This document shows, piece after piece, positions 1-64,000 of a stretch of DNA of 64,000 bases. The DNA is from Methylomonas sp. MK1 (GTDB lineage Bacteria > Pseudomonadota > Gammaproteobacteria > Methylococcales > Methylomonadaceae). Location of the stretch: positions 62,001 through 126,000 of the forward strand of contig NZ_AQOV01000003.1 in assembly GCF_000365425.1 (NCBI RefSeq). Direction: 5' to 3'. The notes beneath the pieces were generated by a model that was given only the letters and a program-made list of their open reading frames with translations, did no database searches and was not told the DNA's origin. How positions within the stretch are numbered: the stretch's first letter is position 1; each line of letters opens with the position of its first letter. Position numbers and translations under genes: made by a program.

Positions 1-105
1 CGCTCCGGCCACTAGGCCGGAGAACATCACAAACTCACGATCCCCGCCCATGAACAAGTTGTCTCTGTTACCCGCTCTGCGAATTGGAATCGCGCGTAAG
101 GCCAT
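1..105 (-). CDS. trbD: TrbD, conjugal transfer protein (N-terminal part)
   Basis: Only the first 35 codons lie in the window; the gene runs off its left edge. The translation begins [20 protein letters not shown] and continues GGDREFVMFSGL, which matches my memory of RK2 TrbD almost residue for residue. TrbD is a small inner-membrane component of the IncP mating-pair formation (type IV secretion) apparatus, a VirB3 counterpart. Its ATG overlaps the trbC stop codon as TAATG, so the two are translationally coupled. The order trbB-trbC-trbD is that of the RK2 Tra2 operon, so the rest of the apparatus is expected to the left. Confidence 0.9.
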   Translation of the reverse strand, partial: MALRAIPIRRAGNRDNLFMGGDREFVMFSGLVAGA

Positions 106-605
106 TACTTTTCACCCACCATAGCCAATGACTTACCAGCGCTTTTTAATGTACGCAGTTGAAGGCATGCTAACGTTGCTATTAAACACGCGATCATCAA
201 TGCCTCCTTGACATACTGCGTCGCGTGAAAACCCATAATCATGAGCTGTGTGCCTACCTCATCCTCCGACAGTGTGATTACTGCTCCGCGACCAAATACG
301 TTAGTCATAACGTTTTGGGCACCGACTAAGAGGGCCATGACAAGAACGATGAAGATCAAGGTCCGAAAGAAGCCGTTTAAGTCGCCGCCAAAAATCAGCA
401 CACCGCCGGCGACAATGATCCCAATGAGTGACAACGAAAACGCTACGGGACCAGTAACCGATGTTCTAAGGCTGGTAAGCCAATCTTCATAAGGTAAAGC
501 TCCCCCATCACCTACGGCGGCGGTCGCCTGTTCTGGCATAAAAAAAACCAATGCCATTAACAGAATTAGCGGTGCTCTTTGCAGTCGATTCGCGAGTGCA
601 TTCAT
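105..605 (-). CDS. trbC: TrbC, conjugative pilin precursor
   Basis: This 166-residue precursor sits between trbB and trbD, the place of the T-pilin subunit TrbC. It has a signal peptide with hydrophobic core [11 protein letters not shown] and a likely cleavage after ATA near residue 29. Two membrane spans follow at about residues 54-73 and 79-99, then a GRGAV segment. In RK2 the pilin is trimmed at its C-terminus and made circular by the TraF peptidase, and a traF gene is present at 23877. The tail after GRGAV is about 57 residues and carries a third hydrophobic stretch near 134-152, so it is longer than in RK2 TrbC (about 145 residues in all). Confidence 0.82.
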
Positions 606-615
606 TTTGTAACTC

Positions 616-1578
616 CTACAGATTAGAGGTTATGTAATGACCGTCCCTGTAACCGGAAACCTCTATGATTTCCTGAATACGACGGCCTTCTTGGGTTTTG
701 GCGATGAAAACAACAACATGTACCGCTTCGCCAATCAGCGGTTCAATAGGTCTAGGTGATTCTGGATGCATGCTGATTAACATGGATAATCTGTCCAGCC
801 CAGCCTTCGCATTGTTTGCATGGAGTGTGGCCGTTCCACCCTCGTGGCCCGTATTCCATGCCATTAGTAGGTCTAGCGCCTCTGGTCCACGTACTTCACC
901 GACTAATATTCGATCTGGCCGCATCCTGAGCGTTGTTTTCAACAACTGCGTCATCGGGACATCAATAGTTGAGTGATACTGCACGTAGTTTTCGGCCGCG
1001 CATTGGATTTCGCCGGTATCCTCAATAATGAACACTCGTTCTGTGGGGTCGAACTCAACCATTTTGTTAATAATGGCGTTTACCAACGTCGTTTTCCCTG
1101 ATCCAGTTCCTCCGACAACTAAAATGTTTTTGTGATCTTTGACTGCCTTTGTAATCGCATCGAATTGATTGCAGGTCATGATGCCGTCCGAGACGTATTG
1201 CTCCAGTGGAAATATTGCAATAGCCTTCTTTCTGATTGCGAAAGTTGGCGCAGGCACAACAGGCGGAAGTTGGCCGGCGAATCGTGAGCCATCAAGAGGG
1301 AATTCGCCTTCCAGGATGGGTTTTAATCTGGTGATCTCTTTGCCATGAAAACCCGCAATAGTTTTAATAATTGCCTCACCCTTGCTAATTGATAAGGTTC
1401 CTATGCACTTCATCTTGTCCCCAAGACGTTCTTGCCATAGTTTGCCGTCGGCATTCAGCATCACCTCAACGGTTCTCGGATCAGCTAAAGCAGACAATAT
1501 GATTGGTCCTAAATCGCGTTCGAGCTTTACTTTCGCCCTGTCACTGACTGATTCGTGTAGATTCTGTTCGTGGGTCAT
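616..1578 (-). CDS. trbB: TrbB, VirB11-type secretion ATPase
   Basis: The 320-residue protein is the hexameric traffic ATPase of the mating-pair apparatus at the cytoplasmic face of the inner membrane. A Walker A motif GGTGSGKTT lies near residue 155, followed by the Asp box (IIEDTGEIQ), the Walker B region ([22 protein letters not shown]) split by short gaps, and a His box ([10 protein letters not shown]), all typical of VirB11/PulE ATPases. Length agrees with RK2 TrbB. It is the first gene of the minus-strand trb operon. The promoter just upstream holds three palindromic operator-like repeats and a KorB-type site, so expression is probably tightly repressed. Confidence 0.93.
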
Positions 1579-1629
1579 CGTTATCCTCTCAGGTCATTGC
1601 TTCACTGTTCGCCTGTGCATTTTGCTTAT

Positions 1630-1709
1630 AGTGCAATGCACTTTTTATAAACTGCAATGCACTCTAGTACAAACTGCCTCCGCAGTCAACGTAAAGTGCA
1701 TTGCACTTT
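1630..1709 (-). promoter_or_regulatory. trbB promoter with three GTGCAWTGCAC palindromes
   Basis: On the minus strand TTGACT (1689-1684) and TAGAGT (1666-1661) form -35 and -10 boxes 17 bp apart. Three near-identical palindromes surround them: GTGCAATGCAC at 1631-1641, CTGCAATGCAC at 1652-1662 (one mismatch, touching the -10 box) and GTGCATTGCAC at 1696-1706. The last extends to a perfect 17-bp palindrome at 1693-1709. Centres are 21 and 44 bp apart, about two and four helical turns, so a repressor could bind all three on one face. In RK2 the trbB promoter is repressed by TrbA and KorB; I infer an analogous local repressor here. Confidence 0.7.
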
Positions 1710-1786
1710 TTGATTTTTTAAACAAGTTCCGCTCTTTTTGTTAGGGCAATTGAAGTCGGTTATGTAATATCGTGTACGTTGCTATT

Positions 1787-1802
1787 TTTTAGCGGCTAAA
1801 AT
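1787..1802. promoter_or_regulatory. KorB-type operator (OB) upstream of the trb operon
   Basis: The core TTTAGCGGCTAAA (1788-1800) is an exact match to the RK2 KorB operator consensus TTTAGCSGCTAAA as I remember it. It lies about 100 bp upstream of the trbB promoter and 145 bp upstream of the divergent gene at 1947, so KorB bound here could act on either side. Confidence 0.85.
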
Positions 1803-1946
1803 TTCGTAGTGGCCTATAGGCCTTTGCAGTACGAGTGAAAGCCGCCAGTTCATCGCGTCATGTTTTCGACATGCTATAAACTGCGAAAAAAATACTATCA
1901 ACAATGACTTACGAACGCAAATACATTAATTTTTTTATTCAGTGTT

Positions 1947-2876
1947 ATGGAAATGGTTTACCCTATTAGCGACTTAGGTTGCGCCGTTGTGCGAATGTCA
2001 TTCGCTGATTGGCTTGTAATTGCCGAACTTGAGTTCTTTGATGTTGATGAAGGCGATCATGACGATTTTGTTCAGCACATACCGTCTCTGTATGCTTACT
2101 CAATCACCGTCGCATTAGTAAAGGTCGGTAATACGCTCTTCAAATTATCCGGAAAGCGGCGGAAGGAAGCATGGCTAAATGGCACGCTGTCCAAACCTGA
2201 TTACCTCATGGCCTTGATTTTCGACATGACCGAAGAAGATTTTCAGACGTTATGCATCGAAGCGAAGACGAAGCAATTTGAGGCGCTACCACCACATGAA
2301 GTAGTGAAAGCCGCCTATAACGAATTGGGGTTGACCTTTGTTTCCGAGAGGCTGCGAAATGGATTTATCAATGAGGCCATTCATATCGCGTTACGGGGCC
2401 GTCAACGCTCTCTACAAGATAAACGTTCAATCAGAGAGCGCGAAGACATTAATATGAAAAAAGCTATTGAATTGTTTAAAAGCGAACTCCTATTGATTGA
2501 TGGCTTACTCCCTAAATCAGATATTTTTACAACTGGTGTATTAGCCGGTTCGTTAATAATGCTTGCCCTGAATAAACCAATTACTGAATTTCTGAAACGT
2601 TTGAACGATAATCAAGGGCAAACTAAAGATGGGTTGGCAGACCCGATTGAATGTTTGTTAAAGGCAATTCATCGCCACAAGATAAGTCAACGGACAATGC
2701 AGCCGCGTATGGCAATAGACCTGGCAAAAAAGACAGTTCACGCCATTGCCATTTGGTTAGAAGGCGATCAATCAGCTAAGTATTGGCGAATGAGGGATTT
2801 AACCGGGCATGAGCTGATGCCTCTGATTATGGAATTGAAGCAACTAAAGATGATAAATGCGGAAAGAGATTTATAA
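1947..2876 (+). CDS. Unknown 309-residue protein, first gene of the sensor operon
   Basis: I do not recognise this family. The protein appears soluble and mostly helical, with no signal peptide. It has a basic stretch near residues 151-165 (RGRQRSLQDKRSIRER) and one short hydrophobic stretch (TTGVLAGSLIMLAL) near 196-210. Its 3' end overlaps the start of the substrate-binding protein gene by 20 bp, so it is in an operon with that gene and the sensor kinase. The upstream 145 bp carries a KorB-type site. A role in the signalling module is inferred from position only; the real start could also be a later methionine. Confidence 0.7.
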   Translation: MEMVYPISDLGCAVVRMSFADWLVIAELEFFDVDEGDHDDFVQHIPSLYAYSITVALVKVGNTLFKLSGKRRKEAWLNGTLSKPDYLMALIFDMTEEDFQTLCIEAKTKQFEALPPHEVVKAAYNELGLTFVSERLRNGFINEAIHIALRGRQRSLQDKRSIREREDINMKKAIELFKSELLLIDGLLPKSDIFTTGVLAGSLIMLALNKPITEFLKRLNDNQGQTKDGLADPIECLLKAIHRHKISQRTMQPRMAIDLAKKTVHAIAIWLEGDQSAKYWRMRDLTGHELMPLIMELKQLKMINAERDL

Positions 2877-3720
2877 CCTATTGAAATCGAGTATTATCTT
2901 TTTCAGTTGCTCAACATTCGCAAAAGACCCTCAAGTAGTAATTGTTTACTCTGCGGAGGCTTTAGGGAATCCGGCTTACGCCCAAGTAATAGCCGGCATC
3001 GAACACATGAATAGTCATGTTCAACGAATCGAATCTACTGGCGATAATAATAATATAAGCTCTATCCTTGATGCGACGCATGCCGACCGGGTTATAGCGC
3101 TTGGTAAGGGAATTGTTGAGAACATTTACCGCACGGAATATCGGGAACGAACGCTGGCAGGGTTGATGTACTTTAATCCAGCGGAATACAGCGGCGTAGG
3201 CTTGGCGCTTGACAATCGTGTACTGGTTGAACATTTGGCTAGATTACTTCCATCAGTCAAACACTTCTTTGTAGTTCAGCAATCCCATTTTCAGACCATT
3301 GATTATGTGCCAAATAATTTAAAGTCATCAGCCGTCATAGAAATTAGGGAAGGAGTAGATTCGCTAGACACCATTCGTGTACTTGGCCGGTTACTAGATG
3401 AAGCCACGTCCGCTGATGCAATATTTATCCCAGCTAACTTACCAAAAAATATTCTGTATGAAGTAGCGAAGGTCGCATGGGATAAAAAGATCATCCTTTT
3501 ATCGACAAACCTTAGCCACCTTGAGAATGGCGCCCTCATAGCAGCTTATCCTGATGATTTTGCGTTGGGAGAGCAATTAGGCCGCTTAGTGAGCCGACCG
3601 AGCCCAGTCTATGAAAACATCAAGGTCATTAAATTCGCGCTGAATCGGCGAGTAGCCCAACATCTTGCTATTGAGTTCGATCCGATTGTACTAGATTCCT
3701 TCGCCCTTAAAATTAAATGA
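2857..3720 (+). CDS. Periplasmic substrate-binding protein of ABC type, without a transporter
   Basis: The 287-residue protein starts with a signal peptide (LLKSSIIFFSCSTFA, probable cut before KDPQ). The mature part resembles the periplasmic component of uncharacterised ABC systems (COG2984/TrpX-like fold), with two alpha/beta lobes; segments such as DRVIALGKGIV and DAIFIPANLP fit the Rossmann-like halves. No permease or ATPase gene is nearby. The stop codon overlaps the ATG of the histidine kinase gene (ATGA), which suggests the protein presents a bound ligand to the sensor rather than feeding a transporter. The ligand is unknown. Confidence 0.75.
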   Translation: MRKEIYNLLKSSIIFFSCSTFAKDPQVVIVYSAEALGNPAYAQVIAGIEHMNSHVQRIESTGDNNNISSILDATHADRVIALGKGIVENIYRTEYRERTLAGLMYFNPAEYSGVGLALDNRVLVEHLARLLPSVKHFFVVQQSHFQTIDYVPNNLKSSAVIEIREGVDSLDTIRVLGRLLDEATSADAIFIPANLPKNILYEVAKVAWDKKIILLSTNLSHLENGALIAAYPDDFALGEQLGRLVSRPSPVYENIKVIKFALNRRVAQHLAIEFDPIVLDSFALKIK

Positions 3721-5171
3721 GTCTGCTCGACCGCTACAACATACAACAGCGGTTCAATTTTTTGATTTTCATTTCCATTATCCTGGCGTCATGTTTCTTA
3801 ATTGGATTCATGTACAAGTTAATTTCTAATTACATCAACGACTACACAAGTCACTACTGGCGAGAACATACCGCAACATTTGCTGATTCAGCCATATACT
3901 CGGTAATTTTAGGTTCAACATCACAGTCGGAATCCGTTGTCCATAGCTTTGCGTCAGACAAAAACGTATTGGGAGCAACGATTTATAATAGTCGTGGTGA
4001 ACTATTAGCTTCTTACGGTGCTAAGTCTGTGTGTGAACTAAATCCGCCACTTCGCACTGAAGAGCCCAGCTATTCGGACAACCGAGACTCATGGTGCTTC
4101 TATTCACCTATATACCAAGAAAGCTATTTGGGGTACGTCGAATTAGTTATATCGAAAGCTGAATATGACCTAGTAATGAAGAAGCTTTTACTAGGATCAA
4201 TATTGATCATTCTCATTTTCTCGTTATTTTTTATAGTCATTGTCAGGAGGTTGTCACGACTATTTACTTCGACATTGATGGAAATGGCGATGGTACTCAA
4301 TAAGGTAAGCCTAGGTGAGAGAGGAAATCGAGTTCATTTTTCAGGGTCATCCGAAATCAATAACATGCGAATTACTCTCAACGATATGTTGGCGAATATC
4401 GAAACGACAGAAACAGAGCTAGAGAAAAGCGTCGAAGAGCGGACGAGTGCCTTAAAAATAGCGCTCGAAAGCAGCGAAACCGCCAACGTTTATAAAGCGC
4501 AGATTATGTCTATGGTGTCTCATGAAATGAAGACACCTTTACACGCCATAGGGGGATATTTGCAACTATTGGCTGAGCGTTTACCGGATGATCCTGTTTT
4601 CACTGAAAATCGAGCATTACATGCAAAGGCATTAGTTCGCGTTAATGACCTAAATACTTTAATCGACAATATTCTATTACATGCGCAGCTAGAGGCCGAC
4701 CGGTACGATGTGGCACTAACTTCTATTGCAATTGCACCTTTAATGCATGCATGTGTTGAGAATGTTACCCCTTTGCTTAACCGCAATAGAAATCAGCTAC
4801 AGCTAATCGGCTCAGATACCATGATTGTATCGGATAGCGAGGTTTTGCGGCACATTCTGAACAATTTATTGAGCAACGCGTGTAAATTCACCACAGATGG
4901 CGTGATTACTCTGACTTGGCGACTTAGCCAGGCGTTTTTAATTATTGAGGTTGCAGATACAGGCTGTGGAATACCTGCTGAGTTTTGCGATCAAATTTTT
5001 GATGCATGGTGGCAGGTGGACATGAGTCTAGGCCGGCGATATGGTGGGCACGGACTTGGCTTGGCAATAACAAAACAGTTCGTACAACGTTTAAACGGCG
5101 ACATCTCTGTTGAGCCAAATCATATATCTGGCACTATTTTTACAATCAGAATACCGAATTCCAAGTCCTAG
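3717..5171 (+). CDS. Membrane sensor histidine kinase
   Basis: The 484-residue protein has a membrane span at about residues 14-36, a periplasmic sensor region of some 120 residues with cysteines at about 106 and 127, and a second span at 157-176. A HAMP-like linker and a coiled coil follow, then a HisKA domain with the phospho-accepting His269 in VSHEMKTPLHAI, and an HATPase domain with N box (NNLLSNACKF), G1 box (DTGCGIP) and G2 box (GHGLGLAI). It is coupled to the upstream binding-protein gene. Its 3' end overlaps the convergent response-regulator gene by 26 bp. It most likely detects the ligand-loaded binding protein and phosphorylates that regulator. Confidence 0.88.
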   Translation: MSLLDRYNIQQRFNFLIFISIILASCFLIGFMYKLISNYINDYTSHYWREHTATFADSAIYSVILGSTSQSESVVHSFASDKNVLGATIYNSRGELLASYGAKSVCELNPPLRTEEPSYSDNRDSWCFYSPIYQESYLGYVELVISKAEYDLVMKKLLLGSILIILIFSLFFIVIVRRLSRLFTSTLMEMAMVLNKVSLGERGNRVHFSGSSEINNMRITLNDMLANIETTETELEKSVEERTSALKIALESSETANVYKAQIMSMVSHEMKTPLHAIGGYLQLLAERLPDDPVFTENRALHAKALVRVNDLNTLIDNILLHAQLEADRYDVALTSIAIAPLMHACVENVTPLLNRNRNQLQLIGSDTMIVSDSEVLRHILNNLLSNACKFTTDGVITLTWRLSQAFLIIEVADTGCGIPAEFCDQIFDAWWQVDMSLGRRYGGHGLGLAITKQFVQRLNGDISVEPNHISGTIFTIRIPNSKS

Positions 5172-6078
5172 CTTGTTCGTCTTCGGATAAGCTATGCGGT
5201 AAGTTTATTTTAATCGCATCAATAATACGTCTTGCTTTCTCGATATTGCTAACTGTTAACTCTCGTTCTAACTCATTGACTAGATTTCTCAGTTTTTTCT
5301 GTTTCTGGTCGTGATAATAGTCTTGATAAATTAGTTTGGCTTTATTTATTTGGCTGACGCATTGCGCTCTTAACTCCATCAATGTGTACGGTTTTGGCAA
5401 ATATTGACTGGCTCCGTTCAGGATAAAGTCTTTGTTATATTCTGGTTTATCAAAGGCCGTCATCACAATAATTGGCTGGTTCTTATCTACATCCATTATT
5501 TCCGATAGCACTTCATCCCCTTTGCGCCCCGGAAGCATGTAGTCAAGCAAGATAAGATCGTGACGTTTCTTTTTCCATAATGCTAAACCTAGTTCGCCAT
5601 CTGTGGCTCTATCGACGTCATAATCGCTCTTTAAGGCCTCATATACTATTTCCGAGGCATCTTCATCGTCTTCTATGACAAGCACGCTTGCTTTTACCTG
5701 TCCTCGCTGCCCGCGAACGTATCCGGTGCAGTGGGCCATCTGTAGAGTTTCTACCAAGTCATTTATTGAAATGGTTTGGAAGTTATGTTCTTTGGCGAGA
5801 ATAACCGGCACTTCGGTGTCACAGGTTTCGCTTATCAGGTAAACTGGCACTGCGTGCCCAACCAATTGCTTCGAATTTATCAGTTTAGTTAACTGCCATA
5901 TATCAGTGCCATCGAACGAATAATCTGTGACAATGAAATCATATTCATCGCTCTTTAGGGCCTCGATGAAATCATCTGTTGTCTCTATGACGGATGTACT
6001 GGTGCTTTCAACGCCAAGGATTTGATTGGTGATCGCATTGCTGATTTCATAATCACTTGAGGCAACAATCACTTTCAT
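5146..6078 (-). CDS. Response regulator with two receiver domains and no DNA-binding domain
   Basis: The 310-residue protein has a degenerate N-terminal receiver (about residues 1-115; Asp52 kept in IVTDY, but the acidic pair replaced by SSD) and a canonical receiver at about 130-245 with EDDED, phospho-acceptor Asp179 in LLLDYMLPG-like sequence, Thr/Ala near 207 and Lys229 in PKPY. The last 65 residues look like a charged coiled coil; no helix-turn-helix or enzyme domain is visible. Output is therefore likely by protein contact. The gene converges on the kinase gene and lies 87 bp downstream of the P450 gene on the same strand, so it may be co-transcribed with the P450 and receptor. Confidence 0.85.
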   Translation of the reverse strand: MKVIVASSDYEISNAITNQILGVESTSTSVIETTDDFIEALKSDEYDFIVTDYSFDGTDIWQLTKLINSKQLVGHAVPVYLISETCDTEVPVILAKEHNFQTISINDLVETLQMAHCTGYVRGQRGQVKASVLVIEDDEDASEIVYEALKSDYDVDRATDGELGLALWKKKRHDLILLDYMLPGRKGDEVLSEIMDVDKNQPIIVMTAFDKPEYNKDFILNGASQYLPKPYTLMELRAQCVSQINKAKLIYQDYYHDQKQKKLRNLVNELERELTVSNIEKARRIIDAIKINLPHSLSEDEQARTWNSVF

Positions 6079-6165
6079 TAGAATATCTTCGATAAAGGTT
6101 TTAGTTTTCCACCATCACGACCAGTATCTATGGTCCACCTTGGCGGTCTCGGTTTCGACATGCAT

Positions 6166-7473
6166 TTATAGGGCTTGAGTAGTTTGAGTTATCGAAACGA
6201 TTACATCTCTCTCAGGCTTATAGGTAATACTAACGGTAGGTTTAATGTCCTCGTTGACGAGAATTGTAAATTCTCGTAGCACTGTGGCAATAATCACCAT
6301 CATTTCCAACTCTGCGAAATGCCTACCAACACAATTGTGTACTCCACCACCGAACGGGAGAAACGTGTACTTATGTCGCTGCGTTACGGCACCGTTTAAA
6401 AAGTGTTCTGGATAGAATTCGTTTGGCCGCTCCCACCACCTAGCATCACGATTGGTCGCATAAAGGCTCATTATTACAGACGTACCTTGTGAAACCGTTT
6501 TTCCTCCTACGGTTATCGTCGTTGCTGTATCCCTACTAAGCGCGATAGCCTGCGGATATAAGCGTAATGTCTCATAAAGCGCCGCCTTGGTGTAGATCAA
6601 CCGTTCCATAGTTTCTGGCGTCAATAGGTCATCCTTGATGCCCTGTATTTCACTGGTAATACGTTTATGGACCGCCTCATGCTTACCTATAAGGTAAAAG
6701 AACCATATCAACGTATTAACAGTGGTGTCTTGCCCAGCCAGGAACAACGTAACCGCCTCATCCCTTAGTAACTCTCTCGACATTTGTGAGCCGCTTCTGT
6801 CCCTACCATTCATCATTAGCGAAATTAAATCATGGCCTGTCGGCTCAATTCCATCGATTTTGGAGTCAACATAGGCCACGAATTGATTGATGGCTTTCTC
6901 CATCCTCCTATTTTGTAGGACAAAAAGCCGCTTTAATTTTCCCTTGCCTAGCGTCTCTGTTAGTAAATGCGGAAATAATCCTTTTACTATGGTGTCAATC
7001 GCCGCCATCAATAACTCTTCATTATGTGATGTTTTTGCCTGGCCAAACATGACCTGAATCAGAATGCTCTGAATAAGGGTTTTTAATTCCTCTGATATGT
7101 TTACTTTAGTGACGCCATCGTTTTTGAGCCGCCTTGTGGCATTGCAGGCTTCTTTAAGCATAATGCCGTGCCACTCTGCGATAGCTTGCTTTGTAAACAT
7201 TGGCTGCATTAGTCGACGCTGGTTTGTCCATGTAGCGCCCTTGCTATTAAACAGTCCATCGCCGAACATAGGTTTTTTTGCTTCATAAAGTGAGTCTCTA
7301 TTCAAAAGGCCCCTAGCTTCTTGATTGAATATTTCCTCGTAATGTTCCGGATTTGATGTAAATAAAAGCTTCTTATTGAAAAAGCATGTTTGCACAAAGT
7401 CGCCATATTTCTTGTGTATAGCGGTTAATGCGCCAGTAGGATTGGTTATTAGCCTAGCTAGATAAATAAGCAC
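6166..7473 (-). CDS. Cytochrome P450
   Basis: The 435-residue protein is a haem-thiolate monooxygenase. The I-helix motif AGQDTT is at residues 246-251, the ExxR motif (ETLR) at 301-304, and the haem-binding loop FGGGVHNCVG places the cysteine ligand at 381. No membrane anchor or fused reductase is seen, so it needs separate electron-transfer partners that are not encoded nearby. Translation appears to start at a GTG that overlaps the stop codon of the TonB-dependent receptor gene (TAGTG), so the two are coupled. A substrate taken up by the receptor and oxidised by the P450 is a reasonable inference; its identity is unknown. Confidence 0.92.
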   Translation of the reverse strand: MLIYLARLITNPTGALTAIHKKYGDFVQTCFFNKKLLFTSNPEHYEEIFNQEARGLLNRDSLYEAKKPMFGDGLFNSKGATWTNQRRLMQPMFTKQAIAEWHGIMLKEACNATRRLKNDGVTKVNISEELKTLIQSILIQVMFGQAKTSHNEELLMAAIDTIVKGLFPHLLTETLGKGKLKRLFVLQNRRMEKAINQFVAYVDSKIDGIEPTGHDLISLMMNGRDRSGSQMSRELLRDEAVTLFLAGQDTTVNTLIWFFYLIGKHEAVHKRITSEIQGIKDDLLTPETMERLIYTKAALYETLRLYPQAIALSRDTATTITVGGKTVSQGTSVIMSLYATNRDARWWERPNEFYPEHFLNGAVTQRHKYTFLPFGGGVHNCVGRHFAELEMMVIIATVLREFTILVNEDIKPTVSITYKPERDVIVSITQTTQAL

Positions 7474-9515
7474 TAGAATGTCACTTTGACTTGTCCCAAT
7501 ACGGTTCGCCCAAGAATAGCTTCATCCCCTGGGAATAAAATTGGGTTTAACGTTGGTTCTTTTAGAGTTGAATTAAAGATGTTATTGACTCTGAATGTGA
7601 ATTCGAGTGGTTTCGCGACTTTGGTCGATAGTGTTAGACCAGCCGTAAAATAACCTGCTAAATTCCCACGTGGATCATCGGATGGCCGTTTTCGCTCTCC
7701 GATCCAATTTAGTTGAGTCCCTACCGCCCAACTATCAGTGATGTCCCAGTTTATCAGCCCTTTTGCCATGTGTTCTGGCATTAGACCTGTATAAGACGTA
7801 GAGGGCAACCCGTGATAACTGTAGCTGACAGCAAAGTCAACATCGCTGCTTAGCTTGTACTTTGTTTCAGTCTCAAAGCCTATCCCATCAATTGGGGCGC
7901 TGTTACGAAAGCCGACCGGGGTCACACTTGTGGAGTTAGTGGACGCGATTAAGTTTTCTTGTTTAAACCAATAAACATTCGCCGACGTCATTAAATCAGA
8001 CGACCATTTGTTTTCAACCTGGAATTCAACCGTGTTTACAGTTTCCGGTTTAACTGTAGTGCCCGGAATCAGTGGTAGATTCTTTTCAAGAAACGACGGC
8101 GGTCGAAATGCCCGGCTATATAGCAACTTGGTTGTCAGATTCAAATTGACATTCCACACCAGTGCGATACGTGGACTATAACCTGGTGATACGTCCGAGT
8201 AATAATCGTAGCGAAAGCCAGTAGTTAGATACCAATCTGGTGCGAAATTCCACTCATCCTGTATTAGCGCATAATAATTTGTTCGCTCTTTCGATGCCAA
8301 TAGTGGATCTCTTCCAAATGCCGATGCTTCGGTTAATGGGATCTGCTGTACAAAGGTTGGAGTAATGATGTAATTGATTTTGTCAGTTCCATCAGAAATC
8401 CAGTTGTAAATAAGTCCCGTACCCCCTGTAATCGTGTGTTTATTAATGCCAACGTAATTGAGTTGGGTAGTTAGCCCAGTTGTCCCCTGGAAACCAGACA
8501 CAATATTTCGTGCACCAAGTGGCAATAACCCGCCGAACGTACCTGCCGGCAATAAATAAATATCGGTACTTGGATTTTGCCCCAAAAAATAAAACGAAGT
8601 TTTATTCGTTAGTGCATCGGTGATTTTGTTATTTAGCGACAGATCGAGATTATATATATCATTATTTGTGCCGCCAGTACCATCAAGGGCATAAGCCGCT
8701 CCAATACCGGTTTCTACATGTCTGAATCCTTGATACCCGGCTCGAAGCCTGATCATATCTTTGTAGGCCACGTCTATGCGCGCATCAATGTCACCCCGAC
8801 CATTATTGGTGACGCCTGGTGCATTAGATACGTGAGTTCCAAACTGGCTATCTATAACTGTCTGTGCGTCTTGGCTGACCCTTCCTTGATAACCATTTGT
8901 GCTACCGCCTTGAATGGCTAAGCTGTACTCTAAGTCGCCTGATTCGTTACCGTATTCAGCCCAGCCTTCATAAGTATCTTGATTTCCAAAGAACCCACCA
9001 GCATCGCCCCCTTTTAGCTCTTTGCCGGTCTTCAGAACAATGTTGATAACTCCAGTCGTGGCGTCGCCACCATAGAGCATTGAACCAGGCCCTCTAATTA
9101 CTTCGATATGTGCAATATTCTTAACCGGCAGATTCCATTCGAATGGCTTTCCGCCAAATAATGTATTCCTAACAGGTACGCCATTGACTAAGATTAACAC
9201 TTGAGCGTTTGTCTCAGAGGAAACACCGCGAAACCCAATAACCTTAACGCCACTTCTGGCGTTGCTTACATGTACACCAGGTAAGTATTCGAGAACATCC
9301 GTCAAGCGTCTGGCACCGATTCTTTCAATGTCTTTAGCCGTCATAACCGACGTAACACTAGGACTTAGGCTTTGCTGCAACGGGTGCCCTGATGCAATTG
9401 ATTGCATTTGACCAGATCCATAAATCAATCCTAAATCGTCGTCTGTTTCGGCTATTGCGTTTTGTGTGATACACAGACAAAAACACACATATTGCGCCGT
9501 TTGAGAAGATTTCAT
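7473..9515 (-). CDS. TonB-dependent outer-membrane receptor
   Basis: The 680-residue protein has a short signal peptide (cleavage near QNAIA, residue 22), a plug domain of about residues 50-165 (VMTAKDIERIGARRLTDVLE, then GVHVSNARSG; IEVIRGPGSMLYGG; ATTGVINIVLK) and a beta barrel ending in the aromatic terminus VKVTF. It is shaped like vitamin B12 or siderophore/organic-substrate receptors (BtuB/CirA type). No TonB, ExbB or ExbD genes are nearby, so it must use host energy-coupling proteins. It is followed without gap by the P450 gene and preceded by a small gene 17 bp away, all on the minus strand. Confidence 0.9.
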   Translation of the reverse strand: MKSSQTAQYVCFCLCITQNAIAETDDDLGLIYGSGQMQSIASGHPLQQSLSPSVTSVMTAKDIERIGARRLTDVLEYLPGVHVSNARSGVKVIGFRGVSSETNAQVLILVNGVPVRNTLFGGKPFEWNLPVKNIAHIEVIRGPGSMLYGGDATTGVINIVLKTGKELKGGDAGGFFGNQDTYEGWAEYGNESGDLEYSLAIQGGSTNGYQGRVSQDAQTVIDSQFGTHVSNAPGVTNNGRGDIDARIDVAYKDMIRLRAGYQGFRHVETGIGAAYALDGTGGTNNDIYNLDLSLNNKITDALTNKTSFYFLGQNPSTDIYLLPAGTFGGLLPLGARNIVSGFQGTTGLTTQLNYVGINKHTITGGTGLIYNWISDGTDKINYIITPTFVQQIPLTEASAFGRDPLLASKERTNYYALIQDEWNFAPDWYLTTGFRYDYYSDVSPGYSPRIALVWNVNLNLTTKLLYSRAFRPPSFLEKNLPLIPGTTVKPETVNTVEFQVENKWSSDLMTSANVYWFKQENLIASTNSTSVTPVGFRNSAPIDGIGFETETKYKLSSDVDFAVSYSYHGLPSTSYTGLMPEHMAKGLINWDITDSWAVGTQLNWIGERKRPSDDPRGNLAGYFTAGLTLSTKVAKPLEFTFRVNNIFNSTLKEPTLNPILFPGDEAILGRTVLGQVKVTF

Positions 9516-9532
9516 AGTGGATAGTTTACGAT

Positions 9533-9862
9533 CTAATCGCTCTGATCTATTACGATATGGATTTCATGCCCTGTTGAATCTTCTGCTTCTTCAAGAGGTA
9601 CAAACGTTAATCTGATGGGGATGGATATATCTTTATAGGTTTCTCGAAGGTATCGGATCAATGTATCTAACGTTGACCATTCACGAACTCTTTTGCGATA
9701 GGACACTAACAAAAAAGCCCCGTCCTTCCAATTTAATTTAGTGACTATTCGGTACTTTTTACTCGGTGCCTGAACAATATTGATTTCCCTTACGGCCTTA
9801 GTTTTAACAAACTCTACCAGCTCGGCTTCTTCTATATTGTATGTGTTATTTTGATACTCCAT
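9533..9862 (-). CDS. Small protein of 109 residues upstream of the receptor gene
   Basis: I chose the start at MEYQNNTYNIEEAELVEF because the reading frame upstream of it looks non-coding; a start at 9910 is also open. The protein is mixed alpha/beta, with REINIVQAPSKKYRIVTKLN and then WSTLDTLIRYLRET. The last segment is reminiscent of small plasmid proteins annotated as ParC-family partition-associated, but the resemblance is weak. It lies 17 bp before the receptor gene and is probably the first gene of that minus-strand operon. It could belong to either the plasmid backbone or the cargo. Confidence 0.6.
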   Translation of the reverse strand: MEYQNNTYNIEEAELVEFVKTKAVREINIVQAPSKKYRIVTKLNWKDGAFLLVSYRKRVREWSTLDTLIRYLRETYKDISIPIRLTFVPLEEAEDSTGHEIHIVIDQSD

Positions 9863-10136
9863 TACGTTATGCCAGTAACCGTGAAATGTACTTAAACACC
9901 GTTGAAACAAATGATTTTTTACAATATAACATGTTTTGATTCTGGCGGTTAGCAGGATATGACGGGGCTAATTTGATGATTTCTTTCGATCACTGACATC
10001 CATGTTCACCCTTCTGCCACCTCCAGAAATATACAGCCTGCCAAGATAAGTAATGATGGGGTGCCAAAATCTTTCATCAAACACCCGCGATAAATGCGTG
10101 AAGAATGTTCGACTATACACACCCGCCCTCCTCCTT
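9863..10136. other. Intergenic stretch before the rep promoter
   Basis: No gene or clear repeat is visible. It must hold the promoter for the minus-strand operon starting at 9862, but I cannot single out convincing -35 and -10 boxes. Together with the next feature it separates the cargo from the replication region. Confidence 0.4.
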
Positions 10137-10195
10137 GGATTTTAGCGGCTAAAATGTTGTTTGACTTCCGCCTATTAGTTAAGCTAAACTCTTTA
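10137..10195 (+). promoter_or_regulatory. rep promoter with KorB site upstream and KorA-like site on the -10 box
   Basis: A KorB operator core TTTAGCGGCTAAA (10141-10153) is followed by -35 TTGACT (10161-10166), an 18-bp spacer and -10 TAAACT (10185-10190). The -10 box lies in GTTAAGCTAAAC (10178-10189), one base away from the RK2 KorA operator GTTTAGCTAAAC. This is the RK2 arrangement of a KorB site beside the -35 and a KorA site over the -10. The same block, nearly letter for letter, stands before korA at 13917-13965. It drives the replication initiator gene at 10239. Confidence 0.85.
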
Positions 10196-10238
10196 CTACG
10201 TGCTATCGCGTTACTTTATTCTTTAGCGAGACTTAAAC

Positions 10239-11414
10239 ATGTCGCAAGGCAATCAGATTACTCTTCTTGATAATACCCAAGATTCAATTTCTCTCGGTAA
10301 AAAGAAAACGCCCAAAAAACGAGTCTCGCAGCACAAACCAGTCCCGCCTGACGCTTTTTCAAATCAGCAGTTATGCCTGTTTCAAGACTTTTTAGCCAAC
10401 AATAATGACGAGCGCGATCAACTTGGCAACGCTTTCGACCTTTGGGATAGCGTTCCTCGGTTTTCAATTACACGGAAACGGCAAGAAGAAATGCGGCTAC
10501 CAAGTGGCGCATTACCAATCTGCACAATTGCCTTCAAATACAGAGGTAATGAATTCAAGATACTTATAAGACCAGCAAGGCTAAAGGACCCTATCACAGA
10601 GGTAGAAACAGAATATTATCCTGGAGCACGAGAGGAACTTGTTGAACACGCATTACGAAAAATTGCGGTTGATGATGGTTTTTATGATGCTGATGGATTC
10701 CGTTCCGGATGCCGATTTACATTACACCGATTACGCACTCATCTAGCTGATCAAGGCCACACCCTCCGTTACGACGAACTAACGGAAGCATTGGATATTC
10801 TATCCCTTAGCAACATTGATATTCAAGGGGAAACGGAGGACACAGAAGTCTGCTATACCCGCATGAATTATCTTTCATTGCTTGCAAGGGTGAGCAAAAA
10901 AGACAGTTCTATAAGCAATTCTCAAGACTCTAAATGGTTAATTCAGTTTCATCCATTGATTACTAACAGTATTTCTAATCTGACATATAGGCAGTTCAAC
11001 TATCGCAGATTAATGAAGTGTAGAACTCAACTATCAAGATGGTTAATCTCACAATTGGTACTCAAGTACACTCAAGCAGCATTAACTAACAGCTTCGTAA
11101 TGCGGTACAGCACAATCAAGCGAGACAGCGCTTTACTGGAAGGCTATAAACGCGAACGTGATGCAATAGCTACACTTGAAGAATCTTGGGATGAACTTAA
11201 GTCGCTAGGTGTTTTAACCAGCCACACCAAAACAGAAGAACGCGGGAAGCGGTCTAAAATCGTAGATGTTGTGTATACCATATTCCCTTCACCAGAATTC
11301 ACTGCCGAACAAAAAGCATCGAATAGACGATTAATAGATTCGAAAAAATCACTTGATGGTGGAAATGGGTCCCGAGCCGTAATTAACGCAGGGGGAATAG
11401 GTCGCGGGTCGTAA
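10239..11414 (+). CDS. Plasmid replication initiator (Rep)
   Basis: The 391-residue basic protein lies directly upstream of an iteron array and behind a Kor-regulated promoter, the position of trfA in IncP-1 plasmids. Its sequence does not resemble TrfA by eye. The middle and C-terminal parts (about residues 140-330) have the alternating helices expected of a winged-helix iteron-binding initiator, with the conspicuous block LTYRQFNYRRLMKCRTQLSR. The N-terminal 60 residues are polar and Lys-rich. The last 20 or so codons run into the first iterons, so the tail ending in AGGIGRGS is encoded by iteron DNA. Initiator function is inferred from context and architecture. Confidence 0.8.
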   Translation: MSQGNQITLLDNTQDSISLGKKKTPKKRVSQHKPVPPDAFSNQQLCLFQDFLANNNDERDQLGNAFDLWDSVPRFSITRKRQEEMRLPSGALPICTIAFKYRGNEFKILIRPARLKDPITEVETEYYPGAREELVEHALRKIAVDDGFYDADGFRSGCRFTLHRLRTHLADQGHTLRYDELTEALDILSLSNIDIQGETEDTEVCYTRMNYLSLLARVSKKDSSISNSQDSKWLIQFHPLITNSISNLTYRQFNYRRLMKCRTQLSRWLISQLVLKYTQAALTNSFVMRYSTIKRDSALLEGYKRERDAIATLEESWDELKSLGVLTSHTKTEERGKRSKIVDVVYTIFPSPEFTAEQKASNRRLIDSKKSLDGGNGSRAVINAGGIGRGS

Positions 11415-12153
11415 CCAAAGAAGGGGGAATGGGTCGCGGGTCGCCACCAAAGTAAGGGGGAATAGGTCGCGGGTTCTTCAAAATTCAATGGAAATAGGAG
11501 TAAATCAGTACGTTGGTAACGTTCAGGGTAATTCGCTATTAAGGAAATAACTACCTCTCACCGGATTAGCCATTAACAAAAGTACTTTCATGAACACAGG
11601 GGGAATGGGTCGCGGCAAATGTCTTTTTCCAGGGGGAATAGGTCGCGCTATTCAGGGGGAATAGGTCGCGGGTACAAATCGCTTTAGATTTTCACCCTGA
11701 ATAGATCAAATCAGGCAGGGGGAATAGGTCGCGTGTTCCTAAAAATCCAGGGGGAATAGGTCGCGGGTTATTAAAAAACCAGGGGGAATAGGTCGCGGTT
11801 CGCGGGATTGGCAAAATCAAAATACCTTTTTGATGACATGAGTACACATAAATGAGCTTTATCACAATACAATTAGGGGGAATAGGTCGCGGGTACAATT
11901 CCCAACATATTGATTATGCTCAAGTAAACTGGTCTTTTACAGTCCTTATTACTTATAAGCCTTATATAGCCTTTTTTTAACCGTGCAAATAAACCTATGA
12001 CTTCTTTTAGTATGCTCTTAGAACATGCAAGACGAACAGCCGTAAACTGCAACAAAAACAATTAGCCTCTGGACATTAAAACGAACAACAAGTCGAGTTT
12101 TTACTAAAAATTCTTGCTTTAAATGAATCCACTAGGGGGAATAGGTCGCGGGT
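11389..12153 (+). repeat. oriV iteron array (eleven direct repeats)
   Basis: Eleven copies of a repeat close to AGGGGGAATAGGTCGCGGGT occur, all in one orientation. Their G5 tracts start at 11391, 11423, 11456, 11599, 11632, 11655, 11718, 11750, 11782, 11876 and 12135; a degenerate twelfth may lie near 11357. Many steps are 32-33 bp (three helical turns), and 63 and 94 bp steps fit six and nine turns. The 11895-12120 stretch inside the array is AT-rich and could be the melting region. Such an array next to an initiator gene is the classic form of an iteron-controlled plasmid origin. The two copies that differ most at the end (11597, 11630) lack the last GT. Confidence 0.9.
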
Positions 12154-12278
12154 CTTCTATTCCGAATTGGACTATTCCATACATTATTGCCGATTCATAT
12201 GAGTTTGTAGAAGCAATTCTGCCAAAGCACCAAGCGTTTCAAGTCAGAAAATGGGCAGAAGAGACAACAAAAAAATAA
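12123..12278 (+). pseudogene. Fragment of a KorA/TrbA-type C-terminal domain
   Basis: A 51-codon open frame starts in the flank of the last iteron. Its second half reads AILPKHQAFQVRKWAEETTKK, nearly identical to the end of KorA encoded at 14363 (VILPRHQAFQVRKWAKESKE). The DNA is also nearly identical over CAAGCGTTTCAAGTCAGAAA. The helix-turn-helix half is missing. In RK2 the C-terminal domain is shared by KorA and TrbA, so this may be a remnant of a second korA or of trbA, which is not found next to trbB here. The first 20 codons read through iteron sequence and are probably not functional; a small expressed peptide cannot be excluded. Confidence 0.65.
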
Positions 12279-12549
12279 CAGATTATAGAAAAGCAAAAAT
12301 CATTAAACGCCAAAAGGAAATCATTAAGATTGGATCTTGATGCAGAATCTTCCTAACGCTATTCCCAAAAGAACTCGGCAGCGTCGTTATAATCTCAAAA
12401 ATAAGTGAAACATGCCTATACGCTTATGGTGATAAGCCAATTCAGTATAGGATAAATGGGAGGGCAAAAAAGTTATTGCACCCGATCATAAGCGTGTTCA
12501 ATCCCTTTATGGTTACGATCATCTGCAACTTCTACAATGACCTTTCCAT

Positions 12550-12562
12550 TTTAGCGGCTAAA
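12550..12562. promoter_or_regulatory. KorB-type operator upstream of the KorC-like gene
   Basis: An exact TTTAGCGGCTAAA lies 39 bp before the preferred start of the gene at 12602. An in-frame TTG start at 12476 would put the operator inside the coding region, which is one reason to prefer the later start. KorB control of this regulator gene is inferred. Confidence 0.8.
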
Positions 12563-12601
12563 ATCGAAGCCCTTAACTTAAGTGATGGTATTTTAAAAAA
12601 A

Positions 12602-12922
12602 ATGAACAATGACACAACAGTTAAACGACGATACTCGTCAACCCCATTTGATGGAAAAGTCATAGAAATACGACCTGAATGTTTAATACCCTTTAGTGAA
12701 AATTGGAGTATTCCGAACGGAGATGAAGTTAGAGAAATAATTCGCCGGACAGGATTAACAGGGGGCCAAGTTGCAAAAAAAGTGGGACTTACTGGTAGTG
12801 GAGCCAGTAGAACCGTAAGAAGATGGGTTAGTGGGGAAACTGATATATCTTATGCCATTTGGGGTATTTTATGCGATCTGGCGGGCATCAAATCTATCTG
12901 GCGCGAAACTGAATCAGATTAA
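12602..12922 (+). CDS. KorC-like helix-turn-helix regulator (candidate)
   Basis: The 106-residue protein has an N-terminal basic tail and a helix-turn-helix at about residues 45-100: NGDEVREIIRRTGLTGGQVA, then a Gly/Ser turn, then RTVRRWVSGETDISYAIW. It is a small Cro/XRE-like DNA-binding protein. It sits just upstream of klcA, whose promoter holds a palindrome one base different from the RK2 KorC operator, and in RK2 korC lies in the same klc region. KorC is therefore the natural candidate function, inferred from context. The start at 12602 follows a KorB site; its ribosome binding site is poor, and a TTG at 12476 preceded by GGAGGG is an alternative giving 148 residues. Confidence 0.68.
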   Translation: MNNDTTVKRRYSSTPFDGKVIEIRPECLIPFSENWSIPNGDEVREIIRRTGLTGGQVAKKVGLTGSGASRTVRRWVSGETDISYAIWGILCDLAGIKSIWRETESD

Positions 12923-12973
12923 ACACCTGATAGTTATAGCTTTCGATCATTTAGCTGATGCAACCATGTAAAC

Positions 12974-13002
12974 TTGACAAATAGGACATAATGCCCTACT
13001 GT
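12974..13002 (+). promoter_or_regulatory. klcA promoter with KorC-type operator
   Basis: TTGACA (12974-12979) and TACTGT (12997-13002) are spaced 17 bp. Between and across them lies TAGGACATAATGCCCTA (12982-12998), one base from the RK2 KorC operator TAGGGCATAATGCCCTA as I remember it. The gene downstream is klcA, a KorC-controlled gene in RK2. Confidence 0.75.
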
Positions 13003-13051
13003 ATACATCGAAGGCCGGGCATTCCGCCAAGGTCAGTTACCGGAGATTCCG

Positions 13052-13447
13052 ATGAGTATTACTGCAACTGCCGTTGAACCTGTTAAACGCGAAAGTTTTT
13101 TGCCAACCTATTTCAAAGAAAAACTTTGTCTAGGGGAAACGCTTATTTATTCCTTTATGGACAAACTATTTGAAGAATATTCTGGTGGTTATTGGGATTT
13201 TTTTACGCTGTCGAATGGTGGCTTTTACATGGCTCCTACAGGCTATGAGGAAATCACATGTAATGCGGATAATGGCTTTTGTGGTGAAATGTCTGGGGAC
13301 GCCGCTGGTATTGTCGCAACTCTTTACACCCTTAACGTAATTGCAAATAAAACAGAGCAAGACCACTTTATAGAAATGTACCATCTGTTAATTGATTACA
13401 TTTCATTTCACGAAGAAAGTGGCAAGATATATGCTGCAATTGATTGA
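13052..13447 (+). CDS. klcA: KlcA/ArdB-type antirestriction protein
   Basis: The 131-residue acidic protein matches the ArdB/KlcA family, which blocks type I restriction of plasmid DNA entering a new host. The signature region YWDFFTLSNGGFYMAP lies at about residues 49-64, followed by GEMSGDAAGIVATLYTLN. Length is close to that of RK2 KlcA. A ribosome binding site CCGGAG precedes the ATG. It lies behind a KorC-type promoter and before kleE, in keeping with the IncP-1 central control region, and is expected to be expressed in a burst on entry, before repressors accumulate. Confidence 0.9.
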   Translation: MSITATAVEPVKRESFLPTYFKEKLCLGETLIYSFMDKLFEEYSGGYWDFFTLSNGGFYMAPTGYEEITCNADNGFCGEMSGDAAGIVATLYTLNVIANKTEQDHFIEMYHLLIDYISFHEESGKIYAAID

Positions 13448-13501
13448 GTATTCTTAAGTAGCGAAAATACCATTTATTGCGGAAGTAAGAAGATGATAGG
13501 T

Positions 13502-13522
13502 AGCCCCGGCATAACCGGGGCT
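13502..13522 (+). terminator. Stem-loop between klcA and kleE
   Basis: AGCCCCGG and CCGGGGCT form a perfect 8-bp stem with loop CATAA. No U-tract follows, so it may be a weak terminator, an mRNA-stabilising hairpin or a protein site rather than a strong terminator. Confidence 0.5.
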
Positions 13523-13600
13523 TGCCGCGATGCTGTCACATCACGACACAGGCGCGGGCCTGACTGATTATTAAAACTTAATTTCGCAAAGGTGGTCAAT

Positions 13601-13921
13601 ATGGCAGCAAAACTTTATAAGTTTCCGGATGTAGGAAAAGCTCACCCGCAGCAAGAAAATGTTGTCGAAGCCACCGATCCTTTAATTCATAGTTCTCCCC
13701 CACTTTTGCACCGAATAGTGCATATTGTTTGGATAATGCTTGCCCTAGTTTGGCCAATCTCTAAATGGCTGTTTGCCCTCGATATTCTATTTCAGTTCAT
13801 AAGGGCAATGTATTATCACAATACACCGGGTATGTATGCTGGGCTGACCGCTATGATTCATGCTTCATTGTTAATTGCGATTACTTACTTTGTTGAGTTC
13901 TATGGGCCTCGCAAATTTTAG
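13601..13921 (+). CDS. kleE: KleE-like small membrane protein
   Basis: The 106-residue protein starts MAAKLYKFPD and has two or three membrane spans in the C-terminal two thirds. The segment SKWLFALDILFQFIRAMYYH followed by NTPGMYAG and ITYFVEFYGP matches my memory of RK2 KleE closely, as does the length. KleE is an accessory (kil-locus) membrane protein of the IncP-1 control region with unknown biochemical function. The start at 13601 is set by AAAGGTGG 6 bases upstream. The stop codon is part of a KorB operator that serves the korA promoter just downstream. Confidence 0.82.
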   Translation: MAAKLYKFPDVGKAHPQQENVVEATDPLIHSSPPLLHRIVHIVWIMLALVWPISKWLFALDILFQFIRAMYYHNTPGMYAGLTAMIHASLLIAITYFVEFYGPRKF

Positions 13922-13990
13922 CCGCTAAAATGTTATTTGACTCCGCCTATTAGTTAAGCTAAACTTTATGCATGCGTTAAGCTTAACTCT
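13914..13990 (+). promoter_or_regulatory. korA-incC-korB promoter with KorB and two KorA-like sites
   Basis: The KorB core TTTAGCCGCTAAA (13917-13929) overlaps the kleE stop. Then come -35 TTGACT (13937-13942), a 17-bp spacer and -10 TAAACT (13960-13965) inside the KorA-like site GTTAAGCTAAAC (13953-13964). A second, perfectly palindromic KorA-like site GTTAAGCTTAAC follows at 13976-13987. The block is a near copy of the rep promoter at 10137-10195. It is the autoregulated promoter of the control operon, as in RK2. Confidence 0.88.
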
Positions 13991-14044
13991 TTACCTCACG
14001 GCGGCTGTCACCGTCGTTTTATCAACAAGGCGCGGAGCACTAAC

Positions 14045-15118
14045 ATGGGCAACAGATGTTTAGGAAGTGGTTATGAAAAGACTAACCGAGAGGCAATTCG
14101 AACAAGCAGTTTCTCAATTAGAAATTGGGGAACAAACAATCTTAATAGCACGGGGGGTATTGGTAGACGGGAAATCCCAAGCCGATTTTTCAAGAGCGAT
14201 GAACATAACAAAGAGTGCAGTTTCTCAAGCTGTAAACAGAGTCTGGAACGCGCACAAGGAATTAGCGGAAGTACCGGAAGGGTACGAGAAAGTGACGGTG
14301 ATCCTTCCTCGTCATCAAGCGTTTCAAGTCAGAAAATGGGCAAAGGAATCAAAGGAACTATGAAAACATTAGTTACGGCGAATCAAAAGGGCGGTGTTGG
14401 TAAGACTGCAACACTCGTGCATCTTGCCTTCGACTTTGCTGAGCGTGGTTTCCGTGTTGTTGTAATAGATCTCGATACTCAAGCGAATGCGTCTTACACG
14501 CTAGGGGCATATAAGTGTGGAGTCTCTGCTAGTTCGCTACTAACTAATGCGAAAGTTGATTGTTCTTTGTTACCCTCCACTGGATTGGTTCTTATCGAGT
14601 CCGATGCTGCACTCGCCAATATGGAAAAAATGACGCTGAGCGATGCGGGTATGAATTTTAAATCCGCCATAAGTGAATTATCGTCTGTTGGCTTTGATAT
14701 TTGCTTGATTGATACAGCCCCATCACTTGGCGTAACAATGGGAGCCGCTCTATTTGCATCAGACTTTGTTCTTTCACCAATTGAGTTAGAGGCATACAGT
14801 ATTCAAGGTATAAAACGAATGGTTACGACCATAGCTAACATTCGAAAAGCTAATAAAAATCTTAAGTTTCTTGGCATGGTTCCTAGCAAAGTTGATAAAA
14901 GGAATCCAAGGCACTTACGACACCTTCAGGAACTCACCCATGCTTATCCGACATTAATGACTCCTGAAGGTATAGTCATTGGTCTACGGAGTAGTATTGC
15001 CGATGCATTAGCATCCCGAACGCCAGTATGGAAAATCAAAAAAACAACAGCGCGAGTGGCGGCCAAAGAAGTGAGAGCATTAGCGGCCCATGTTCTTAAT
15101 CAAATGGAGATCGGATAA
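14045..15118 (+). CDS. incC: IncC, ParA-type partition ATPase, long and short forms
   Basis: The long form has 357 residues. A 105-residue Ser/Arg-rich N-terminal extension overlaps korA in another frame; the ParA ATPase then begins MKTLVTANQKGGVGKTATLV. Deviant Walker A KGGVGKT, Asp in DLDTQANAS and the Walker B-like CLIDTAPSLG are all present. An internal ATG at 14360 overlaps the korA stop (ATGA) and would give a 252-residue short form, as with RK2 IncC1 and IncC2. With KorB it should position plasmid copies before cell division and modulate KorB repression. Its stop overlaps the korB start (TAATG). Confidence 0.92.
   Translation: MGNRCLGSGYEKTNREAIRTSSFSIRNWGTNNLNSTGGIGRREIPSRFFKSDEHNKECSFSSCKQSLERAQGISGSTGRVRESDGDPSSSSSVSSQKMGKGIKGTMKTLVTANQKGGVGKTATLVHLAFDFAERGFRVVVIDLDTQANASYTLGAYKCGVSASSLLTNAKVDCSLLPSTGLVLIESDAALANMEKMTLSDAGMNFKSAISELSSVGFDICLIDTAPSLGVTMGAALFASDFVLSPIELEAYSIQGIKRMVTTIANIRKANKNLKFLGMVPSKVDKRNPRHLRHLQELTHAYPTLMTPEGIVIGLRSSIADALASRTPVWKIKKTTARVAAKEVRALAAHVLNQMEIG
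14073..14363 (+). CDS. korA: KorA transcriptional repressor, nested in incC
   Basis: The 96-residue protein MKRLTERQFEQAVSQLEIG continues with a helix-turn-helix at about residues 36-58 (QADFSRAMNITKSAVSQAVN) and the C-terminal dimerisation domain (VILPRHQAFQVRKW). It matches RK2 KorA (TrfB family) along its full length. It is read in a different frame wholly inside the 5' part of incC, as in RK2. AGGAAG six bases upstream supports the ATG at 14073. It should bind the GTTAAGCTWAAC sites at the rep and korA promoters and repress with KorB. Confidence 0.95.
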   Translation: MKRLTERQFEQAVSQLEIGEQTILIARGVLVDGKSQADFSRAMNITKSAVSQAVNRVWNAHKELAEVPEGYEKVTVILPRHQAFQVRKWAKESKEL

Positions 15119-16275
15119 TGACAGATCAATTACACACCATTGCAAGCAGTGGGCTGGCCTTGCATGAAATAGGCGACCTTGCCGGCCTACTCTCCGAACA
15201 ACCAAAAGAAGCATCTGGTTATGCAGAGATTGACATCAATTTGATCGACGAGGATCCTGCACAACCGCGCACAGAATTCAACCATGGCTTTTCAACTGAA
15301 AGCATAGCGGAGTTGGCTGGATCCATTGACAATAGCGGCTTATTGCAGCCAATAACGATTAGGAAGCACCCTGAAATTGAGGGTAGATACATGATCAAGG
15401 ATGGTGCTAGAAGATTTCGAGCATCAAAGCAAAATGGGGCCGAAAAGATTGCTGCCATCATTGAAGACGAAGGCGATAAGACGGCAGCCCGAGTAAAGAT
15501 CGAACAACTGATTGTTAATCTCCAAAAAGAAGGTAATACCCCGTTAGAGATTGCGCACACTATCGCAACCGCACTAGAGGAAGGTATTGGAAAGAAGACC
15601 ATTTCCTCCTTAATCGGTAAGAGCCCGGCGTGGGTGACTTTGCACACTACGTTGCTTAAGTTACCAGCTGAGCTTGATGCGGCATACAAAGCAGGGAAAG
15701 TTACCGACGTAAATATTATTTACGAATTGAATAAGCTCTATAAGACGAACCAAGCGGATGTTATGGCTTGGTTAGATACTCCTGGTCAAGAATTCACTAG
15801 GGGCCAATTGAAGTTATTTCAGGAATATCTAAAGGACAAGAAAGAAAATATTCGGGTCATCCAGGATGCTAATAATGAACCAATCGCTAACCTCTCTGAA
15901 GTTGATGAAGATGATCTTAATAGCGGCCAAGTTTCTGGCACTACCTTAACGGGTGAAGATGAATCAAATATAGAATCTGGCGGACGTTCTTTAGTCGCTA
16001 CTGGTGACGACCAACTACAATTGACGGATAGTTCGAGCATTCCTAACAATCCAGATCTTAAGCAACAGGAAGATAACGAAAAGAAGAAAATAGTCGATCC
16101 AAGCAAATTTAAGAAGGCTATCGTTCAGATATGGCATGACGGTCGGCCAGGTAGGATCATTCTTGACAAAAGGCCCTCAACAGAGGGGTTTGGGCATATT
16201 AAGTATGACGATGATGGTCATGAATTAGAAGTCGATCTTGGTGAAGTCAAGCTATTGGCATTGGTAGAGGCTTAA
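15118..16275 (+). CDS. korB: KorB, ParB-family repressor and partition protein
   Basis: The 385-residue acidic protein has a ParB N-terminal domain at about residues 35-150 (DEDPAQPRTEF; LLQPITIRKHPE; DGARRFRASKQNG), a helix-turn-helix near 160-185 (IGKKTISSLIGKSPAWVTLH), an Asp/Ser-rich linker and a C-terminal SH3-like dimerisation domain (KKAIVQIWHDGRPGRIILDK). This is the KorB plan; RK2 KorB is 358 residues. It should bind the nine TTTAGCSGCTAAA sites in the window, repress rep, kor, tra and trb genes, and work with IncC in partition. Confidence 0.93.
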   Translation: MTDQLHTIASSGLALHEIGDLAGLLSEQPKEASGYAEIDINLIDEDPAQPRTEFNHGFSTESIAELAGSIDNSGLLQPITIRKHPEIEGRYMIKDGARRFRASKQNGAEKIAAIIEDEGDKTAARVKIEQLIVNLQKEGNTPLEIAHTIATALEEGIGKKTISSLIGKSPAWVTLHTTLLKLPAELDAAYKAGKVTDVNIIYELNKLYKTNQADVMAWLDTPGQEFTRGQLKLFQEYLKDKKENIRVIQDANNEPIANLSEVDEDDLNSGQVSGTTLTGEDESNIESGGRSLVATGDDQLQLTDSSSIPNNPDLKQQEDNEKKKIVDPSKFKKAIVQIWHDGRPGRIILDKRPSTEGFGHIKYDDDGHELEVDLGEVKLLALVEA

Positions 16276-16354
16276 CTTTTAAAAGTACGCGCTGATTCTT
16301 AGTCGGCTCGGTACGGAGTACGGAGCAATATAGTAGCTTCGTTTTGGAGTCGAT

Positions 16355-17014
16355 ATGGTACTTGTAAATGTTCCTCAAAAAAGACTTTTAACGCCAGATG
16401 TAATTCAGCGGGGCCTCTATAACGCAATTGATCCTGGTTCTGATCAATTGCAAGATGATCAAGGGATAAACGCGAAAGCTATTTATAACGTTGATGAGCT
16501 TTTGGATAGTGCTCAAACAGCGGAACGAGAACAGCAAGCTATTCTGGAAGTGTCATCTGTTGAACAAAGCTATCAAGAGGCCCTATTTGATTACGTTGAA
16601 GCAAAGCACGAACAAGTAGATCGTGTTGAAGATAAGCTTGAAACCTTAATTGAGAAGCAGCAGTCTAGGATTCAACAAATTCAATCCGCAAAACCTGGAG
16701 TTTTGGTTTTGCCTGGTACTCGTCGAGCATGGCAAGATCAAATTGCGCATCAACATTCCAGGTTGCAGGTCATGCAAGCAAGACTCGAAGCTGTTAGAGA
16801 AATTCGGGACGGTATGGGCTTGCATTCGCCAAAAATCGAAGAGCTTGCGGAACGGAAATTAAGAAGAAACGAACAGGAATTAACTAACGAGTTTGATAGC
16901 GTATTAGAAGCTCAGCGGAGACATAATATTGTTACTAGGAAATCGCTCAAACAAAGTGACAGTTTAGGCATTGCTCCAAAATTAACATTATCCATTTCTC
17001 CGGGTTCACAATAG
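16355..17014 (+). CDS. Coiled-coil protein downstream of korB
   Basis: The 219-residue protein is polar and largely helical, with coiled-coil stretches at about residues 55-110 (EQVDRVEDKLETLIEKQQSR) and 125-200. No membrane span or known motif was recognised. Its place after korB is where RK2 has korF/korG and the coiled-coil protein KfrA, but I see no N-terminal helix-turn-helix and no sequence match to KfrA. A structural or stability role is plausible from context only. The 79-bp gap to korB contains the palindrome CTTTTAAAAG and a short direct repeat TACGGAG. Confidence 0.7.
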   Translation: MVLVNVPQKRLLTPDVIQRGLYNAIDPGSDQLQDDQGINAKAIYNVDELLDSAQTAEREQQAILEVSSVEQSYQEALFDYVEAKHEQVDRVEDKLETLIEKQQSRIQQIQSAKPGVLVLPGTRRAWQDQIAHQHSRLQVMQARLEAVREIRDGMGLHSPKIEELAERKLRRNEQELTNEFDSVLEAQRRHNIVTRKSLKQSDSLGIAPKLTLSISPGSQ

Positions 17015-17183
17015 TCTCTTCACCCCAGATAAGAAGGATCATATTTCGCGTTAGATATTATTCTTAATGAATGGATTTCTGGCTTATCTAGAATCCAATG
17101 TTGCTTGGTCATATCACGGACTTAAAACGCGTAATTGAGCTATGGTCTCATGCAGGCCGGTTTTACCTTGTCCAATTGGATGT

Positions 17184-17196
17184 TTTAGCCGCTAAA
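17184..17196. promoter_or_regulatory. KorB-type operator between two convergent genes
   Basis: An exact TTTAGCCGCTAAA lies in the 242-bp space between the ends of the coiled-coil gene and traM. No promoter is needed here, so repression is an unlikely role. A partition centromere, like the distal KorB sites of RK2, is a better guess. Nearby GAAGGCCGGGCGATTCGCCA (17205-17224) resembles a stretch before klcA at 13010. Confidence 0.8.
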
Positions 17197-17256
17197 ATTT
17201 ATTCAGAAGGCCGGGCGATTCGCCAGGGCTTAACCTAAACATAATGGGTTTGTGCC

Positions 17257-17703
17257 TTATTTGATCCAAACAGTGAATGCTATAAATGCGGTTACAGCGA
17301 TGATTGTCATGCTTCCTGCAATTACATTCATAATGGCGATCTTTTTTGCATCACGGATTGGGCCATTGATTCTATTTAGCGATGACTCGATTTCAGTCCT
17401 GACTGATTTTATGGTATCCCTTGCGCCTTGGGCCATCATGTTTTCCATTGATTCCTTACTGGCGTTCAACGACGCATTTACAATGCGTTCTGCTTTATTC
17501 TTTGCGTCTTCGCTCCAGCGCATTGCCAGCGCTTCTAGCTCTTTTTTGAATTGATCAAGCATATCTTGCTGTGCCTTTGCGCCGTCTTGTAGCAATCTAT
17601 TATTGATCGTTTGCAGTATCAAGATAGGATCGTCGCGACCAACGGCAATGCCGTGTTTAGTCGCGATTTCCCGGATCAGACTTTCTATTTGATCATCTCT
17701 CAT
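17257..17703 (-). CDS. traM: TraM, conjugal transfer protein
   Basis: The 148-residue protein begins with DQIESLIREIATKHGIAVGR and ends in a hydrophobic span (about residues 122-145). It matches RK2 TraM in sequence and length, including the DPILILQTINNRLLQD block. TraM of IncP-1 plasmids is a Tra1 leader-operon protein of unclear biochemical role, required for efficient transfer. Its ATG overlaps the traL stop (TAATG). A long amphipathic helix fills the middle third. Confidence 0.9.
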   Translation of the reverse strand: MRDDQIESLIREIATKHGIAVGRDDPILILQTINNRLLQDGAKAQQDMLDQFKKELEALAMRWSEDAKNKAERIVNASLNASKESMENMMAQGARDTIKSVRTEIESSLNRINGPIRDAKKIAIMNVIAGSMTIIAVTAFIAFTVWIK

Positions 17704-18431
17704 TACAGAATCACCGCCGTATCCATTTGATCGTACAATTGGCGCTGAATCAGTTTTAGACGTTGCCGCATCATGATGGTGTTTGTCTCTGCGGCAATAG
17801 CTTCTTCGAATGTCATTTTATCTTGTAGCATATCGCTCAAGTCTCGACCGAATGTTTCGGCTTTGAGGTCCGGTATTTTTACAATCGCCGCCACGCGCGA
17901 TTTGTTCGCAGTATAGGCTTTCATTTGCTCAAACCCTTTACCGTTGTCTTCTATTGGGCCCCAATAGGGGTTTAGCCATACCACAAACTCTGCTTCCTCC
18001 GGGTACTGCTGAACTAACTGACCAAAGCCGGCCACGGTGTCGACCAATGCTTGTCCACCCGTTACTACCGTGTGAATTACGAGTGTATGGCCCATTTCTT
18101 TCAATAGTTGCGGTACTGCGTTGGTCATCAAGTAGTTTGACAGTGGCACAAATGAGCTTGCTCCGTTATCGATAACGATATCGCTTTCACTACTTGCGAT
18201 CATTTCAATCAATTTGTCGAAATGGCGAGAATTTATTTCATCGCCGTCTAATATATCGAGTTTCACGACGTTGAGCTTTTTGTACCCGTTCAACGTCGCA
18301 TTCACTGGGTCGGTGTCTACGCATAACGGAGGCGTATGTCCCTTGCTAGTTTTGTATTGTGCGATCAAGGCGGCGATTAGCGACTTGCCAACACCCCCTT
18401 TCCCTTGTAATACCATGTGTATTTTTGACAT
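17703..18431 (-). CDS. traL: TraL, MinD/ParA-like ATPase of the transfer region
   Basis: The 242-residue protein begins MSKIHMVLQGKGGVGKSLIA with a deviant Walker A motif. It matches RK2 TraL strongly (for example DIVIDNGASSFVPLSNYL and VVWLNPYWGPIE). TraL is a cytoplasmic P-loop ATPase of the IncP-1 Tra1 leader operon. I chose the start at 18431 rather than 18440 because RK2 TraL begins at the equivalent methionine and because this ATG overlaps the traK stop as TAATG. Confidence 0.93.
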   Translation of the reverse strand: MSKIHMVLQGKGGVGKSLIAALIAQYKTSKGHTPPLCVDTDPVNATLNGYKKLNVVKLDILDGDEINSRHFDKLIEMIASSESDIVIDNGASSFVPLSNYLMTNAVPQLLKEMGHTLVIHTVVTGGQALVDTVAGFGQLVQQYPEEAEFVVWLNPYWGPIEDNGKGFEQMKAYTANKSRVAAIVKIPDLKAETFGRDLSDMLQDKMTFEEAIAAETNTIMMRQRLKLIQRQLYDQMDTAVIL

Positions 18432-18805
18432 TAGAGCCAATCCTCTTTATTGGGTGATGGATCGAATTTAAAGTTTTGTGGCTTCTGTTGATTGCTGGGG
18501 TTAGGTCTTTCTGGTGGTTTGGCTCCTTTCTTCGGGACTAGTTGTGTAGTGTTTTGTTTTGGTGGGGTTTGGTTGGCTTTTTTAAGTACCTGGTTTGTAT
18601 ATTTAAGGAACTGGTGATAACCAATCGTGACCCGCTTAGTTTCGTACATGTTTTCCCATACGGTTCGTATCGAATAGCCCGCCGATATCGCTTCGCAAAC
18701 GTCATCTTTCACTGCCTGAAACATCACTAGGTTTCGGTCGCGCTTTTTCACTGCGTGTTTTTTCTTCACCCACTCCGCAAGCTGTTCCGTATAACTTTTA
18801 TTCAT
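18431..18805 (-). CDS. traK: TraK, oriT-binding relaxosome accessory protein
   Basis: The 124-residue basic protein resembles RK2 TraK (134 residues): N-terminal SYTEQLAEWVKKKHAVKKRD, the region TVWENMYETKRVTIGYHQFL, a Pro/Lys-rich linker and the C-terminal FKFDPSPNKEDWL. TraK wraps and bends oriT DNA next to the nick region. It is the first gene of the minus-strand traK-traL-traM operon and diverges from traJ across oriT, the IncP-1 arrangement. Palindromic TTGAGTCAA repeats lie 30-55 bp upstream of its start. Confidence 0.9.
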   Translation of the reverse strand: MNKSYTEQLAEWVKKKHAVKKRDRNLVMFQAVKDDVCEAISAGYSIRTVWENMYETKRVTIGYHQFLKYTNQVLKKANQTPPKQNTTQLVPKKGAKPPERPNPSNQQKPQNFKFDPSPNKEDWL

Positions 18806-18826
18806 CTAATTTCACTGGAGGTGCAT

Positions 18827-18859
18827 CTCAGTCAACTTTGAGTCAATTTTGAGTCAAAA
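18827..18859. repeat. TTTGAGTCAA repeats upstream of traK
   Basis: TTTGAGTCAA occurs at 18837-18846 and 18848-18857, with a degenerate copy CTCAGTCAAC at 18827-18836. The step is 10-11 bp, one helical turn. The core TTGAGTCAA is a near-palindrome, extended to TTTTGAGTCAAAA at 18847-18859. They could be TraK-binding or operator sequences at the edge of oriT. Confidence 0.55.
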
Positions 18860-19100
18860 TGTATGTAAAAAATAAGCTACATAATATGAATTATCGTTAT
18901 TTTATATACGTTTAAATATATATGTTGATTATTTTTTTGTCGTTGATCGAGTGTTTGATAACATGTTGTGGAGTTACCGACCGAAAGGTCGGGGCAGGAT
19001 ATGTGAAGTGTACCTACCGTATAAACGGTAGCTACACTTCACTCCCCTTATTCGCGCCGAGCGCTCAACGGTATCCTGCTCTACGAGGTCAACGGCTACC
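18860..19100 (-). other. IncP-type origin of transfer (oriT)
   Basis: The core at 18991-19080 matches the RK2 oriT layout. A 17-bp inverted repeat (arms GTGAAGTGTACCTACCG-like at 19003-19019 and its complement at 19025-19042) is the TraJ-binding site type. Next to it the minus strand reads CTTCACATATCCTG^CCCC, so nicking is expected between the complements of 18995 and 18994. Downstream CCCCTTATTCGCGCCGAGCG and CTCAACGGTATCCTGCTCT also echo RK2. The position between divergent traK and traJ agrees. The exact nick is inferred from RK2, not shown. Confidence 0.92.
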
Positions 19101-19132
19101 GCCGTTACAACATTTGATGAAGGATTATGAAT

Positions 19133-19495
19133 ATGGCAAACGAAACCCGAAAAGGTAGTAATCCAATCCGTGTTTGGGTTACTCCAGACGAGAAGGCCGC
19201 GATTGAAGCGAATGCTAGGCAAACTGGCCATAGCACATCGGCCTACTTGAGATTTCTTGGACTTGGTTATGCGCCGAAATGCATCACCGACAACGAGAGG
19301 GTTCTGGAGTTGGCGAAGATCAATGGCGACCTGGGGCGTCTTGGTGGGTTGCTTAAGCTTTGGCTAACCAATGATGCCCGAACTGCGCAGTTCGGTGAGT
19401 CCACTATCAGGGCTGCACTTGCGCGTATCGAAGCTACGCAAGACAAAATGATTGAAGTGATGAAGGCTGTAATCATGCCGAAGGCTGACCTGTGA
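19133..19495 (+). CDS. traJ: TraJ, oriT-binding relaxosome protein
   Basis: The 120-residue protein matches RK2 TraJ (123 residues), including ELAKINGDLGRLGGLLKLWL. It has an MbeC/ribbon-helix-helix-like N-terminal half. TraJ binds the inverted repeat beside nic and recruits the relaxase TraI. I chose the ATG at 19133 because AAGGA lies 8 bases upstream; the ATG at 19127 is only 2 bases from it. A KorB operator follows one base after the stop codon. Confidence 0.93.
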   Translation: MANETRKGSNPIRVWVTPDEKAAIEANARQTGHSTSAYLRFLGLGYAPKCITDNERVLELAKINGDLGRLGGLLKLWLTNDARTAQFGESTIRAALARIEATQDKMIEVMKAVIMPKADL

Positions 19496-19496
19496 T

Positions 19497-19509
19497 TTTA
19501 GCGGCTAAA
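19497..19509. promoter_or_regulatory. KorB-type operator between traJ and traI
   Basis: An exact TTTAGCGGCTAAA starts one base after the traJ stop, within the 25-bp gap before traI. It takes the place where a ribosome binding site for traI would be, and no clear Shine-Dalgarno sequence is seen there. KorB bound here would act as a roadblock inside the relaxase operon. Confidence 0.8.
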
Positions 19510-19520
19510 TTTTTTCACTT

Positions 19521-21713
19521 ATGATCGCGAAACATGTTTCGATGAAGTCGATTAAGAAAAGCGACTTCGGCGCACTTGTCGGTTACATATCTGATGACCA
19601 GGATAAGAGCGAGCGTGTTGAGTACACCTCTGTGACTAACTGCCAGTCGGATGATTTAAGGTCGGCAATAATTGAAGTAACCACTGTCCAGGGGATGAAC
19701 ACCCGAGCTGAATCGGATAAGACCTATCACCTGATTCTGAGTTTTCGCGAAGGCGAACATCCCAGTAATGAAATCTTAAAAGAGATTGAAAGTAACATTT
19801 GCGAAGGGCTCGGGTATGGTGAGCATCAGCGCGTTAGTGCTGTTCATTGCGATACGGATAACCTCCACATGCATATTGCTATAAACAAAATTCATCCGAC
19901 ACGCTTAACTATTCATAACCCATATAACGACCATAAGGTTCTTGGTAAGTTGTGCGAGTCCCTAGAAATAAAGTACGGCCTTGGACGAGATAATCACCTA
20001 TCGAACAAGGTGCCAAGTGAAAACCGTGCTGCTGATATGGAGCGGCATGCTGGTGTTGAAAGCTTGCTCAGTTGGATTAGGCGCGAATGTTTAGAGCAGC
20101 TCCATGTAGCGGCTTCTTGGGGTGAGTTTCACAAGGTCCTTCAGGAGCATGGCCTTACATTGCAGGAAAAAGGCAATGGCTTTGTCATTGCAGATCATGA
20201 AGGCTTGATGGTGAAGGCGAGTACCGTTGCGCGTGATTTATCTAAGGGAAAGCTTGAGGCTCGTCTTGGATTATTTGAGGCCTTGATAAATGGGTCTGGT
20301 ACTGCTTCGCTATCTACCGGGCGGTCGAAGGCATATGAAGCTAAGCCGGTTGGCTCCAGGATTGATACAACGCTGTTGTTTGCCAGGTATAAGAATGAGC
20401 AGGCCAATCAAGGAGCGCTACGTGCTCAGCAATGGAAGTCGGCCAGAGAAGAGAGAGCTCGTAAGGTGGTTGCCGCCAAGCGAGCGGCTAAATTAAAGCG
20501 GGCTGTGATAAGGCTCTCTGCGAAATCTCGCATGGAGAAAAAGATCTTGTACGGTCTGGTTAGTAAATCTTTGTTGGCCGATTTGCAAACGGCTAACGAG
20601 CGCTACCACGTCGCGAGGCAATCAATATTTGAAACGCACAGGCCACAACAGTGGGCGGACTGGTTAAGGTGTAATGCGTCCATGGGTGATGTTGACGCGC
20701 TTGCAGCATTACGTGCCAGGGAAGTGGCCAAGGGGTTAAAGGGGAATACCGTCGGGGCGGCTGGGGGCGCGCGTTCAACGCATGGTGTGAATGCTGTACA
20801 GGATAGCATCACAAAGAAGGGCACCGTCATTTATCGTGTCGGGGCATCTGCTATTCGCGATGATGGTGACAAGCTTAAGGTATCGCGTGGTGCTTCCGTC
20901 GATGGATTGGAGGCGGCGTTACGGATGGCGATGGATAGATATGGGAGCACAATCACGGTTACTGGCAGCATTGAATTTAGAGCGCAAATCGTAAAAACGG
21001 CGGTGGATGCTGCTATTCCTTTGACTTTTGCTGATCCTCTCCTGGAGAGGCAGCGGCTGTCTTTATTAAATGAGACTACGGAGAACAGAAATGGGCACTC
21101 AACTGACCGAGGAAGAGGAGTTGGAAGCGGCGATAGCGGCATTGGATCAGGAGTCCGTAATTCCAGTGGAGGGCGATTCGATGAAGGAGGGCGACGGAAT
21201 GGGATCTTCGGATTCATCAATAAGCCCAACGTTAGCGGCGTTGGGCGTCGACCGCCGCCCGAAAGTCGTAACCGTTTGCGAGACTTGTCCAGTCTCGCTA
21301 TGGTTCGCTTCGCCAGTGGAATTGAAATGCTATTGTCGGGCAATGTATCTGGTGGTATGGAGCACCAAGGATCCGACACAAATAACGCATTGCGACGGCC
21401 AGTTTCTGGATCAGGATTGATCGTATTTGTGGAGGCCGATAAGTACATTGCTGAACGTGATGAAAAGCGGTTAAAGGGCGTTAATGTGCCGGTGCATAGG
21501 CGGTTCTGTGAGGGTGATGCGGGCATGCTGCCTTTTGCTGGCTTGCGGCATGTTGATGGCAGATTTCTTGCGCTTCTAAAGCGCGATGATGTTGTATGTG
21601 TCTTGCCGGTAGACGAGAAAACGGCCGCACAATTAAAGCGCTTATCTATAGGTGATGCTGTGTCTGTTGGTGAATCGGGTTCGATAAAACTCACAAAAGG
21701 TCGACGCAGATAG
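19521..21713 (+). CDS. traI: TraI relaxase (MOBP family)
   Basis: The 730-residue protein matches RK2 TraI (732 residues). The relaxase domain at about residues 1-290 carries Tyr22 in GALVGYISD, which would make the covalent bond to the nicked strand, and the metal-binding motif VHCDTDNLHMHIAIN. A Gly/Arg-rich linker at about 520-580 overlaps a second gene in another frame. The conserved C-terminal third includes DVVCVLPVDEKTAAQLKRL. It cleaves oriT at nic and pilots the strand through TraG into the recipient. The annotated ATG is followed by the conserved IAKHV start. Confidence 0.95.
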   Translation: MIAKHVSMKSIKKSDFGALVGYISDDQDKSERVEYTSVTNCQSDDLRSAIIEVTTVQGMNTRAESDKTYHLILSFREGEHPSNEILKEIESNICEGLGYGEHQRVSAVHCDTDNLHMHIAINKIHPTRLTIHNPYNDHKVLGKLCESLEIKYGLGRDNHLSNKVPSENRAADMERHAGVESLLSWIRRECLEQLHVAASWGEFHKVLQEHGLTLQEKGNGFVIADHEGLMVKASTVARDLSKGKLEARLGLFEALINGSGTASLSTGRSKAYEAKPVGSRIDTTLLFARYKNEQANQGALRAQQWKSAREERARKVVAAKRAAKLKRAVIRLSAKSRMEKKILYGLVSKSLLADLQTANERYHVARQSIFETHRPQQWADWLRCNASMGDVDALAALRAREVAKGLKGNTVGAAGGARSTHGVNAVQDSITKKGTVIYRVGASAIRDDGDKLKVSRGASVDGLEAALRMAMDRYGSTITVTGSIEFRAQIVKTAVDAAIPLTFADPLLERQRLSLLNETTENRNGHSTDRGRGVGSGDSGIGSGVRNSSGGRFDEGGRRNGIFGFINKPNVSGVGRRPPPESRNRLRDLSSLAMVRFASGIEMLLSGNVSGGMEHQGSDTNNALRRPVSGSGLIVFVEADKYIAERDEKRLKGVNVPVHRRFCEGDAGMLPFAGLRHVDGRFLALLKRDDVVCVLPVDEKTAAQLKRLSIGDAVSVGESGSIKLTKGRRR
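21091..21420 (+). CDS. traH: TraH-like acidic protein nested in traI (candidate)
   Basis: An open frame of 109 codons lies wholly within traI in another frame. It begins MGTQLTEEEELEAAIAALDQ and is strongly acidic in its first half, with a cluster of cysteines later. In RK2 the acidic protein TraH, which stabilises the relaxosome, is likewise encoded inside traI out of frame and in the same part of the gene. The ATG follows GGAGAACAGAA, a usable ribosome binding site. Assignment rests on position, acidity and length, since I cannot align the sequences. Confidence 0.6.
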   Translation: MGTQLTEEEELEAAIAALDQESVIPVEGDSMKEGDGMGSSDSSISPTLAALGVDRRPKVVTVCETCPVSLWFASPVELKCYCRAMYLVVWSTKDPTQITHCDGQFLDQD

Positions 21714-21894
21714 CCGCCTTTTTTTCGCGCTAGATGTCAGTCCGGTTTTTCCTGGCCGGTTTCGTATAAAAAAATTAATGTGATTGCCTTCATAACTCAT
21801 TGTTGATAGTATATTTTATTAGATATATTGCTTATTTAAAACAGTTATTAGGTGGGGTGTCGTTTTTCACTTCGTGAGCCATAGCTTAGGGTGT

Positions 21895-21907
21895 TTTAGC
21901 CGCTAAA
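21895..21907. promoter_or_regulatory. KorB-type operator upstream of traG
   Basis: An exact TTTAGCCGCTAAA lies 59 bp before the traG start in the 253-bp traI-traG gap. The rest of the gap is AT-rich around 21765-21845 and could contain the traG promoter, but no clear boxes stand out. Confidence 0.82.
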
Positions 21908-21966
21908 ACGCGAGTTCTATTGTTTACTCATTCCTGCCGCCTGTTATCACTAAAGAGGCTTATCAA

Positions 21967-23880
21967 ATGAAAGATAAATTTAACAATGCAGTCGGTCCAC
22001 AAATTCGGGCGGGTCAGCCAAGGGTTGGCCTCGTCATACCCGCATTGGCTATCGCGTCGCTTGTTGCTGGGCTTCAATCTGCTACTCAGTTCTTTGCCGA
22101 CGAATTTAACTATCAGTCTACGCTAGGTCCTCAGTACAACCATATTTATGCACCTTGGGCGGTTTTGCGCTGGTCTAGTGATTGGTATGGGTTATATCAA
22201 GAAAGCTTTATGAAGGCGGGCAGTGTTGGTATCTCTGTAACCGCTGTCGGATTGTTAGGGCTTATTGTTGCCAAAATGGTGATTGCTAATTCCTCTAAGG
22301 CTAATCCGTATTTACATGGCTCGGCCAGATGGGCCAACAAAGAGGATATTCAAGAGGCTGGCTTATTACCTCGTTCTGGTGGTTTGATTTCTAGGCTTCT
22401 CGGCAAAAAGACTTCGCCGGTGTCAGGCGTATATGTAGGTGCATGGATCGATAAAAATGGTGTTACCAGGTACTTGCGACATAACGGGCCTGAACATGTT
22501 CTCTGTTATGCGCCCACACGATCTGGTAAGGGGGTTGGTTTGGTTATTCCTACGTTGCTGTGTTGGGAACGTAGCGCAGTTGTTACCGACTTGAAAGGCG
22601 AATTATGGGCGCTGACTGCTGGTTGGCGGAAGAAGTATGCCAGAAATAGGGTATTACGTTTTGAGCCCGCTGCTTTGCAAGGTAGCGTATGTTGGAATCC
22701 ATTGGATGAAATTCGAATTGCAACGGAGTACGAAGTCGGCGACGTGCAGAATTTAGCAACATTGATAGTCGATCCAGATGGTAAGGGTTTAGAAACGCAT
22801 TGGCAGAAAACAGCTCAAGCGCTACTTGTCGGTGTGATTATGCATGTTCTATATAAGGCCAGGGATGAAGGTGGCGAGGCGTCTTTACCTATTGTGGATG
22901 CAATTATGTCTGATCCTAATAGGGATATTGCCGAGCTGTGGATAGAGATGACAACCTATGGGCATGTGTTCGGTAAAAATCATCCGGTGGTTGGCTCTGC
23001 CGCTCGGGATATGATGGATCGTCCCCCAGAAGAGGCCGGTTCCGTTCTCTCTACAGCTAAGTCGTATCTCGCTTTGTATCGCGATCCAGTTGTCCAGCGC
23101 AATGTGCGTAAGTCCGAGTTTCGCATCAAAGATCTGATGAATTTCGATGATCCTGTCAGTTTATACATTATCACTCAGCCTAATGATAAGGCTCGGCTAA
23201 GGCCATTAGTTAGGGTAATGGTGAACATGATTGTTAGGCTTTTGGCTGACAAGATGGAATTCGAAAACGGTCGTCCGAAGGCTCATTACAAACATCGAAT
23301 GTTAATGATGCTGGATGAGTTCCCTAGTCTTGGAAGACTAGAGATTTTGCAGGAGTCATTGGCTTTTGTTGCTGGTTACGGCATTAAGTGCTATTTGATT
23401 TGCCAGGATATTAACCAATTAAAGAGTCGTGAAACGGGCTATGGCGCTGATGAGTCGATAACATCTAACTGCCATGTGCAAAATGCATATCCACCTAACA
23501 GGGTTGAGACTGCTGATCATCTTTCCAAGTTGACCGGTCAAACCACTGTCGCAAAGGAACAAATCACAACCAGTGGTCGGCGTACCAGTGCTTTATTGGC
23601 ACAAGTCTCTAGGACCATTCAAGAAGTACAAAGACCTTTGTTGACTCCGGATGAATGCTTACGCATGCCTGGGCCAGTTAAGGGCGCTGATGGGTTGATT
23701 GAGAAGCCTGGCGACATGGTGATTTATGTAGCAGGATACCCTGCAATTTACGGTGTCCAGCCATTATATTTCAAGGACCCGGTGTTTCAGGCAAGGGCGT
23801 CTATTCCACCGCCCAAGGTATCCGACAAGTTACTTAAGACGCATGAAATATCGCGTGGCGCTGAGGCGATTAAGTTATGA
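21967..23880 (+). CDS. traG: TraG, type IV coupling protein (VirD4 family)
   Basis: The 637-residue protein matches RK2 TraG (635 residues). It has two N-terminal membrane spans (about residues 22-42 and 85-105), Walker A in APTRSGKGVGL near residue 182, and Walker B in MLMMLDEFPSLG near 450. It is the hexameric inner-membrane ATPase that links the TraI-DNA relaxosome to the Trb channel. AAAGAGG supports the start. The stop overlaps traF as ATGA. An upstream KorB site suggests repression once the plasmid is established. Confidence 0.96.
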   Translation: MKDKFNNAVGPQIRAGQPRVGLVIPALAIASLVAGLQSATQFFADEFNYQSTLGPQYNHIYAPWAVLRWSSDWYGLYQESFMKAGSVGISVTAVGLLGLIVAKMVIANSSKANPYLHGSARWANKEDIQEAGLLPRSGGLISRLLGKKTSPVSGVYVGAWIDKNGVTRYLRHNGPEHVLCYAPTRSGKGVGLVIPTLLCWERSAVVTDLKGELWALTAGWRKKYARNRVLRFEPAALQGSVCWNPLDEIRIATEYEVGDVQNLATLIVDPDGKGLETHWQKTAQALLVGVIMHVLYKARDEGGEASLPIVDAIMSDPNRDIAELWIEMTTYGHVFGKNHPVVGSAARDMMDRPPEEAGSVLSTAKSYLALYRDPVVQRNVRKSEFRIKDLMNFDDPVSLYIITQPNDKARLRPLVRVMVNMIVRLLADKMEFENGRPKAHYKHRMLMMLDEFPSLGRLEILQESLAFVAGYGIKCYLICQDINQLKSRETGYGADESITSNCHVQNAYPPNRVETADHLSKLTGQTTVAKEQITTSGRRTSALLAQVSRTIQEVQRPLLTPDECLRMPGPVKGADGLIEKPGDMVIYVAGYPAIYGVQPLYFKDPVFQARASIPPPKVSDKLLKTHEISRGAEAIKL

Positions 23881-24398
23881 AGCGGCTTACTTCATTGATT
23901 TCCCTTCTTGGTATTTCATATCTGGCTTTCTGTGGAATCGCCTACGCCGTTGGCGCGCGCTTTAACTCCACACGTAGTATTCCTGTTGGCATTTACTGGG
24001 AAACTCGCGACCCGGTCGAGAAAGGGGCTTATGTAATGTTTTGTCCCCCGCAATCGGAAGTGTTCGATTTAGCAAAGACTCGGGGCTATATCGGTGCTGG
24101 ATATTGCCCTGGCGGATATGGCTACATGATGAAAAAAATTTTAGCGGCTAAAACGGATGTCGTTTCCATTGGTGATGATGGAGTACGGGTTAATGATGTT
24201 TTATTGCCATATAGCGCCCCTTCAGAGCTTGATGGGGCAGGTCGCCCAATGCCGAAATTCAGGACAACCCATGAATTAGGTGAATCAGAAGTTCTACTTA
24301 TGACTGATATAAACAAGGGTTCGTTCGATGGTCGCTATTTTGGCTTAATCAATCGCTCTCAAATCACGGGCGTTATACGTCCTGTTTTAACTTGGTAA
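23877..24398 (+). CDS. traF: TraF, peptidase that matures the conjugative pilin
   Basis: The 173-residue protein is a membrane-anchored S26-type peptidase with an N-terminal span (about residues 7-25). The nucleophile region reads NSTRSIPVGIY, the probable general-base lysine lies in MMKKILAAK, and SFDGRYFG holds the conserved late Asp. In RK2 TraF removes the last residues of TrbC and closes it into a ring; trbC is at 105. A KorB operator is embedded in the coding sequence at the codons for ILAAK. The start overlaps the traG stop. Confidence 0.9.
   Translation: MKRLTSLISLLGISYLAFCGIAYAVGARFNSTRSIPVGIYWETRDPVEKGAYVMFCPPQSEVFDLAKTRGYIGAGYCPGGYGYMMKKILAAKTDVVSIGDDGVRVNDVLLPYSAPSELDGAGRPMPKFRTTHELGESEVLLMTDINKGSFDGRYFGLINRSQITGVIRPVLTW
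24140..24152. promoter_or_regulatory. KorB-type operator inside traF
   Basis: An exact TTTAGCGGCTAAA is part of the traF reading frame (codons for LAAK). It may be a site for KorB spreading or a roadblock within the operon. That it is flanked by A- and T-rich sequence as at the other sites suggests it is not a chance match. Confidence 0.7.
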
Positions 24399-24412
24399 AA
24401 ACGGAGGTTTTT

Positions 24413-26611
24413 ATGCAGTTGTTTATTGCGGAAAAGCCCGATCTTGCTAAGGCCATTGTTGATGGTTTAGGCGGCGGATCGCGTAAAGATGGTTACTATG
24501 ACTGCGGCGATAGTTATGTGACATGGTGCTACGGTCACATGCTGCAACTGCTGGACCCAGAGGACTACGATCCCAGATTCGGGAAATGGAATATGGATGA
24601 TTTGCCTATTTACCATATCCCGTGGAAGAAAAAGCCATCGAATGATAAGAAAGACCAACTCAAGATCATCACCACCTTATTAAAGCAAGCCAAGAGCGTT
24701 GTACACGCGGGCGACCCTGACGATGAAGGCCAGCTATTGGTTGATGAAGTCTTGGAGTATGCGGCTTGTTCGCTGCCTGTTAAACGATTGCTCATCAATG
24801 ACAACAATATCAGTGTCGTTAAGAGGTCGCTTGCAAGTATGCGCGACAATCGGGAGTTCGCTGGTTTGTCGGCGGCGGCGGAGGCACGAAGTATTGGTGA
24901 TCAACTTTACGGTTACAACATGAGCCGTGCATATACGTTGGCCGCGAATAAGGCAGGTTTTCAAGGTGTGTTAAGTGTCGGTCGAGTACAGACTCCTATC
25001 CTTGGTCTAGTTGTTAGACGGGATAGGGAGTTCGAAGCTCATACCAAGAGCTATTACTACAATGTGACTGGACAATTTACTTTTGGCGATTTGTCGTTTC
25101 CGGCCAGGTATCAGATTGTTAATGAGGATCCTGTTGATGAGAAGAGCCGTCTATCCAATCAGGGCCATGCGCAGGGTATCGCTGATGCGGCAAAGGGCGC
25201 ACAGGCAACCCTTGTTAGTGCGGCTACCAAAAAGAAAGATCAGCATCCGCCGCTTCCTTACAATTTGTTGAAGCTTCAGACAGATGCTTCGCGGAAGTTC
25301 GGGTTTCGTCCAGACCAGACGAAGGACATAACGCAATCGTTACGCGAAAAGCACAAACTGATTACATACAATCGGAGTGATTGTGAATATCTCAGTGAAG
25401 ACCAACATGGCGATGCGCCGAATGTTCTGGACGCTATTGCGAAGACGGCACCGACGCTAACGCTTGTCGCGCAAAAGGCTGACCCGTCGATAAAAAGCCG
25501 TGCGTTCAATTCTTCAAAGGTAAGTGCCCACCACGGAATCATTCCAACTGAGGCCACAGCCGATTTTTCTAAACTGACTGATGGCGAGCAGAAAATCTAC
25601 ATGTTGATTGCCCGCGCTTATGTCGCACAGTTCTGGCCTAAACATCAATACGATCAAACCGATATTTTTGTTGAAGCCGCTACACATCGGTTTGCTGTTC
25701 GCTCGAACATTACTACCTTGGCTGGCTGGAAGTCGCTGTATCGAAACGATATAGGTAATGAGGATTTAGAGGGTGATGAAAACGACATCGCCCTTGATCT
25801 TCGAGTGTTAAAGGCGGGGCAGGCAGGTGATTGTACTGACGCCGTTGCGAGCCAGATGGAGACGAAGCCGCGACCACTGTACACAATGGCCACCCTTTTA
25901 ACGGACCTTACTCGTGTTGCTCAATATGTGCGTGATGATCGTCTACGGGAGCTCCTGGTCGAAAAGGACAAGGGCAAAGAAGGCGAGCATGGAGGTATTG
26001 GTACACCGGCTACGCGAGACACCATTATTGCCACTTTATTTGATCGTGGCTATTTGGCGGAGAAGGGTAACAACATTATCAGCACTCCGACGGGGCGGGA
26101 GTTTTACGATACCTTGCCGGATAAAGCCAAATATCCCGATATGACCGCTCTATGGCACGAACAACAAAAGGCTATTCAGAGCGGCGACCTCAATGCGATT
26201 TCCTTTGTCAATGAGTTGATGGAGTACATCGGTGCAGAGGTGGCTAACGTTAAGCAGAATGGCATTGGGATCAAGGTTGCTTTCAATCCTTGTCCTGATT
26301 GCGGAAAGCCTTTGCGCCGCATTAAGAAAAAGGACAAAAACGAGTTCTTTTGGGGTTGTACTGGGTTCGCCGATGGGTGTCGGTTTGCAGCAGAAGACAA
26401 GTCTGGTAAGCCAGTCCCTAAACAAGCGCCTCTAGTGTCTGCCGTACATAAATGCATGTCATGTGGAAAAGGCTTGTCAAGGCGGCCAGGAAGAAAGAAG
26501 GGTGCGTTCTGGTGGGGATGTAGTGGGTTCCCCACATGCAAACAAACTTACCCAGACATTAAGGGACAACCGGATTTTAACAATAGCAAACAGGGTGGAC
26601 GTGATGAATAG
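24413..26611 (+). CDS. traE: TraE, type IA DNA topoisomerase (TopB-like)
   Basis: The 732-residue protein starts [20 protein letters not shown], a Toprim start with catalytic Glu, and includes DPDDEGQLL (Toprim metal site) and [17 protein letters not shown]. The active-site tyrosine is expected in [12 protein letters not shown] near residue 315. Two C-terminal zinc-ribbon-like segments with CPDCGKPL and CMSCGKGL close the protein. It resembles topoisomerase III and the TraE protein of the RK2 Tra1 region. The start is fixed by ACGGAGG; an upstream in-frame start at 24392 would overlap traF. Confidence 0.9.
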
Positions 26612-26834
26612 CAATGATGATGTAAATGACTTAAATGTGGATACGGAAGTAGATTCGGCGTTAGCGGTAGATACGGTAGATGTTGTGGCCGTGAAGTTAC
26701 TTGATGCTATGGTGCCTGGTGCTGTAGTGGAATTCGATCCCGACGAGGCCGAACGGCTTGGTGCGTTCAATGAAGACGCCTTAGATGAGGCCGATGCATT
26801 GGAAAGCCGTATCGATTCAACAAGTCATGAATAG
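26604..26834 (+). CDS. TraD-like small acidic protein
   Basis: The 76-residue, very acidic protein starts at an ATG that overlaps the end of traE. It contains [20 protein letters not shown] and then a helix rich in Asp and Glu. It occupies the place of traD between traE and traC in the RK2 Tra1 operon, and I recall a similar LLDAMVPG segment in that protein, so TraD is the likely equivalent. Function is unknown. A longer frame back to 26463 is open but would overlap traE by 150 bp. Confidence 0.6.
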
Positions 26835-26845
26835 GTGTCTGATCA

Positions 26846-29800
26846 ATGGCAAAGAAACCTATTTCTAATCAAGGACAACTCGATTTTTTCAATGTTTTTG
26901 AAGATTGGCTTGTTCCCGAGCCTACGTCGGCTGACAAACCAGAGGCGGCGATTAAGGAACGCCTGGAATCATCCCCTAATGATGCTCGACATTTACTCGC
27001 ATTACGATTAGCACAACGTCTGAGTGAAGATGGTGGTGTTACATCCAAGGTATTAACCGAGGAAGCTAATCGTGCGTTTGGCGGAACCCAGGCGGGTGGC
27101 GACTATTTATCTAAGGATGCTTATGATGCCTTAGAAGCTGCTTTTAACATCCACTTGCTCGGGACCGAAGACCCGAATTGGAACGCATTGAATGCCGACG
27201 AAGCCAAGCTAAAGGTCGTTGACTTAACAAATAGGATTCAACGGGTGCCTACTCAGACGCGACGTGATGAAGAAATGGAGGAATTCCAGCAGTTCAGCAC
27301 ACCGCCCGCGCTCTCTTTTGTCGCTAATTGGGTTGCTAATGTCAAGAAAGATGATGTTATGGAGGAACCGTCGGCTGGTACAGGCGACTTGGCTATATGG
27401 TCAAAGATGGTAGGGGCCAAACTGATTCTGAATGAATTGTCCCCCCGTAGACAAGCTCTATTGGGAGCCTTGTTCCCAGAGGCAACAATCTTTAAAGAGA
27501 ATGCCGAGCAGTTGGATAACGTTCTACCTACCGACTTTAAGCCGACAGTGGTTGTTATGAATCCGCCATTTAGCTCGACTGCTGGTCGTGTCCAAGGACA
27601 GAGAGATACAACTAATGGCGCAAGACATCTCGAACAGTCATTAAAGCGCCTAGAGCAAGGCGGGCGACTGGTGGCGATTGTTGGAAACGGAATGGCCGCG
27701 GATAAGCCTGCCTTTGCTTCATGGTGGAAAGATGTACAAGCCAAATACAATGTAAGGGCCAACATAGGCATTTCCGGGCGAGAATATGCCAAATACGGGA
27801 CCACATTCGACAATCAAATTTTAGTAATCGACAAAAACGGGGCCACGACGCAGGCGATATTGACCGGCAAAGTAGATTCGGTGGCCGATTTACCAGCATT
27901 ATTAGAGGGCATAAGAAATGACCGTCAACACATTCAATCAACACCCGATAAACAGGCAAGCCGCCCAAACACTCCGCCAGTGTCAGATACCATTCAATCC
28001 GGAAACGGAGTTAGCGGCATTAGCATTGGTGCGGACGGCGTTAGAGCGGAATCTGCTGGAAACGGGGCCGATTCCGGAACCACTCCTATTGATAGCGAAG
28101 TTAGAGGCTCAACCGAAGATAGCTATGTCCCTAATGACGGAATCGGAGCCGGGAGTGGAGTTCCAGATAGAGTTATCGGAAACGTTGGAGGAAGCAGCGG
28201 CGGAGATACTGGAGGAAATAGTAGCCTCACTACAAGCAACAGTACCGCAAGCGTTGCAGTAGAAGCTAAGGATGATCTGGCTACCGAATTTACTGATTCT
28301 GTCTTTGCTAACTACGCTCCACAACGTCTTACAGTACAAGGCGCTAAACCACATCCAGGCAAATTGGTGCAGTCGGCGGCAATGTCTGCTGTCCAACCAC
28401 CTGCACCGTCATATGCCCCATTATTGCCAAAGGGATTGATCGAAGACGGATTGCTTTCGATTGCTCAAATTGAGGCCGTTGTTTATGCAGGGCAAGCGCA
28501 CTCAGAAACTTTGCCGAATGGTTCAAGGAAAGGCTTTTTCATTGGTGATGGCACTGGTGTTGGTAAGGGACGCGAAATATCCGGCATCATTTTGGATAAC
28601 ATGTTGCAAGGTCGGAAAAAAGCCGTTTGGGTTTCTTTTAATGAAGGCTTGATAGAGGATGCTAAAAGGGATTTTGCTGGTGTGGGTGGCGACCCGTCAA
28701 AATTGTTTTTCCAGGGAAAGACCAAAGCTGGTAATGCAATCACTCAAGAAGAGGGCATTTTATTCACAACTTACTCGACGCTACGCGGCGGCGAGAAAAA
28801 GCAGGCAAATGATTTGGGACAAAAGGGCGGTAAGTCTCGCGCTCAACAGATCATAGATTGGTTAGGTAAGGATTTTGATGGTGTTATTGCATTTGATGAA
28901 GCCCATAGCATGGGCAATGCCATTGCGATTAAGGGAAAACGAGGCGTCAAGAAGCCATCACAACAAGCGATAGCCGGTATTAACTTACAACGCGAATTGC
29001 CTAATTCGCGTGTTACCTATGTGTCAGCCACCGGAGCTACCGAGATAAGCAATCTTAGTTACGCGGATCGTCTAGGTTTATGGGGCGAGGGCACGCCGTT
29101 TGCTGACACAACTGCCTTTATCAACGGGGTGTCGAAAGGCGGCATTGCATCAATGGAATTGATCAGCCGAGACATGAAGGCGATGGGCATGTATTTGGCC
29201 AGGTCGCTGTCCTACGATGGTGTCTCGTATGAGCGCTTGGAACATCCACTATCTGATTTACAGGAAGATATTTACAACGAGCTCGCCGGCGCTTGGCAAG
29301 TCGTTTTAAATAATGTTGAGCAAGCTCTTGAACTCACTCAAGCCGGTAAGAGTGGTCCGGGTAAAAGTGCGGCTATGTCTCAGTTCTGGGGCGCCCATCA
29401 ACGATTTTTCAATCAAATTGTCACAGCCATGCAGACGCCGGCAGTGATAGACCATATTCGCGATCAACTGGACGCTGGTCACGCGGCTGTGATTCAGTTG
29501 GTAAATACAAACGAAGCAGCACAGGAGCGGATTATTGCCGACGCTACGGCGAATGATGCCCTTTTGGAGGAATTGGATTTTACGCCTCGGCAAATGCTAA
29601 TGGATTATGTCAGAAACGGATTCCCGGTAGCTGCTTATGAGCAAACACAAGACGCTAACGGCAACACCACCTACGTTCCAGTACGTGACTCGGAAGGGAA
29701 TCAAGTATTTGATCGAGAGGCAATTGCTTTGCGCGATTCGCTGCTGGACACGTTGCATCAAATCCGTGTTCCTGAAAATCCATTGGACTCAATCATCAAT

Positions 29801-32800
29801 GCTTTTGGTTCTGATCGGGTCGCAGAGGTTACTGGCCGTGGACGTCGGTTTGTTCAAACGCGCGACGATGAAGGCAATCTGAAAGTCGTCGAAGAGAAGC
29901 GAGGCAAACATTCTTCTAGGGCTGATTCGGAGGCCTTTCAGGCTGACAAAAAGGACATTCTCATATTCTCGGGCGCTGGCGGGACTGGCTATAGCTTTCA
30001 TGCCGATAATACAGCGGAGAATCAACGTAAGCGAATTCATTACATCTTGCAACCTGGTTGGCGGGCTGATGCCGCTGTGCAAGGGTTTGGGCGAACTCAC
30101 CGAACCAATCAAGCTCAGGAGCCGCATTATGTATTGCCTACCACCAATTTAAAGGCACAAAAGCGATTTGTGTCGTCAATTGCTCGTCGACTAGATCAAC
30201 TCGGAGCGCTTACTCGAGGACAGAGAGAAGCGACTAGCCAAGGTATGTTTACCGCTTCCGACAATCTTGAAAGCCAATATGCATCGACCGCGCTGAATAA
30301 CTTTTTTCGTGATCTGTATCGTGGGACCACAAGCCTTAAGTTCCACGAAGTTACCAAGCAGATGGGGCTTAATCTGCTTGATGAAAATGCTTCATTGAAT
30401 GAGAGCAATCTGCCGGCTATACCGCAGTTTTTAAACCGCCTGCTGTCACTGAAAACTGACATGCAGAATCAAGTTTTTGGTGAATTCGAGCAACGTCTTA
30501 TTGAAGCCGTTGATTATGCAAAGCAACGTGGTTTGTACGATGTTGGTCTACAGACAATGACCGCTTTGAGTATCCAAAAAACGCGGGATGATGTTGCTTA
30601 TGAGGATAAGAAAACCGGTGCCCAGACTCGTTATGTTGAGTTGGCCGTCACCAATGAAGTCCACTATTACAAGTGGGATGAGGTTAAAAAGTTCGTCAAG
30701 GAAAACCCTAAAGAAGGTGATCTAAGCGGGTGGTTTGTCTCTGAATTCGGAAAGAGCAAAGGCGATGTGTTTTATCTCGGAGACATTGGGGAGCGGTTAG
30801 ATTCCGATGGTAAATCTGTCCGTCGCGGTATTGTTCATACAATCAAAAAACATGACTATCGATATATCGACAACGCCGACGTTATCAGTCGCGGGTATGA
30901 CTATCGAACAGTTAGTGCAAATGGTGTTGGCTCTTATCAGAGGGTTACTTTGACTCGGGCGATAGACGAAACCGAAGCAAAAAAACTTTGGAACGAGCAA
31001 ATCGCCAATGCCCCGAAAACTGAAACAAAAACCGAACGCATGCTTGTCGGTGTCATTTTGCCAATCTGGGATCGTGTCGAAGGTGCCGAAACCATTCAAC
31101 GATTACAAACAGACGACGGTGAACAATTACTTGGCCGAATGTTGGGGCCTAAGTCCGCCAAACAAACACTGAAAAATCTAGGCCTTGATTCCGGTCTTGC
31201 TGGAATGTCGGTGGGCGATTTGTTCGAATCAATCAAAAAGGGTAACAAAGCAATTCTATCGAATGGTTGGGAGATTTCTACTGCGAAGGTGAATTTTGAA
31301 GACCGTATAGAGATTAAGGGTCGTAGTTATTTTACTGACGCAGAGAAACGATTGCTAAAAGATCAAGGCGCTTTTGTGGAGCGCATCAATTGGTCTGATA
31401 GAGTTTTTATACCTACTGGCGAAGGTGGGGTAGGGGTTTTTGAACGCATCACTGCTTCAAAACCTGTTGTCGATCTAATTGAGAAGAATCGCGGTAAGGA
31501 CTCCGCAAATAGTGAAAGTGACGATTTGGATATGCATGTCCACGATTCATCATTACCGGTTGGTGACTCGACAGACGTTATTGAGACTTCAGCCGATTCT
31601 GGCGATTCAACATTTTCCCCTTGCACGCAACCACCGGATCAAGAGGGTATTTTTCTATTAGCGAATAGGCAATACGCGAAGTTTCAACACGGCCTTTGGT
31701 ATCTCTCATACCCAACTCCAAAGGAAGCGGCTCAATCCGAATGGAATATTCCTGGAAATATGATTCCGTCTGATAGGTACCCTGATCAATCATGGGTGCT
31801 TTACTCTCATGGAAGAAAGGATGCGTTTTTTGGCGAGATTGTTACGCCAGGGGCCAAGGTGAAGATCGACGAGATTACCAACCCCACCACAACCAATGTA
31901 GTCGGCATTGCCGTCGCTCCAACAAATGGCGTTATTCGTCAGGAGGGTGTTTCAATGGAAAAAGCTAAGAAACCTTTTCACGAAGTTGTTGCCGAGAAAT
32001 TAATTGCACAACTAGAACAAGGTACGGCCCCGTGGCAACGGCCTTGGAACCCGGACGAGGCAGGTGGATTTCTGCCATATAACCCTCTTACCGGAAAGCG
32101 ATATAAAGGTATCAATACTCTCAATTTGTTGTCGGAGGATAGAAACGATAATCGGTGGATGACCTATAAACAAGCTGGGGAACTTGGTGGTCAAGTCCGA
32201 GAAGGCGAGAAGAGTACTGGTGTTCAATATTGGAAATTTACCGATGAGCAAATAAAGCGGGATGATAACGGCAATCCGGTTTTAGACGGAGAAGGCAAAC
32301 CGGTCAAGGTGGTCGTAAAGTTAGAACGTCCACGGGTTTTCTTTGCAAGTGTGTTTAATGCTGAACAGATCGATGGTTTGCCGCCGCTAGAAAAGAAAGA
32401 GGTAACTTGGAATCCCATTGAACGAGCTGAAAATATATTGGCGGCTTCGAGAGCCGATATACATCATAACGGTGGTAGCCGTGCGTTTTATAGACCGTCT
32501 ACTGATAGCATACATTTGCCGGAAAAAGGTCAATTTCCAACCGCAGAGAATTACTATGCGACCGCGTTGCATGAGTTGGGGCACTGGACTGGACACGAAG
32601 ACCGGCTGAATCGGGACATTGCACATCCATTCGGAAGTGAGGCTTACGCCAAAGAAGAATTAAGGGCGGAAATTGCCAGTATGATCTTGGGTGAAGAGCT
32701 TGGTATTGGTCATGATCCTGGTCAACATGCGGCTTATGTTGGCTCGTGGATTAAGGCTTTGCGGGATGATCCAATGGAGATTTTCCGGGCGGCGTCCGAT

Positions 32801-35800
32801 GCGGAAAAAATTCAGGCATTTGTTCTCGGGCTCGAACAAGCTTTAGTTCAAGAGCAGGGCCAAGCGCTAACTGCCGATCAGCGACAACCTCATGAACTGA
32901 CATTGTCTGAGTTTGCTTCTCAGGTAGTTGTCGAGCAGTTGGAAAATCATGGTCGAAAATGGAATGTTTCGTTAGGAGCCTATTCGGCTTTTTCCGACGC
33001 GGAAAGTTCTGCTGATACTGTTGCCGATGTTCATCGTGCCGCCGTAAAAAATGCACTTTATCTAAATTCATCTGAAAACACGCAAGGCTCTATTTCGGCC
33101 ACTATGCCACCGTTGCCGGTATTGATTGAGTATCCCGATCTTGTAAGGGATTACGGATTTCAAAGTAAGTTGGTCGAGTTTAAGGATGTAACACGCGGAG
33201 CATATTCGGGACAGGTCGACCAAACGTTAATCGCGGAGGTTGGTGGGTTTCAAGTAGGGAAACTGGATTACTCAATCTATAACGGAATACCCGCAATCCA
33301 GATGGTCGAAGTGGAAAATGATCATCGCCGGCTGGGGTACGCTACAGTGCTTGTAAAACAGTTGCAGCGCCAATTTCCTAATACAGAAATTGAATGGGGC
33401 GAATTAACTGAGGATGGTGAAAAATTTCGAGGTAGCTTGCGAATTACCGAAAAGCCTAGCGAACATGCACCAGAATTTGAGCGGCTAAATATAGCAATTG
33501 CAGAGCGTGACCGATTGCTTTCCGAGGCAAATTACTTCAATGCTCTCAAGAATTCGACGCCAGAGCAGATTGAAACGTATTCGAATCTAACCGAGCCACT
33601 TAACAATTTGCATGACTTGATTTATGACTTGGAAAACGAATTATCCAATCAGACCGAAACTGTTAGGTTAATTGATACCGAAAATGTAACTACATTCAAC
33701 AAATCTATCGGCGCTGACAACTCGACGACGATTACTGTAGCCGAGCTGACTGCGGTCGAATATCAGGCGCTAGTGGATGCTGATGAGGTATATCAGCGTG
33801 AGCTGGTTCGTGTCTATGGGGAAGACAAAGCGGGCGATGCCCGCTATTTACAAAAGCACGAAGATCCGGTCTTACAAGAGGCTGCTTATGCTTTCCATGC
33901 CGCTTCTGATGTTTGGCATAGCGCTGTTGCCGATGCCAGAAAGACGTTGGCCGGTGACAATACAATTCCACATGTTATGGATGAACGCACTGGCGATGCG
34001 AAGTTATCTTCTGGCTTGGCGGCTGATATTTCGACCGTCTTGCAGCGGTCGGAAGAATGGACGTTCGATCATTTTCAAGACTACGAAGGGGATAGCCTGG
34101 ATGCCGCTTTGCGTAAGGAAGGGTTACATACCCTTAAGGATGTTACAGGCGATCTACCTGGGCAGTTTTTTGACAATGCTATTCGTCGTCTCTCGCCTGT
34201 TTTTGGTATAGAGCCCGATGATTTTAGCGTTACCAATGCTTACTTAGAACGCAAGGGGTTGGCTCAGGCGTTCCAGACAATGGCCGCTAGGTTAGTCCAG
34301 GAACAAACACAACAAGTTTCTTCGTCTGCGATCACCTTATCCAAAGAAGGTGTTGAGTTGGATAGGCGCAATGTGCTCGATCTGTTCCCAGAGCTCAATG
34401 GTCCAGATGGCAAACCGAATGGATTTGGCATATCGAAAATTATTTTAATGCCAGACGGTAAGGTTGTTATCGATAGTGACAGCAAGAAAGCAATCGTGGC
34501 CGATACATCAGCGCAGTCCGAAACCGGGGTCACACATCAGGATATTGCTGACTATTACGAACGTGGATTTATTAAAACGGTGGTATTACCGGAATCTACT
34601 AAAACTGAAACAGCTCAATTTGAAGGGGGCGTTATGCGCGATCCTGATGTTAATTCAACTGAACGTCTTTTAGAGGATTCGGTGCGGAATATTGAGTACG
34701 CGCAAGAGGTCATTCCTGAATGGCGTGGTAGTTACGTTCAAGAGCAGGGCAATGGAAATGTTCGCCTTGCTCTTGATTTAATTGAAAGGGGTGAAATCGA
34801 TAAAGCGATTGATGCACTATGGTTAAACGTCGACCTAGAACACCGGTATGGTGGTGAAAACAGCGATGAGTTTCGTGACGTCATAAAAGTAGTGGAAGAA
34901 GACTGGCGGAAATGGCAAGCCGACAATGGAGTTGGCCCGGCTATCACACCGGCTATGAAACGGGAATTTGATGACTTGCCGCGCGATCTGAGTCAGTTAT
35001 CGGGTGCGACGTTCGAAGAGTATCAAAAGGCGGCGGAGGCTGCCAGATTAGATGAGCAAGCCGTAATGAATGACCCGGATAGCTCTGATGAAGACATATC
35101 TGCCGCTCGGGAGAAGAGGAAATCCGCCGATCTGTTGGCTACGGTAAACAATTCAGACTTTCAAAATAAAGTTTCTGAATTTGAACAGAAACAAGCGGCT
35201 GCCAATTTGTCCGGCCTCGGTGGTGATAGTGTGCGGCCAGACCAACAAAACACAGGAAATGATAAGACCTTTATTGCAGTGCCTTTCCGCGAGAAAGAGG
35301 AAGCTAAAGCATTGGGTGCCAAATGGGATAGGCAACATACATCCTGGTTCATTCCTGTTGGTGTTGATCAATCGGCGTTTTCTAAATGGTTGCCGTCGGA
35401 GTCCGGAGAAGTAAAAGTAACGTCAGTCGCTAATTCTCAGGTGGGTAAACCAACCACCTCCGATAAGTTATACCTCGCTGTTCCCTATTCGGAGAGAAAG
35501 GCCGCGAAAGAAGCCGGCGCTAAGTGGGATGCCGGCGCTAAATCTTGGTATGTCGGCCAAAATGCCAATATGGACAAGTTGCAACGTTGGTTGCCTGATA
35601 GCACTAAACCGCAGCAAGAACCGGCAATGACGCCGCGCGAAGAGTTTTCATCGTTACTTAAGGATATGGGGTTTGTGCTTTCGGGAAACCATCCAGTTAT
35701 GGATGGACAGCGTCATAGGCTTGAAACAGTTGGTGATAAGGCTGGCGAGAAAGCTGGATTTTATGTTGCTCACCTGGATGGTCATCCTGCCGGTTTTGCT

Positions 35801-36886
35801 CAAAATAATCGTACCGGCGAAGCCCAGAAATGGAAGTCAAAGGGCTATTCGCTTAGCGATGGAGAAAAGGCGGAATTGCAAGCTCAAAGCGCTTCTAAGT
35901 TGCAAGCAAGAGAAAACGAGATAAAAGCTAAACAGGATGCCGTCGCGGCGTCTATAAGACAGCTACTTGCTATCGCTCCGCCTGCATCTGCCGATCATCA
36001 ATATTTGCAATCGAAGGAAGCCCGGCCAGGTGATCTTCGAATGGTGCCGACCGATTCAACAATGTTGCCTCCCGATTCGGCAGTAATGATTGGTAAAACA
36101 TGGAAGGAGTCGAAGGAGCTGCGGGACTCGCACCCGGATAAACTGGTGTTCACCGCTGGTGATTTGCTCTTGTCGGCGCAAGATGTCAGTGGCGTAATTC
36201 GATCAGTACAATCTATCCAGGAAAACGGCGTGAAGCGCTTTGCTGCTGGTGGTGCTAAGCAAGACATGTTTCATGTTGTCGGCGGCAATGGCGTGGAAGC
36301 GTTGGCGAGAGCTCCGGCCATAGTGATAGGTGAGGGGTATGCTACGGCTGATACGTTATCCCAGTCCCTGAGCTATCCAACAATCGCGGCCTTCGATTCA
36401 GGCAATTTGCCACACGTTGCGAAGTTATTGCGCAACCGGTTTCCGGACAAACCTATCATCATTGCCGGGGATAATGATTTACATCAGGAACTGACCGAGG
36501 GCCGCAATCCTGGTAAGGAAAAGGCAGCGGCGGCTGCAAAAGCGGTCGGAGGTGTAGCTTTGTTTCCGATTTTCGCCCCTGGTGAGCAGGCTTACCCAGC
36601 CGATCTTGATCCAGTTACGCCGGCACTGGCAAAAAATGGGGGGTTATCGGATGCCCAGAAAGAGGCTATCTCGAATATGAAGTCCTTCACGGATTTCAAC
36701 GATCTTGCGACAAAAAGTGAATTAGGTTGGGAAGGAGTTGAACGCCAGGTAACTAATGTCGTGAATAAAATCGTATCCAATCATCATGAACGAATTGAAG
36801 CCAGACAGCAGCAAGATAATGTTCAGCGCCTAGAGCTGCAACAACGGCAGAAACTAGCGTCGCGCAACGCGGTTGCAATTATTTAG
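26846..36886 (+). CDS. Giant multidomain protein: methylase, SNO helicase, ArdC, Toprim primase (TraC-like)
   Basis: The 3346-residue protein ends the tra operon where RK2 has the primase gene traC (about 1060 residues). Domains in order: adenine-methyltransferase-like core (EPSAGTG at 174-180, NPPF at 239-242); Gly/Ser linker (about 385-475); Strawberry-notch-type helicase (Walker A GDGTGVGKG with Lys574, DEAH 684-687, QGFGRTHR from 1079) with a long C-terminal part to about 1560; ArdC-like ssDNA-binding domain (about 1704-1860); zincin-like domain with HELGHWTGH at 1909-1917; GNAT-like segment (RRLGYAT at 2161); two DUF5710-like repeats (about 2807-2848, 2873-2918); Toprim with Glu3163 and DND 3209-3211. 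It probably enters the recipient with the DNA, to prime and protect it; this is inferred. Confidence 0.88.
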   Translation: MAKKPISNQGQLDFFNVFEDWLVPEPTSADKPEAAIKERLESSPNDARHLLALRLAQRLSEDGGVTSKVLTEEANRAFGGTQAGGDYLSKDAYDALEAAFNIHLLGTEDPNWNALNADEAKLKVVDLTNRIQRVPTQTRRDEEMEEFQQFSTPPALSFVANWVANVKKDDVMEEPSAGTGDLAIWSKMVGAKLILNELSPRRQALLGALFPEATIFKENAEQLDNVLPTDFKPTVVVMNPPFSSTAGRVQGQRDTTNGARHLEQSLKRLEQGGRLVAIVGNGMAADKPAFASWWKDVQAKYNVRANIGISGREYAKYGTTFDNQILVIDKNGATTQAILTGKVDSVADLPALLEGIRNDRQHIQSTPDKQASRPNTPPVSDTIQSGNGVSGISIGADGVRAESAGNGADSGTTPIDSEVRGSTEDSYVPNDGIGAGSGVPDRVIGNVGGSSGGDTGGNSSLTTSNSTASVAVEAKDDLATEFTDSVFANYAPQRLTVQGAKPHPGKLVQSAAMSAVQPPAPSYAPLLPKGLIEDGLLSIAQIEAVVYAGQAHSETLPNGSRKGFFIGDGTGVGKGREISGIILDNMLQGRKKAVWVSFNEGLIEDAKRDFAGVGGDPSKLFFQGKTKAGNAITQEEGILFTTYSTLRGGEKKQANDLGQKGGKSRAQQIIDWLGKDFDGVIAFDEAHSMGNAIAIKGKRGVKKPSQQAIAGINLQRELPNSRVTYVSATGATEISNLSYADRLGLWGEGTPFADTTAFINGVSKGGIASMELISRDMKAMGMYLARSLSYDGVSYERLEHPLSDLQEDIYNELAGAWQVVLNNVEQALELTQAGKSGPGKSAAMSQFWGAHQRFFNQIVTAMQTPAVIDHIRDQLDAGHAAVIQLVNTNEAAQERIIADATANDALLEELDFTPRQMLMDYVRNGFPVAAYEQTQDANGNTTYVPVRDSEGNQVFDREAIALRDSLLDTLHQIRVPENPLDSIINAFGSDRVAEVTGRGRRFVQTRDDEGNLKVVEEKRGKHSSRADSEAFQADKKDILIFSGAGGTGYSFHADNTAENQRKRIHYILQPGWRADAAVQGFGRTHRTNQAQEPHYVLPTTNLKAQKRFVSSIARRLDQLGALTRGQREATSQGMFTASDNLESQYASTALNNFFRDLYRGTTSLKFHEVTKQMGLNLLDENASLNESNLPAIPQFLNRLLSLKTDMQNQVFGEFEQRLIEAVDYAKQRGLYDVGLQTMTALSIQKTRDDVAYEDKKTGAQTRYVELAVTNEVHYYKWDEVKKFVKENPKEGDLSGWFVSEFGKSKGDVFYLGDIGERLDSDGKSVRRGIVHTIKKHDYRYIDNADVISRGYDYRTVSANGVGSYQRVTLTRAIDETEAKKLWNEQIANAPKTETKTERMLVGVILPIWDRVEGAETIQRLQTDDGEQLLGRMLGPKSAKQTLKNLGLDSGLAGMSVGDLFESIKKGNKAILSNGWEISTAKVNFEDRIEIKGRSYFTDAEKRLLKDQGAFVERINWSDRVFIPTGEGGVGVFERITASKPVVDLIEKNRGKDSANSESDDLDMHVHDSSLPVGDSTDVIETSADSGDSTFSPCTQPPDQEGIFLLANRQYAKFQHGLWYLSYPTPKEAAQSEWNIPGNMIPSDRYPDQSWVLYSHGRKDAFFGEIVTPGAKVKIDEITNPTTTNVVGIAVAPTNGVIRQEGVSMEKAKKPFHEVVAEKLIAQLEQGTAPWQRPWNPDEAGGFLPYNPLTGKRYKGINTLNLLSEDRNDNRWMTYKQAGELGGQVREGEKSTGVQYWKFTDEQIKRDDNGNPVLDGEGKPVKVVVKLERPRVFFASVFNAEQIDGLPPLEKKEVTWNPIERAENILAASRADIHHNGGSRAFYRPSTDSIHLPEKGQFPTAENYYATALHELGHWTGHEDRLNRDIAHPFGSEAYAKEELRAEIASMILGEELGIGHDPGQHAAYVGSWIKALRDDPMEIFRAASDAEKIQAFVLGLEQALVQEQGQALTADQRQPHELTLSEFASQVVVEQLENHGRKWNVSLGAYSAFSDAESSADTVADVHRAAVKNALYLNSSENTQGSISATMPPLPVLIEYPDLVRDYGFQSKLVEFKDVTRGAYSGQVDQTLIAEVGGFQVGKLDYSIYNGIPAIQMVEVENDHRRLGYATVLVKQLQRQFPNTEIEWGELTEDGEKFRGSLRITEKPSEHAPEFERLNIAIAERDRLLSEANYFNALKNSTPEQIETYSNLTEPLNNLHDLIYDLENELSNQTETVRLIDTENVTTFNKSIGADNSTTITVAELTAVEYQALVDADEVYQRELVRVYGEDKAGDARYLQKHEDPVLQEAAYAFHAASDVWHSAVADARKTLAGDNTIPHVMDERTGDAKLSSGLAADISTVLQRSEEWTFDHFQDYEGDSLDAALRKEGLHTLKDVTGDLPGQFFDNAIRRLSPVFGIEPDDFSVTNAYLERKGLAQAFQTMAARLVQEQTQQVSSSAITLSKEGVELDRRNVLDLFPELNGPDGKPNGFGISKIILMPDGKVVIDSDSKKAIVADTSAQSETGVTHQDIADYYERGFIKTVVLPESTKTETAQFEGGVMRDPDVNSTERLLEDSVRNIEYAQEVIPEWRGSYVQEQGNGNVRLALDLIERGEIDKAIDALWLNVDLEHRYGGENSDEFRDVIKVVEEDWRKWQADNGVGPAITPAMKREFDDLPRDLSQLSGATFEEYQKAAEAARLDEQAVMNDPDSSDEDISAAREKRKSADLLATVNNSDFQNKVSEFEQKQAAANLSGLGGDSVRPDQQNTGNDKTFIAVPFREKEEAKALGAKWDRQHTSWFIPVGVDQSAFSKWLPSESGEVKVTSVANSQVGKPTTSDKLYLAVPYSERKAAKEAGAKWDAGAKSWYVGQNANMDKLQRWLPDSTKPQQEPAMTPREEFSSLLKDMGFVLSGNHPVMDGQRHRLETVGDKAGEKAGFYVAHLDGHPAGFAQNNRTGEAQKWKSKGYSLSDGEKAELQAQSASKLQARENEIKAKQDAVAASIRQLLAIAPPASADHQYLQSKEARPGDLRMVPTDSTMLPPDSAVMIGKTWKESKELRDSHPDKLVFTAGDLLLSAQDVSGVIRSVQSIQENGVKRFAAGGAKQDMFHVVGGNGVEALARAPAIVIGEGYATADTLSQSLSYPTIAAFDSGNLPHVAKLLRNRFPDKPIIIAGDNDLHQELTEGRNPGKEKAAAAAKAVGGVALFPIFAPGEQAYPADLDPVTPALAKNGGLSDAQKEAISNMKSFTDFNDLATKSELGWEGVERQVTNVVNKIVSNHHERIEARQQQDNVQRLELQQRQKLASRNAVAII
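31941..31957 (+). promoter_or_regulatory. Internal ribosome binding site and start codon before the ArdC part
   Basis: AGGAGGG (31941-31947) stands seven bases before an in-frame ATG (31955) that encodes Met1704 of the giant protein. The next residues, EKAKKPFHEVVAEKLIAQLE, are the usual beginning of ArdC-type proteins. The signal is better than that of the full-length gene, so a 1643-residue C-terminal product may be made on its own. Confidence 0.65.
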
Positions 36887-36961
36887 GTTGTAGCTTACAG
36901 CCATCAGCCAGTGAAAACCGCTGGCGAGAAGAAATCCAGTTAGATGATGGACGTTGATTTT

Positions 36962-36974
36962 TTTAGCCGCTAAA
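36962..36974. promoter_or_regulatory. KorB-type operator after the tra operon
   Basis: An exact TTTAGCCGCTAAA lies 75 bp downstream of the giant gene and 119 bp before the next small gene. It is the last such site to the right, so it marks the apparent end of the conserved backbone. Confidence 0.82.
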
Positions 36975-37093
36975 ATTTTCAATTGTTTTTCTGCGTTTTT
37001 TATTATGGTGTTGCCCGATAACATTGGCCAGGAACCGAATGAATTGACAGCGGCGGAAACATGTCGGTACTGCTTGCCGTGGAGGTATATGTT

Positions 37094-37324
37094 ATGGGCA
37101 AACCTGAACCAATTGCCGATTTAAGCGACGATGAGCGCAAACTGCTGATTGAAGGATTGACAGCGTTGCGTCGGGAGCGTGATCAGGCGTGGAATCTGGC
37201 CTGTGATGCTGCCGATGCGAATGGAAGGCGTCGACCTTCCTTGCGTCAGTTCGGTATCGATGATATTAAACGGCTTGCTCGGCGAATTGGCGGTAGAAAT
37301 GCCCATACCCACTGGCTTGAATAG
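37094..37324 (+). CDS. Small conserved-looking protein of 76 residues
   Basis: The protein MGKPEPIADLSDDERKLLIE is charged and helical and ends in a basic, Gly-rich tail (RRIGGRNAHTHWLE). I chose the ATG at 37094, preceded by GGAGG at 37081 (8 bases away); a start at 37061 is possible. I do not recognise it. It follows the last KorB site, so it may be the distal gene of the backbone rather than load. Confidence 0.65.
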   Translation: MGKPEPIADLSDDERKLLIEGLTALRRERDQAWNLACDAADANGRRRPSLRQFGIDDIKRLARRIGGRNAHTHWLE

Positions 37325-37488
37325 TACCGGTAAGTCGTTTTCTATACGGTTCGTCATACCCATCAAAAAATAAGTCAATCGAACGTTGTTTTTTAGAACC
37401 AGTGTTCTGCACTGAGAAGAACGACATTTCTGGGGTTCTGGCTTAGAATCGCCACTATCATCACAAGCCGCGAAAAGATGAGGCGATT

Positions 37489-38253
37489 TTGCAAAATATA
37501 GCTGGGAATGACGTATCCATTTTTTTATTCCGCTTTGAAATACGCGGTCATGCCATCGACTTTGTGTTGAATGAGGCGATTGCCGAAGATATGTACCCCG
37601 ATATCGATGAGAAAATGAAACCGCTCGTCCATGCCTGTTGCGAAACACTTTTGCGATACAGACACCTCAGTGTGAGTAATACCATTATGGATGGCAATTT
37701 TCTGGTTACCGGAGAATTTGAGGTCATGCTGAGTAAGGGGCTAGGGCAACACTTTGCGCATGACGAAAAGCAGAGGTTATTCCAGGATGCCAAAAATATC
37801 GCCGATCTTCTGGGGGAGGTTATGGACAGGGGAACCCAAGCAGAGAAAAACGGAATACAACGGAACCTACCCCCAATAGAGCATACGCCAAATCCCAAGA
37901 AGATAAAAAAAGGGCTTGAGCAGCTGGGAAAAACCAAACACCAACAGGCAAAAAGGCAATGGCTTGCAGAGGGAGTACCAATACGGCCAGGGTTAAGGCA
38001 GTTGCGTCCTGAGGATTTACCGCCTCATGTCACCGCTTCCAGTGGCTATGACCATAGAGGGCTTTGCTATGTCTTCGATCATAAAACACTGGGGGAGCTG
38101 GGGCGGATTGTCATGATCAAGGCCGGTGAGCAAGAAATGTTGATGCAGGCCGATTTATACGTAGGGCAAGAAACCCCGGAATCCGCTATTGTAAAAAAGA
38201 AAAAGGCAATATTTGAGGAAGTAGTTGCAACTGTCAACGCATGCTTTATATAA
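37489..38253 (+). CDS. Unknown 254-residue protein
   Basis: The product is a soluble, mixed-structure protein with a Lys-rich central stretch (about residues 135-165: HTPNPKKIKKGLEQLGKTKH) and no signal peptide or familiar motif. The first in-frame start is a TTG at 37489 with GAGG nearby; the next methionine is 35 residues in (MYPDIDEK). Codon use looks coding throughout. It is not part of the tra operon and may belong to a small accessory island with the next gene. Confidence 0.55.
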   Translation: MQNIAGNDVSIFLFRFEIRGHAIDFVLNEAIAEDMYPDIDEKMKPLVHACCETLLRYRHLSVSNTIMDGNFLVTGEFEVMLSKGLGQHFAHDEKQRLFQDAKNIADLLGEVMDRGTQAEKNGIQRNLPPIEHTPNPKKIKKGLEQLGKTKHQQAKRQWLAEGVPIRPGLRQLRPEDLPPHVTASSGYDHRGLCYVFDHKTLGELGRIVMIKAGEQEMLMQADLYVGQETPESAIVKKKKAIFEEVVATVNACFI

Positions 38254-38273
38254 ATAAGGCATAACCGAATTCA

Positions 38274-38594
38274 ATGCGCGTCCGAATACATTGCTTACGT
38301 GAACGTGGCAGGCCACTCCCAAAACATCAGTTCGCATTTAAGCCTGCGCCGGCAGGATGGCTCACTGTGCACGAAGAACGCGACAACGTATTAAACCGAT
38401 ACACCAGAGTCGCCAGGTTCCGGGCGATGGAAAATAGCAACGAGCTATTACCGGCCTTGCGAGACGCTCAGTTGGTTGAATTGACGCGTGAACGCTTAAT
38501 CCTATCGGGAATAGAACGACAGGAAGACGTGGTTATCAATAAGATAGAGGACTTTGCCCAAACTTGGGTATGCTGGCTTGGCGAACAGCAATAG
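38274..38594 (+). CDS. Unknown 106-residue protein
   Basis: A small basic protein (MRVRIHCLRERGRPLPKHQF) with a helical C-terminal half containing LRDAQLVELTRERLILSGIE and a final DFAQTWVCWL. No family recognised. It starts 20 bp after the preceding gene on the same strand and may be co-transcribed with it. Confidence 0.55.
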   Translation: MRVRIHCLRERGRPLPKHQFAFKPAPAGWLTVHEERDNVLNRYTRVARFRAMENSNELLPALRDAQLVELTRERLILSGIERQEDVVINKIEDFAQTWVCWLGEQQ

Positions 38595-38920
38595 TTGACC
38601 CGAGCTGTGGCCATGTCGGCATTAGACGGCACTTGCATATTCCAACCCCAAGCCACCTATTCCGACACGATTGTGCCGGTAGTGAATGACGGCTTTTGGA
38701 CGTGGCGAATTGTCGCAATCGACCCTCAGCTGACTACCGCTACTTCATATCGAATGGCAATCATCCAACCATTTCCGGTCATTAGCACTTATGATCAAAG
38801 ATAGACAGGCGAAATACTGTTTTTACCAATGAAATGTTGGTTACCAAAATTGATTTGCGGGAGAATGTGACGTGTATACTCTAATTACATATCCTCAATT
38901 CTGTAAGAAAATCAGTTGCT
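38595..38920. other. Stretch without a confident gene
   Basis: A 69-codon open frame (38595-38804) is present but has no ribosome binding site and directly abuts the previous stop; I do not call it. The last 40 bp before ynfA are AT-rich and probably contain its promoter. Confidence 0.4.
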
Positions 38921-39253
38921 ATGCTTGAAATCAAAACCATTCTGCTATTTCTGGTAACCGCTGTGGCCGAAATTGTCGGATGTTACCTGCCTTATCTATG
39001 GCTTACTCAGGGCAAAAGCCCGTGGCTTCTAGTCCCTGCCGCAATAAGTCTCGCTGCTTTCGCTTGGCTATTATCTTTACATCCTACTGCGGCAGGACGG
39101 ATTTACGCGGCCTATGGTGGCGTCTATATTTTTGTTGCTATCGTTTGGCTCTGGTTAGTTGATGGCATTAAACCCAGTGTATGGGATATTGTTGGCTCTT
39201 CAGTTGCGCTAGTCGGCATGTCAATAATTATGTTTGCACCCAGAGATGCATAA
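38921..39253 (+). CDS. ynfA: YnfA-family (UPF0060) inner-membrane protein
   Basis: The 110-residue protein has four predicted membrane spans and the family hallmarks [13 protein letters not shown] near the N-terminus, [16 protein letters not shown] in the third quarter and [13 protein letters not shown] in the last span. It is related to small multidrug-resistance-type proteins, and its transport substrate is not established. It lies singly between the backbone and the metal genes, with no operon partner. Confidence 0.92.
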
Positions 39254-39404
39254 CCTGTGTTTAAGTAAAGCGGTTTGAAAACCAAGTAACTACCAGCTCC
39301 ATATTCAACGCCTAAATTCTCCTATATTGCGGCCAACCCTGACGATCTGCCGTTTGTTTCCTAAATGCTTGAATTATTTCGGATGTCGAGTATCCTTTTA
39401 AAGA

Positions 39405-39860
39405 ATGCTTACTCTACCTCACTTTAAAACTTGGCTCTCTGTTGTGCTGATATTCGCCGTGCTCGGTCATTTTGGCCTGGGGCATCGAGATGTGACGGCC
39501 TTTGTGTTATGTTTTGGGGCTGATGGGCATGTAGCGGTAGAAAAAGCTGGAAAAGACCCATTCGCTAGCGTGAATGCTGCCACTCGTTTCAACGATGAGA
39601 CCAATGTGCTTGCGAGCGATGAAGGCGATCCCTGCTCGTCACCTTGCACCGACATCCCTATCGATGGGGATGATCACATTCCCCTACAATTGGCGAAGTT
39701 GTCAAAAATAGCGATTGATATGGGGCTTTTGCCGGTATTTTTCCTGATCTCACTCTTGGTTCTTTACGCCAGAGTCATCATTCGCCAGCCGGCATTGTTC
39801 AACCCACCGTTTACCGATTCCCGACTGCTCGCTTTGCGCAGCATTGTTTTACAGATTTAG
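39405..39860 (+). CDS. Small membrane protein upstream of czcCBA
   Basis: The 151-residue protein has an N-terminal hydrophobic segment (WLSVVLIFAVLGHFGLG), a periplasmic-type middle with paired cysteines (CFGADGHVAVE and DPCSSPCTDIP) and a second span near residues 107-125. The Cys/His/Asp content and its place 90 bp before czcC suggest a periplasmic metal-binding or accessory role, comparable in position to CzcI-type proteins. I cannot assign a family with confidence. Confidence 0.65.
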   Translation: MLTLPHFKTWLSVVLIFAVLGHFGLGHRDVTAFVLCFGADGHVAVEKAGKDPFASVNAATRFNDETNVLASDEGDPCSSPCTDIPIDGDDHIPLQLAKLSKIAIDMGLLPVFFLISLLVLYARVIIRQPALFNPPFTDSRLLALRSIVLQI

Positions 39861-39950
39861 CCACCTCTCCTAGCCGCAACTCACCAGCCGAAGACGCGGG
39901 TTCACCAGTGTCTGTGCTGACGATACTTCTATGCTACGGAGAAAGTTTCC

Positions 39951-41303
39951 ATGTCCTCAAATTATGTGCGGCCTCTTGGCGTTGCACTGTGTTTATTGAT
40001 CACAACTTGTCAGGTCGATGCGAGTCCGACAAACACTACGCAATCGCTAAGTGATCAGACCTCAAACAATCCTAATCGTCCGGCCGCTGAGGAACCGACT
40101 GGCTCCCTGGTTTTGTCCCAAGCGCTTGCCTTAGCGCTAACCCAAAACCCGGAACTGTCGGCCTTTTCCTGGGAGAGCCGCGCACAGGAAGCCGCCACCC
40201 TCCAAGCGGGCTTGTTTCCCAATCCCACCTTCAATGCCAATGCGGCGAACTTTGGTAATCAGGTCATCAAGGGCTTCGATGGTGATGTCGTCACCTTGGA
40301 ACTCAGCCAATTGATCGAGTTGGGCGGTAAGCGTACCGCACGCATCGAAGCTGCCGCGCTGACCAAGCAACTCGCCGATTGGGATTATGAAGCCAAGCGG
40401 GCCGATATACTGACTCAAGTGACGCAAGCCTTTATTGATGTGCTGACGGCGCAACAGCGCCTGACACTAACCCAGCAAACGCACGAGTTGGCGAATCAAA
40501 CGACCGTAACAACCACGGCACGAGTGCAGGCAGGCAAGGTATCACCCGTCGAAGAAACCAAGGCCAAAGTTGCTCGTGCTTCGGTGCAAATTGAGCTGAT
40601 GCGGTCTCAAAAGGAACTGGAAGCCGCCCGCAAGCGTTTAGCGGCTGGCTGGGGTAGCACGACACCGCGTTTTGAGACGGTGAGCGGAAATTTGGAAAAC
40701 ATCCAAGTACCCGTGTCCCTGGATTCATTGGCGCAACGCCTCTCCAAAAATCCCGATTTAGCCCGTTGGGCCACCGAAATTACCCAACGCCAGGCACTCA
40801 TCACGATGGAAAAGTCCAAAGCCGTCCCGGATGTGACCGCGACCGTCGGCGCCAGTAAATATCTGATGCCCAATGATTACGCCTTAGTCGTGGGTTTTTC
40901 GGTGCCCTTGCCAGTATTTGATCGCAATCAAGGGCGTATTCAAGAGGCCGAACATCGCTTGACCAAAGCGGAAGACGAATTGCGTAGCGCAGAGGTACGC
41001 ATCGCCACGGCCTTGAACACCGCCTATCAAGCCCTGGATACCGCCCATTTGGAAATCATCACGTTGCAGCAAGACATTTTACCGGGGGCCCAAAGTGCTT
41101 ATGACGCCGCCTGCGAAGGTTATCGCTTGGGTAAGTTTGGGTTTCTCGACGTACTCGATGCACAGCGCACCCTGTTTAGCGCCAAAAATCAGTATTTACT
41201 GGCCTTGGCCGAATATCACAAGTCCGTGGCCAACGTGGAACGTTTGGTCGGCAGCAGCATAAACGAGACAGCGACAAATAGCCCATCAGAGGTATCTCAG
41301 TGA
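39951..41303 (+). CDS. czcC: CzcC-type outer-membrane efflux protein
   Basis: The 450-residue TolC-family protein has a signal peptide (about 24 residues) followed by two outer-membrane-efflux repeats, beginning LSQALALALTQNPELSAFSWE and, in the second repeat, QALITMEKSKAVPDVTATVG. It forms the outer-membrane channel of a CzcCBA heavy-metal efflux complex. Its stop overlaps the czcB start (ATGA-type), showing translational coupling. The metals (zinc, cobalt, cadmium) are inferred from the class of the partner pump. Confidence 0.9.
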   Translation: MSSNYVRPLGVALCLLITTCQVDASPTNTTQSLSDQTSNNPNRPAAEEPTGSLVLSQALALALTQNPELSAFSWESRAQEAATLQAGLFPNPTFNANAANFGNQVIKGFDGDVVTLELSQLIELGGKRTARIEAAALTKQLADWDYEAKRADILTQVTQAFIDVLTAQQRLTLTQQTHELANQTTVTTTARVQAGKVSPVEETKAKVARASVQIELMRSQKELEAARKRLAAGWGSTTPRFETVSGNLENIQVPVSLDSLAQRLSKNPDLARWATEITQRQALITMEKSKAVPDVTATVGASKYLMPNDYALVVGFSVPLPVFDRNQGRIQEAEHRLTKAEDELRSAEVRIATALNTAYQALDTAHLEIITLQQDILPGAQSAYDAACEGYRLGKFGFLDVLDAQRTLFSAKNQYLLALAEYHKSVANVERLVGSSINETATNSPSEVSQ

Positions 41304-42847
41304 ACAATATCAGCAAAAATCAATTGATCGCTATCGCCGCGATTATCTTGCTCGGCCTATTGCTAAGTGTATTTATTCTGAGCATCGACAAATCGATGCC
41401 GGAAGGTGAGGAACACGGCGAAGAAAGCCATGCAGCGGCTAAAGTAGATAGCGCCGAAGGCGATGATGACCATGGACATGCCGATGAAGCCAAGCAGGCC
41501 CAAGGCCCGCACGGTGGTGATGTTTACAGCGACGGTGACTTTAAGCTGGAAATCGTGCTCAGCGAGGAAGGCGGGGAACCGCGCTTTCGAGTGTATCCAT
41601 TCAATCAGGATAAACCGCTTCAGCCCGTTGCTGATCAACTCTCCGTGCAATTGAAACGCCCGAGCGGCGAGCAACAGCGCATCGAGTTTGAGCCTGAAAA
41701 AGCATATTGGCAAAGTATCCAGGCTATCGACGAGCCGCATGTCTTCGAAGCGAACGTGACGGCCAGACATGATGGTCAAACGCTTCAATTCGCTTTCAGT
41801 AAAGAAGAAGGCAAAGTAGCCTTGACCGATCAGCAAATCGCCGAAACCGGCATTTCGATTCAGACCGCAGGCGCGGCTCACATCATAAGCTCTGTCACCC
41901 TACCGGGTGAAATTCGCTTTAATGAAGATAAGACCTCTCATGTGGTACCGCGCTTGGCTGGTGTGGTGGAGAGTATTTCCGCCAACCTGGGCCAGCAAGT
42001 CAAAAAAGGTCAGATCATCGCCGTGATTGCCAGTACCGTGTTGTCCGAACAGCGTAGTGAATTACTGTCGGCACAAAAGCGCCTGGAATTAGCCCGCTCT
42101 ACCTTTGCGCGGGAAAAGCACTTATGGGAGGACAAAATATCGGCGGAACAAGACTATCAACAAGCCCGGCAGGCGATGCAGGAAATGGAAATCGCCGTCC
42201 ATAATGCCCAACAGAAATTGATAGCGCTAGGCGCAAGTCCCGCAGCATCGGCCAGCGGCGGCGCACTCAACCGCTACGAAATTCGCGCACCGTTTGACGG
42301 CATGGTGGTCGAGAAACATATCGCTATGGGAGAAGCGGTCAAGGAAGATGCCAGCATCTTCACGATTACTGACTTATCCTCCGTATGGGCCGAAATTATC
42401 GTATCGGCGAAGGATCTCAATGTCGTACAAGTTGGCAAACAGGTCAACATCAAGGCCACGGCGTTCGATTCTTCGGCAATCGGTACGCTGTCTTATGTGG
42501 GCGCATTGATGGGCGAACAAACCCGTACCGCTACCGCCCGCGTGACACTGGACAATCCGCAGATGGCCTGGCGACCTGGATTGTTTATCACGGTCGAGCT
42601 GCCTACCAAGGAAAGTGAAGTGCCGGTTGCGGTCGCGGCCGACGCCATCCAGATGATCAAAAACAAGCCGGCGACTTTTATTCGCGTACCCGGCGGCTTT
42701 ATTGCTCAACCGGTCACCACTGGCCTATCGGATGGCAAAGTCACCGAGATCGTGACAGGACTGATGCCAGGCACCGAATACGCTGTCAATGGCAGCTTCG
42801 TCATTAAATCCGAGCAAGGCAAAAGCAGTGCCGAGCACTCGCATTGA
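41300..42847 (+). CDS. czcB: CzcB-type periplasmic adaptor
   Basis: The 515-residue membrane-fusion protein has an N-terminal membrane anchor, then a His/Glu/Asp-rich stretch (residues 34-75, for example GEEHGEESH and DDDHGHADE) that could buffer metal. An extra N-terminal domain (about 75-180) and barrel-sandwich, hairpin and beta-barrel parts follow (VVESISANLGQQVKKGQIIA; IRAPFDGMVVEKH). It bridges CzcA and CzcC. The length and domain plan are those of CzcB. Confidence 0.92.
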   Translation: MNNISKNQLIAIAAIILLGLLLSVFILSIDKSMPEGEEHGEESHAAAKVDSAEGDDDHGHADEAKQAQGPHGGDVYSDGDFKLEIVLSEEGGEPRFRVYPFNQDKPLQPVADQLSVQLKRPSGEQQRIEFEPEKAYWQSIQAIDEPHVFEANVTARHDGQTLQFAFSKEEGKVALTDQQIAETGISIQTAGAAHIISSVTLPGEIRFNEDKTSHVVPRLAGVVESISANLGQQVKKGQIIAVIASTVLSEQRSELLSAQKRLELARSTFAREKHLWEDKISAEQDYQQARQAMQEMEIAVHNAQQKLIALGASPAASASGGALNRYEIRAPFDGMVVEKHIAMGEAVKEDASIFTITDLSSVWAEIIVSAKDLNVVQVGKQVNIKATAFDSSAIGTLSYVGALMGEQTRTATARVTLDNPQMAWRPGLFITVELPTKESEVPVAVAADAIQMIKNKPATFIRVPGGFIAQPVTTGLSDGKVTEIVTGLMPGTEYAVNGSFVIKSEQGKSSAEHSH

Positions 42848-42865
42848 TCCCCAGGAGTTCGCATC

Positions 42866-45800
42866 ATGTTTGAACGACTCATTCGTCTAGCGATCGAGCA
42901 TCGCTGGCTGGTTATCCTGGCCGTGCTCGGTATGGCAGGGTTAGGTATCTTCAATTACACGATTCTGCCCATCGACGCCGTGCCGGACATCACCAATGTT
43001 CAGGTACAAATTAATACCACGGCGCCAGGTTACTCGCCGTTGGAAACCGAACAGCGGATCACTTACCCCATCGAAACCGTCATGGCCGGCCTGCCTAATC
43101 TGGAGCAAACCCGGTCGCTATCACGTTACGGCTTATCGCAGGTCACTGTGATTTTCCAGGACGGCACCGATGTCTATTTCGCCCGGCAATTGGTGAATCA
43201 ACGTATTCAAGAAGCCAAGGATAAAATGCCTGCCGGTATCACGCCGGCGATGGGTCCCATTTCCACCGGTCTTGGGGAAATCTATTTATGGATAGTCGAA
43301 GCCCAAGAGGGAGCCAAAAAACCGGACGGTTCGCCTTACACCGCAACCGATCTGCGTGAAATCCAGGACTGGATTATCAAACCGCAGCTGCGCAACGTGC
43401 CGGGTGTCACCGAAATCAATTCCATTGGCGGCTACGCCAAACAATATCAGGTGGCACCGATTCCGGAAAAACTCGCGTCCTACGGCCTGACCTTGCAAGA
43501 CATTGTTACCGCGCTGGATCGCAATAACAATAATGTCGGTGCCGGCTACATTGAAAAGCGTGGCGAACAATATCTGATTCGTGCGCCGGGCCAAGTGCAT
43601 TCGATGGAAGATATTCGCAACATCATTCTGGGCAATGTCCAGGGCGTACCCATTCGGATTCGCGATGTCGGCGAGGTCGAAATCGGCCGAGAACTACGCA
43701 CCGGCGCTGCGACCGAAAATGGCCGAGAGATGGTATTGGGCACGGTCTTTATGCTGATCGGTCAGAATAGCCGCGCCGTCTCGCAAGCGGTCGACAAAAA
43801 GATGGCAGACATCAACCGCACCTTGCCCGAAGGAGTGCAGGCCGTGACGGTCTATGACCGGACGGTATTGGTCGATAAAGCCATCAATACGGTTAAAAAG
43901 AACTTAACCGAAGGGGCGATTCTGGTCATTGTGATTCTGTTTCTGTTCCTCGGCAATATTCGTGCGGCCATCATTACCGCCATGGTCATACCGTTATCGA
44001 TGTTGTTTACGTTTACCGGCATGGTCACGTACCAGGTTAGTGCTAACTTGATGAGTCTGGGTGCTCTTGACTTTGGTGTGATCATCGACGGCGCGGTGGT
44101 GATCGTCGAAAACTGTGTGCGAAGGCTGGCCCATGCCCAGGAACAGCATGGACGTTCGCTAACGCGTCATGAACGATTTCATGAGGTGTTTACAGCATCG
44201 AAAGAAGCACGGCGGGCTCTGTTATTTGGCCAGTTGATCATCATGGTCGTGTATTTGCCCATCTTCGCGCTAACGGGGGTGGAAGGCAAAATGTTTCATC
44301 CGATGGCGTTTACTGTGGTGATTGCCTTGGTCGGTGCCATGATACTGTCGGTGACCTTTATTCCGGCCGCTGTGGCACTGTTTATCGGCGATAAAGTCGC
44401 CGAAAAGGATAATGTGGTGATGCAGACCGCCAAGCGGGTGTATGCCCCTGTTTTAATCGGCGTGATGCGCAACAAGCCAGTGGTGCTCACTTTTACCCTG
44501 GTCGCCGTGATGTTATCGGGTCTGCTGGCAACGCGGATGGGCAGCGAGTTCGTACCGAGTTTGAATGAAGGCGATTTCGCCATTCAGGCACTACGCATTC
44601 CCGGCACCAGTTTGTCGCAATCGGTCACCATGCAGCAGCAAATTGAAGCGACGCTGAAACAGCAATTTCCGGAAATCGAGCGCATATTCGCGCGAACCGG
44701 CACCGCCGAGATCGCATCCGACCCCATGCCGCCCAATATCTCGGACGGTTACATCATGCTCAAGCCACGCGAGCAATGGCCTGAACCCGATAAATCACGC
44801 GACGACCTGCTGGCCGCAATCCAAGCGGCGGCCAACAAACTACCCGGAAACCTCTACGAGTTTTCCCAGCCTATCCAGTTGCGCTTCAATGAACTGATTT
44901 CCGGGGTGCGTAGCGATGTGGCCGTCAAAGTGTTCGGCGATGATATGGACGTCTTGAACGACACCGCGACTGAAATCTCGGCGGTCATGGAAGCGATTCC
45001 CGGTGCATCCGAAGTTAAAGTCGAGCAAACCACCGGCTTGCCGATGCTGACTCTGAATATCGACCGGGACAAAACCTCACGCTACGGCTTAAACGTGGGC
45101 GATGTGCAGGATGCGGTGGCGACCGCGATTGGCGGCACTGAAGCCGGCACCTTGTTTGAGGGCGACCGGCGTTTCGATATTATCGTGCGTCTGCCGGAGA
45201 GCCTGCGCAGCAATTTGGATGCCATCAACCGCTTGCCTATCTCATTGCCGCGCGGGCAAAACCGAGACGGACAAACCAGCTATATCCCACTGGCTGAAGT
45301 AGCCAGTCTGGAAATGGCCCCCGGCCCGAATCAAATCAGCCGCGAGAACGGTAAGCGCCGAATCGTCATCAGTGCCAACGTGCGAGGCCGAGACATCGGC
45401 TCCTTTGTCGCCGAGGCTGAACAAAAGCTGCAACAGAAAGTCAAAATTCCATCCGGTTATTGGACCAGTTGGGGGGGACAGTTCGAACAGTTGCAATCGG
45501 CTGCCCATCGCTTACAGATTGTGGTGCCTGTGGCGTTAATTCTGGTTTTTACGCTACTGTTCATGATGTTTGGCAACGCCAAGGACGGTTTGCTGGTGTT
45601 TAGCGGTATCCCCTTTGCGTTGACCGGTGGCTTGGTCGCACTTTGGTTGCGCGATATTCCGATGTCGATTTCAGCGGCAGTGGGATTCATCGCTTTGTCG
45701 GGTGTAGCGGTACTGAACGGTCTGGTGATGATTGCCTTTATCCGCAGCCTCCGTGACGAAGGCATGTCGCTGGATAAAGCGATTGTAGAGGGTGCTTTGA

Positions 45801-46048
45801 CACGACTGCGGCCGGTGCTGATGACCGCATTGGTGGCCTCGTTCGGTTTCGTACCGATGGCAATCGCCACCGGTACCGGCGCAGAAGTCCAGCGCCCGCT
45901 GGCCACCGTGGTGATAGGCGGCATCCTGTCGTCAACGATGCTGACTTTGTTGGTATTACCGATTCTATACTGGCTCGCGCACCGCAATGATCAACCCGTA
46001 AAGCCCATCATTCCGGAAATTGTGCAGATTGATTCCCATGAGGATTAA
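42866..46048 (+). CDS. czcA: CzcA-type RND heavy-metal pump
   Basis: The 1060-residue protein is a 12-span HME-RND pump. The fourth-span motif LDFGVIIDGAVVIVEN carries the D-D-E signature of the HME1 group (CzcA; zinc, cobalt, cadmium). Two large periplasmic loops and a duplicated fold are evident. It exports divalent cations by proton antiport. It is separated from czcB by 18 bp and from the P-type ATPase gene by 3 bp, so one operon makes both a periplasmic and a cytoplasmic exporter. Confidence 0.94.
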   Translation: MFERLIRLAIEHRWLVILAVLGMAGLGIFNYTILPIDAVPDITNVQVQINTTAPGYSPLETEQRITYPIETVMAGLPNLEQTRSLSRYGLSQVTVIFQDGTDVYFARQLVNQRIQEAKDKMPAGITPAMGPISTGLGEIYLWIVEAQEGAKKPDGSPYTATDLREIQDWIIKPQLRNVPGVTEINSIGGYAKQYQVAPIPEKLASYGLTLQDIVTALDRNNNNVGAGYIEKRGEQYLIRAPGQVHSMEDIRNIILGNVQGVPIRIRDVGEVEIGRELRTGAATENGREMVLGTVFMLIGQNSRAVSQAVDKKMADINRTLPEGVQAVTVYDRTVLVDKAINTVKKNLTEGAILVIVILFLFLGNIRAAIITAMVIPLSMLFTFTGMVTYQVSANLMSLGALDFGVIIDGAVVIVENCVRRLAHAQEQHGRSLTRHERFHEVFTASKEARRALLFGQLIIMVVYLPIFALTGVEGKMFHPMAFTVVIALVGAMILSVTFIPAAVALFIGDKVAEKDNVVMQTAKRVYAPVLIGVMRNKPVVLTFTLVAVMLSGLLATRMGSEFVPSLNEGDFAIQALRIPGTSLSQSVTMQQQIEATLKQQFPEIERIFARTGTAEIASDPMPPNISDGYIMLKPREQWPEPDKSRDDLLAAIQAAANKLPGNLYEFSQPIQLRFNELISGVRSDVAVKVFGDDMDVLNDTATEISAVMEAIPGASEVKVEQTTGLPMLTLNIDRDKTSRYGLNVGDVQDAVATAIGGTEAGTLFEGDRRFDIIVRLPESLRSNLDAINRLPISLPRGQNRDGQTSYIPLAEVASLEMAPGPNQISRENGKRRIVISANVRGRDIGSFVAEAEQKLQQKVKIPSGYWTSWGGQFEQLQSAAHRLQIVVPVALILVFTLLFMMFGNAKDGLLVFSGIPFALTGGLVALWLRDIPMSISAAVGFIALSGVAVLNGLVMIAFIRSLRDEGMSLDKAIVEGALTRLRPVLMTALVASFGFVPMAIATGTGAEVQRPLATVVIGGILSSTMLTLLVLPILYWLAHRNDQPVKPIIPEIVQIDSHED

Positions 46049-46051
46049 ACG

Positions 46052-48376
46052 ATGAGTACCTGTAAGCCATCAGAAAAAACCGGTTGTTGTCCTGGCGAGC
46101 AGCAGGATAGTCACCCGTCAACGGCATCAAACTCATCGAGTGGCCTGACGTTCAAAATCGAGGGACTGGATTGCGCCGAAGAGGTCGCTACGTTGAAAAG
46201 CGCGATAGGTCCGCTTGTGGGGGGCAGTGACAAACTGGCATTTGATGTTTTAAACGGGCGAATGACACTATTGTCTGATGCCGAGCCCGTGACGGAAAAA
46301 ACGATCATCAAAGCCGTGGCTGCAACGGGTATGACCGCCGCTCGCTGGCAAGCAGGTCAGACCGATGCAGATGCCCAGCAACTGCACCGTTCGAAGACCG
46401 TTTATACCGTGCTTAGCGGTGTATTTATCGTGGTCGGCATGTTGATTCATATCGCCATAGCCGGCGGCTTTGTGGATATTCAAACGGTTTTCAGCTCGGC
46501 AAAAAACGGAACCCTGCAATGGGACGTGGTCACTCACTACCTGCATAGCTTGCTGAATGCGCATGCTCAGCAGGCAATGCCTTTGCCTGAAAAAATGGCC
46601 TTTGGTTTAGCGATGGCTTGCGGTGCTCGGCATGTGATTGTAAAGGCGTTTTATGCCTTGAAACGCTTACGGGCGGATATGAACTTGCTGATGACGATTG
46701 CGGTTATCGGTGCGATGTTCATTGATGAATGGTTTGAGGCGGCAACCGTCAGTTTTTTGTTTGCCCTGTCTCTGGCGATTGAAAGCTGGAGTATTGGCCG
46801 TGCCCGTCATGCCGTTGAAGCCTTGCTGGATTTAGCCCCCTCGACGGTGACTATCAAAGATGAAATCGGCCTGGAATGTGTGGTACCTGCCGCAGAAGTC
46901 AATATAGGTACCCGTTTCATATTAGCGCCTGGCGCTAAAATCCCCCTGGATGGCAACGTAATTGCCGGTTTCAGTTCAGTCAATCAGGCGCCGATTACCG
47001 GTGAAAGTATGCCGGTTGCCAAGCAAGTGGGTGACGAGGTGTTTGCCGGCAGCATTAATGTTGAAGGCACATTGGAAATCCGATCCACCAAGCTGGTTTC
47101 GGATACCACCTTGGCACAGATTACCCGTCTGGTCGGCGAAGCCCATGGTAAACGAGCCGAGGTCGAGCAATGGGTGGAGAAATTTGCACGAATTTATACC
47201 CCGGTAGTGATGCTGGTGGCGTTGGCGATGTGCATCATTCCGCCCTTGTTTTTCGAAGGCAGCTGGAACGAATGGTTTTACCATGCCTTAGTGTTGCTAG
47301 TCATTGCCTGCCCCTGTGCATTGGTCATTTCGACACCGGTGAGCATTGTCGCGGCACTGGCATGTGCAGCCCGACAAGGCATTCTGATCAAAGGTGGCAT
47401 TTATATCGAAACACCTGCCCATCTCAATGCGATTGCCTTTGATAAAACCGGTACGCTAACCTCTGGTGAACCCATCGTCACGGGGGTTTATCCTTTTAAT
47501 GGTCATAACGAAGAAGACCTGTTAAGTCGCGCCGCTGCACTGGAAACGCGAAGCAATCATCCGTTGGCTAAAGCCATTTTACGCCACACGGAACAGCTCG
47601 GTATCAACGTGGCCAGCGCAGACAATGTGAAGGTTTTACCAGGTAAAGGTGTCACCGGATTATTTAATGGCACGGATTTTTGGTTGGGATCGCGTCGTTA
47701 TCTATTGGAACGTAGCCAAGAAATCCCGGAAATCAGTGAAAAAGCGATTGCCATTGAACAAACAGGGCAAACCGTGATTGCCATTGGCAATGATCGGCAT
47801 ATTTGCGGCCTCATCGCCGTTGCCGACCAGCCTCGCGCTGAAATCAAATCGATTTTGCAAGCGCTGAGGCAGACAGGCATCAAACATCTGGTCATGTTGA
47901 CCGGTGACAATCGGGTGACGGCCAATAACATCGCGGCCCAAATTGGCATCGATGAGGTACACGCCGAACTATTGCCCGCCGATAAAGTGGAGATCGTCAG
48001 TCAAATGGTCGAACAATACGGACAGGTGGCGATGATCGGTGATGGTGTCAACGACGCACCTGCGCTGGGACGGGCTAACCTGGGAATTGCTATGGGGGTG
48101 CTAGGGTCGGATGCGGCTATTGAAATAGCCGATATTGCCCTGATGGGTGATGACCTTTCCAAACTGCCTTGGCTGCTTGGGCATTCCAAACGAACGCTGG
48201 CTATTATTCGACAAAATATTACTTTTGCGCTGATGATCAAAGCCGCGTTCGCCGTCTTAGCCTTTGCTGGTGTGGCGACCTTATGGGAAGCCATTGCTGC
48301 GGATATGGGCGCTTCCTTCTTGGTCGTTGCCAACGGACTGAGATTACTACACCCCAAAAATACAGCTTTTAAGTAG
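46052..48376 (+). CDS. P1B-type metal ATPase (CadA/ZntA class)
   Basis: The 774-residue protein has the transmembrane CPC motif (IACPCALVIS), the phosphorylation site DKTGTLTSGE, the TGES actuator motif (ITGESMPVAK), an HP motif (SNHPLAKA) and GDGVNDAPAL, all of P1B ATPases. The N-terminus has a cysteine cluster (CKPSEKTGCCPG) and a ferredoxin-like domain whose metal loop is GLDCAEE rather than the usual CxxC. That variant and the CzcCBA context favour zinc, cadmium or lead over copper. It is the last gene of the czc operon. Confidence 0.92.
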   Translation: MSTCKPSEKTGCCPGEQQDSHPSTASNSSSGLTFKIEGLDCAEEVATLKSAIGPLVGGSDKLAFDVLNGRMTLLSDAEPVTEKTIIKAVAATGMTAARWQAGQTDADAQQLHRSKTVYTVLSGVFIVVGMLIHIAIAGGFVDIQTVFSSAKNGTLQWDVVTHYLHSLLNAHAQQAMPLPEKMAFGLAMACGARHVIVKAFYALKRLRADMNLLMTIAVIGAMFIDEWFEAATVSFLFALSLAIESWSIGRARHAVEALLDLAPSTVTIKDEIGLECVVPAAEVNIGTRFILAPGAKIPLDGNVIAGFSSVNQAPITGESMPVAKQVGDEVFAGSINVEGTLEIRSTKLVSDTTLAQITRLVGEAHGKRAEVEQWVEKFARIYTPVVMLVALAMCIIPPLFFEGSWNEWFYHALVLLVIACPCALVISTPVSIVAALACAARQGILIKGGIYIETPAHLNAIAFDKTGTLTSGEPIVTGVYPFNGHNEEDLLSRAAALETRSNHPLAKAILRHTEQLGINVASADNVKVLPGKGVTGLFNGTDFWLGSRRYLLERSQEIPEISEKAIAIEQTGQTVIAIGNDRHICGLIAVADQPRAEIKSILQALRQTGIKHLVMLTGDNRVTANNIAAQIGIDEVHAELLPADKVEIVSQMVEQYGQVAMIGDGVNDAPALGRANLGIAMGVLGSDAAIEIADIALMGDDLSKLPWLLGHSKRTLAIIRQNITFALMIKAAFAVLAFAGVATLWEAIAADMGASFLVVANGLRLLHPKNTAFK

Positions 48377-48453
48377 CCTGAACCTAATAAAAATCGCGTA
48401 AACAGCGTTCAACACCTAAACATTACCATTTCAAGATACCTTTGGAGATAACC

Positions 48454-48777
48454 ATGAAATTAAAATCACTGATTCTTTTAGTTTTAGCTGAATCCTTATT
48501 GTCCGCTTGCAGCTTCATGGAGCCTCATGCCATGGATACTGACCTAACTATACAGCATGTGGCATTAGCCAAACACTTCGAAGACGAGGCCAACGAGTTA
48601 CAGACTAGGATTGAGGAACATAAAGAATATCTCAGCCAATTTGAGTCACAGCGTTACGTTTATGGCAGACACGCAAATGATCTTAAAGCGCACAGCCAAG
48701 AAGTGATTGATCTTTATCAGCAAGCCGTTACTGCAAACCGGGACATAGCAGAAATGTTGCGAGAAGCGGATCATTAG
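48454..48777 (+). CDS. Small coiled-coil lipoprotein
   Basis: The 107-residue protein has a lipoprotein signal with lipobox LLSAC (Cys19) and a long helical mature part (HFEDEANELQTRIEEHKEYL, then QFESQRYVYGRHANDL). It is clearly related to the lipoprotein at 51239-51577 on the other strand: both carry a PHxMD motif after the Cys, an AKHxE helix and a YxYGxxAxxL motif. Position next to metal exporters suggests an envelope role in the same response; function is unknown. Confidence 0.75.
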   Translation: MKLKSLILLVLAESLLSACSFMEPHAMDTDLTIQHVALAKHFEDEANELQTRIEEHKEYLSQFESQRYVYGRHANDLKAHSQEVIDLYQQAVTANRDIAEMLREADH

Positions 48778-49154
48778 TTGTAGCACCTCGCGCTCTGCTG
48801 TGTCCGTTCTTGAACCGTCAAACCTATGGTTTTCGGATAAATGCTTGGAAACCAGGTCTGGAGTTCGACGCAAATATTGAAACAAACCGATTGATTTTGG
48901 TTCTTAGAACCTGAATGGGAGACATGTTTGCAAAGTGCTGGAATGATCGGCTAAACGACGGCTTTCGGATTTACTGCCGCCATACCCTAAAATCTTTAAA
49001 TGTCGTGTTATGGCCGTTAGCGACTTTAGCCTCGTCGAATCCATTAAAATTTTGAACGTCAGCTATCGAGATGGGCGAATTCACAGTTTCGGCCAAAAGC
49101 AGCCAATGAAAAATACAATAATCAGTTCTCCGAATGGCTGGTTTATAGCGATCA
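48778..49154. other. Gene-free stretch with a palindrome and a decayed repeat
   Basis: No gene is seen. GGTTCTTAGAACC at 48899-48911 is a palindrome with one central base. The 49050-49115 part resembles 51005-51085 beyond the neighbouring genes (see findings), which suggests copies of a non-coding repeat. Confidence 0.45.
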
Positions 49155-49592
49155 TTAGACATCTGTATTGTGCTCATTTTCTAAACGCTTGAAATTCACT
49201 AAACAACATTGGCCCGATGGGTTTCTAATTTCACAAGCACATTCCCCGGCTTGAGTGCGTTGCATGACGAAAGCTTTGATCGGTTCTGCCTGGTGGTCTT
49301 TTAACGCCGATAAATACTGCTCGGCTTCAATATCAAAACAGTAACAAAGCGCGTCGTTTTGAATCGCTTTATAGCTTCGTAAATGCTGTTTGGGAATAGT
49401 GTTACCCGCGTTGGAGAAGTAAGCAATTGAACATGTTTTTGCAGGGCAAAAATAATAGCTATCAGTGATAAGCGACTGATTCTCGGGAAACCTAACCTGA
49501 TGATAAAGCGTAGACATACCGACACTTTTACAAGTGGAACCGCATTCCGGACAAATCTGTTTGGTATTGGCAGAGCAGCAGCAATCAGACAT
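49155..49592 (-). CDS. CopZ-like cysteine-rich metal or iron-sulfur protein (copy 1)
   Basis: The 145-residue protein starts MSDCCC and has a zinc-binding-like head (ICPECGSTC), a middle region with FCPAKTCSIAYFSN, and a BFD-like [2Fe-2S] tail (LCYCFDI; GECACEIRNPSGQCCLVNF). This is the layout of bacterial CopZ-type proteins with an N-terminal zinc domain and a C-terminal Fe-S domain. It is the last gene of a merR-merT-merP cassette and has a close copy at 59649. I infer a role as a cytoplasmic metal acceptor or sensor. Confidence 0.78.
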   Translation of the reverse strand: MSDCCCSANTKQICPECGSTCKSVGMSTLYHQVRFPENQSLITDSYYFCPAKTCSIAYFSNAGNTIPKQHLRSYKAIQNDALCYCFDIEAEQYLSALKDHQAEPIKAFVMQRTQAGECACEIRNPSGQCCLVNFKRLENEHNTDV

Positions 49593-49609
49593 AGGTGGCA
49601 TTCTCGGTC

Positions 49610-49939
49610 TTATTGGGTAATAGGCGTGGCCAGAGAACCCGGATAACCGGCATCGGTCGTGGCTTTGATCAAGGCGGCGCTATTGGTTTTTTTGCCGTCG
49701 AAAGTAACCTCGGCCGTTTTGGCATCGTAATCGACAGCCACTTTTTGTACGCCTTCAACTTTCTGCAGGGCTTTTTTGATGGTGACTATGCACATGGCGC
49801 AGGTCATATTCTCTAACTTCAGTGTCACCATTTGTTGTTGGTTTGGCAGTGCCTCTGTGGTTTCAGCATAGGCCACTGGCATCCATAAAGTGGCCGGCAA
49901 CAACAAACTTATCAGTAATAATCCGGATTTAATGGTCAT
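49610..49939 (-). CDS. merP: MerP-type periplasmic metal-binding protein (copy 1)
   Basis: The 109-residue protein has a signal peptide (to about AYA, residue 26) and one heavy-metal-associated domain with MTCAMC at about residues 44-49, followed by TIKKALQKVEGVQKVAVDYD. MerP binds Hg(II) in the periplasm through this cysteine pair and passes it to MerT. The gene is 12 bp downstream of merT. No merA reductase gene is present in the window, so the metal may not be mercury. Confidence 0.85.
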   Translation of the reverse strand: MTIKSGLLLISLLLPATLWMPVAYAETTEALPNQQQMVTLKLENMTCAMCIVTIKKALQKVEGVQKVAVDYDAKTAEVTFDGKKTNSAALIKATTDAGYPGSLATPITQ

Positions 49940-49951
49940 ATCGGAATTCTC

Positions 49952-50320
49952 TCAAGCCATGAAAAAAGGCGCTACCCAGGGAAAAGCCAGCAACATCAAA
50001 ATGAATGCGGAACCCAGCCAAAACAGTAGGAGCTGTCGGCGTTGGTTGTCGGTTGTGGAGCAGATTTCACCTACCGCACAGCGATCAGGCGTCAGATAGA
50101 GTTTTCGATAGCCGAGTACTACAAAAATCAGGGTCAGGATAATGAAAAATGGCCGAGCCGGTGCCATAGCCGTCAATGTGCTGATCCACGCACCGCCAAT
50201 ACCCAACGACAACAGTAAAAATGGCCCGACACAGCAGACCGAAGCCCCTACAGCAGCTAAAAGGGCGCCGATACTCATCCATGACGAGGTTTTTATGGGT
50301 GTTTCAGGGTCTGTATTCAT
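49952..50320 (-). CDS. merT: MerT-type inner-membrane metal transporter (copy 1)
   Basis: The 122-residue protein has three membrane spans. The first holds the vicinal cysteine pair in GASVCCVGPFLLLSLG, as in MerT, and the loop before the third span carries RCAVGEICS, a second cysteine pair. It should take metal from MerP into the cytoplasm. It is preceded by a MerR-type promoter at 50362-50392 and followed by merP. Confidence 0.86.
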   Translation of the reverse strand: MNTDPETPIKTSSWMSIGALLAAVGASVCCVGPFLLLSLGIGGAWISTLTAMAPARPFFIILTLIFVVLGYRKLYLTPDRCAVGEICSTTDNQRRQLLLFWLGSAFILMLLAFPWVAPFFMA

Positions 50321-50361
50321 GTGAATCTCCTAAACCAAACAATTCTCAATGTTGGCAAGAA

Positions 50362-50392
50362 GTCTAAACCCTGTTGCTTAGAACAGAGTCAA
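50362..50392 (-). promoter_or_regulatory. MerR-type promoter/operator before merT (copy 1)
   Basis: On the minus strand TTGACT (50392-50387) and TTAGAC (50367-50362) are 19 bp apart, the long spacing seen in MerR-activated promoters. The spacer holds the dyad CTGTT-N6-AACAG (50386-50371). The matching site of copy 2 is at 58852-58882. Confidence 0.75.
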
Positions 50393-50407
50393 GTGCGTGA
50401 TTTAGAA

Positions 50408-50815
50408 TCAGGGTTGGGATGATGCATCATCGCCAAACGCATCGAGAATAGCGCAATGAGCGGCTGGAGCTGTCTGTTGACAGTCGTTGACCAGACTTTC
50501 CAATACCTGCCGGAGAACGGTTAAATCCATGATATGTTGATCGATCTGCTGGCATTTCTGTTCGGCGAGTTGTCGAACATCAGTACAGTGCGCCCCATCA
50601 AGCGATAACAAGGTGGCAATTTCCTTCAAGGTAAACCCGGCTTGTTGAGCGCGTTTGATAAAGCGAATTCTGGCAATCGCATCAGCTGAATAAACTCGAT
50701 AACCGCCGTCTGGTTTCGCGGGTTCCGTCAGTAAACCAATACGTTGATAGTGACGGATGGTCTCGATAGTGACTTCGGTTTGTTTGGCAAGTTTGCCAAT
50801 GGTTAAAGGCGACAT
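50408..50815 (-). CDS. merR: MerR-family metal-responsive regulator (copy 1)
   Basis: The 135-residue protein starts LTIGKLAKQTEVTIETIRHY, the winged helix-turn-helix of MerR. The effector part keeps cysteines in DGAHC, EQKC, NDC and AAHC; three of these match the Hg-binding positions of MerR (about 82, 117, 126). It is transcribed in the same direction as merT, with the operator between them, not divergently as in the classical mer operon. It is nearly identical to the copy at 58419. Confidence 0.88.
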   Translation of the reverse strand: MSPLTIGKLAKQTEVTIETIRHYQRIGLLTEPAKPDGGYRVYSADAIARIRFIKRAQQAGFTLKEIATLLSLDGAHCTDVRQLAEQKCQQIDQHIMDLTVLRQVLESLVNDCQQTAPAAHCAILDAFGDDASSQP

Positions 50816-51238
50816 TTCATTAAACCCAATGTTGAGGGGATTTTATTGTCTCTCAGTTTTTCCAATCATCGGCTATTTACAAATAACCATGGAAATTATC
50901 TTGATTGGCGGCTAGTGGTCAGTCAGATGCCTGCCGATGAAGTAAGTGGTGTCATGTGGACGGGTTTGGGCCGTCACATGCTTTTGGCTTCGTTGAGGTC
51001 ATGCAAATTTGAATGTCCGCTATCGAAATTGAATCGCTGAAATCGGCGTACTCATAGTTTAGGCCAACAAGAAACAGGCACTAAATCGAAAATTCAACTT
51101 ACTGAAAGTTCGCTTTCAACCAGGTCATAAAAAACACAAAGAGTTTCACGGGGTACATGAGATGAGAGACGGGCCTTGTTACCTCGGCCCATCTCCAACT
51201 GCTCGGCAATACATATCCTTGCCGTTCGGCGAAAGGGT
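50816..51238. other. Gene-free stretch between merR and a lipoprotein gene
   Basis: No gene is seen. The part at 51005-51085 resembles 49050-49115. The upper part must contain the merR promoter on the minus strand, but I cannot assign boxes with confidence. Confidence 0.4.
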
Positions 51239-51577
51239 TTACATCTGACGATGCATTGCCGCCATACTCAAATTGGCCTCGGCGGCTTTTTCATAGGCAT
51301 TAATCAACACTCGACAGTGGCTTACCAAGGTGTCCGCCTGCTTGCCGTAAAGATAGCTTTTAGCTTGATATTGGCTAAGCAGTTTTTTGTGTTCATCAAC
51401 TTTGAGCTGAAGGTCTTTCGCCGCTTCTTCGTAATGTTTTGCCAGAGCCTCATGATCGGCTTTGGATGAAGCACTTTGCACAGCTTGGCTCATATCCATT
51501 GGATGCGGGTTCATCTCGGCGCAAGCGGTCAGCAAACCAAGAGCCAAAAACATGGTAATCAGTGTGTTAGTTTTCAT
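51239..51577 (-). CDS. Small coiled-coil lipoprotein, paralogue of the one at 48454
   Basis: The 112-residue protein begins MKTNTLITMFLALGLLTAC, a lipoprotein signal ending in lipobox LLTAC, followed by AEMNPHPMDMSQ and a long helix (KHYEEAAKDLQLKVDEHKKL, then YQAKSYLYGKQADTL). The start at 51577 is chosen because it gives the complete lipoprotein signal and is preceded by GGAGAA; an upstream start at 51625 adds an unlikely 16 residues. It lies downstream of the cus operon on the same strand. Confidence 0.75.
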   Translation of the reverse strand: MKTNTLITMFLALGLLTACAEMNPHPMDMSQAVQSASSKADHEALAKHYEEAAKDLQLKVDEHKKLLSQYQAKSYLYGKQADTLVSHCRVLINAYEKAAEANLSMAAMHRQM

Positions 51578-51698
51578 AGGTATTCTCCAGTAATTCAAAA
51601 AAGTTTTATGACATACATTTTTCAAGTTGTCAGCTTGTTATCGTTTTATCTCCTTTATAGTGGGTTAAAAAATGAAATCACAGCCGTGTGACGGTTGT

Positions 51699-51860
51699 TT
51701 AAAACGAACGCCCCTTATCCCAAGGATGACCCTGTCCACCAGGATGTGACGAGTAGACTTTTTTAATGACTTTAGTATGTGATGCACATGAAGAAACAGT
51801 GAACAATAAAAGTGCGATTAATAGAACAACACGTTTTCGACTTCTAAATAATGTATTCAT
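51699..51860 (-). CDS. Very small lipoprotein (53 residues)
   Basis: The frame encodes a basic start (MNTLFRSRKR), a hydrophobic core and a lipobox-like VSSCA, then a 30-residue tail rich in Lys, Ser, His and Gly (SSHPGGQGHPWDKGRSF). AGGAGAT lies upstream of the chosen ATG. It is 22 bp after the cusA stop on the same strand and could be the last gene of that operon. Function is unknown; the His/Gly tail might bind metal. Confidence 0.6.
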   Translation of the reverse strand: MNTLFRSRKRVVLLIALLLFTVSSCASHTKVIKKVYSSHPGGQGHPWDKGRSF

Positions 51861-51882
51861 GCTTTCGATCTCCTGTAATGAA

Positions 51883-54800
51883 TTAAAGAACGACATCAAC
51901 GGGTCCTTGCTTGCGCCTTTCTTGAAATTGCAACACCAGACTGTAAATCACCGGAAACACCAAAAGACTCAGTATCAACACGGTGAGCATGCCGCCCAGC
52001 GCGGGGGCGGCGATACGCTGTGTGACATCCGCGCCGGTTCCGGTCGCCGACATGATGGGGATTAAACCCACGATATTGGCAAGCGAGGTAATCGCTACCG
52101 GGCGCACCCGCAGCGCCGTTGCGGCCTCGCAAGCAACCCTGATTTCCTCGCCAGTCAATGGGGCCTGTTTTTGTGCCCGCAGCTTATCGATTTCAATGTC
52201 GATAAAACTCAGCACCATGACCCCGGTTTCCGCCGCCGTGCCCGCCAGGGCGATAAAGCCGACATAGACGGTAATCGACAGGTTATATCCCAACCCGTAT
52301 ATGAACCAGATGCCGCCAATCAGACTAAATGGAATCGCCAACATCACGATAGTCGGTTCGGTGATATTGCGAAAGGCGGTATACAGCAGGATAAAAATCA
52401 GCAGCAGCGTGATGGGCACCACGATGCGCAAGCGTTCCGCCGCCCGTTCCATGTATTCAAATTGACCGGACCAAGTAACGGTATAACCTGCCGGTATCGT
52501 GACATTTTCGGCTAAGGTCTTTTTTGCCTGCTCCACATAACCGCCGATGTCGGAGATTTTAAGGTCTACATAAATCCAGGCATTGGGCCGTGCATCCTCG
52601 GTTTTGATGACATCGGTGCCGCGTTTAAAGTTGATGTCTGCCACCGCTGTCAAAGGAATCTGGCTGCCCGTCGGAGTGGAGATCAAAACCCGCCGCAGCG
52701 CTTCCGGGTTATCGCGCAGGTCGCGCGGATAGCGTAGATTGACCGGATAGCGCTCTAGCCCTTCGACGGTTTCAGTGATGTTCATGCCGCCAATCGCACT
52801 TTGAATCACATCCTGGACATCGCCGACCGTTAAGCCGTAACGTGCGGCCGCTTCTCGGTTAATATCAAAGTCCAGGAAATAGCCGCCGACTGCCCGGTCA
52901 CCATAGGCCGATAGCGTGTCCGGCAAGGTTTTCATCGCCTGTTCGATTTGTAGCGACAGGGATTGCAGCACATTCAGATCGGGACCGGACACCTTGATAC
53001 CCACCGGGGTCTTGATGCCGGTAGAGAGCATGTCTATCCGGGTTTTGATGGGCATGGTCCAGGCGTTCGCCAAGCCGGGAAAATGAATGGACTTGTCCAT
53101 TTCATCCATCAGTTGCCGGGTGGTTTTGCTTGGATCAGGCCACTCTTCTCGCGGCTTTAACTTGATGGTAGTTTCCACCATCATCAACGGCGCGGCATCG
53201 GTGGCGGTTTCTGCCCGGCCGATCTTGCCGAACACATGATGCACCTCGGGAAAGGTCTTAATGATCTTATCGGTCTGTTGCAAGACTTCCCTAGCCTTGG
53301 TGATAGAGATGCCCGGAAAGGTGGTGGGCATGTATAAAATATCGCCTTCATCCAGAGGCGGCATAAACTCGCTACCCAGTTTGGATAAGGGATAGAGCGT
53401 AGAGGCCATCAACAGCAGAGCCACGATGAGTGTGGCAGCCCGCCAGCGCATCGCCAATTTCAAGACCGGCGAGTGAATGGCATGCAGGAAACGGTTAATC
53501 GGATTTTTGTGTTCGGGGATGATCTTTCCGCGTACAAAATAGCCCATCAACACCGGCACCAAAGTGATGGTCAATATCGCGGCGGCGGCCATCGCATAGG
53601 TTTTGGTGTATGCCAGAGGACTGAATAAACGGCCTTCCTGTGCCTGCATGGTGATAATCGGCAGGAAGGACACGGTAATCACCAGCAGTGAGGAAAATAG
53701 CCCTGAGCCGACTTCGCGGGAGGCGTTACCGATGACCTCCCAGCGTTCCTGTGAAGTCAGCTTGGCTTGTTTTTTCTCAGCCGCTTCGGCCAGGTGTTTA
53801 TGGGCATTTTCGACCATCACCACGCCACCATCGACCATGTCGCCTATCGCCAGCGCGATACCGCCCAAGGACATGATATTGGCGTTCATGCCTTGCCACT
53901 TCATTACGATAAAGGCCATCAAAATGCCCAGCGGCAAGGTGATTACAATCACCAATGATGAACGCAGATGCAGTAAAAATAAGGCGACCAAGGCACAGAC
54001 AATAATTAGTTCCTGCGTTAGCGCATCTTTCAAGGTGTCCACCGCCCGCTCGATCAAACTGCCGCGATCATAGACGGGGACGATTTCAACACCTTCCGGC
54101 AGGCCTTTTCTCAGTTCATCCAATTTCTTCCGCACGTCCTCAATGGTTGCCAGGGCATTTTCGCCAAAACGCATCACCACCACGCCGCCGGCCACTTCGC
54201 CTTCGCCGTTGAGTTCGGTCACGCCGCGCCGCAGTTCCGGGCCAATCTGGATATGTGCGACATCCTGCAAACGTATCGGCGTGCCGTTGGCGTCAACTCC
54301 CACCGGTATGGTATTCAGATCGGCAATGGATTTGATGTAACCCAAGCCTCTGACCATGTATTCGGTTTCGCCGACTTCCAGCAAGCGTCCGCCGACATCG
54401 TTATTGGAACGCTTGATGGCCATCATCACGGTGGATAACGGAATCTCGTAAGCTTGCAGGGCGTTGGGATCGACTTCCACCTGATATTGTTTGACGTAAC
54501 CGCCGACCGAAGCCACCTCGGAAACGCCGGGAACTGTCTGCAAGGGGTAGCGCAGATACCAGTCCTGAATCGAGCGCAATTGCGCCAAATCATGCTTGCC
54601 GGTCTTGTCCACCAAGGCATATTCGTAAATCCAGCCGACACCGGTGGCATCCGGACCCAATGCCGGTGTGACACCTTGCGGCAAACGATTTTTTACATAG
54701 TTGAGGTATTCCAGCACCCGCGACCTGGCCCAATACATATCCGTGCCGTCTTCGAAAATCACATAGACGAAGGACAGACCGAAGAAGGAATAACCACGTA

Positions 54801-55044
54801 CCACCTTGGCATGCGGCACGGCCAGCATGGCGGTGGTCAATGGATAAGTCACTTGGTTTTCGACTACCTGCGGCGATTGGTCGGCATAGTCGGTGAAGAT
54901 GATCACCTGCACATCGGACAAGTCCGGTATGGCATCCAAAGGCATGTTCTTGAACGACCAAACGCCGCCGATGGCCAGGATAATCGCTCCCAGCAATACC
55001 ATGAAGCGGTCTTTCAACACGCTATTGATGATGAAATCAGTCAT
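51883..55044 (-). CDS. cusA: CusA-type RND pump (HME4 class)
   Basis: The 1053-residue protein is a 12-span HME-RND pump. Its fourth span reads AIGDMVDGGVVMVENAHK, close to the CusA (HME4, copper/silver) signature and unlike the CzcA motif of the pump at 42866. PDLSDVQVIIFTDY near the N-terminus is also CusA-like. It should expel Cu(I)/Ag(I) from the periplasm with the adaptor and channel encoded just upstream. The start at 55044, with GGAG 9 bases before it, overlaps the cusB end. Confidence 0.92.
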   Translation of the reverse strand: MTDFIINSVLKDRFMVLLGAIILAIGGVWSFKNMPLDAIPDLSDVQVIIFTDYADQSPQVVENQVTYPLTTAMLAVPHAKVVRGYSFFGLSFVYVIFEDGTDMYWARSRVLEYLNYVKNRLPQGVTPALGPDATGVGWIYEYALVDKTGKHDLAQLRSIQDWYLRYPLQTVPGVSEVASVGGYVKQYQVEVDPNALQAYEIPLSTVMMAIKRSNNDVGGRLLEVGETEYMVRGLGYIKSIADLNTIPVGVDANGTPIRLQDVAHIQIGPELRRGVTELNGEGEVAGGVVVMRFGENALATIEDVRKKLDELRKGLPEGVEIVPVYDRGSLIERAVDTLKDALTQELIIVCALVALFLLHLRSSLVIVITLPLGILMAFIVMKWQGMNANIMSLGGIALAIGDMVDGGVVMVENAHKHLAEAAEKKQAKLTSQERWEVIGNASREVGSGLFSSLLVITVSFLPIITMQAQEGRLFSPLAYTKTYAMAAAAILTITLVPVLMGYFVRGKIIPEHKNPINRFLHAIHSPVLKLAMRWRAATLIVALLLMASTLYPLSKLGSEFMPPLDEGDILYMPTTFPGISITKAREVLQQTDKIIKTFPEVHHVFGKIGRAETATDAAPLMMVETTIKLKPREEWPDPSKTTRQLMDEMDKSIHFPGLANAWTMPIKTRIDMLSTGIKTPVGIKVSGPDLNVLQSLSLQIEQAMKTLPDTLSAYGDRAVGGYFLDFDINREAAARYGLTVGDVQDVIQSAIGGMNITETVEGLERYPVNLRYPRDLRDNPEALRRVLISTPTGSQIPLTAVADINFKRGTDVIKTEDARPNAWIYVDLKISDIGGYVEQAKKTLAENVTIPAGYTVTWSGQFEYMERAAERLRIVVPITLLLIFILLYTAFRNITEPTIVMLAIPFSLIGGIWFIYGLGYNLSITVYVGFIALAGTAAETGVMVLSFIDIEIDKLRAQKQAPLTGEEIRVACEAATALRVRPVAITSLANIVGLIPIMSATGTGADVTQRIAAPALGGMLTVLILSLLVFPVIYSLVLQFQERRKQGPVDVVL

Positions 55045-56473
55045 GGTTATGCGCTCCCTGCTCAACTGGCAACGATTCGGTTGCGGATGGCTGTGCTGCC
55101 GAAGGTTCCATCATTTTAGCCGTGGCTTCATTCAGCTTGGATTCGGAATCGATCAGAAATTGCGCCGAGGTGACCACTTCCTCGCCGGCACTCAGACCGT
55201 CAATAATGGCAATATCGTCATTGGACGATAAACCCGTCGTCACCCGGCGCGGTTCGAATTTACCGGGACCGCGCACCACCAAAACCTGGGTTTGCGCGCC
55301 GGAACGGATCACCGCTTCGGAAGGGATCACCACCGCATCCAGTTGCTTGCCGGCATGGATGGTAACTTCGGCGAACATATCGGGTTTTAACAGCAAGTCG
55401 GCATTATCGAATACCAGTCGCACTTTAATAGTCCGGGTCTTGGCTTCGGCATAGGGATAGATAAACGCCAGGCGACCTCTGAACGTCCGGCCAGGAACAC
55501 CGGCCAAGCGCATGTGAACCGGGTCGCCTTCTTTCACCCAGGGCAGTTCGTACTCGTATATTTCGGCATATACCCAGACCGTGGATAGATCGGCGATCAT
55601 GTACAGTTCGGTTTCAGGCGTGACGTATTGGCCTTCGCGAGCACCGATATTAATGACGATGCCATCCGCCGGAGTATGGATATGCAAGCTTTTTTTGATG
55701 GCTTGGCTATCCGTTAAATCGTGCAGTTGATGCGCCGGCATATCCAGCAATTTCAAGCGCTCGCGGGAGCTTTTAACCAATTCTTCCGCACCGCGTCTGA
55801 TGTCTTCAATCGGGCTTTTTTCCAGCACCTTGAGATTGTTTAACGCCAACACATATTCCTGTTGGCTGGCCACCAGTTGCGGGGAGTAAATGCTCAGCAG
55901 TTCTTCATTCTTCCTGACCCTTTGCCCAGTCTTATCGGCACGCAAGGTTTCGATCCAGCCTTCGGTTTTGGGGTGCAGGCGGACAATATGCTCTTCATCA
56001 TAGGCTACCCGGCCAACGGCGCGCACCACATGCGATAGCAAGGTTTGTTTGGCAAGTGCAGTCCGCACCCCCATGTTTTGTACCGTCGCCGCGTCGATTC
56101 TGACGGCACCGGCCGAATCGTCAGTTTTTGCCTCGTCGTCGGCATACACGGGCAGATAATCCATGCCCATATTGTCTTTCGCGGGCACAGGTGATGTGAC
56201 GGCGGGATTCATAGGGTTGCGGTAGAACAGGATTTTGGGTGGTTTAGGCGCATTATCGTTTGCATAAACCGGCTCATAGTCCATGCCCATGGCATCCTTG
56301 GTCGGCTCCGGGGAAGTCGCCGATGGATTCATTGGACTTCTGTAAAATAACGGTTTCCGGCCATCCGCCGGTTGAACAGCCGATTCGTGTTTGGGTTGCT
56401 GAGCCAACCAATAGCCGCCAGCCAAGCCTATCCCCAGCGTCACCACGGCAGTTAATAACAGTTGTTTATTCAT
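55037..56473 (-). CDS. cusB: CusB-type adaptor with two N-terminal metal-binding repeats
   Basis: The 478-residue membrane-fusion protein starts with a membrane anchor. Two copies of a 40-residue heavy-metal-binding motif follow: LFYRSPMNPSATSPEPTKDA plus MGMDYEPVY, and LFYRNPMNPAVTSPVPAKDN plus MGMDYLPVY. Here Met residues stand where related domains have Cys. The hairpin, lipoyl and barrel domains follow (RDAGTVQNMG region; HTPADGIVINIGAREGQYV). It links CusA to CusC and may hand Cu(I)/Ag(I) to the pump. Its start overlaps the cusC stop. Confidence 0.9.
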   Translation of the reverse strand: MNKQLLLTAVVTLGIGLAGGYWLAQQPKHESAVQPADGRKPLFYRSPMNPSATSPEPTKDAMGMDYEPVYANDNAPKPPKILFYRNPMNPAVTSPVPAKDNMGMDYLPVYADDEAKTDDSAGAVRIDAATVQNMGVRTALAKQTLLSHVVRAVGRVAYDEEHIVRLHPKTEGWIETLRADKTGQRVRKNEELLSIYSPQLVASQQEYVLALNNLKVLEKSPIEDIRRGAEELVKSSRERLKLLDMPAHQLHDLTDSQAIKKSLHIHTPADGIVINIGAREGQYVTPETELYMIADLSTVWVYAEIYEYELPWVKEGDPVHMRLAGVPGRTFRGRLAFIYPYAEAKTRTIKVRLVFDNADLLLKPDMFAEVTIHAGKQLDAVVIPSEAVIRSGAQTQVLVVRGPGKFEPRRVTTGLSSNDDIAIIDGLSAGEEVVTSAQFLIDSESKLNEATAKMMEPSAAQPSATESLPVEQGAHNHD

Positions 56474-57749
56474 AAATATTGTCCTCGCCCACATTCGCGC
56501 AAAGTTGCGCCAGCGCTTGTTGGGCTTCCGTAAAGGCTTTCCAGTATTGGGTTTCGTATTCGAACAAGGTGATCTGGCTACGCACCAGATTCAGAAAATC
56601 GACCTTATTAACCTGATAACCGGCCAGCATGGACGCGACGGTTTGCCGGGCCTGCGGGATGATGCCGGTATCGAACAACACAAATTGCTGTTTGGCTCGC
56701 TGGTAATCGCTGTGACTTTGGGTAATTTCAGAACGAACCGTGTTCCATCGGTCTTGCAGGGTATAGCGTTGTTGCATCAGCTCGCTGTTGCGCTGGTCGA
56801 TCATCTTATTCTGCTTGCTGCCGGCAAAAATCGGCACGTTCATGCTGACACCCAAACTGAGCAGATCGGAACGCCGGGTACCGTCCGGCATGTTATCGCG
56901 AGCGCCATATGCCGCTTCGACATTGAAATCGGGCAGCAGCTCTTTTTGAGCCAGTTCCAGCTTTGATTGCGCGGCGTTAATGCCACGCCTCTCGCTTTCC
57001 AGCAGCGGTCTCGACGTTTCCGCTTGTTGATATAGCCGGTCTTCCTGTCTGATTTCCGGCAGCTGTAATGAAAGCGTGGCGGGTAATTGCACGGGATTGT
57101 TGGCGGGTTGATCCAGCAATGCGTTGAGTTTGGCCACAGTGCTGCGCCGCATCCCGGTGAGATTGATTTTTTGATCTAACAATTTGGATAATTCCAATTG
57201 GGCCAGCAACACCTCTTGTTGCAAACCTTCACCCACTTCATATTTGCTTCTGGCAATATCGACGAACTGATGCAGTAATTGATGATTGTTATCCACAATC
57301 TCCTGGGTTCGATCCAGATAAAAAACCTGCCACCACAGGGTTTTCACATCGCTCAGCAGACGCAGCCGTAGCTCATCGGCATTGAGCGTTGCTGCTTCCG
57401 CTTCATACATCGCCGCCTGTTCGCGAAGCGCCAGTTTGCCTGGAAAAGGAATGGCTTGGGAAAGGCCGAAACCGAGTTGTGTCATGTCTTCCTGCCGGGT
57501 GCTAAAACTATTGGTCGGCAGACTCATGGCATTGAAACTGATTTGCGGATCGGGCAGACTGCCTTCCTGCGATGGAATGGCGGCCATCGCCTTGGCACGG
57601 GCCAGCATTTGCGCCAGGTCTGGGTTGTCCTGAGCGACTTTTTGAGTGGCCGCATCAAGTGTTAATAGCGGCTGCTCCGCAGCAGCGGCAACGCTACAGA
57701 CGAAAAACAGCGTCGCCATCAGCAGACGCATTAAATGAACAGATCTCAT
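56466..57749 (-). CDS. cusC: CusC/TolC-type outer-membrane channel
   Basis: The 427-residue protein has a signal peptide (MRSVHLMRLLMATLFFVCSV, cut after AAAA) and two outer-membrane-efflux repeats (LLTLDAATQKVAQDNPDLAQ; later SKLELAQKELLPDFNVEAAY). The start at 57749 is chosen to give a regular signal peptide; frames open back to 57791. It is the outer-membrane partner of the CusBA proteins encoded downstream, with overlapping genes. Confidence 0.87.
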   Translation of the reverse strand: MRSVHLMRLLMATLFFVCSVAAAAEQPLLTLDAATQKVAQDNPDLAQMLARAKAMAAIPSQEGSLPDPQISFNAMSLPTNSFSTRQEDMTQLGFGLSQAIPFPGKLALREQAAMYEAEAATLNADELRLRLLSDVKTLWWQVFYLDRTQEIVDNNHQLLHQFVDIARSKYEVGEGLQQEVLLAQLELSKLLDQKINLTGMRRSTVAKLNALLDQPANNPVQLPATLSLQLPEIRQEDRLYQQAETSRPLLESERRGINAAQSKLELAQKELLPDFNVEAAYGARDNMPDGTRRSDLLSLGVSMNVPIFAGSKQNKMIDQRNSELMQQRYTLQDRWNTVRSEITQSHSDYQRAKQQFVLFDTGIIPQARQTVASMLAGYQVNKVDFLNLVRSQITLFEYETQYWKAFTEAQQALAQLCANVGEDNIYE

Positions 57750-57867
57750 GATTGTCCTCATAAGCTCGTTATAGCAATGACGATCAACCAACAGGCTGAC
57801 TTAGCCGATGTCGATCATCTTAATGGCGATGGTTGTTTTTTACGGCAAAACACCGCCGTTGAACAGC

Positions 57868-58227
57868 TTAGAGGGTAATAATCGGCGGTTTTATATCCGG
57901 GGGAACCAGCAACGAAACCGATGTGGGTATTTCTCCAGCGCTATAGCGGCTAGAGATATGGGGCAGGATAAACCCAAAGGATGATGTGATTGCGCAATCG
58001 GCGCAAACATGAAAGCTGCAACTGGTCAAGTGAGGCTTGGCAGTAACGGAGTGACAATGATCGGAATGAGATGAAGCTGAAAACCCTTCGTCGCCCATCT
58101 CGTCGGCAGCAGCAACGATTTGTACAATCGATAACTGCCTTGTGAGTTCAGAATAATGAGCAAACGCAACCACAACAGGCATAATTGCCATGATGAGGGT
58201 TAACATTATGGTTAAACGTAGGTTCAT
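57868..58227 (-). CDS. Small His/Cys-rich exported protein upstream of cusC
   Basis: The 119-residue protein has an N-terminal signal or anchor (LTIMLTLIMAIMPVVVAFAH) and a middle segment rich in His and Cys (SSHSDHCHSVTAKPH, then CSFHVCADC). These could bind copper or silver in the periplasm. It is 120 bp upstream of cusC on the same strand, so it is probably the first gene of the cus operon. I cannot assign a family; CopL- or DUF2946-like proteins are comparable in size and composition. Confidence 0.65.
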   Translation of the reverse strand: MNLRLTIMLTLIMAIMPVVVAFAHYSELTRQLSIVQIVAAADEMGDEGFSASSHSDHCHSVTAKPHLTSCSFHVCADCAITSSFGFILPHISSRYSAGEIPTSVSLLVPPDIKPPIITL

Positions 58228-58418
58228 CGTGTTGCGGATTTAACGAATCAAGGTTATGGACCGGTTTTTGTTGCATTCGGACTGATAATACTATCGGTAT
58301 TTGCAGAAAGTACAACTTTTTAACCATCGACTGATAACAAGTTACCCTCGTTTGATAGAGCGGATCGAGTATTGTCCATTTTCGGACGAATCCTTACGGT
58401 GCACCGAGAAGACCCAAA

Positions 58419-58826
58419 ATGCCAACGTTGACCATCGGCAAACTTGCCAAACAAACCGAAGTCACCATCGAAACCATCCGTCACTATCAACGCATGGGTT
58501 TACTGACGGAACCGGAGAAACCCGACGGCGGTTATCGCTGTTATTCAACTGATGCGGTTACCCGAATCCGTTTTATCAAACGCGCTCAACAGGCTGGATT
58601 TACCTTGAAGGAAATTGCCACCTTGTTATCGCTTGACGGGGCACATTGTGCTGACGTACGACAACTCGCCGAGCAGAAATGCCAGCAGATCGACCAACAG
58701 ATCAAAAATTTAACGGCTCTCCGTCAGGTATTGGAAACCCTGGTCAACGATTGTCAACAGACAGCTTCAACCGCGCGTTGCGCCATTCTCGATGCGTTTT
58801 GCGATGATGCATCAACCAAATCCTGA
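58419..58826 (+). CDS. merR: MerR-family metal-responsive regulator (copy 2)
   Basis: The 135-residue protein is nearly the same as the one at 50408, with the same winged helix and cysteines in DGAHC, EQKC, NDC and ARC. It diverges from the cus operon and is followed by merT, merP and the CopZ-like gene, so the cassette is an inverted copy of 49155-50815. The regulator could also act on the 190-bp region shared with the cus operon. Differences between copies are mostly conservative changes. Confidence 0.88.
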   Translation: MPTLTIGKLAKQTEVTIETIRHYQRMGLLTEPEKPDGGYRCYSTDAVTRIRFIKRAQQAGFTLKEIATLLSLDGAHCADVRQLAEQKCQQIDQQIKNLTALRQVLETLVNDCQQTASTARCAILDAFCDDASTKS

Positions 58827-58851
58827 TTGTAAATAAGTCACCATCGCCCAC

Positions 58852-58882
58852 TTGACTCTGTTCTTAACAACAGGGTTTAAGC
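58852..58882 (+). promoter_or_regulatory. MerR-type promoter/operator before merT (copy 2)
   Basis: TTGACT (58852-58857) and TTAAGC (58877-58882) are 19 bp apart, with the dyad CTGTT-N6-AACAG (58858-58873) in the spacer. The site lies between merR and merT, and matches copy 1 except in the centre and the -10 region. It recalls lead/cadmium/zinc-type MerR promoters that begin TTGACTCT. Confidence 0.78.
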
Positions 58883-58923
58883 TTCTTGCCAGCATTGAAC
58901 ATTGTTTGGTTGAGGAGATTCGC

Positions 58924-59292
58924 ATGAATACAGACCCTGAAACACCCATTAACACCCCGTCATGGTTAGGTATCGGCGCTCTCTTGGCCGCTATAGGGGC
59001 TTCGGCCTGTTGTATCGGGCCATTTTTGCTGTTGTCGTTGGGTATTGGCGGCGCATGGATGAGTACGTTGACGGGACTGGAACCGGTCCGTCCATTTTTC
59101 ATCATCCTGACCCTGGTCTTTATGGCGTTAGGGTATCGAAAACTCTATTTAATGCCTCAACGCTGTGAGGAAGGTGAAAGCTGTGCCACATCCGACATCC
59201 AGCGCCGACAACGCCTGATGTTTTGGTTGGGTTCCGCATTCATTTTTATACTGCTCGCCTTTCCTTGGTTAGCGCCTTTTTTCATGGCTTGA
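58924..59292 (+). CDS. merT: MerT-type inner-membrane metal transporter (copy 2)
   Basis: The 122-residue protein has three spans, the cysteine pair in GASACCIGPFLLLSLG and the second pair in RCEEGESCATS. It is a close copy of the protein at 49952. The start at 58924 (MNTDPETPINT) is supported by GAGGAG upstream and by copy 1. It should move the metal bound by MerP into the cytoplasm. Confidence 0.86.
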   Translation: MNTDPETPINTPSWLGIGALLAAIGASACCIGPFLLLSLGIGGAWMSTLTGLEPVRPFFIILTLVFMALGYRKLYLMPQRCEEGESCATSDIQRRQRLMFWLGSAFIFILLAFPWLAPFFMA

Positions 59293-59304
59293 GAGGATTC
59301 AGAT

Positions 59305-59631
59305 ATGATCATTAAATCCAGTTTGTTTATTTTAAGCTTGTCATCAAGTGTGTTGTGGATGCCGGCGGCTCATGCTGAAACGGCTGTTGCACAGCCAAAC
59401 CGGCAGCAAACGGTGACGCTGAATATAGAAAATATGACCTGTGCCATGTGTACAGTTACCATCAAGAAAGCTTTGCAGAAAGTCGAAGGCGTACAAGAAG
59501 TGACTGTCGATTACGATTCAAAAACGGCCACCATCACCTTCGATAGCCAAAAAACCGATAGTGCAGCCTTGATCAAAGCCACGACGGATGCCGGTTATCC
59601 GGGTTCGCTCGCCACACCTGTTGCTCGATAA
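59305..59631 (+). CDS. merP: MerP-type periplasmic metal-binding protein (copy 2)
   Basis: The 108-residue protein has a signal peptide (to AHA, about residue 23) and one heavy-metal-associated domain with MTCAMC and TIKKALQKVEGVQEVTVDYD. It is a close copy of the protein at 49610. It is 12 bp after merT and 17 bp before the CopZ-like gene, so the four genes move and are expressed together. Confidence 0.86.
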   Translation: MIIKSSLFILSLSSSVLWMPAAHAETAVAQPNRQQTVTLNIENMTCAMCTVTIKKALQKVEGVQEVTVDYDSKTATITFDSQKTDSAALIKATTDAGYPGSLATPVAR

Positions 59632-59648
59632 AGCCAAGGATACAGTCT

Positions 59649-60083
59649 ATGTCTGATTGCTGCTGCCCAAATACTTCCACCAAAACCAAACAAATTTGTC
59701 CTGAGTGTGGCTCCACTTGTATAAGTGTCGGTATGCCTACGCTTTACCATCAAGTCCGGTTTCCAAAGAATCAGGCGCTCATCACTGACAGCTATTATTT
59801 TTGCCCGGCAAAAACATGCTCAATTGCTTACTTCTCCAACGCGGGCAACACGATTCCCAAACAGCATTTACGAAGCTATCAAGCGATTCAAAACAACGTG
59901 CTTTGTTACTGTTTTGATATTGACGCCGAGCAGTATTTATCGGCGTTAAAAGCTCAGCGTGCGGAACCGATAAAGGATTTTGTCATGCAACGCACCAAAG
60001 CCGGGGAATGTGCCTGTGAAATCAGGAACCCGTCAGGCCAATGCTGTTTAGCGAATTTTAAATATCTGGAAAAAAGTCATTGA
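59649..60083 (+). CDS. CopZ-like cysteine-rich metal or iron-sulfur protein (copy 2)
   Basis: The 144-residue protein starts MSDCCCPNTSTKTKQICPEC and has the same layout as the copy at 49155: zinc-type head, FCPAKTC centre and a BFD-like Fe-S tail with CYCFDI and GECACEIRNPSGQCC. The head has a three-residue insertion compared with copy 1. It is the last gene of the cassette and is followed by a good terminator. Confidence 0.78.
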   Translation: MSDCCCPNTSTKTKQICPECGSTCISVGMPTLYHQVRFPKNQALITDSYYFCPAKTCSIAYFSNAGNTIPKQHLRSYQAIQNNVLCYCFDIDAEQYLSALKAQRAEPIKDFVMQRTKAGECACEIRNPSGQCCLANFKYLEKSH

Positions 60084-60115
60084 GACACCCTCTATCTCCT
60101 GCAAACAGATAACCT

Positions 60116-60140
60116 CCGGCGCTTTGACGCCGGCTTTTCT
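60116..60140 (+). terminator. Rho-independent terminator after the second mer-like cassette
   Basis: CCGGCG-CTTTGA-CGCCGG (60116-60133) forms a GC-rich hairpin followed by CTTTTCT. It ends transcription of the cassette 33 bp after its last stop codon. Confidence 0.8.
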
Positions 60141-60510
60141 CTGATTTCTGCCAATTCCGGCGATTCGAAAAACGTCCGGGCGTTGTCCAGAGAGGATCAC
60201 TGTGAAAAATGGACAATGTTGTTCACTTCGTTATCGTAGTGTAACCACTGCTGCGTTCAATCGTGACGACTTCACCGATACCTTATTCGATACCCTGAAC
60301 TCGAAGCATGACTTGTCTCTGCCCCCTGGTCTGCGCGCTACAGTTGAATAATCCAGTTCTGGATTATCCGCATTGTGCGTATCGATAATCTCTTCAACCA
60401 TGTACTTGTCGTTTTTAGTCGGTAACTCAATATCTCTAGCTATAGCCAAGTTTGCAATCGATATAAATTATTTATTGTAAAATACTCTACCGCTTAGTAG
60501 TATTTAATAC
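60141..60510 (+). promoter_or_regulatory. Space before chrB with a likely chr operator
   Basis: No credible gene is seen. The last 45 bp are AT-rich and hold the dyad AAATACT-N12-AGTATTT (60480-60505), ending 5 bp before the chrB ATG. Position suggests an operator for the chromate genes, possibly bound by ChrB itself, known in other bacteria as a chromate-responsive regulator. No Shine-Dalgarno sequence is visible before the ATG, so the transcript may start close to it. Confidence 0.6.
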
Positions 60511-61452
60511 ATGATTAATTGGCATCTACTTATAACAAGTCTTCCCACCGAGAACGCAACGGCCCGTATGCGTATATGGCGATCTTTGAAGGCTTCCGGT
60601 GCGGCGGTGTTGCGTGATGGTGTTTACCTGATGCCTGACCGTGAGTCCTGTCGCGAAACATTAGAAACCATCGCCGTTGAAGTGCGTGAGAATGGCGGCA
60701 CAGCAATGGTTTTGCGGACTGAAGAGCCAGACAATGGGAATTTCATTGGCTTTTTTGATCGTAGTGAAGAATATTCGGCATTATTAACGGACATAGCCAA
60801 AGTGCATGGTGAACTGTCAGTCGATACGGCTCAAGACCTTCTCAAACAATCTCGAAAACTCCGTAAAGCCTTTACCAGCCTGTCTGCCATCGACTTCTTT
60901 CCGGGTGAAGCACAACGCCAAACCGAAACAGCGCTGAGTGAACTGGAACTCTCAATTGTTCGGATTTTGTCTCCGGATGAGCCGCATGCAATTGAAGGCT
61001 CGATCTTGCTTTTATCGATTAGCGATTATCAGGGCCGTACCTGGGCGACTCGTAGCCGACCCTGGGTGGATCGTCTGGCCTCTGCCTGGCTAATTCGACG
61101 CTTCATAGACCCTCAAGCCCAATTGCTGTGGTTAACCTCGCCAACCGACTGCCCCACAGGTGCGCTCGGTTTCGATTTCGATGGTGCGACCTTCAGTCAT
61201 GTGGATGGCCGGGTGACCTTCGAGGTGTTACTGGCGAGTTTCGACCTTGAACAACCCGCCCTGAAACGACTGGGTGCGCTAGTACATTTCCTGGACGTTG
61301 GCGGGGTACAACCACCTGAAGCGGTTGGCATTGAAAGCGTGCTGGGCGGATTACGTGATGCCATCAACGATGATGATCAATTACTGAACGCCGCCAGTGC
61401 CGTGTTTGACAGCCTGCTGGTAACGTTTGAAAAAGGAGTAAGCCGATCATGA
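60511..61452 (+). CDS. chrB: ChrB, chromate-resistance regulator or accessory protein
   Basis: The 313-residue protein has the ChrB N-terminal region (WHLLITSLPTENATARMRIW) and the C-terminal ChrB domain (RPWVDRLASAWLIRRFIDPQ; FDFDGATFSHVDGRVTFEVL). In studied systems ChrB senses chromate and controls chrA. The stop codon overlaps the chrA start, and a dyad lies just before the gene. Length is in the usual range of about 300-320 residues. Confidence 0.92.
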   Translation: MINWHLLITSLPTENATARMRIWRSLKASGAAVLRDGVYLMPDRESCRETLETIAVEVRENGGTAMVLRTEEPDNGNFIGFFDRSEEYSALLTDIAKVHGELSVDTAQDLLKQSRKLRKAFTSLSAIDFFPGEAQRQTETALSELELSIVRILSPDEPHAIEGSILLLSISDYQGRTWATRSRPWVDRLASAWLIRRFIDPQAQLLWLTSPTDCPTGALGFDFDGATFSHVDGRVTFEVLLASFDLEQPALKRLGALVHFLDVGGVQPPEAVGIESVLGGLRDAINDDDQLLNAASAVFDSLLVTFEKGVSRS

Positions 61453-62843
61453 GTCAACCTGACAAACCCTCATCTACTGAGCAATCTTTAGCCAGACCCG
61501 ATCCAGTAGGCTTTTGGGAAGCCTTTCGTTTTTGGCTGAAACTGGGATTTGTCAGTTTCGGCGGCCCGGCCGGACAAATTGCCATCATGCATCAGGAGTT
61601 GGTGGAAAAACGGCGCTGGATTTCCGAGCAGCGTTTCTTACATGCCCTGAATTACTGCATGTTGCTGCCAGGGCCGGAGGCGCAACAATTGGCGACTTAC
61701 ATTGGCTGGTTAATGCATCGCAGCTGGGGCGGCGTCGTTGCAGGCGGTTTGTTTGTTTTACCATCACTGTTAATTCTGATTGGCCTGAGCTTCATTTATA
61801 TGGCCTATGGTCATCTCACTGGGATTGCTGGCGTACTGTACGGCATCAAACCGGCGGTGACGGCCATTGTGATTTTCGCCGCGTATCGAATCGGTTCAAG
61901 GGCTCTGAAAAATTGGGTGCTGTGGACGATGTCGGCACTCGCTTTTCTGGCGATTTTTTTATTCGACACACCTTTTCCTTTGATTGTGCTGATTGCGGCC
62001 CTCTTGGGTGCCATTGGTGGCAAAGTGTTACCTAAAAAATTTGCTATGGGCGGTGGCCATGGTGCTGCCAAACAGGGTTATGGTCCCGCATTGATTGACG
62101 ATGATACCCCGACTCCGCCACATGCGCTGTTCAGTTGGGTAGGATTATCAAAAGTCATTCTGGTTGGTCTGGCCCTGTGGGGCGGTGCCATCGGCTTCCT
62201 GTGTGCCCGGTATGGTTGGGACGGCGCATTGACACAGATGGGTTGGTTCTTCACCAAGGCGGCGCTGCTGACGTTTGGCGGTGCCTATGCAGCTTTGCCT
62301 TACGTTTATCAGGGTGCAGTCGAATATTTCCAATGGCTGACACCGCATCAGATGATCGATGGTTTGGCTCTGGGAGAAACCACGCCTGGCCCATTGATCA
62401 TGGTAGTGACCTTTGTGGGGTTCGTCGCCGGATGGACGAAGGAAGTGTTCGGCCCTGATCAACTGTTTCTGGCGGGTGCTATTGCCGCAACGGTGGTGAC
62501 TTACTTTACCTTTCTACCCAGTTTTCTGTTCATCCTGGCCGGCGGTTCATTGGTGGAATCTACGCACGGTAATTTGAAATTCACCGCACCGCTGACCGGC
62601 ATCACTGCTGCCGTGGTCGGCGTGATTCTCAATCTGGCGGTGTTTTTTGCTTGGCATGTCTTCTGGCCGCAAGGCTTTACAGGGAATTTCGATGCGGTTT
62701 CCGCAGTCATCAGCCTGTGCGCTTTTTTAGCCCTGTTTCGTTACAAGGTGGGGGTAATCCCGGTCATCGCTGCTTGTGGCGGAACGGGTCTATTGTTTAG
62801 TTTCATCAAAATCTGGCTTGCCCAGCAAGGAGTTGTTCTATGA
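61449..62843 (+). CDS. chrA: ChrA chromate efflux transporter
   Basis: The 464-residue membrane protein has two homologous CHR halves: FRFWLKLGFVSFGGPAGQIA near the N-terminus and TKAALLTFGGAYAALPYVYQ near residue 275, with about 10-12 spans in all. ChrA expels chromate from the cytoplasm. It is coupled to chrB upstream and overlaps the DUF1259 gene downstream. A charged cytoplasmic loop (about 198-225) joins the halves. Confidence 0.95.
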   Translation: MSQPDKPSSTEQSLARPDPVGFWEAFRFWLKLGFVSFGGPAGQIAIMHQELVEKRRWISEQRFLHALNYCMLLPGPEAQQLATYIGWLMHRSWGGVVAGGLFVLPSLLILIGLSFIYMAYGHLTGIAGVLYGIKPAVTAIVIFAAYRIGSRALKNWVLWTMSALAFLAIFLFDTPFPLIVLIAALLGAIGGKVLPKKFAMGGGHGAAKQGYGPALIDDDTPTPPHALFSWVGLSKVILVGLALWGGAIGFLCARYGWDGALTQMGWFFTKAALLTFGGAYAALPYVYQGAVEYFQWLTPHQMIDGLALGETTPGPLIMVVTFVGFVAGWTKEVFGPDQLFLAGAIAATVVTYFTFLPSFLFILAGGSLVESTHGNLKFTAPLTGITAAVVGVILNLAVFFAWHVFWPQGFTGNFDAVSAVISLCAFLALFRYKVGVIPVIAACGGTGLLFSFIKIWLAQQGVVL

Positions 62844-63751
62844 ATACCATGCGTCAATCTCAAATTTTAACGCTGTTAATTTCATCACTACTGAGCGGCG
62901 TAGCCTACGCGCAAGAGGCCAGCCGGCATGGAACGCTGGATACCACCAAGATAGAGCAACTGACCGGTGCCAAAGGCAAGCTCGATACCGCCGAGAATGT
63001 TTTCAAAGTCACCGTGCCACGTAGTGATCTGGCTGTTACTGTGGCAGGTGTAAAAATGACTGCGGCGACTGGCTTTACATCCTGGGCCGGATTTTCTCCG
63101 GCTGGCGATAAAACCATTGTGATGGGTGATATGGTGTTGCAGGAAGACCAGATCAATCCGGTGATGAGCATCGCACTGGAAAACGGCATCGAGGTCACCG
63201 CATTGCATAACCACTTTCTGTGGGATACGCCTAAAGTGATGTTCATGCACATTGGTGGCACCGGCGATGCGGAAGCTCTTGCGACTGGCGTCGGTAAGGT
63301 GTTTGCCAAAATCAAGGAAACCAGTAGCGCTAAAGCTTCCGCGAAACCTAAGTCGTTCGATGCCGGTAAGACCACGCTCGATCCGAAACCCATCGAAACG
63401 ATTATTGGTTCGCCCGTGGAAAAGGCTGGTGAAGTCTATAAAGTCACCATTGGCCGCACCACGCAAATGGATGGTCATACTGTTGGTAAGACTATGGGTG
63501 TGAATACCTGGGCAGTGTTTGCCGGCAGCAATGACAAAGCCATCATCGAAGGCGACTTTGCCATGTTGGAAACCGAACTACAAGGCGTACTGAAAGCCTT
63601 GCGCGGTGCCGGTATCGCCGTCACCACGATCCATAATCACATGGTTGGCGAATCGCCAAGAATCGTATTTCTACATTATTGGGGGACAGGTACCGTAAGC
63701 GATCTGGCCAAGGCGTTTAAAGCGGCACTGGATACTCAAACGAAAGTCTAA
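62840..63751 (+). CDS. Exported DUF1259 (LppY/LpqO-like) protein
   Basis: The 303-residue protein has a signal peptide (ILTLLISSLLSGVAYA) and two homologous halves of about 125 residues. Each half has a FKVTVPRSDL- or YKVTIGRTTQ-type strand, a WAGFSP/WAVFAG segment, and a HNHF/HNHM motif followed by HIGGTG or HYWGTG. This is the DUF1259 pattern often found next to chrA. It is coupled to chrA by overlapping stop and start codons. A periplasmic role in chromate or oxidative stress is inferred from linkage only. Confidence 0.85.
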   Translation: MNTMRQSQILTLLISSLLSGVAYAQEASRHGTLDTTKIEQLTGAKGKLDTAENVFKVTVPRSDLAVTVAGVKMTAATGFTSWAGFSPAGDKTIVMGDMVLQEDQINPVMSIALENGIEVTALHNHFLWDTPKVMFMHIGGTGDAEALATGVGKVFAKIKETSSAKASAKPKSFDAGKTTLDPKPIETIIGSPVEKAGEVYKVTIGRTTQMDGHTVGKTMGVNTWAVFAGSNDKAIIEGDFAMLETELQGVLKALRGAGIAVTTIHNHMVGESPRIVFLHYWGTGTVSDLAKAFKAALDTQTKV

Positions 63752-63770
63752 TAAAAACACCGAATGATCG

Positions 63771-64000
63771 ATGAACGAAAAGTATCTTTCGATCATGTAC
63801 GCAAAGCGGCTAACCTTGACTGTTACCGCAATGTTGCTGGTTGGGTTCGGGCTAACCCCGCTCGTTGTCATGCTCGTATCAAGCCTGAATATGAACGGAG
63901 CGTTCAGCCTGGATCGCTATCTCGAGCTGTGGACATCCACGCGTCCTCCACAATTGCTAGGTCGGAGCGTACTGCTTGCGGGACTTTCCACGGCTATTAC
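63771..64000 (+). CDS. ABC transporter permease (N-terminal part)
   Basis: The frame beginning MNEKYLSIMYAKRLTLTVTA stays open to the end of the window (76 codons). It has a first membrane span (LLVGFGLTPLVVMLVSSL), a periplasmic segment (DRYLELWTSTRPPQLLGRSV) and the start of a second span. This is the shape of iron(III)-, thiamine- or polyamine-type ABC permeases of the PotC/FbpB group. The gene continues beyond the right edge, so the substrate cannot be told. Confidence 0.7.
   Translation, partial: MNEKYLSIMYAKRLTLTVTAMLLVGFGLTPLVVMLVSSLNMNGAFSLDRYLELWTSTRPPQLLGRSVLLAGLSTAI

Follow-up and report, generated by a model that had tools for sequence, protein, structure and literature searches.

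The giant gene and its place in the tra operon

The analysed DNA (the window) is a stretch of 64,000 nucleotides from Methylomonas sp. MK1, part of a contig of 146,999 bases that carries plasmid-type genes, among them a ParA-like gene, a KorB-family gene and one TrbE-family gene. A giant open reading frame (ORF) lies in the order traI-traG-traF-traE-traD-giant ORF, in the position that traC takes in a tra operon of the IncP type (Table 1). The short traD ORF owes its name only to the record of Methylomonas sp. LL1. Within the coordinates of the giant ORF, a probable second, nested gene was located in the linker between the methylase and helicase modules; this gene is the new part of the present analysis. 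The preliminary description of the window did not mention the overlap.

Table 1. Coordinates of the features at the locus, in window numbering
Feature	Position	Strand	Remarks
tra genes upstream	19521..26834	+	traI 19521, traG 21967, traF 23877, traE topoisomerase 24392, traD 26463
Giant TraC-type polyvalent protein gene	26846..36886	+	3346 aa, one open frame
Methylase module, HsdM-like DNA methylase fold	27026..27925	+	aa 61-360
Shine-Dalgarno-like AGAGGG ahead of the nested start	27904..27909	+	
Putative nested overlapping gene, +1 frame, ATG start	27918..28262	+	114 aa
Methylase-helicase linker, main frame	27926..28285	+	aa 361-480; third positions nearly frozen
Strawberry-notch (SNO) helicase, AAA_34 + Helicase_C_4	28349..30553	+	aa 502-1236, Pfam
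Variable slot S2, helicase to ArdC-N	31523..31942	+	39-437 residues in relatives
ArdC-N + MPTase-PolyVal zincin	31979..32797	+	aa 1712-1984; HELGH at 1909
Cargo slot S3	32858..35245	+	around aa 2005-2800; 32-854 residues long among relatives, with abrupt swaps
DUF5710 repeats	35246..35620	+	Pfam
Toprim primase module	35663..36715	+	aa 2940-3290; homologous to TraC primases

The single uninterrupted frame reported in the preliminary description was recovered. Joining of separate genes by sequencing errors, which that description had named among the things that would refute its reading, is not the origin of the frame: genome G076 carries it in full length (3346 aa) with 99.94% identity, and in a further genome, G177, the giant protein is 95% identical. 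An assembly or frameshift artefact was therefore rejected. The motifs listed earlier also stand where they had been placed (NPPF at 239, GTGVGKG at 569 with Lys574, DEAH at 684, GRTHR within 1080-1086, HELGH as in Table 1, and GDND at 3208), and most of the proposed domains were found by profile searches. Pfam matched the SNO helicase (AAA_34 at 502-812, E 2.4e-119; Helicase_C_4 at 978-1236, E 2.1e-88), the ArdC-like domain (ArdcN at aa 1712-1812, E 7.5e-31), the zincin (MPTase-PolyVal at aa 1859-1984, E 1.9e-49) and, twice, DUF5710 (3.9e-38). The ArdC-N and zincin region matches solved ArdC structures. The Toprim end had no match in Pfam and was recognized by PHROG DNA-primase families at aa 2987-3324 (best 2.2e-50); the C-terminal 356 aa share 61-62% identity with annotated TraC primases over 92-95% of their length.

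The methylase module has no Pfam match, and its AlphaFold model (mean pLDDT 73) retrieved type I M subunits by Foldseek at E 1.5e-11 to 2e-8 with low TM-scores (0.3-0.4 by query length), which supports an HsdM-like fold. Its EPS.G.G and NPPF motifs are invariant across 31 aligned sequences. The methylase and helicase form a dyad, in which an SF2 helicase adjoins a fold of the adenine methylase type that bears motifs I and IV. The GNAT-like patch, near aa 2126-2179 in S3, is present as a weak match: FR47 was obtained at E 0.011 with the whole protein and 0.0022 with the excised segment, both under Pfam's cut-off, and the best GNAT match by Foldseek had E 0.07.

The tra-gene order and the domains identify the ORF as traC, preceded in the same frame by a methylase-helicase part. 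It follows traI-G-F-E-D and contains ArdC-N, MPTase and a C-terminal Toprim primase module, as does the TraC/TraC1 primase of IncP plasmids, from which it differs by an added N-terminal dyad of methylase and SNO helicase (about 1550 aa), by the nested gene and by longer cargo. The wording "replacing TraC primase" was imprecise, as the C-terminal half is itself TraC, to which an N-terminal methylase-helicase has been added. Judged from gene order and domain content, the plasmid is a conjugative one of the IncP type, and its traC has been enlarged until it encodes a polyvalent protein. Polyvalent proteins, single polypeptides of mobile elements that unite at least two disparate domains, were described by Iyer et al. 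2017 (PMC5512222) and are thought to be sent into new cells with the DNA. The available text of that article describes the methylase-helicase dyad, ArdC-N, MPTase and Toprim, and cites a Methylomonas SNO member, WP_020485828.1. The protein studied here resembles this class in carrying the same four kinds of parts as disparate domains of one polypeptide in a conjugative element, and a relaxase and type IV secretion genes lie nearby. The preliminary description had considered a protein that may be delivered, prime the strand and shield it to be the strongest candidate for an undescribed system; this idea is already the polyvalent-protein model of the available text of PMC5512222, and the system is therefore not an undescribed one. 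The giant protein is a TraC-type member of the known polyvalent class, and relatives with the same domain order are numerous.

Relatives of the fusion and exchangeable internal segments

The domain order, which the preliminary description had proposed to look for in other elements, was compared in 112 rows (the window, 89 proteins and 22 loci, duplicates included). All five modules are present in 90 rows, with 84 distinct backbones, and their order is identical in 90/90. Among the best 120 of 1097 protein matches, a hand count found SNO, ArdC-N and MPTase together in 86, of which 80 also have DUF5710 and 13 also have RadC. In the bacterial order of the window, an SNO-ArdC query matched 35 of 301 genomes; both parts share one open frame in 18 of the 35, and in G251 they lie on two contigs. 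In the fused SNO-ArdC loci whose surroundings were examined, tra genes precede the ORF wherever the contig extends that far, except at locus L102, where traE- and traF-like ORFs are found downstream. Named hosts include Methylomonas, Methylotuvimicrobium, Methylobacter and Methyloglobulus.

Genes consisting of TraC only (842-1129 aa) occupy the traC place in G100 (two genes), G088 and G195, and G271 has one of 704 aa in a different neighbourhood. A methylase-helicase query had no match in these four genomes, a blank result that is no proof of absence by itself; the same query matched G000 and G008. Nitrosomonas halophila carries no more than the methylase-helicase part, in an ORF that stops within the SNO module, and alphaproteobacterial plasmids carry the same parts as separate adjoining genes. 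A single origin of the fusion was considered and rejected: a quick tree of 68 rows, with only six TraC-only rows and some long branches, requires four changes, at least three of them by starred branches.

Several relatives deviate from the intact form. In Methylotuvimicrobium alcaliphilum 20Z (L003, L051), an in-frame stop splits the giant gene after about 135 codons, and in a plasmid of Thioflavicoccus mobilis (L004) the orthologue is in several broken frames with an IS66 element inserted. The Pfam lists of two relatives, P0076 and P0085, include PF06414, the zeta toxin family, beside the SNO domains.

The distances between modules differ greatly in their variation, with 119-263 aa (median 121) between methylase and helicase, 39-437 between helicase and ArdC, and 32-854 between zincin and DUF5710. 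Locus L002 and protein P0005 have backbones 98.5% identical and share only 51-58% of the third slot. The window and the plasmid of Methylomonas sp. LL1 are 88-91% identical in DNA as far as two breakpoints within the gene, nt 4644/5095 and nt 6019/7172, between which blastn found no match. These comparisons of sequences indicate that the internal slots of the giant protein carry cargo that is exchanged between close relatives. The dN/dS ratio outside the methylase-helicase linker was 0.03-0.37 where computable, and 0.49 for the second slot against L047. Beyond what the available text of PMC5512222 offers, the slots appear here at fixed addresses in one orthologous gene, which lets the domain swapping of polyvalent proteins be watched among orthologues.

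Naming the cargo by Pfam largely failed, as it gave only DUF5710, a RadC (JAB) domain in S2 of L056, the weak GNAT match and a few other weak matches. For S3 the AlphaFold model is of low quality (mean pLDDT 65.9), and Foldseek gave it no match at E <=0.001. Another overlapping ORF in a cargo slot (33777-34211, +1) was rejected as a gene, since third positions showed no dip there against L098. A JAB-domain gene lies directly after TraC in a Nitrosomonas plasmid, L009.

A probable nested gene in the methylase-helicase linker

The nested ORF begins in the last methylase codons, behind a Shine-Dalgarno-like sequence, and lies in the linker, whose length is almost constant across relatives though its residues differ and whose model has pLDDT <50 from residue 374 on. 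It was surveyed in 44 loci that have both modules: the window, three plasmid records, the locus of one further genome, and 23 of 28 and 16 of 17 loci of two sets. Six loci of these sets fall outside the 44, namely L085, which carries the nested sequence of the window, L112, which also has a nested gene, and L095, L100, L107 and L118, whose methylase module is absent, cut by contig ends; a very distant methylase-SNO-like gene (L081) and locus L082 are excluded as well. The 44 loci are not independent, 16 being virus-classed IMG/VR contigs and many others MAGs; the distant members comprise MAGs of Firmicutes, Treponema and others besides virus-classed contigs.

The nested start stands at one codon (offset -2, counted from where the methylase module ends) in 44/44 loci, as ATG in 43 and GTG in one, and opens products of 108-145 aa. 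In the giant gene it falls within a codon for Asn. A Shine-Dalgarno match of at least 4 nt precedes it in 43/44; this figure, unlike the constant place, is partly by construction because the start-picking script favoured such starts. The Shine-Dalgarno sequence is retained while the main-frame peptide over it varies (LLEGIRND, LLKGVRDA, KLWEVRND, KLREVRDD). These features bear on whether ribosomes might pass from the methylase into the nested frame by a programmed +1 frameshift, so that a methylase-nested fusion would arise in place of internal initiation. The nested frame does start exactly where the methylase module ends, and internal Shine-Dalgarno sites can stimulate frameshifting; a start codon fixed in all loci at initiation-like spacing would nevertheless be unneeded for frameshifting, and we regard this reading as very unlikely.

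Substitution patterns point to selection on the nested frame. Against L002, L047 and L048, respectively, dS was 0.042, 0.000 and 0.086 in the linker, 0.244, 0.336 and 0.732 in the methylase, and 0.656, 0.023 and 0.368 in the helicase. In 11 pairs, all with the window, third positions of the main frame account for 18-31% of substitutions in the linker versus 60-86% in the flanks, and the changes within the linker cluster at nested-frame wobble positions. The dN/dS ratio was 0.10-0.65 for the nested frame in 15/15 pairs and above 1 for the main frame in 14/15, as computed by the Nei-Gojobori method, which is not designed for overlapping frames; the two estimates are also interdependent. In sliding windows over five pairs, codons 401-440 had a third-position change of 0.03-0.12, and no sliding window beyond the linker was low in all five pairs, much of S2 and S3 being unalignable. 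Substitution pattern, dN/dS and sliding windows, all of them simple counts, agree, and they support protein-coding purifying selection in the nested frame. The openness of the frame was discarded as proof: among 2000 codon shuffles keeping the main protein, 190 reached the nested openness for the window, and over 33 loci the counts ranged from 2 (L101, L119) to 1674 (L111), with <=100 in 11 of the 33.

That shuffles often attain openness by themselves would suit a linker conserved at the DNA or RNA level for other purposes, such as an RNA structure or a regulatory or transfer site, with a nested frame open by composition. It is hard, however, to reconcile such conservation with change that sits at the nested-frame wobble position, a nested dN/dS below 1 in every pair, a start and Shine-Dalgarno sequence kept in distant loci, and a nested-frame protein profile that uncovered a new distant case; we consider it extremely improbable. 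The nested gene is, on this comparative evidence, very probably real. To our knowledge, few long same-strand overlaps in prokaryotes that persist across so much sequence divergence are this well supported.

The nested proteins share 21-90% identity with that of the window across branches (23 aligned sequences), and 52 predicted proteins match it; the annotated records examined omit the inner gene. The protein of the window had no match in Pfam or PHROGs. With the 23-member alignment, NCBIfam gave one member at E 0.061, the PDB a best E of 0.11, and PHROGs matches of single members to three families (best E 0.0052), so that no significant match to a known family was obtained in Pfam (window protein only), PHROGs, NCBIfam or the PDB. 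By tblastn, the nested protein found four plasmid records, all known SNO orthologues. It had no match in 50,697 phage records, in which the methylase-SNO query gave just six weak methylase-like matches.

In the order, a profile of the nested protein alone picked out 19 genomes among 301. Seventeen of them belong to the 18 with a fused gene, whose remaining member, G292, is cut; the other two are G277, where the gene is nested and the contig cut, and G086 (L132). In the phylum it matched 2 of 398, the genome of the window and G731 (L134); the latter was found by this profile alone and has the gene nested within a methylase-SNO gene of 4815 aa. L134 and L079 (G454), whose methylase-SNO gene encodes 4954 aa, belong to other lineages, and both have the nested gene. 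Controls without a nested gene are few and were judged by eye: two separate-gene alphaproteobacterial SNO plasmids have no such start or protein, and P1 DarB, with a 177-codon open run between methylase and helicase, was rejected because the run has no Shine-Dalgarno start and looks random. In L010, one of these two separate-gene SNO plasmids, the +1 frame is open along the linker with no start there.

Possible roles of the giant protein and of the nested product

The available text of PMC5512222 does not mention a nested gene, the word "overlapping" being counted 0 times in it, and no description of the gene was seen among the matches listed from the mostly open-access literature on polyvalent proteins, DarB/P1, SNO and conjugative plasmids. 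Two further known systems share parts of the dyad. P1 DarB is likewise an annotated adenine methyltransferase and helicase that protects against some type I restriction (AF234172); it differs in having no significant match to the SNO helicase (best E 1.5). M.EcoGIX and M.BceJIII are also plasmid-borne m6A methylases (single-strand), and M.EcoGIX aids establishment in new hosts; neither a helicase nor a nested gene is described for them in the available text of PMC7736820.

By analogy with TraC1 and ArdC, the giant protein would be made in the donor and bound to the transferred strand through ArdC-N, and would pass through the TraG/Trb channel into the recipient, where the predicted primase would prime the second strand and the methylase-SNO dyad might run along the new duplex, methylating it against type I-like restriction. 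Alternatively, the giant protein might not be delivered and would then act only once the recipient expresses it. As the available text of PMC7213743 reports, expression of R388 ArdC in the recipient complemented and expression in the donor did not, and the protease mutant E229A performed as the wild type did; these results speak against any requirement for delivery or for the protease. RP4 TraC1, on the other hand, is stated as transferred in the available texts of PMC7213743 and PMC5512222, and the giant protein is its counterpart by place and domains. In a zygotic-induction table for RP4, the values are 1.0, 1.0, 1.3 and 1.5 for traC1 and 22.1, 6.5, 14.6 and 1.5 for traI (PMC7314908, in the part available), which would fit donor-made TraC. 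Exclusive expression in the recipient is judged rather unlikely, and delivery from the donor is retained in what follows.

On the sequence evidence, the nested gene is very probably an independent protein gene overlapping the dyad linker in the +1 frame, with its own predicted ribosome site on the same mRNA. We propose that the dyad is accompanied from synthesis on by this small, mostly acidic product as a partner, which would either keep it inactive or ready for export in the cell that makes both, or be one of its subunits. We hold this partner role to be evenly balanced between right and wrong. The product might instead act alone, for example as an anti-restriction DNA mimic or a fertility or immunity factor, merely travelling with the dyad gene. 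Its mostly acidic composition would suit this (pI <6 in 40/44), as would L132, where the nested gene is intact (10324-10665, minus strand, contig G086:C2) behind a relaxase-like ORF, the methylase is a short remnant and no SNO match was found within a 20-kb stretch; L132 also sits badly with an obligatory dyad partner. Yet 18 of the 19 places found without bias by the profile in the order lie within a methylase-SNO gene, L132 being the sole exception, the one new place in the phylum likewise lies inside such a gene, and two members are basic (L113, pI 8.0; L114, pI 9.2). Acidity being thus not universal, the acidic DNA mimic was set aside, and action of the product alone appears unlikely. The relaxase-like ORF of L132, upstream of the nested gene, has about 850 aa.

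The explanation as a whole, in which traC has grown into a polyvalent protein and an independent nested gene supplies a partner of the dyad, seems to us somewhat probable. A wider version remains tentative, a little short of an even balance: an ancient gene overprinted on the linker across phyla, in plasmids, phages and other elements, may encode a dedicated dyad partner (an off-switch, an export or packaging chaperone, or a subunit), and the delivered protein may have its slots after the protease and before ArdC-N. As the nested gene is tied to an invasion methylase-helicase, it points to an overlooked component of anti-restriction.

Other plasmid genes in the window include RND-type efflux genes (OEP, HlyD and ACR_tran families) downstream of the giant gene, at 39951-46048, and a cytochrome P450 gene adjoining that of a TonB-dependent receptor, at 6166-9515.
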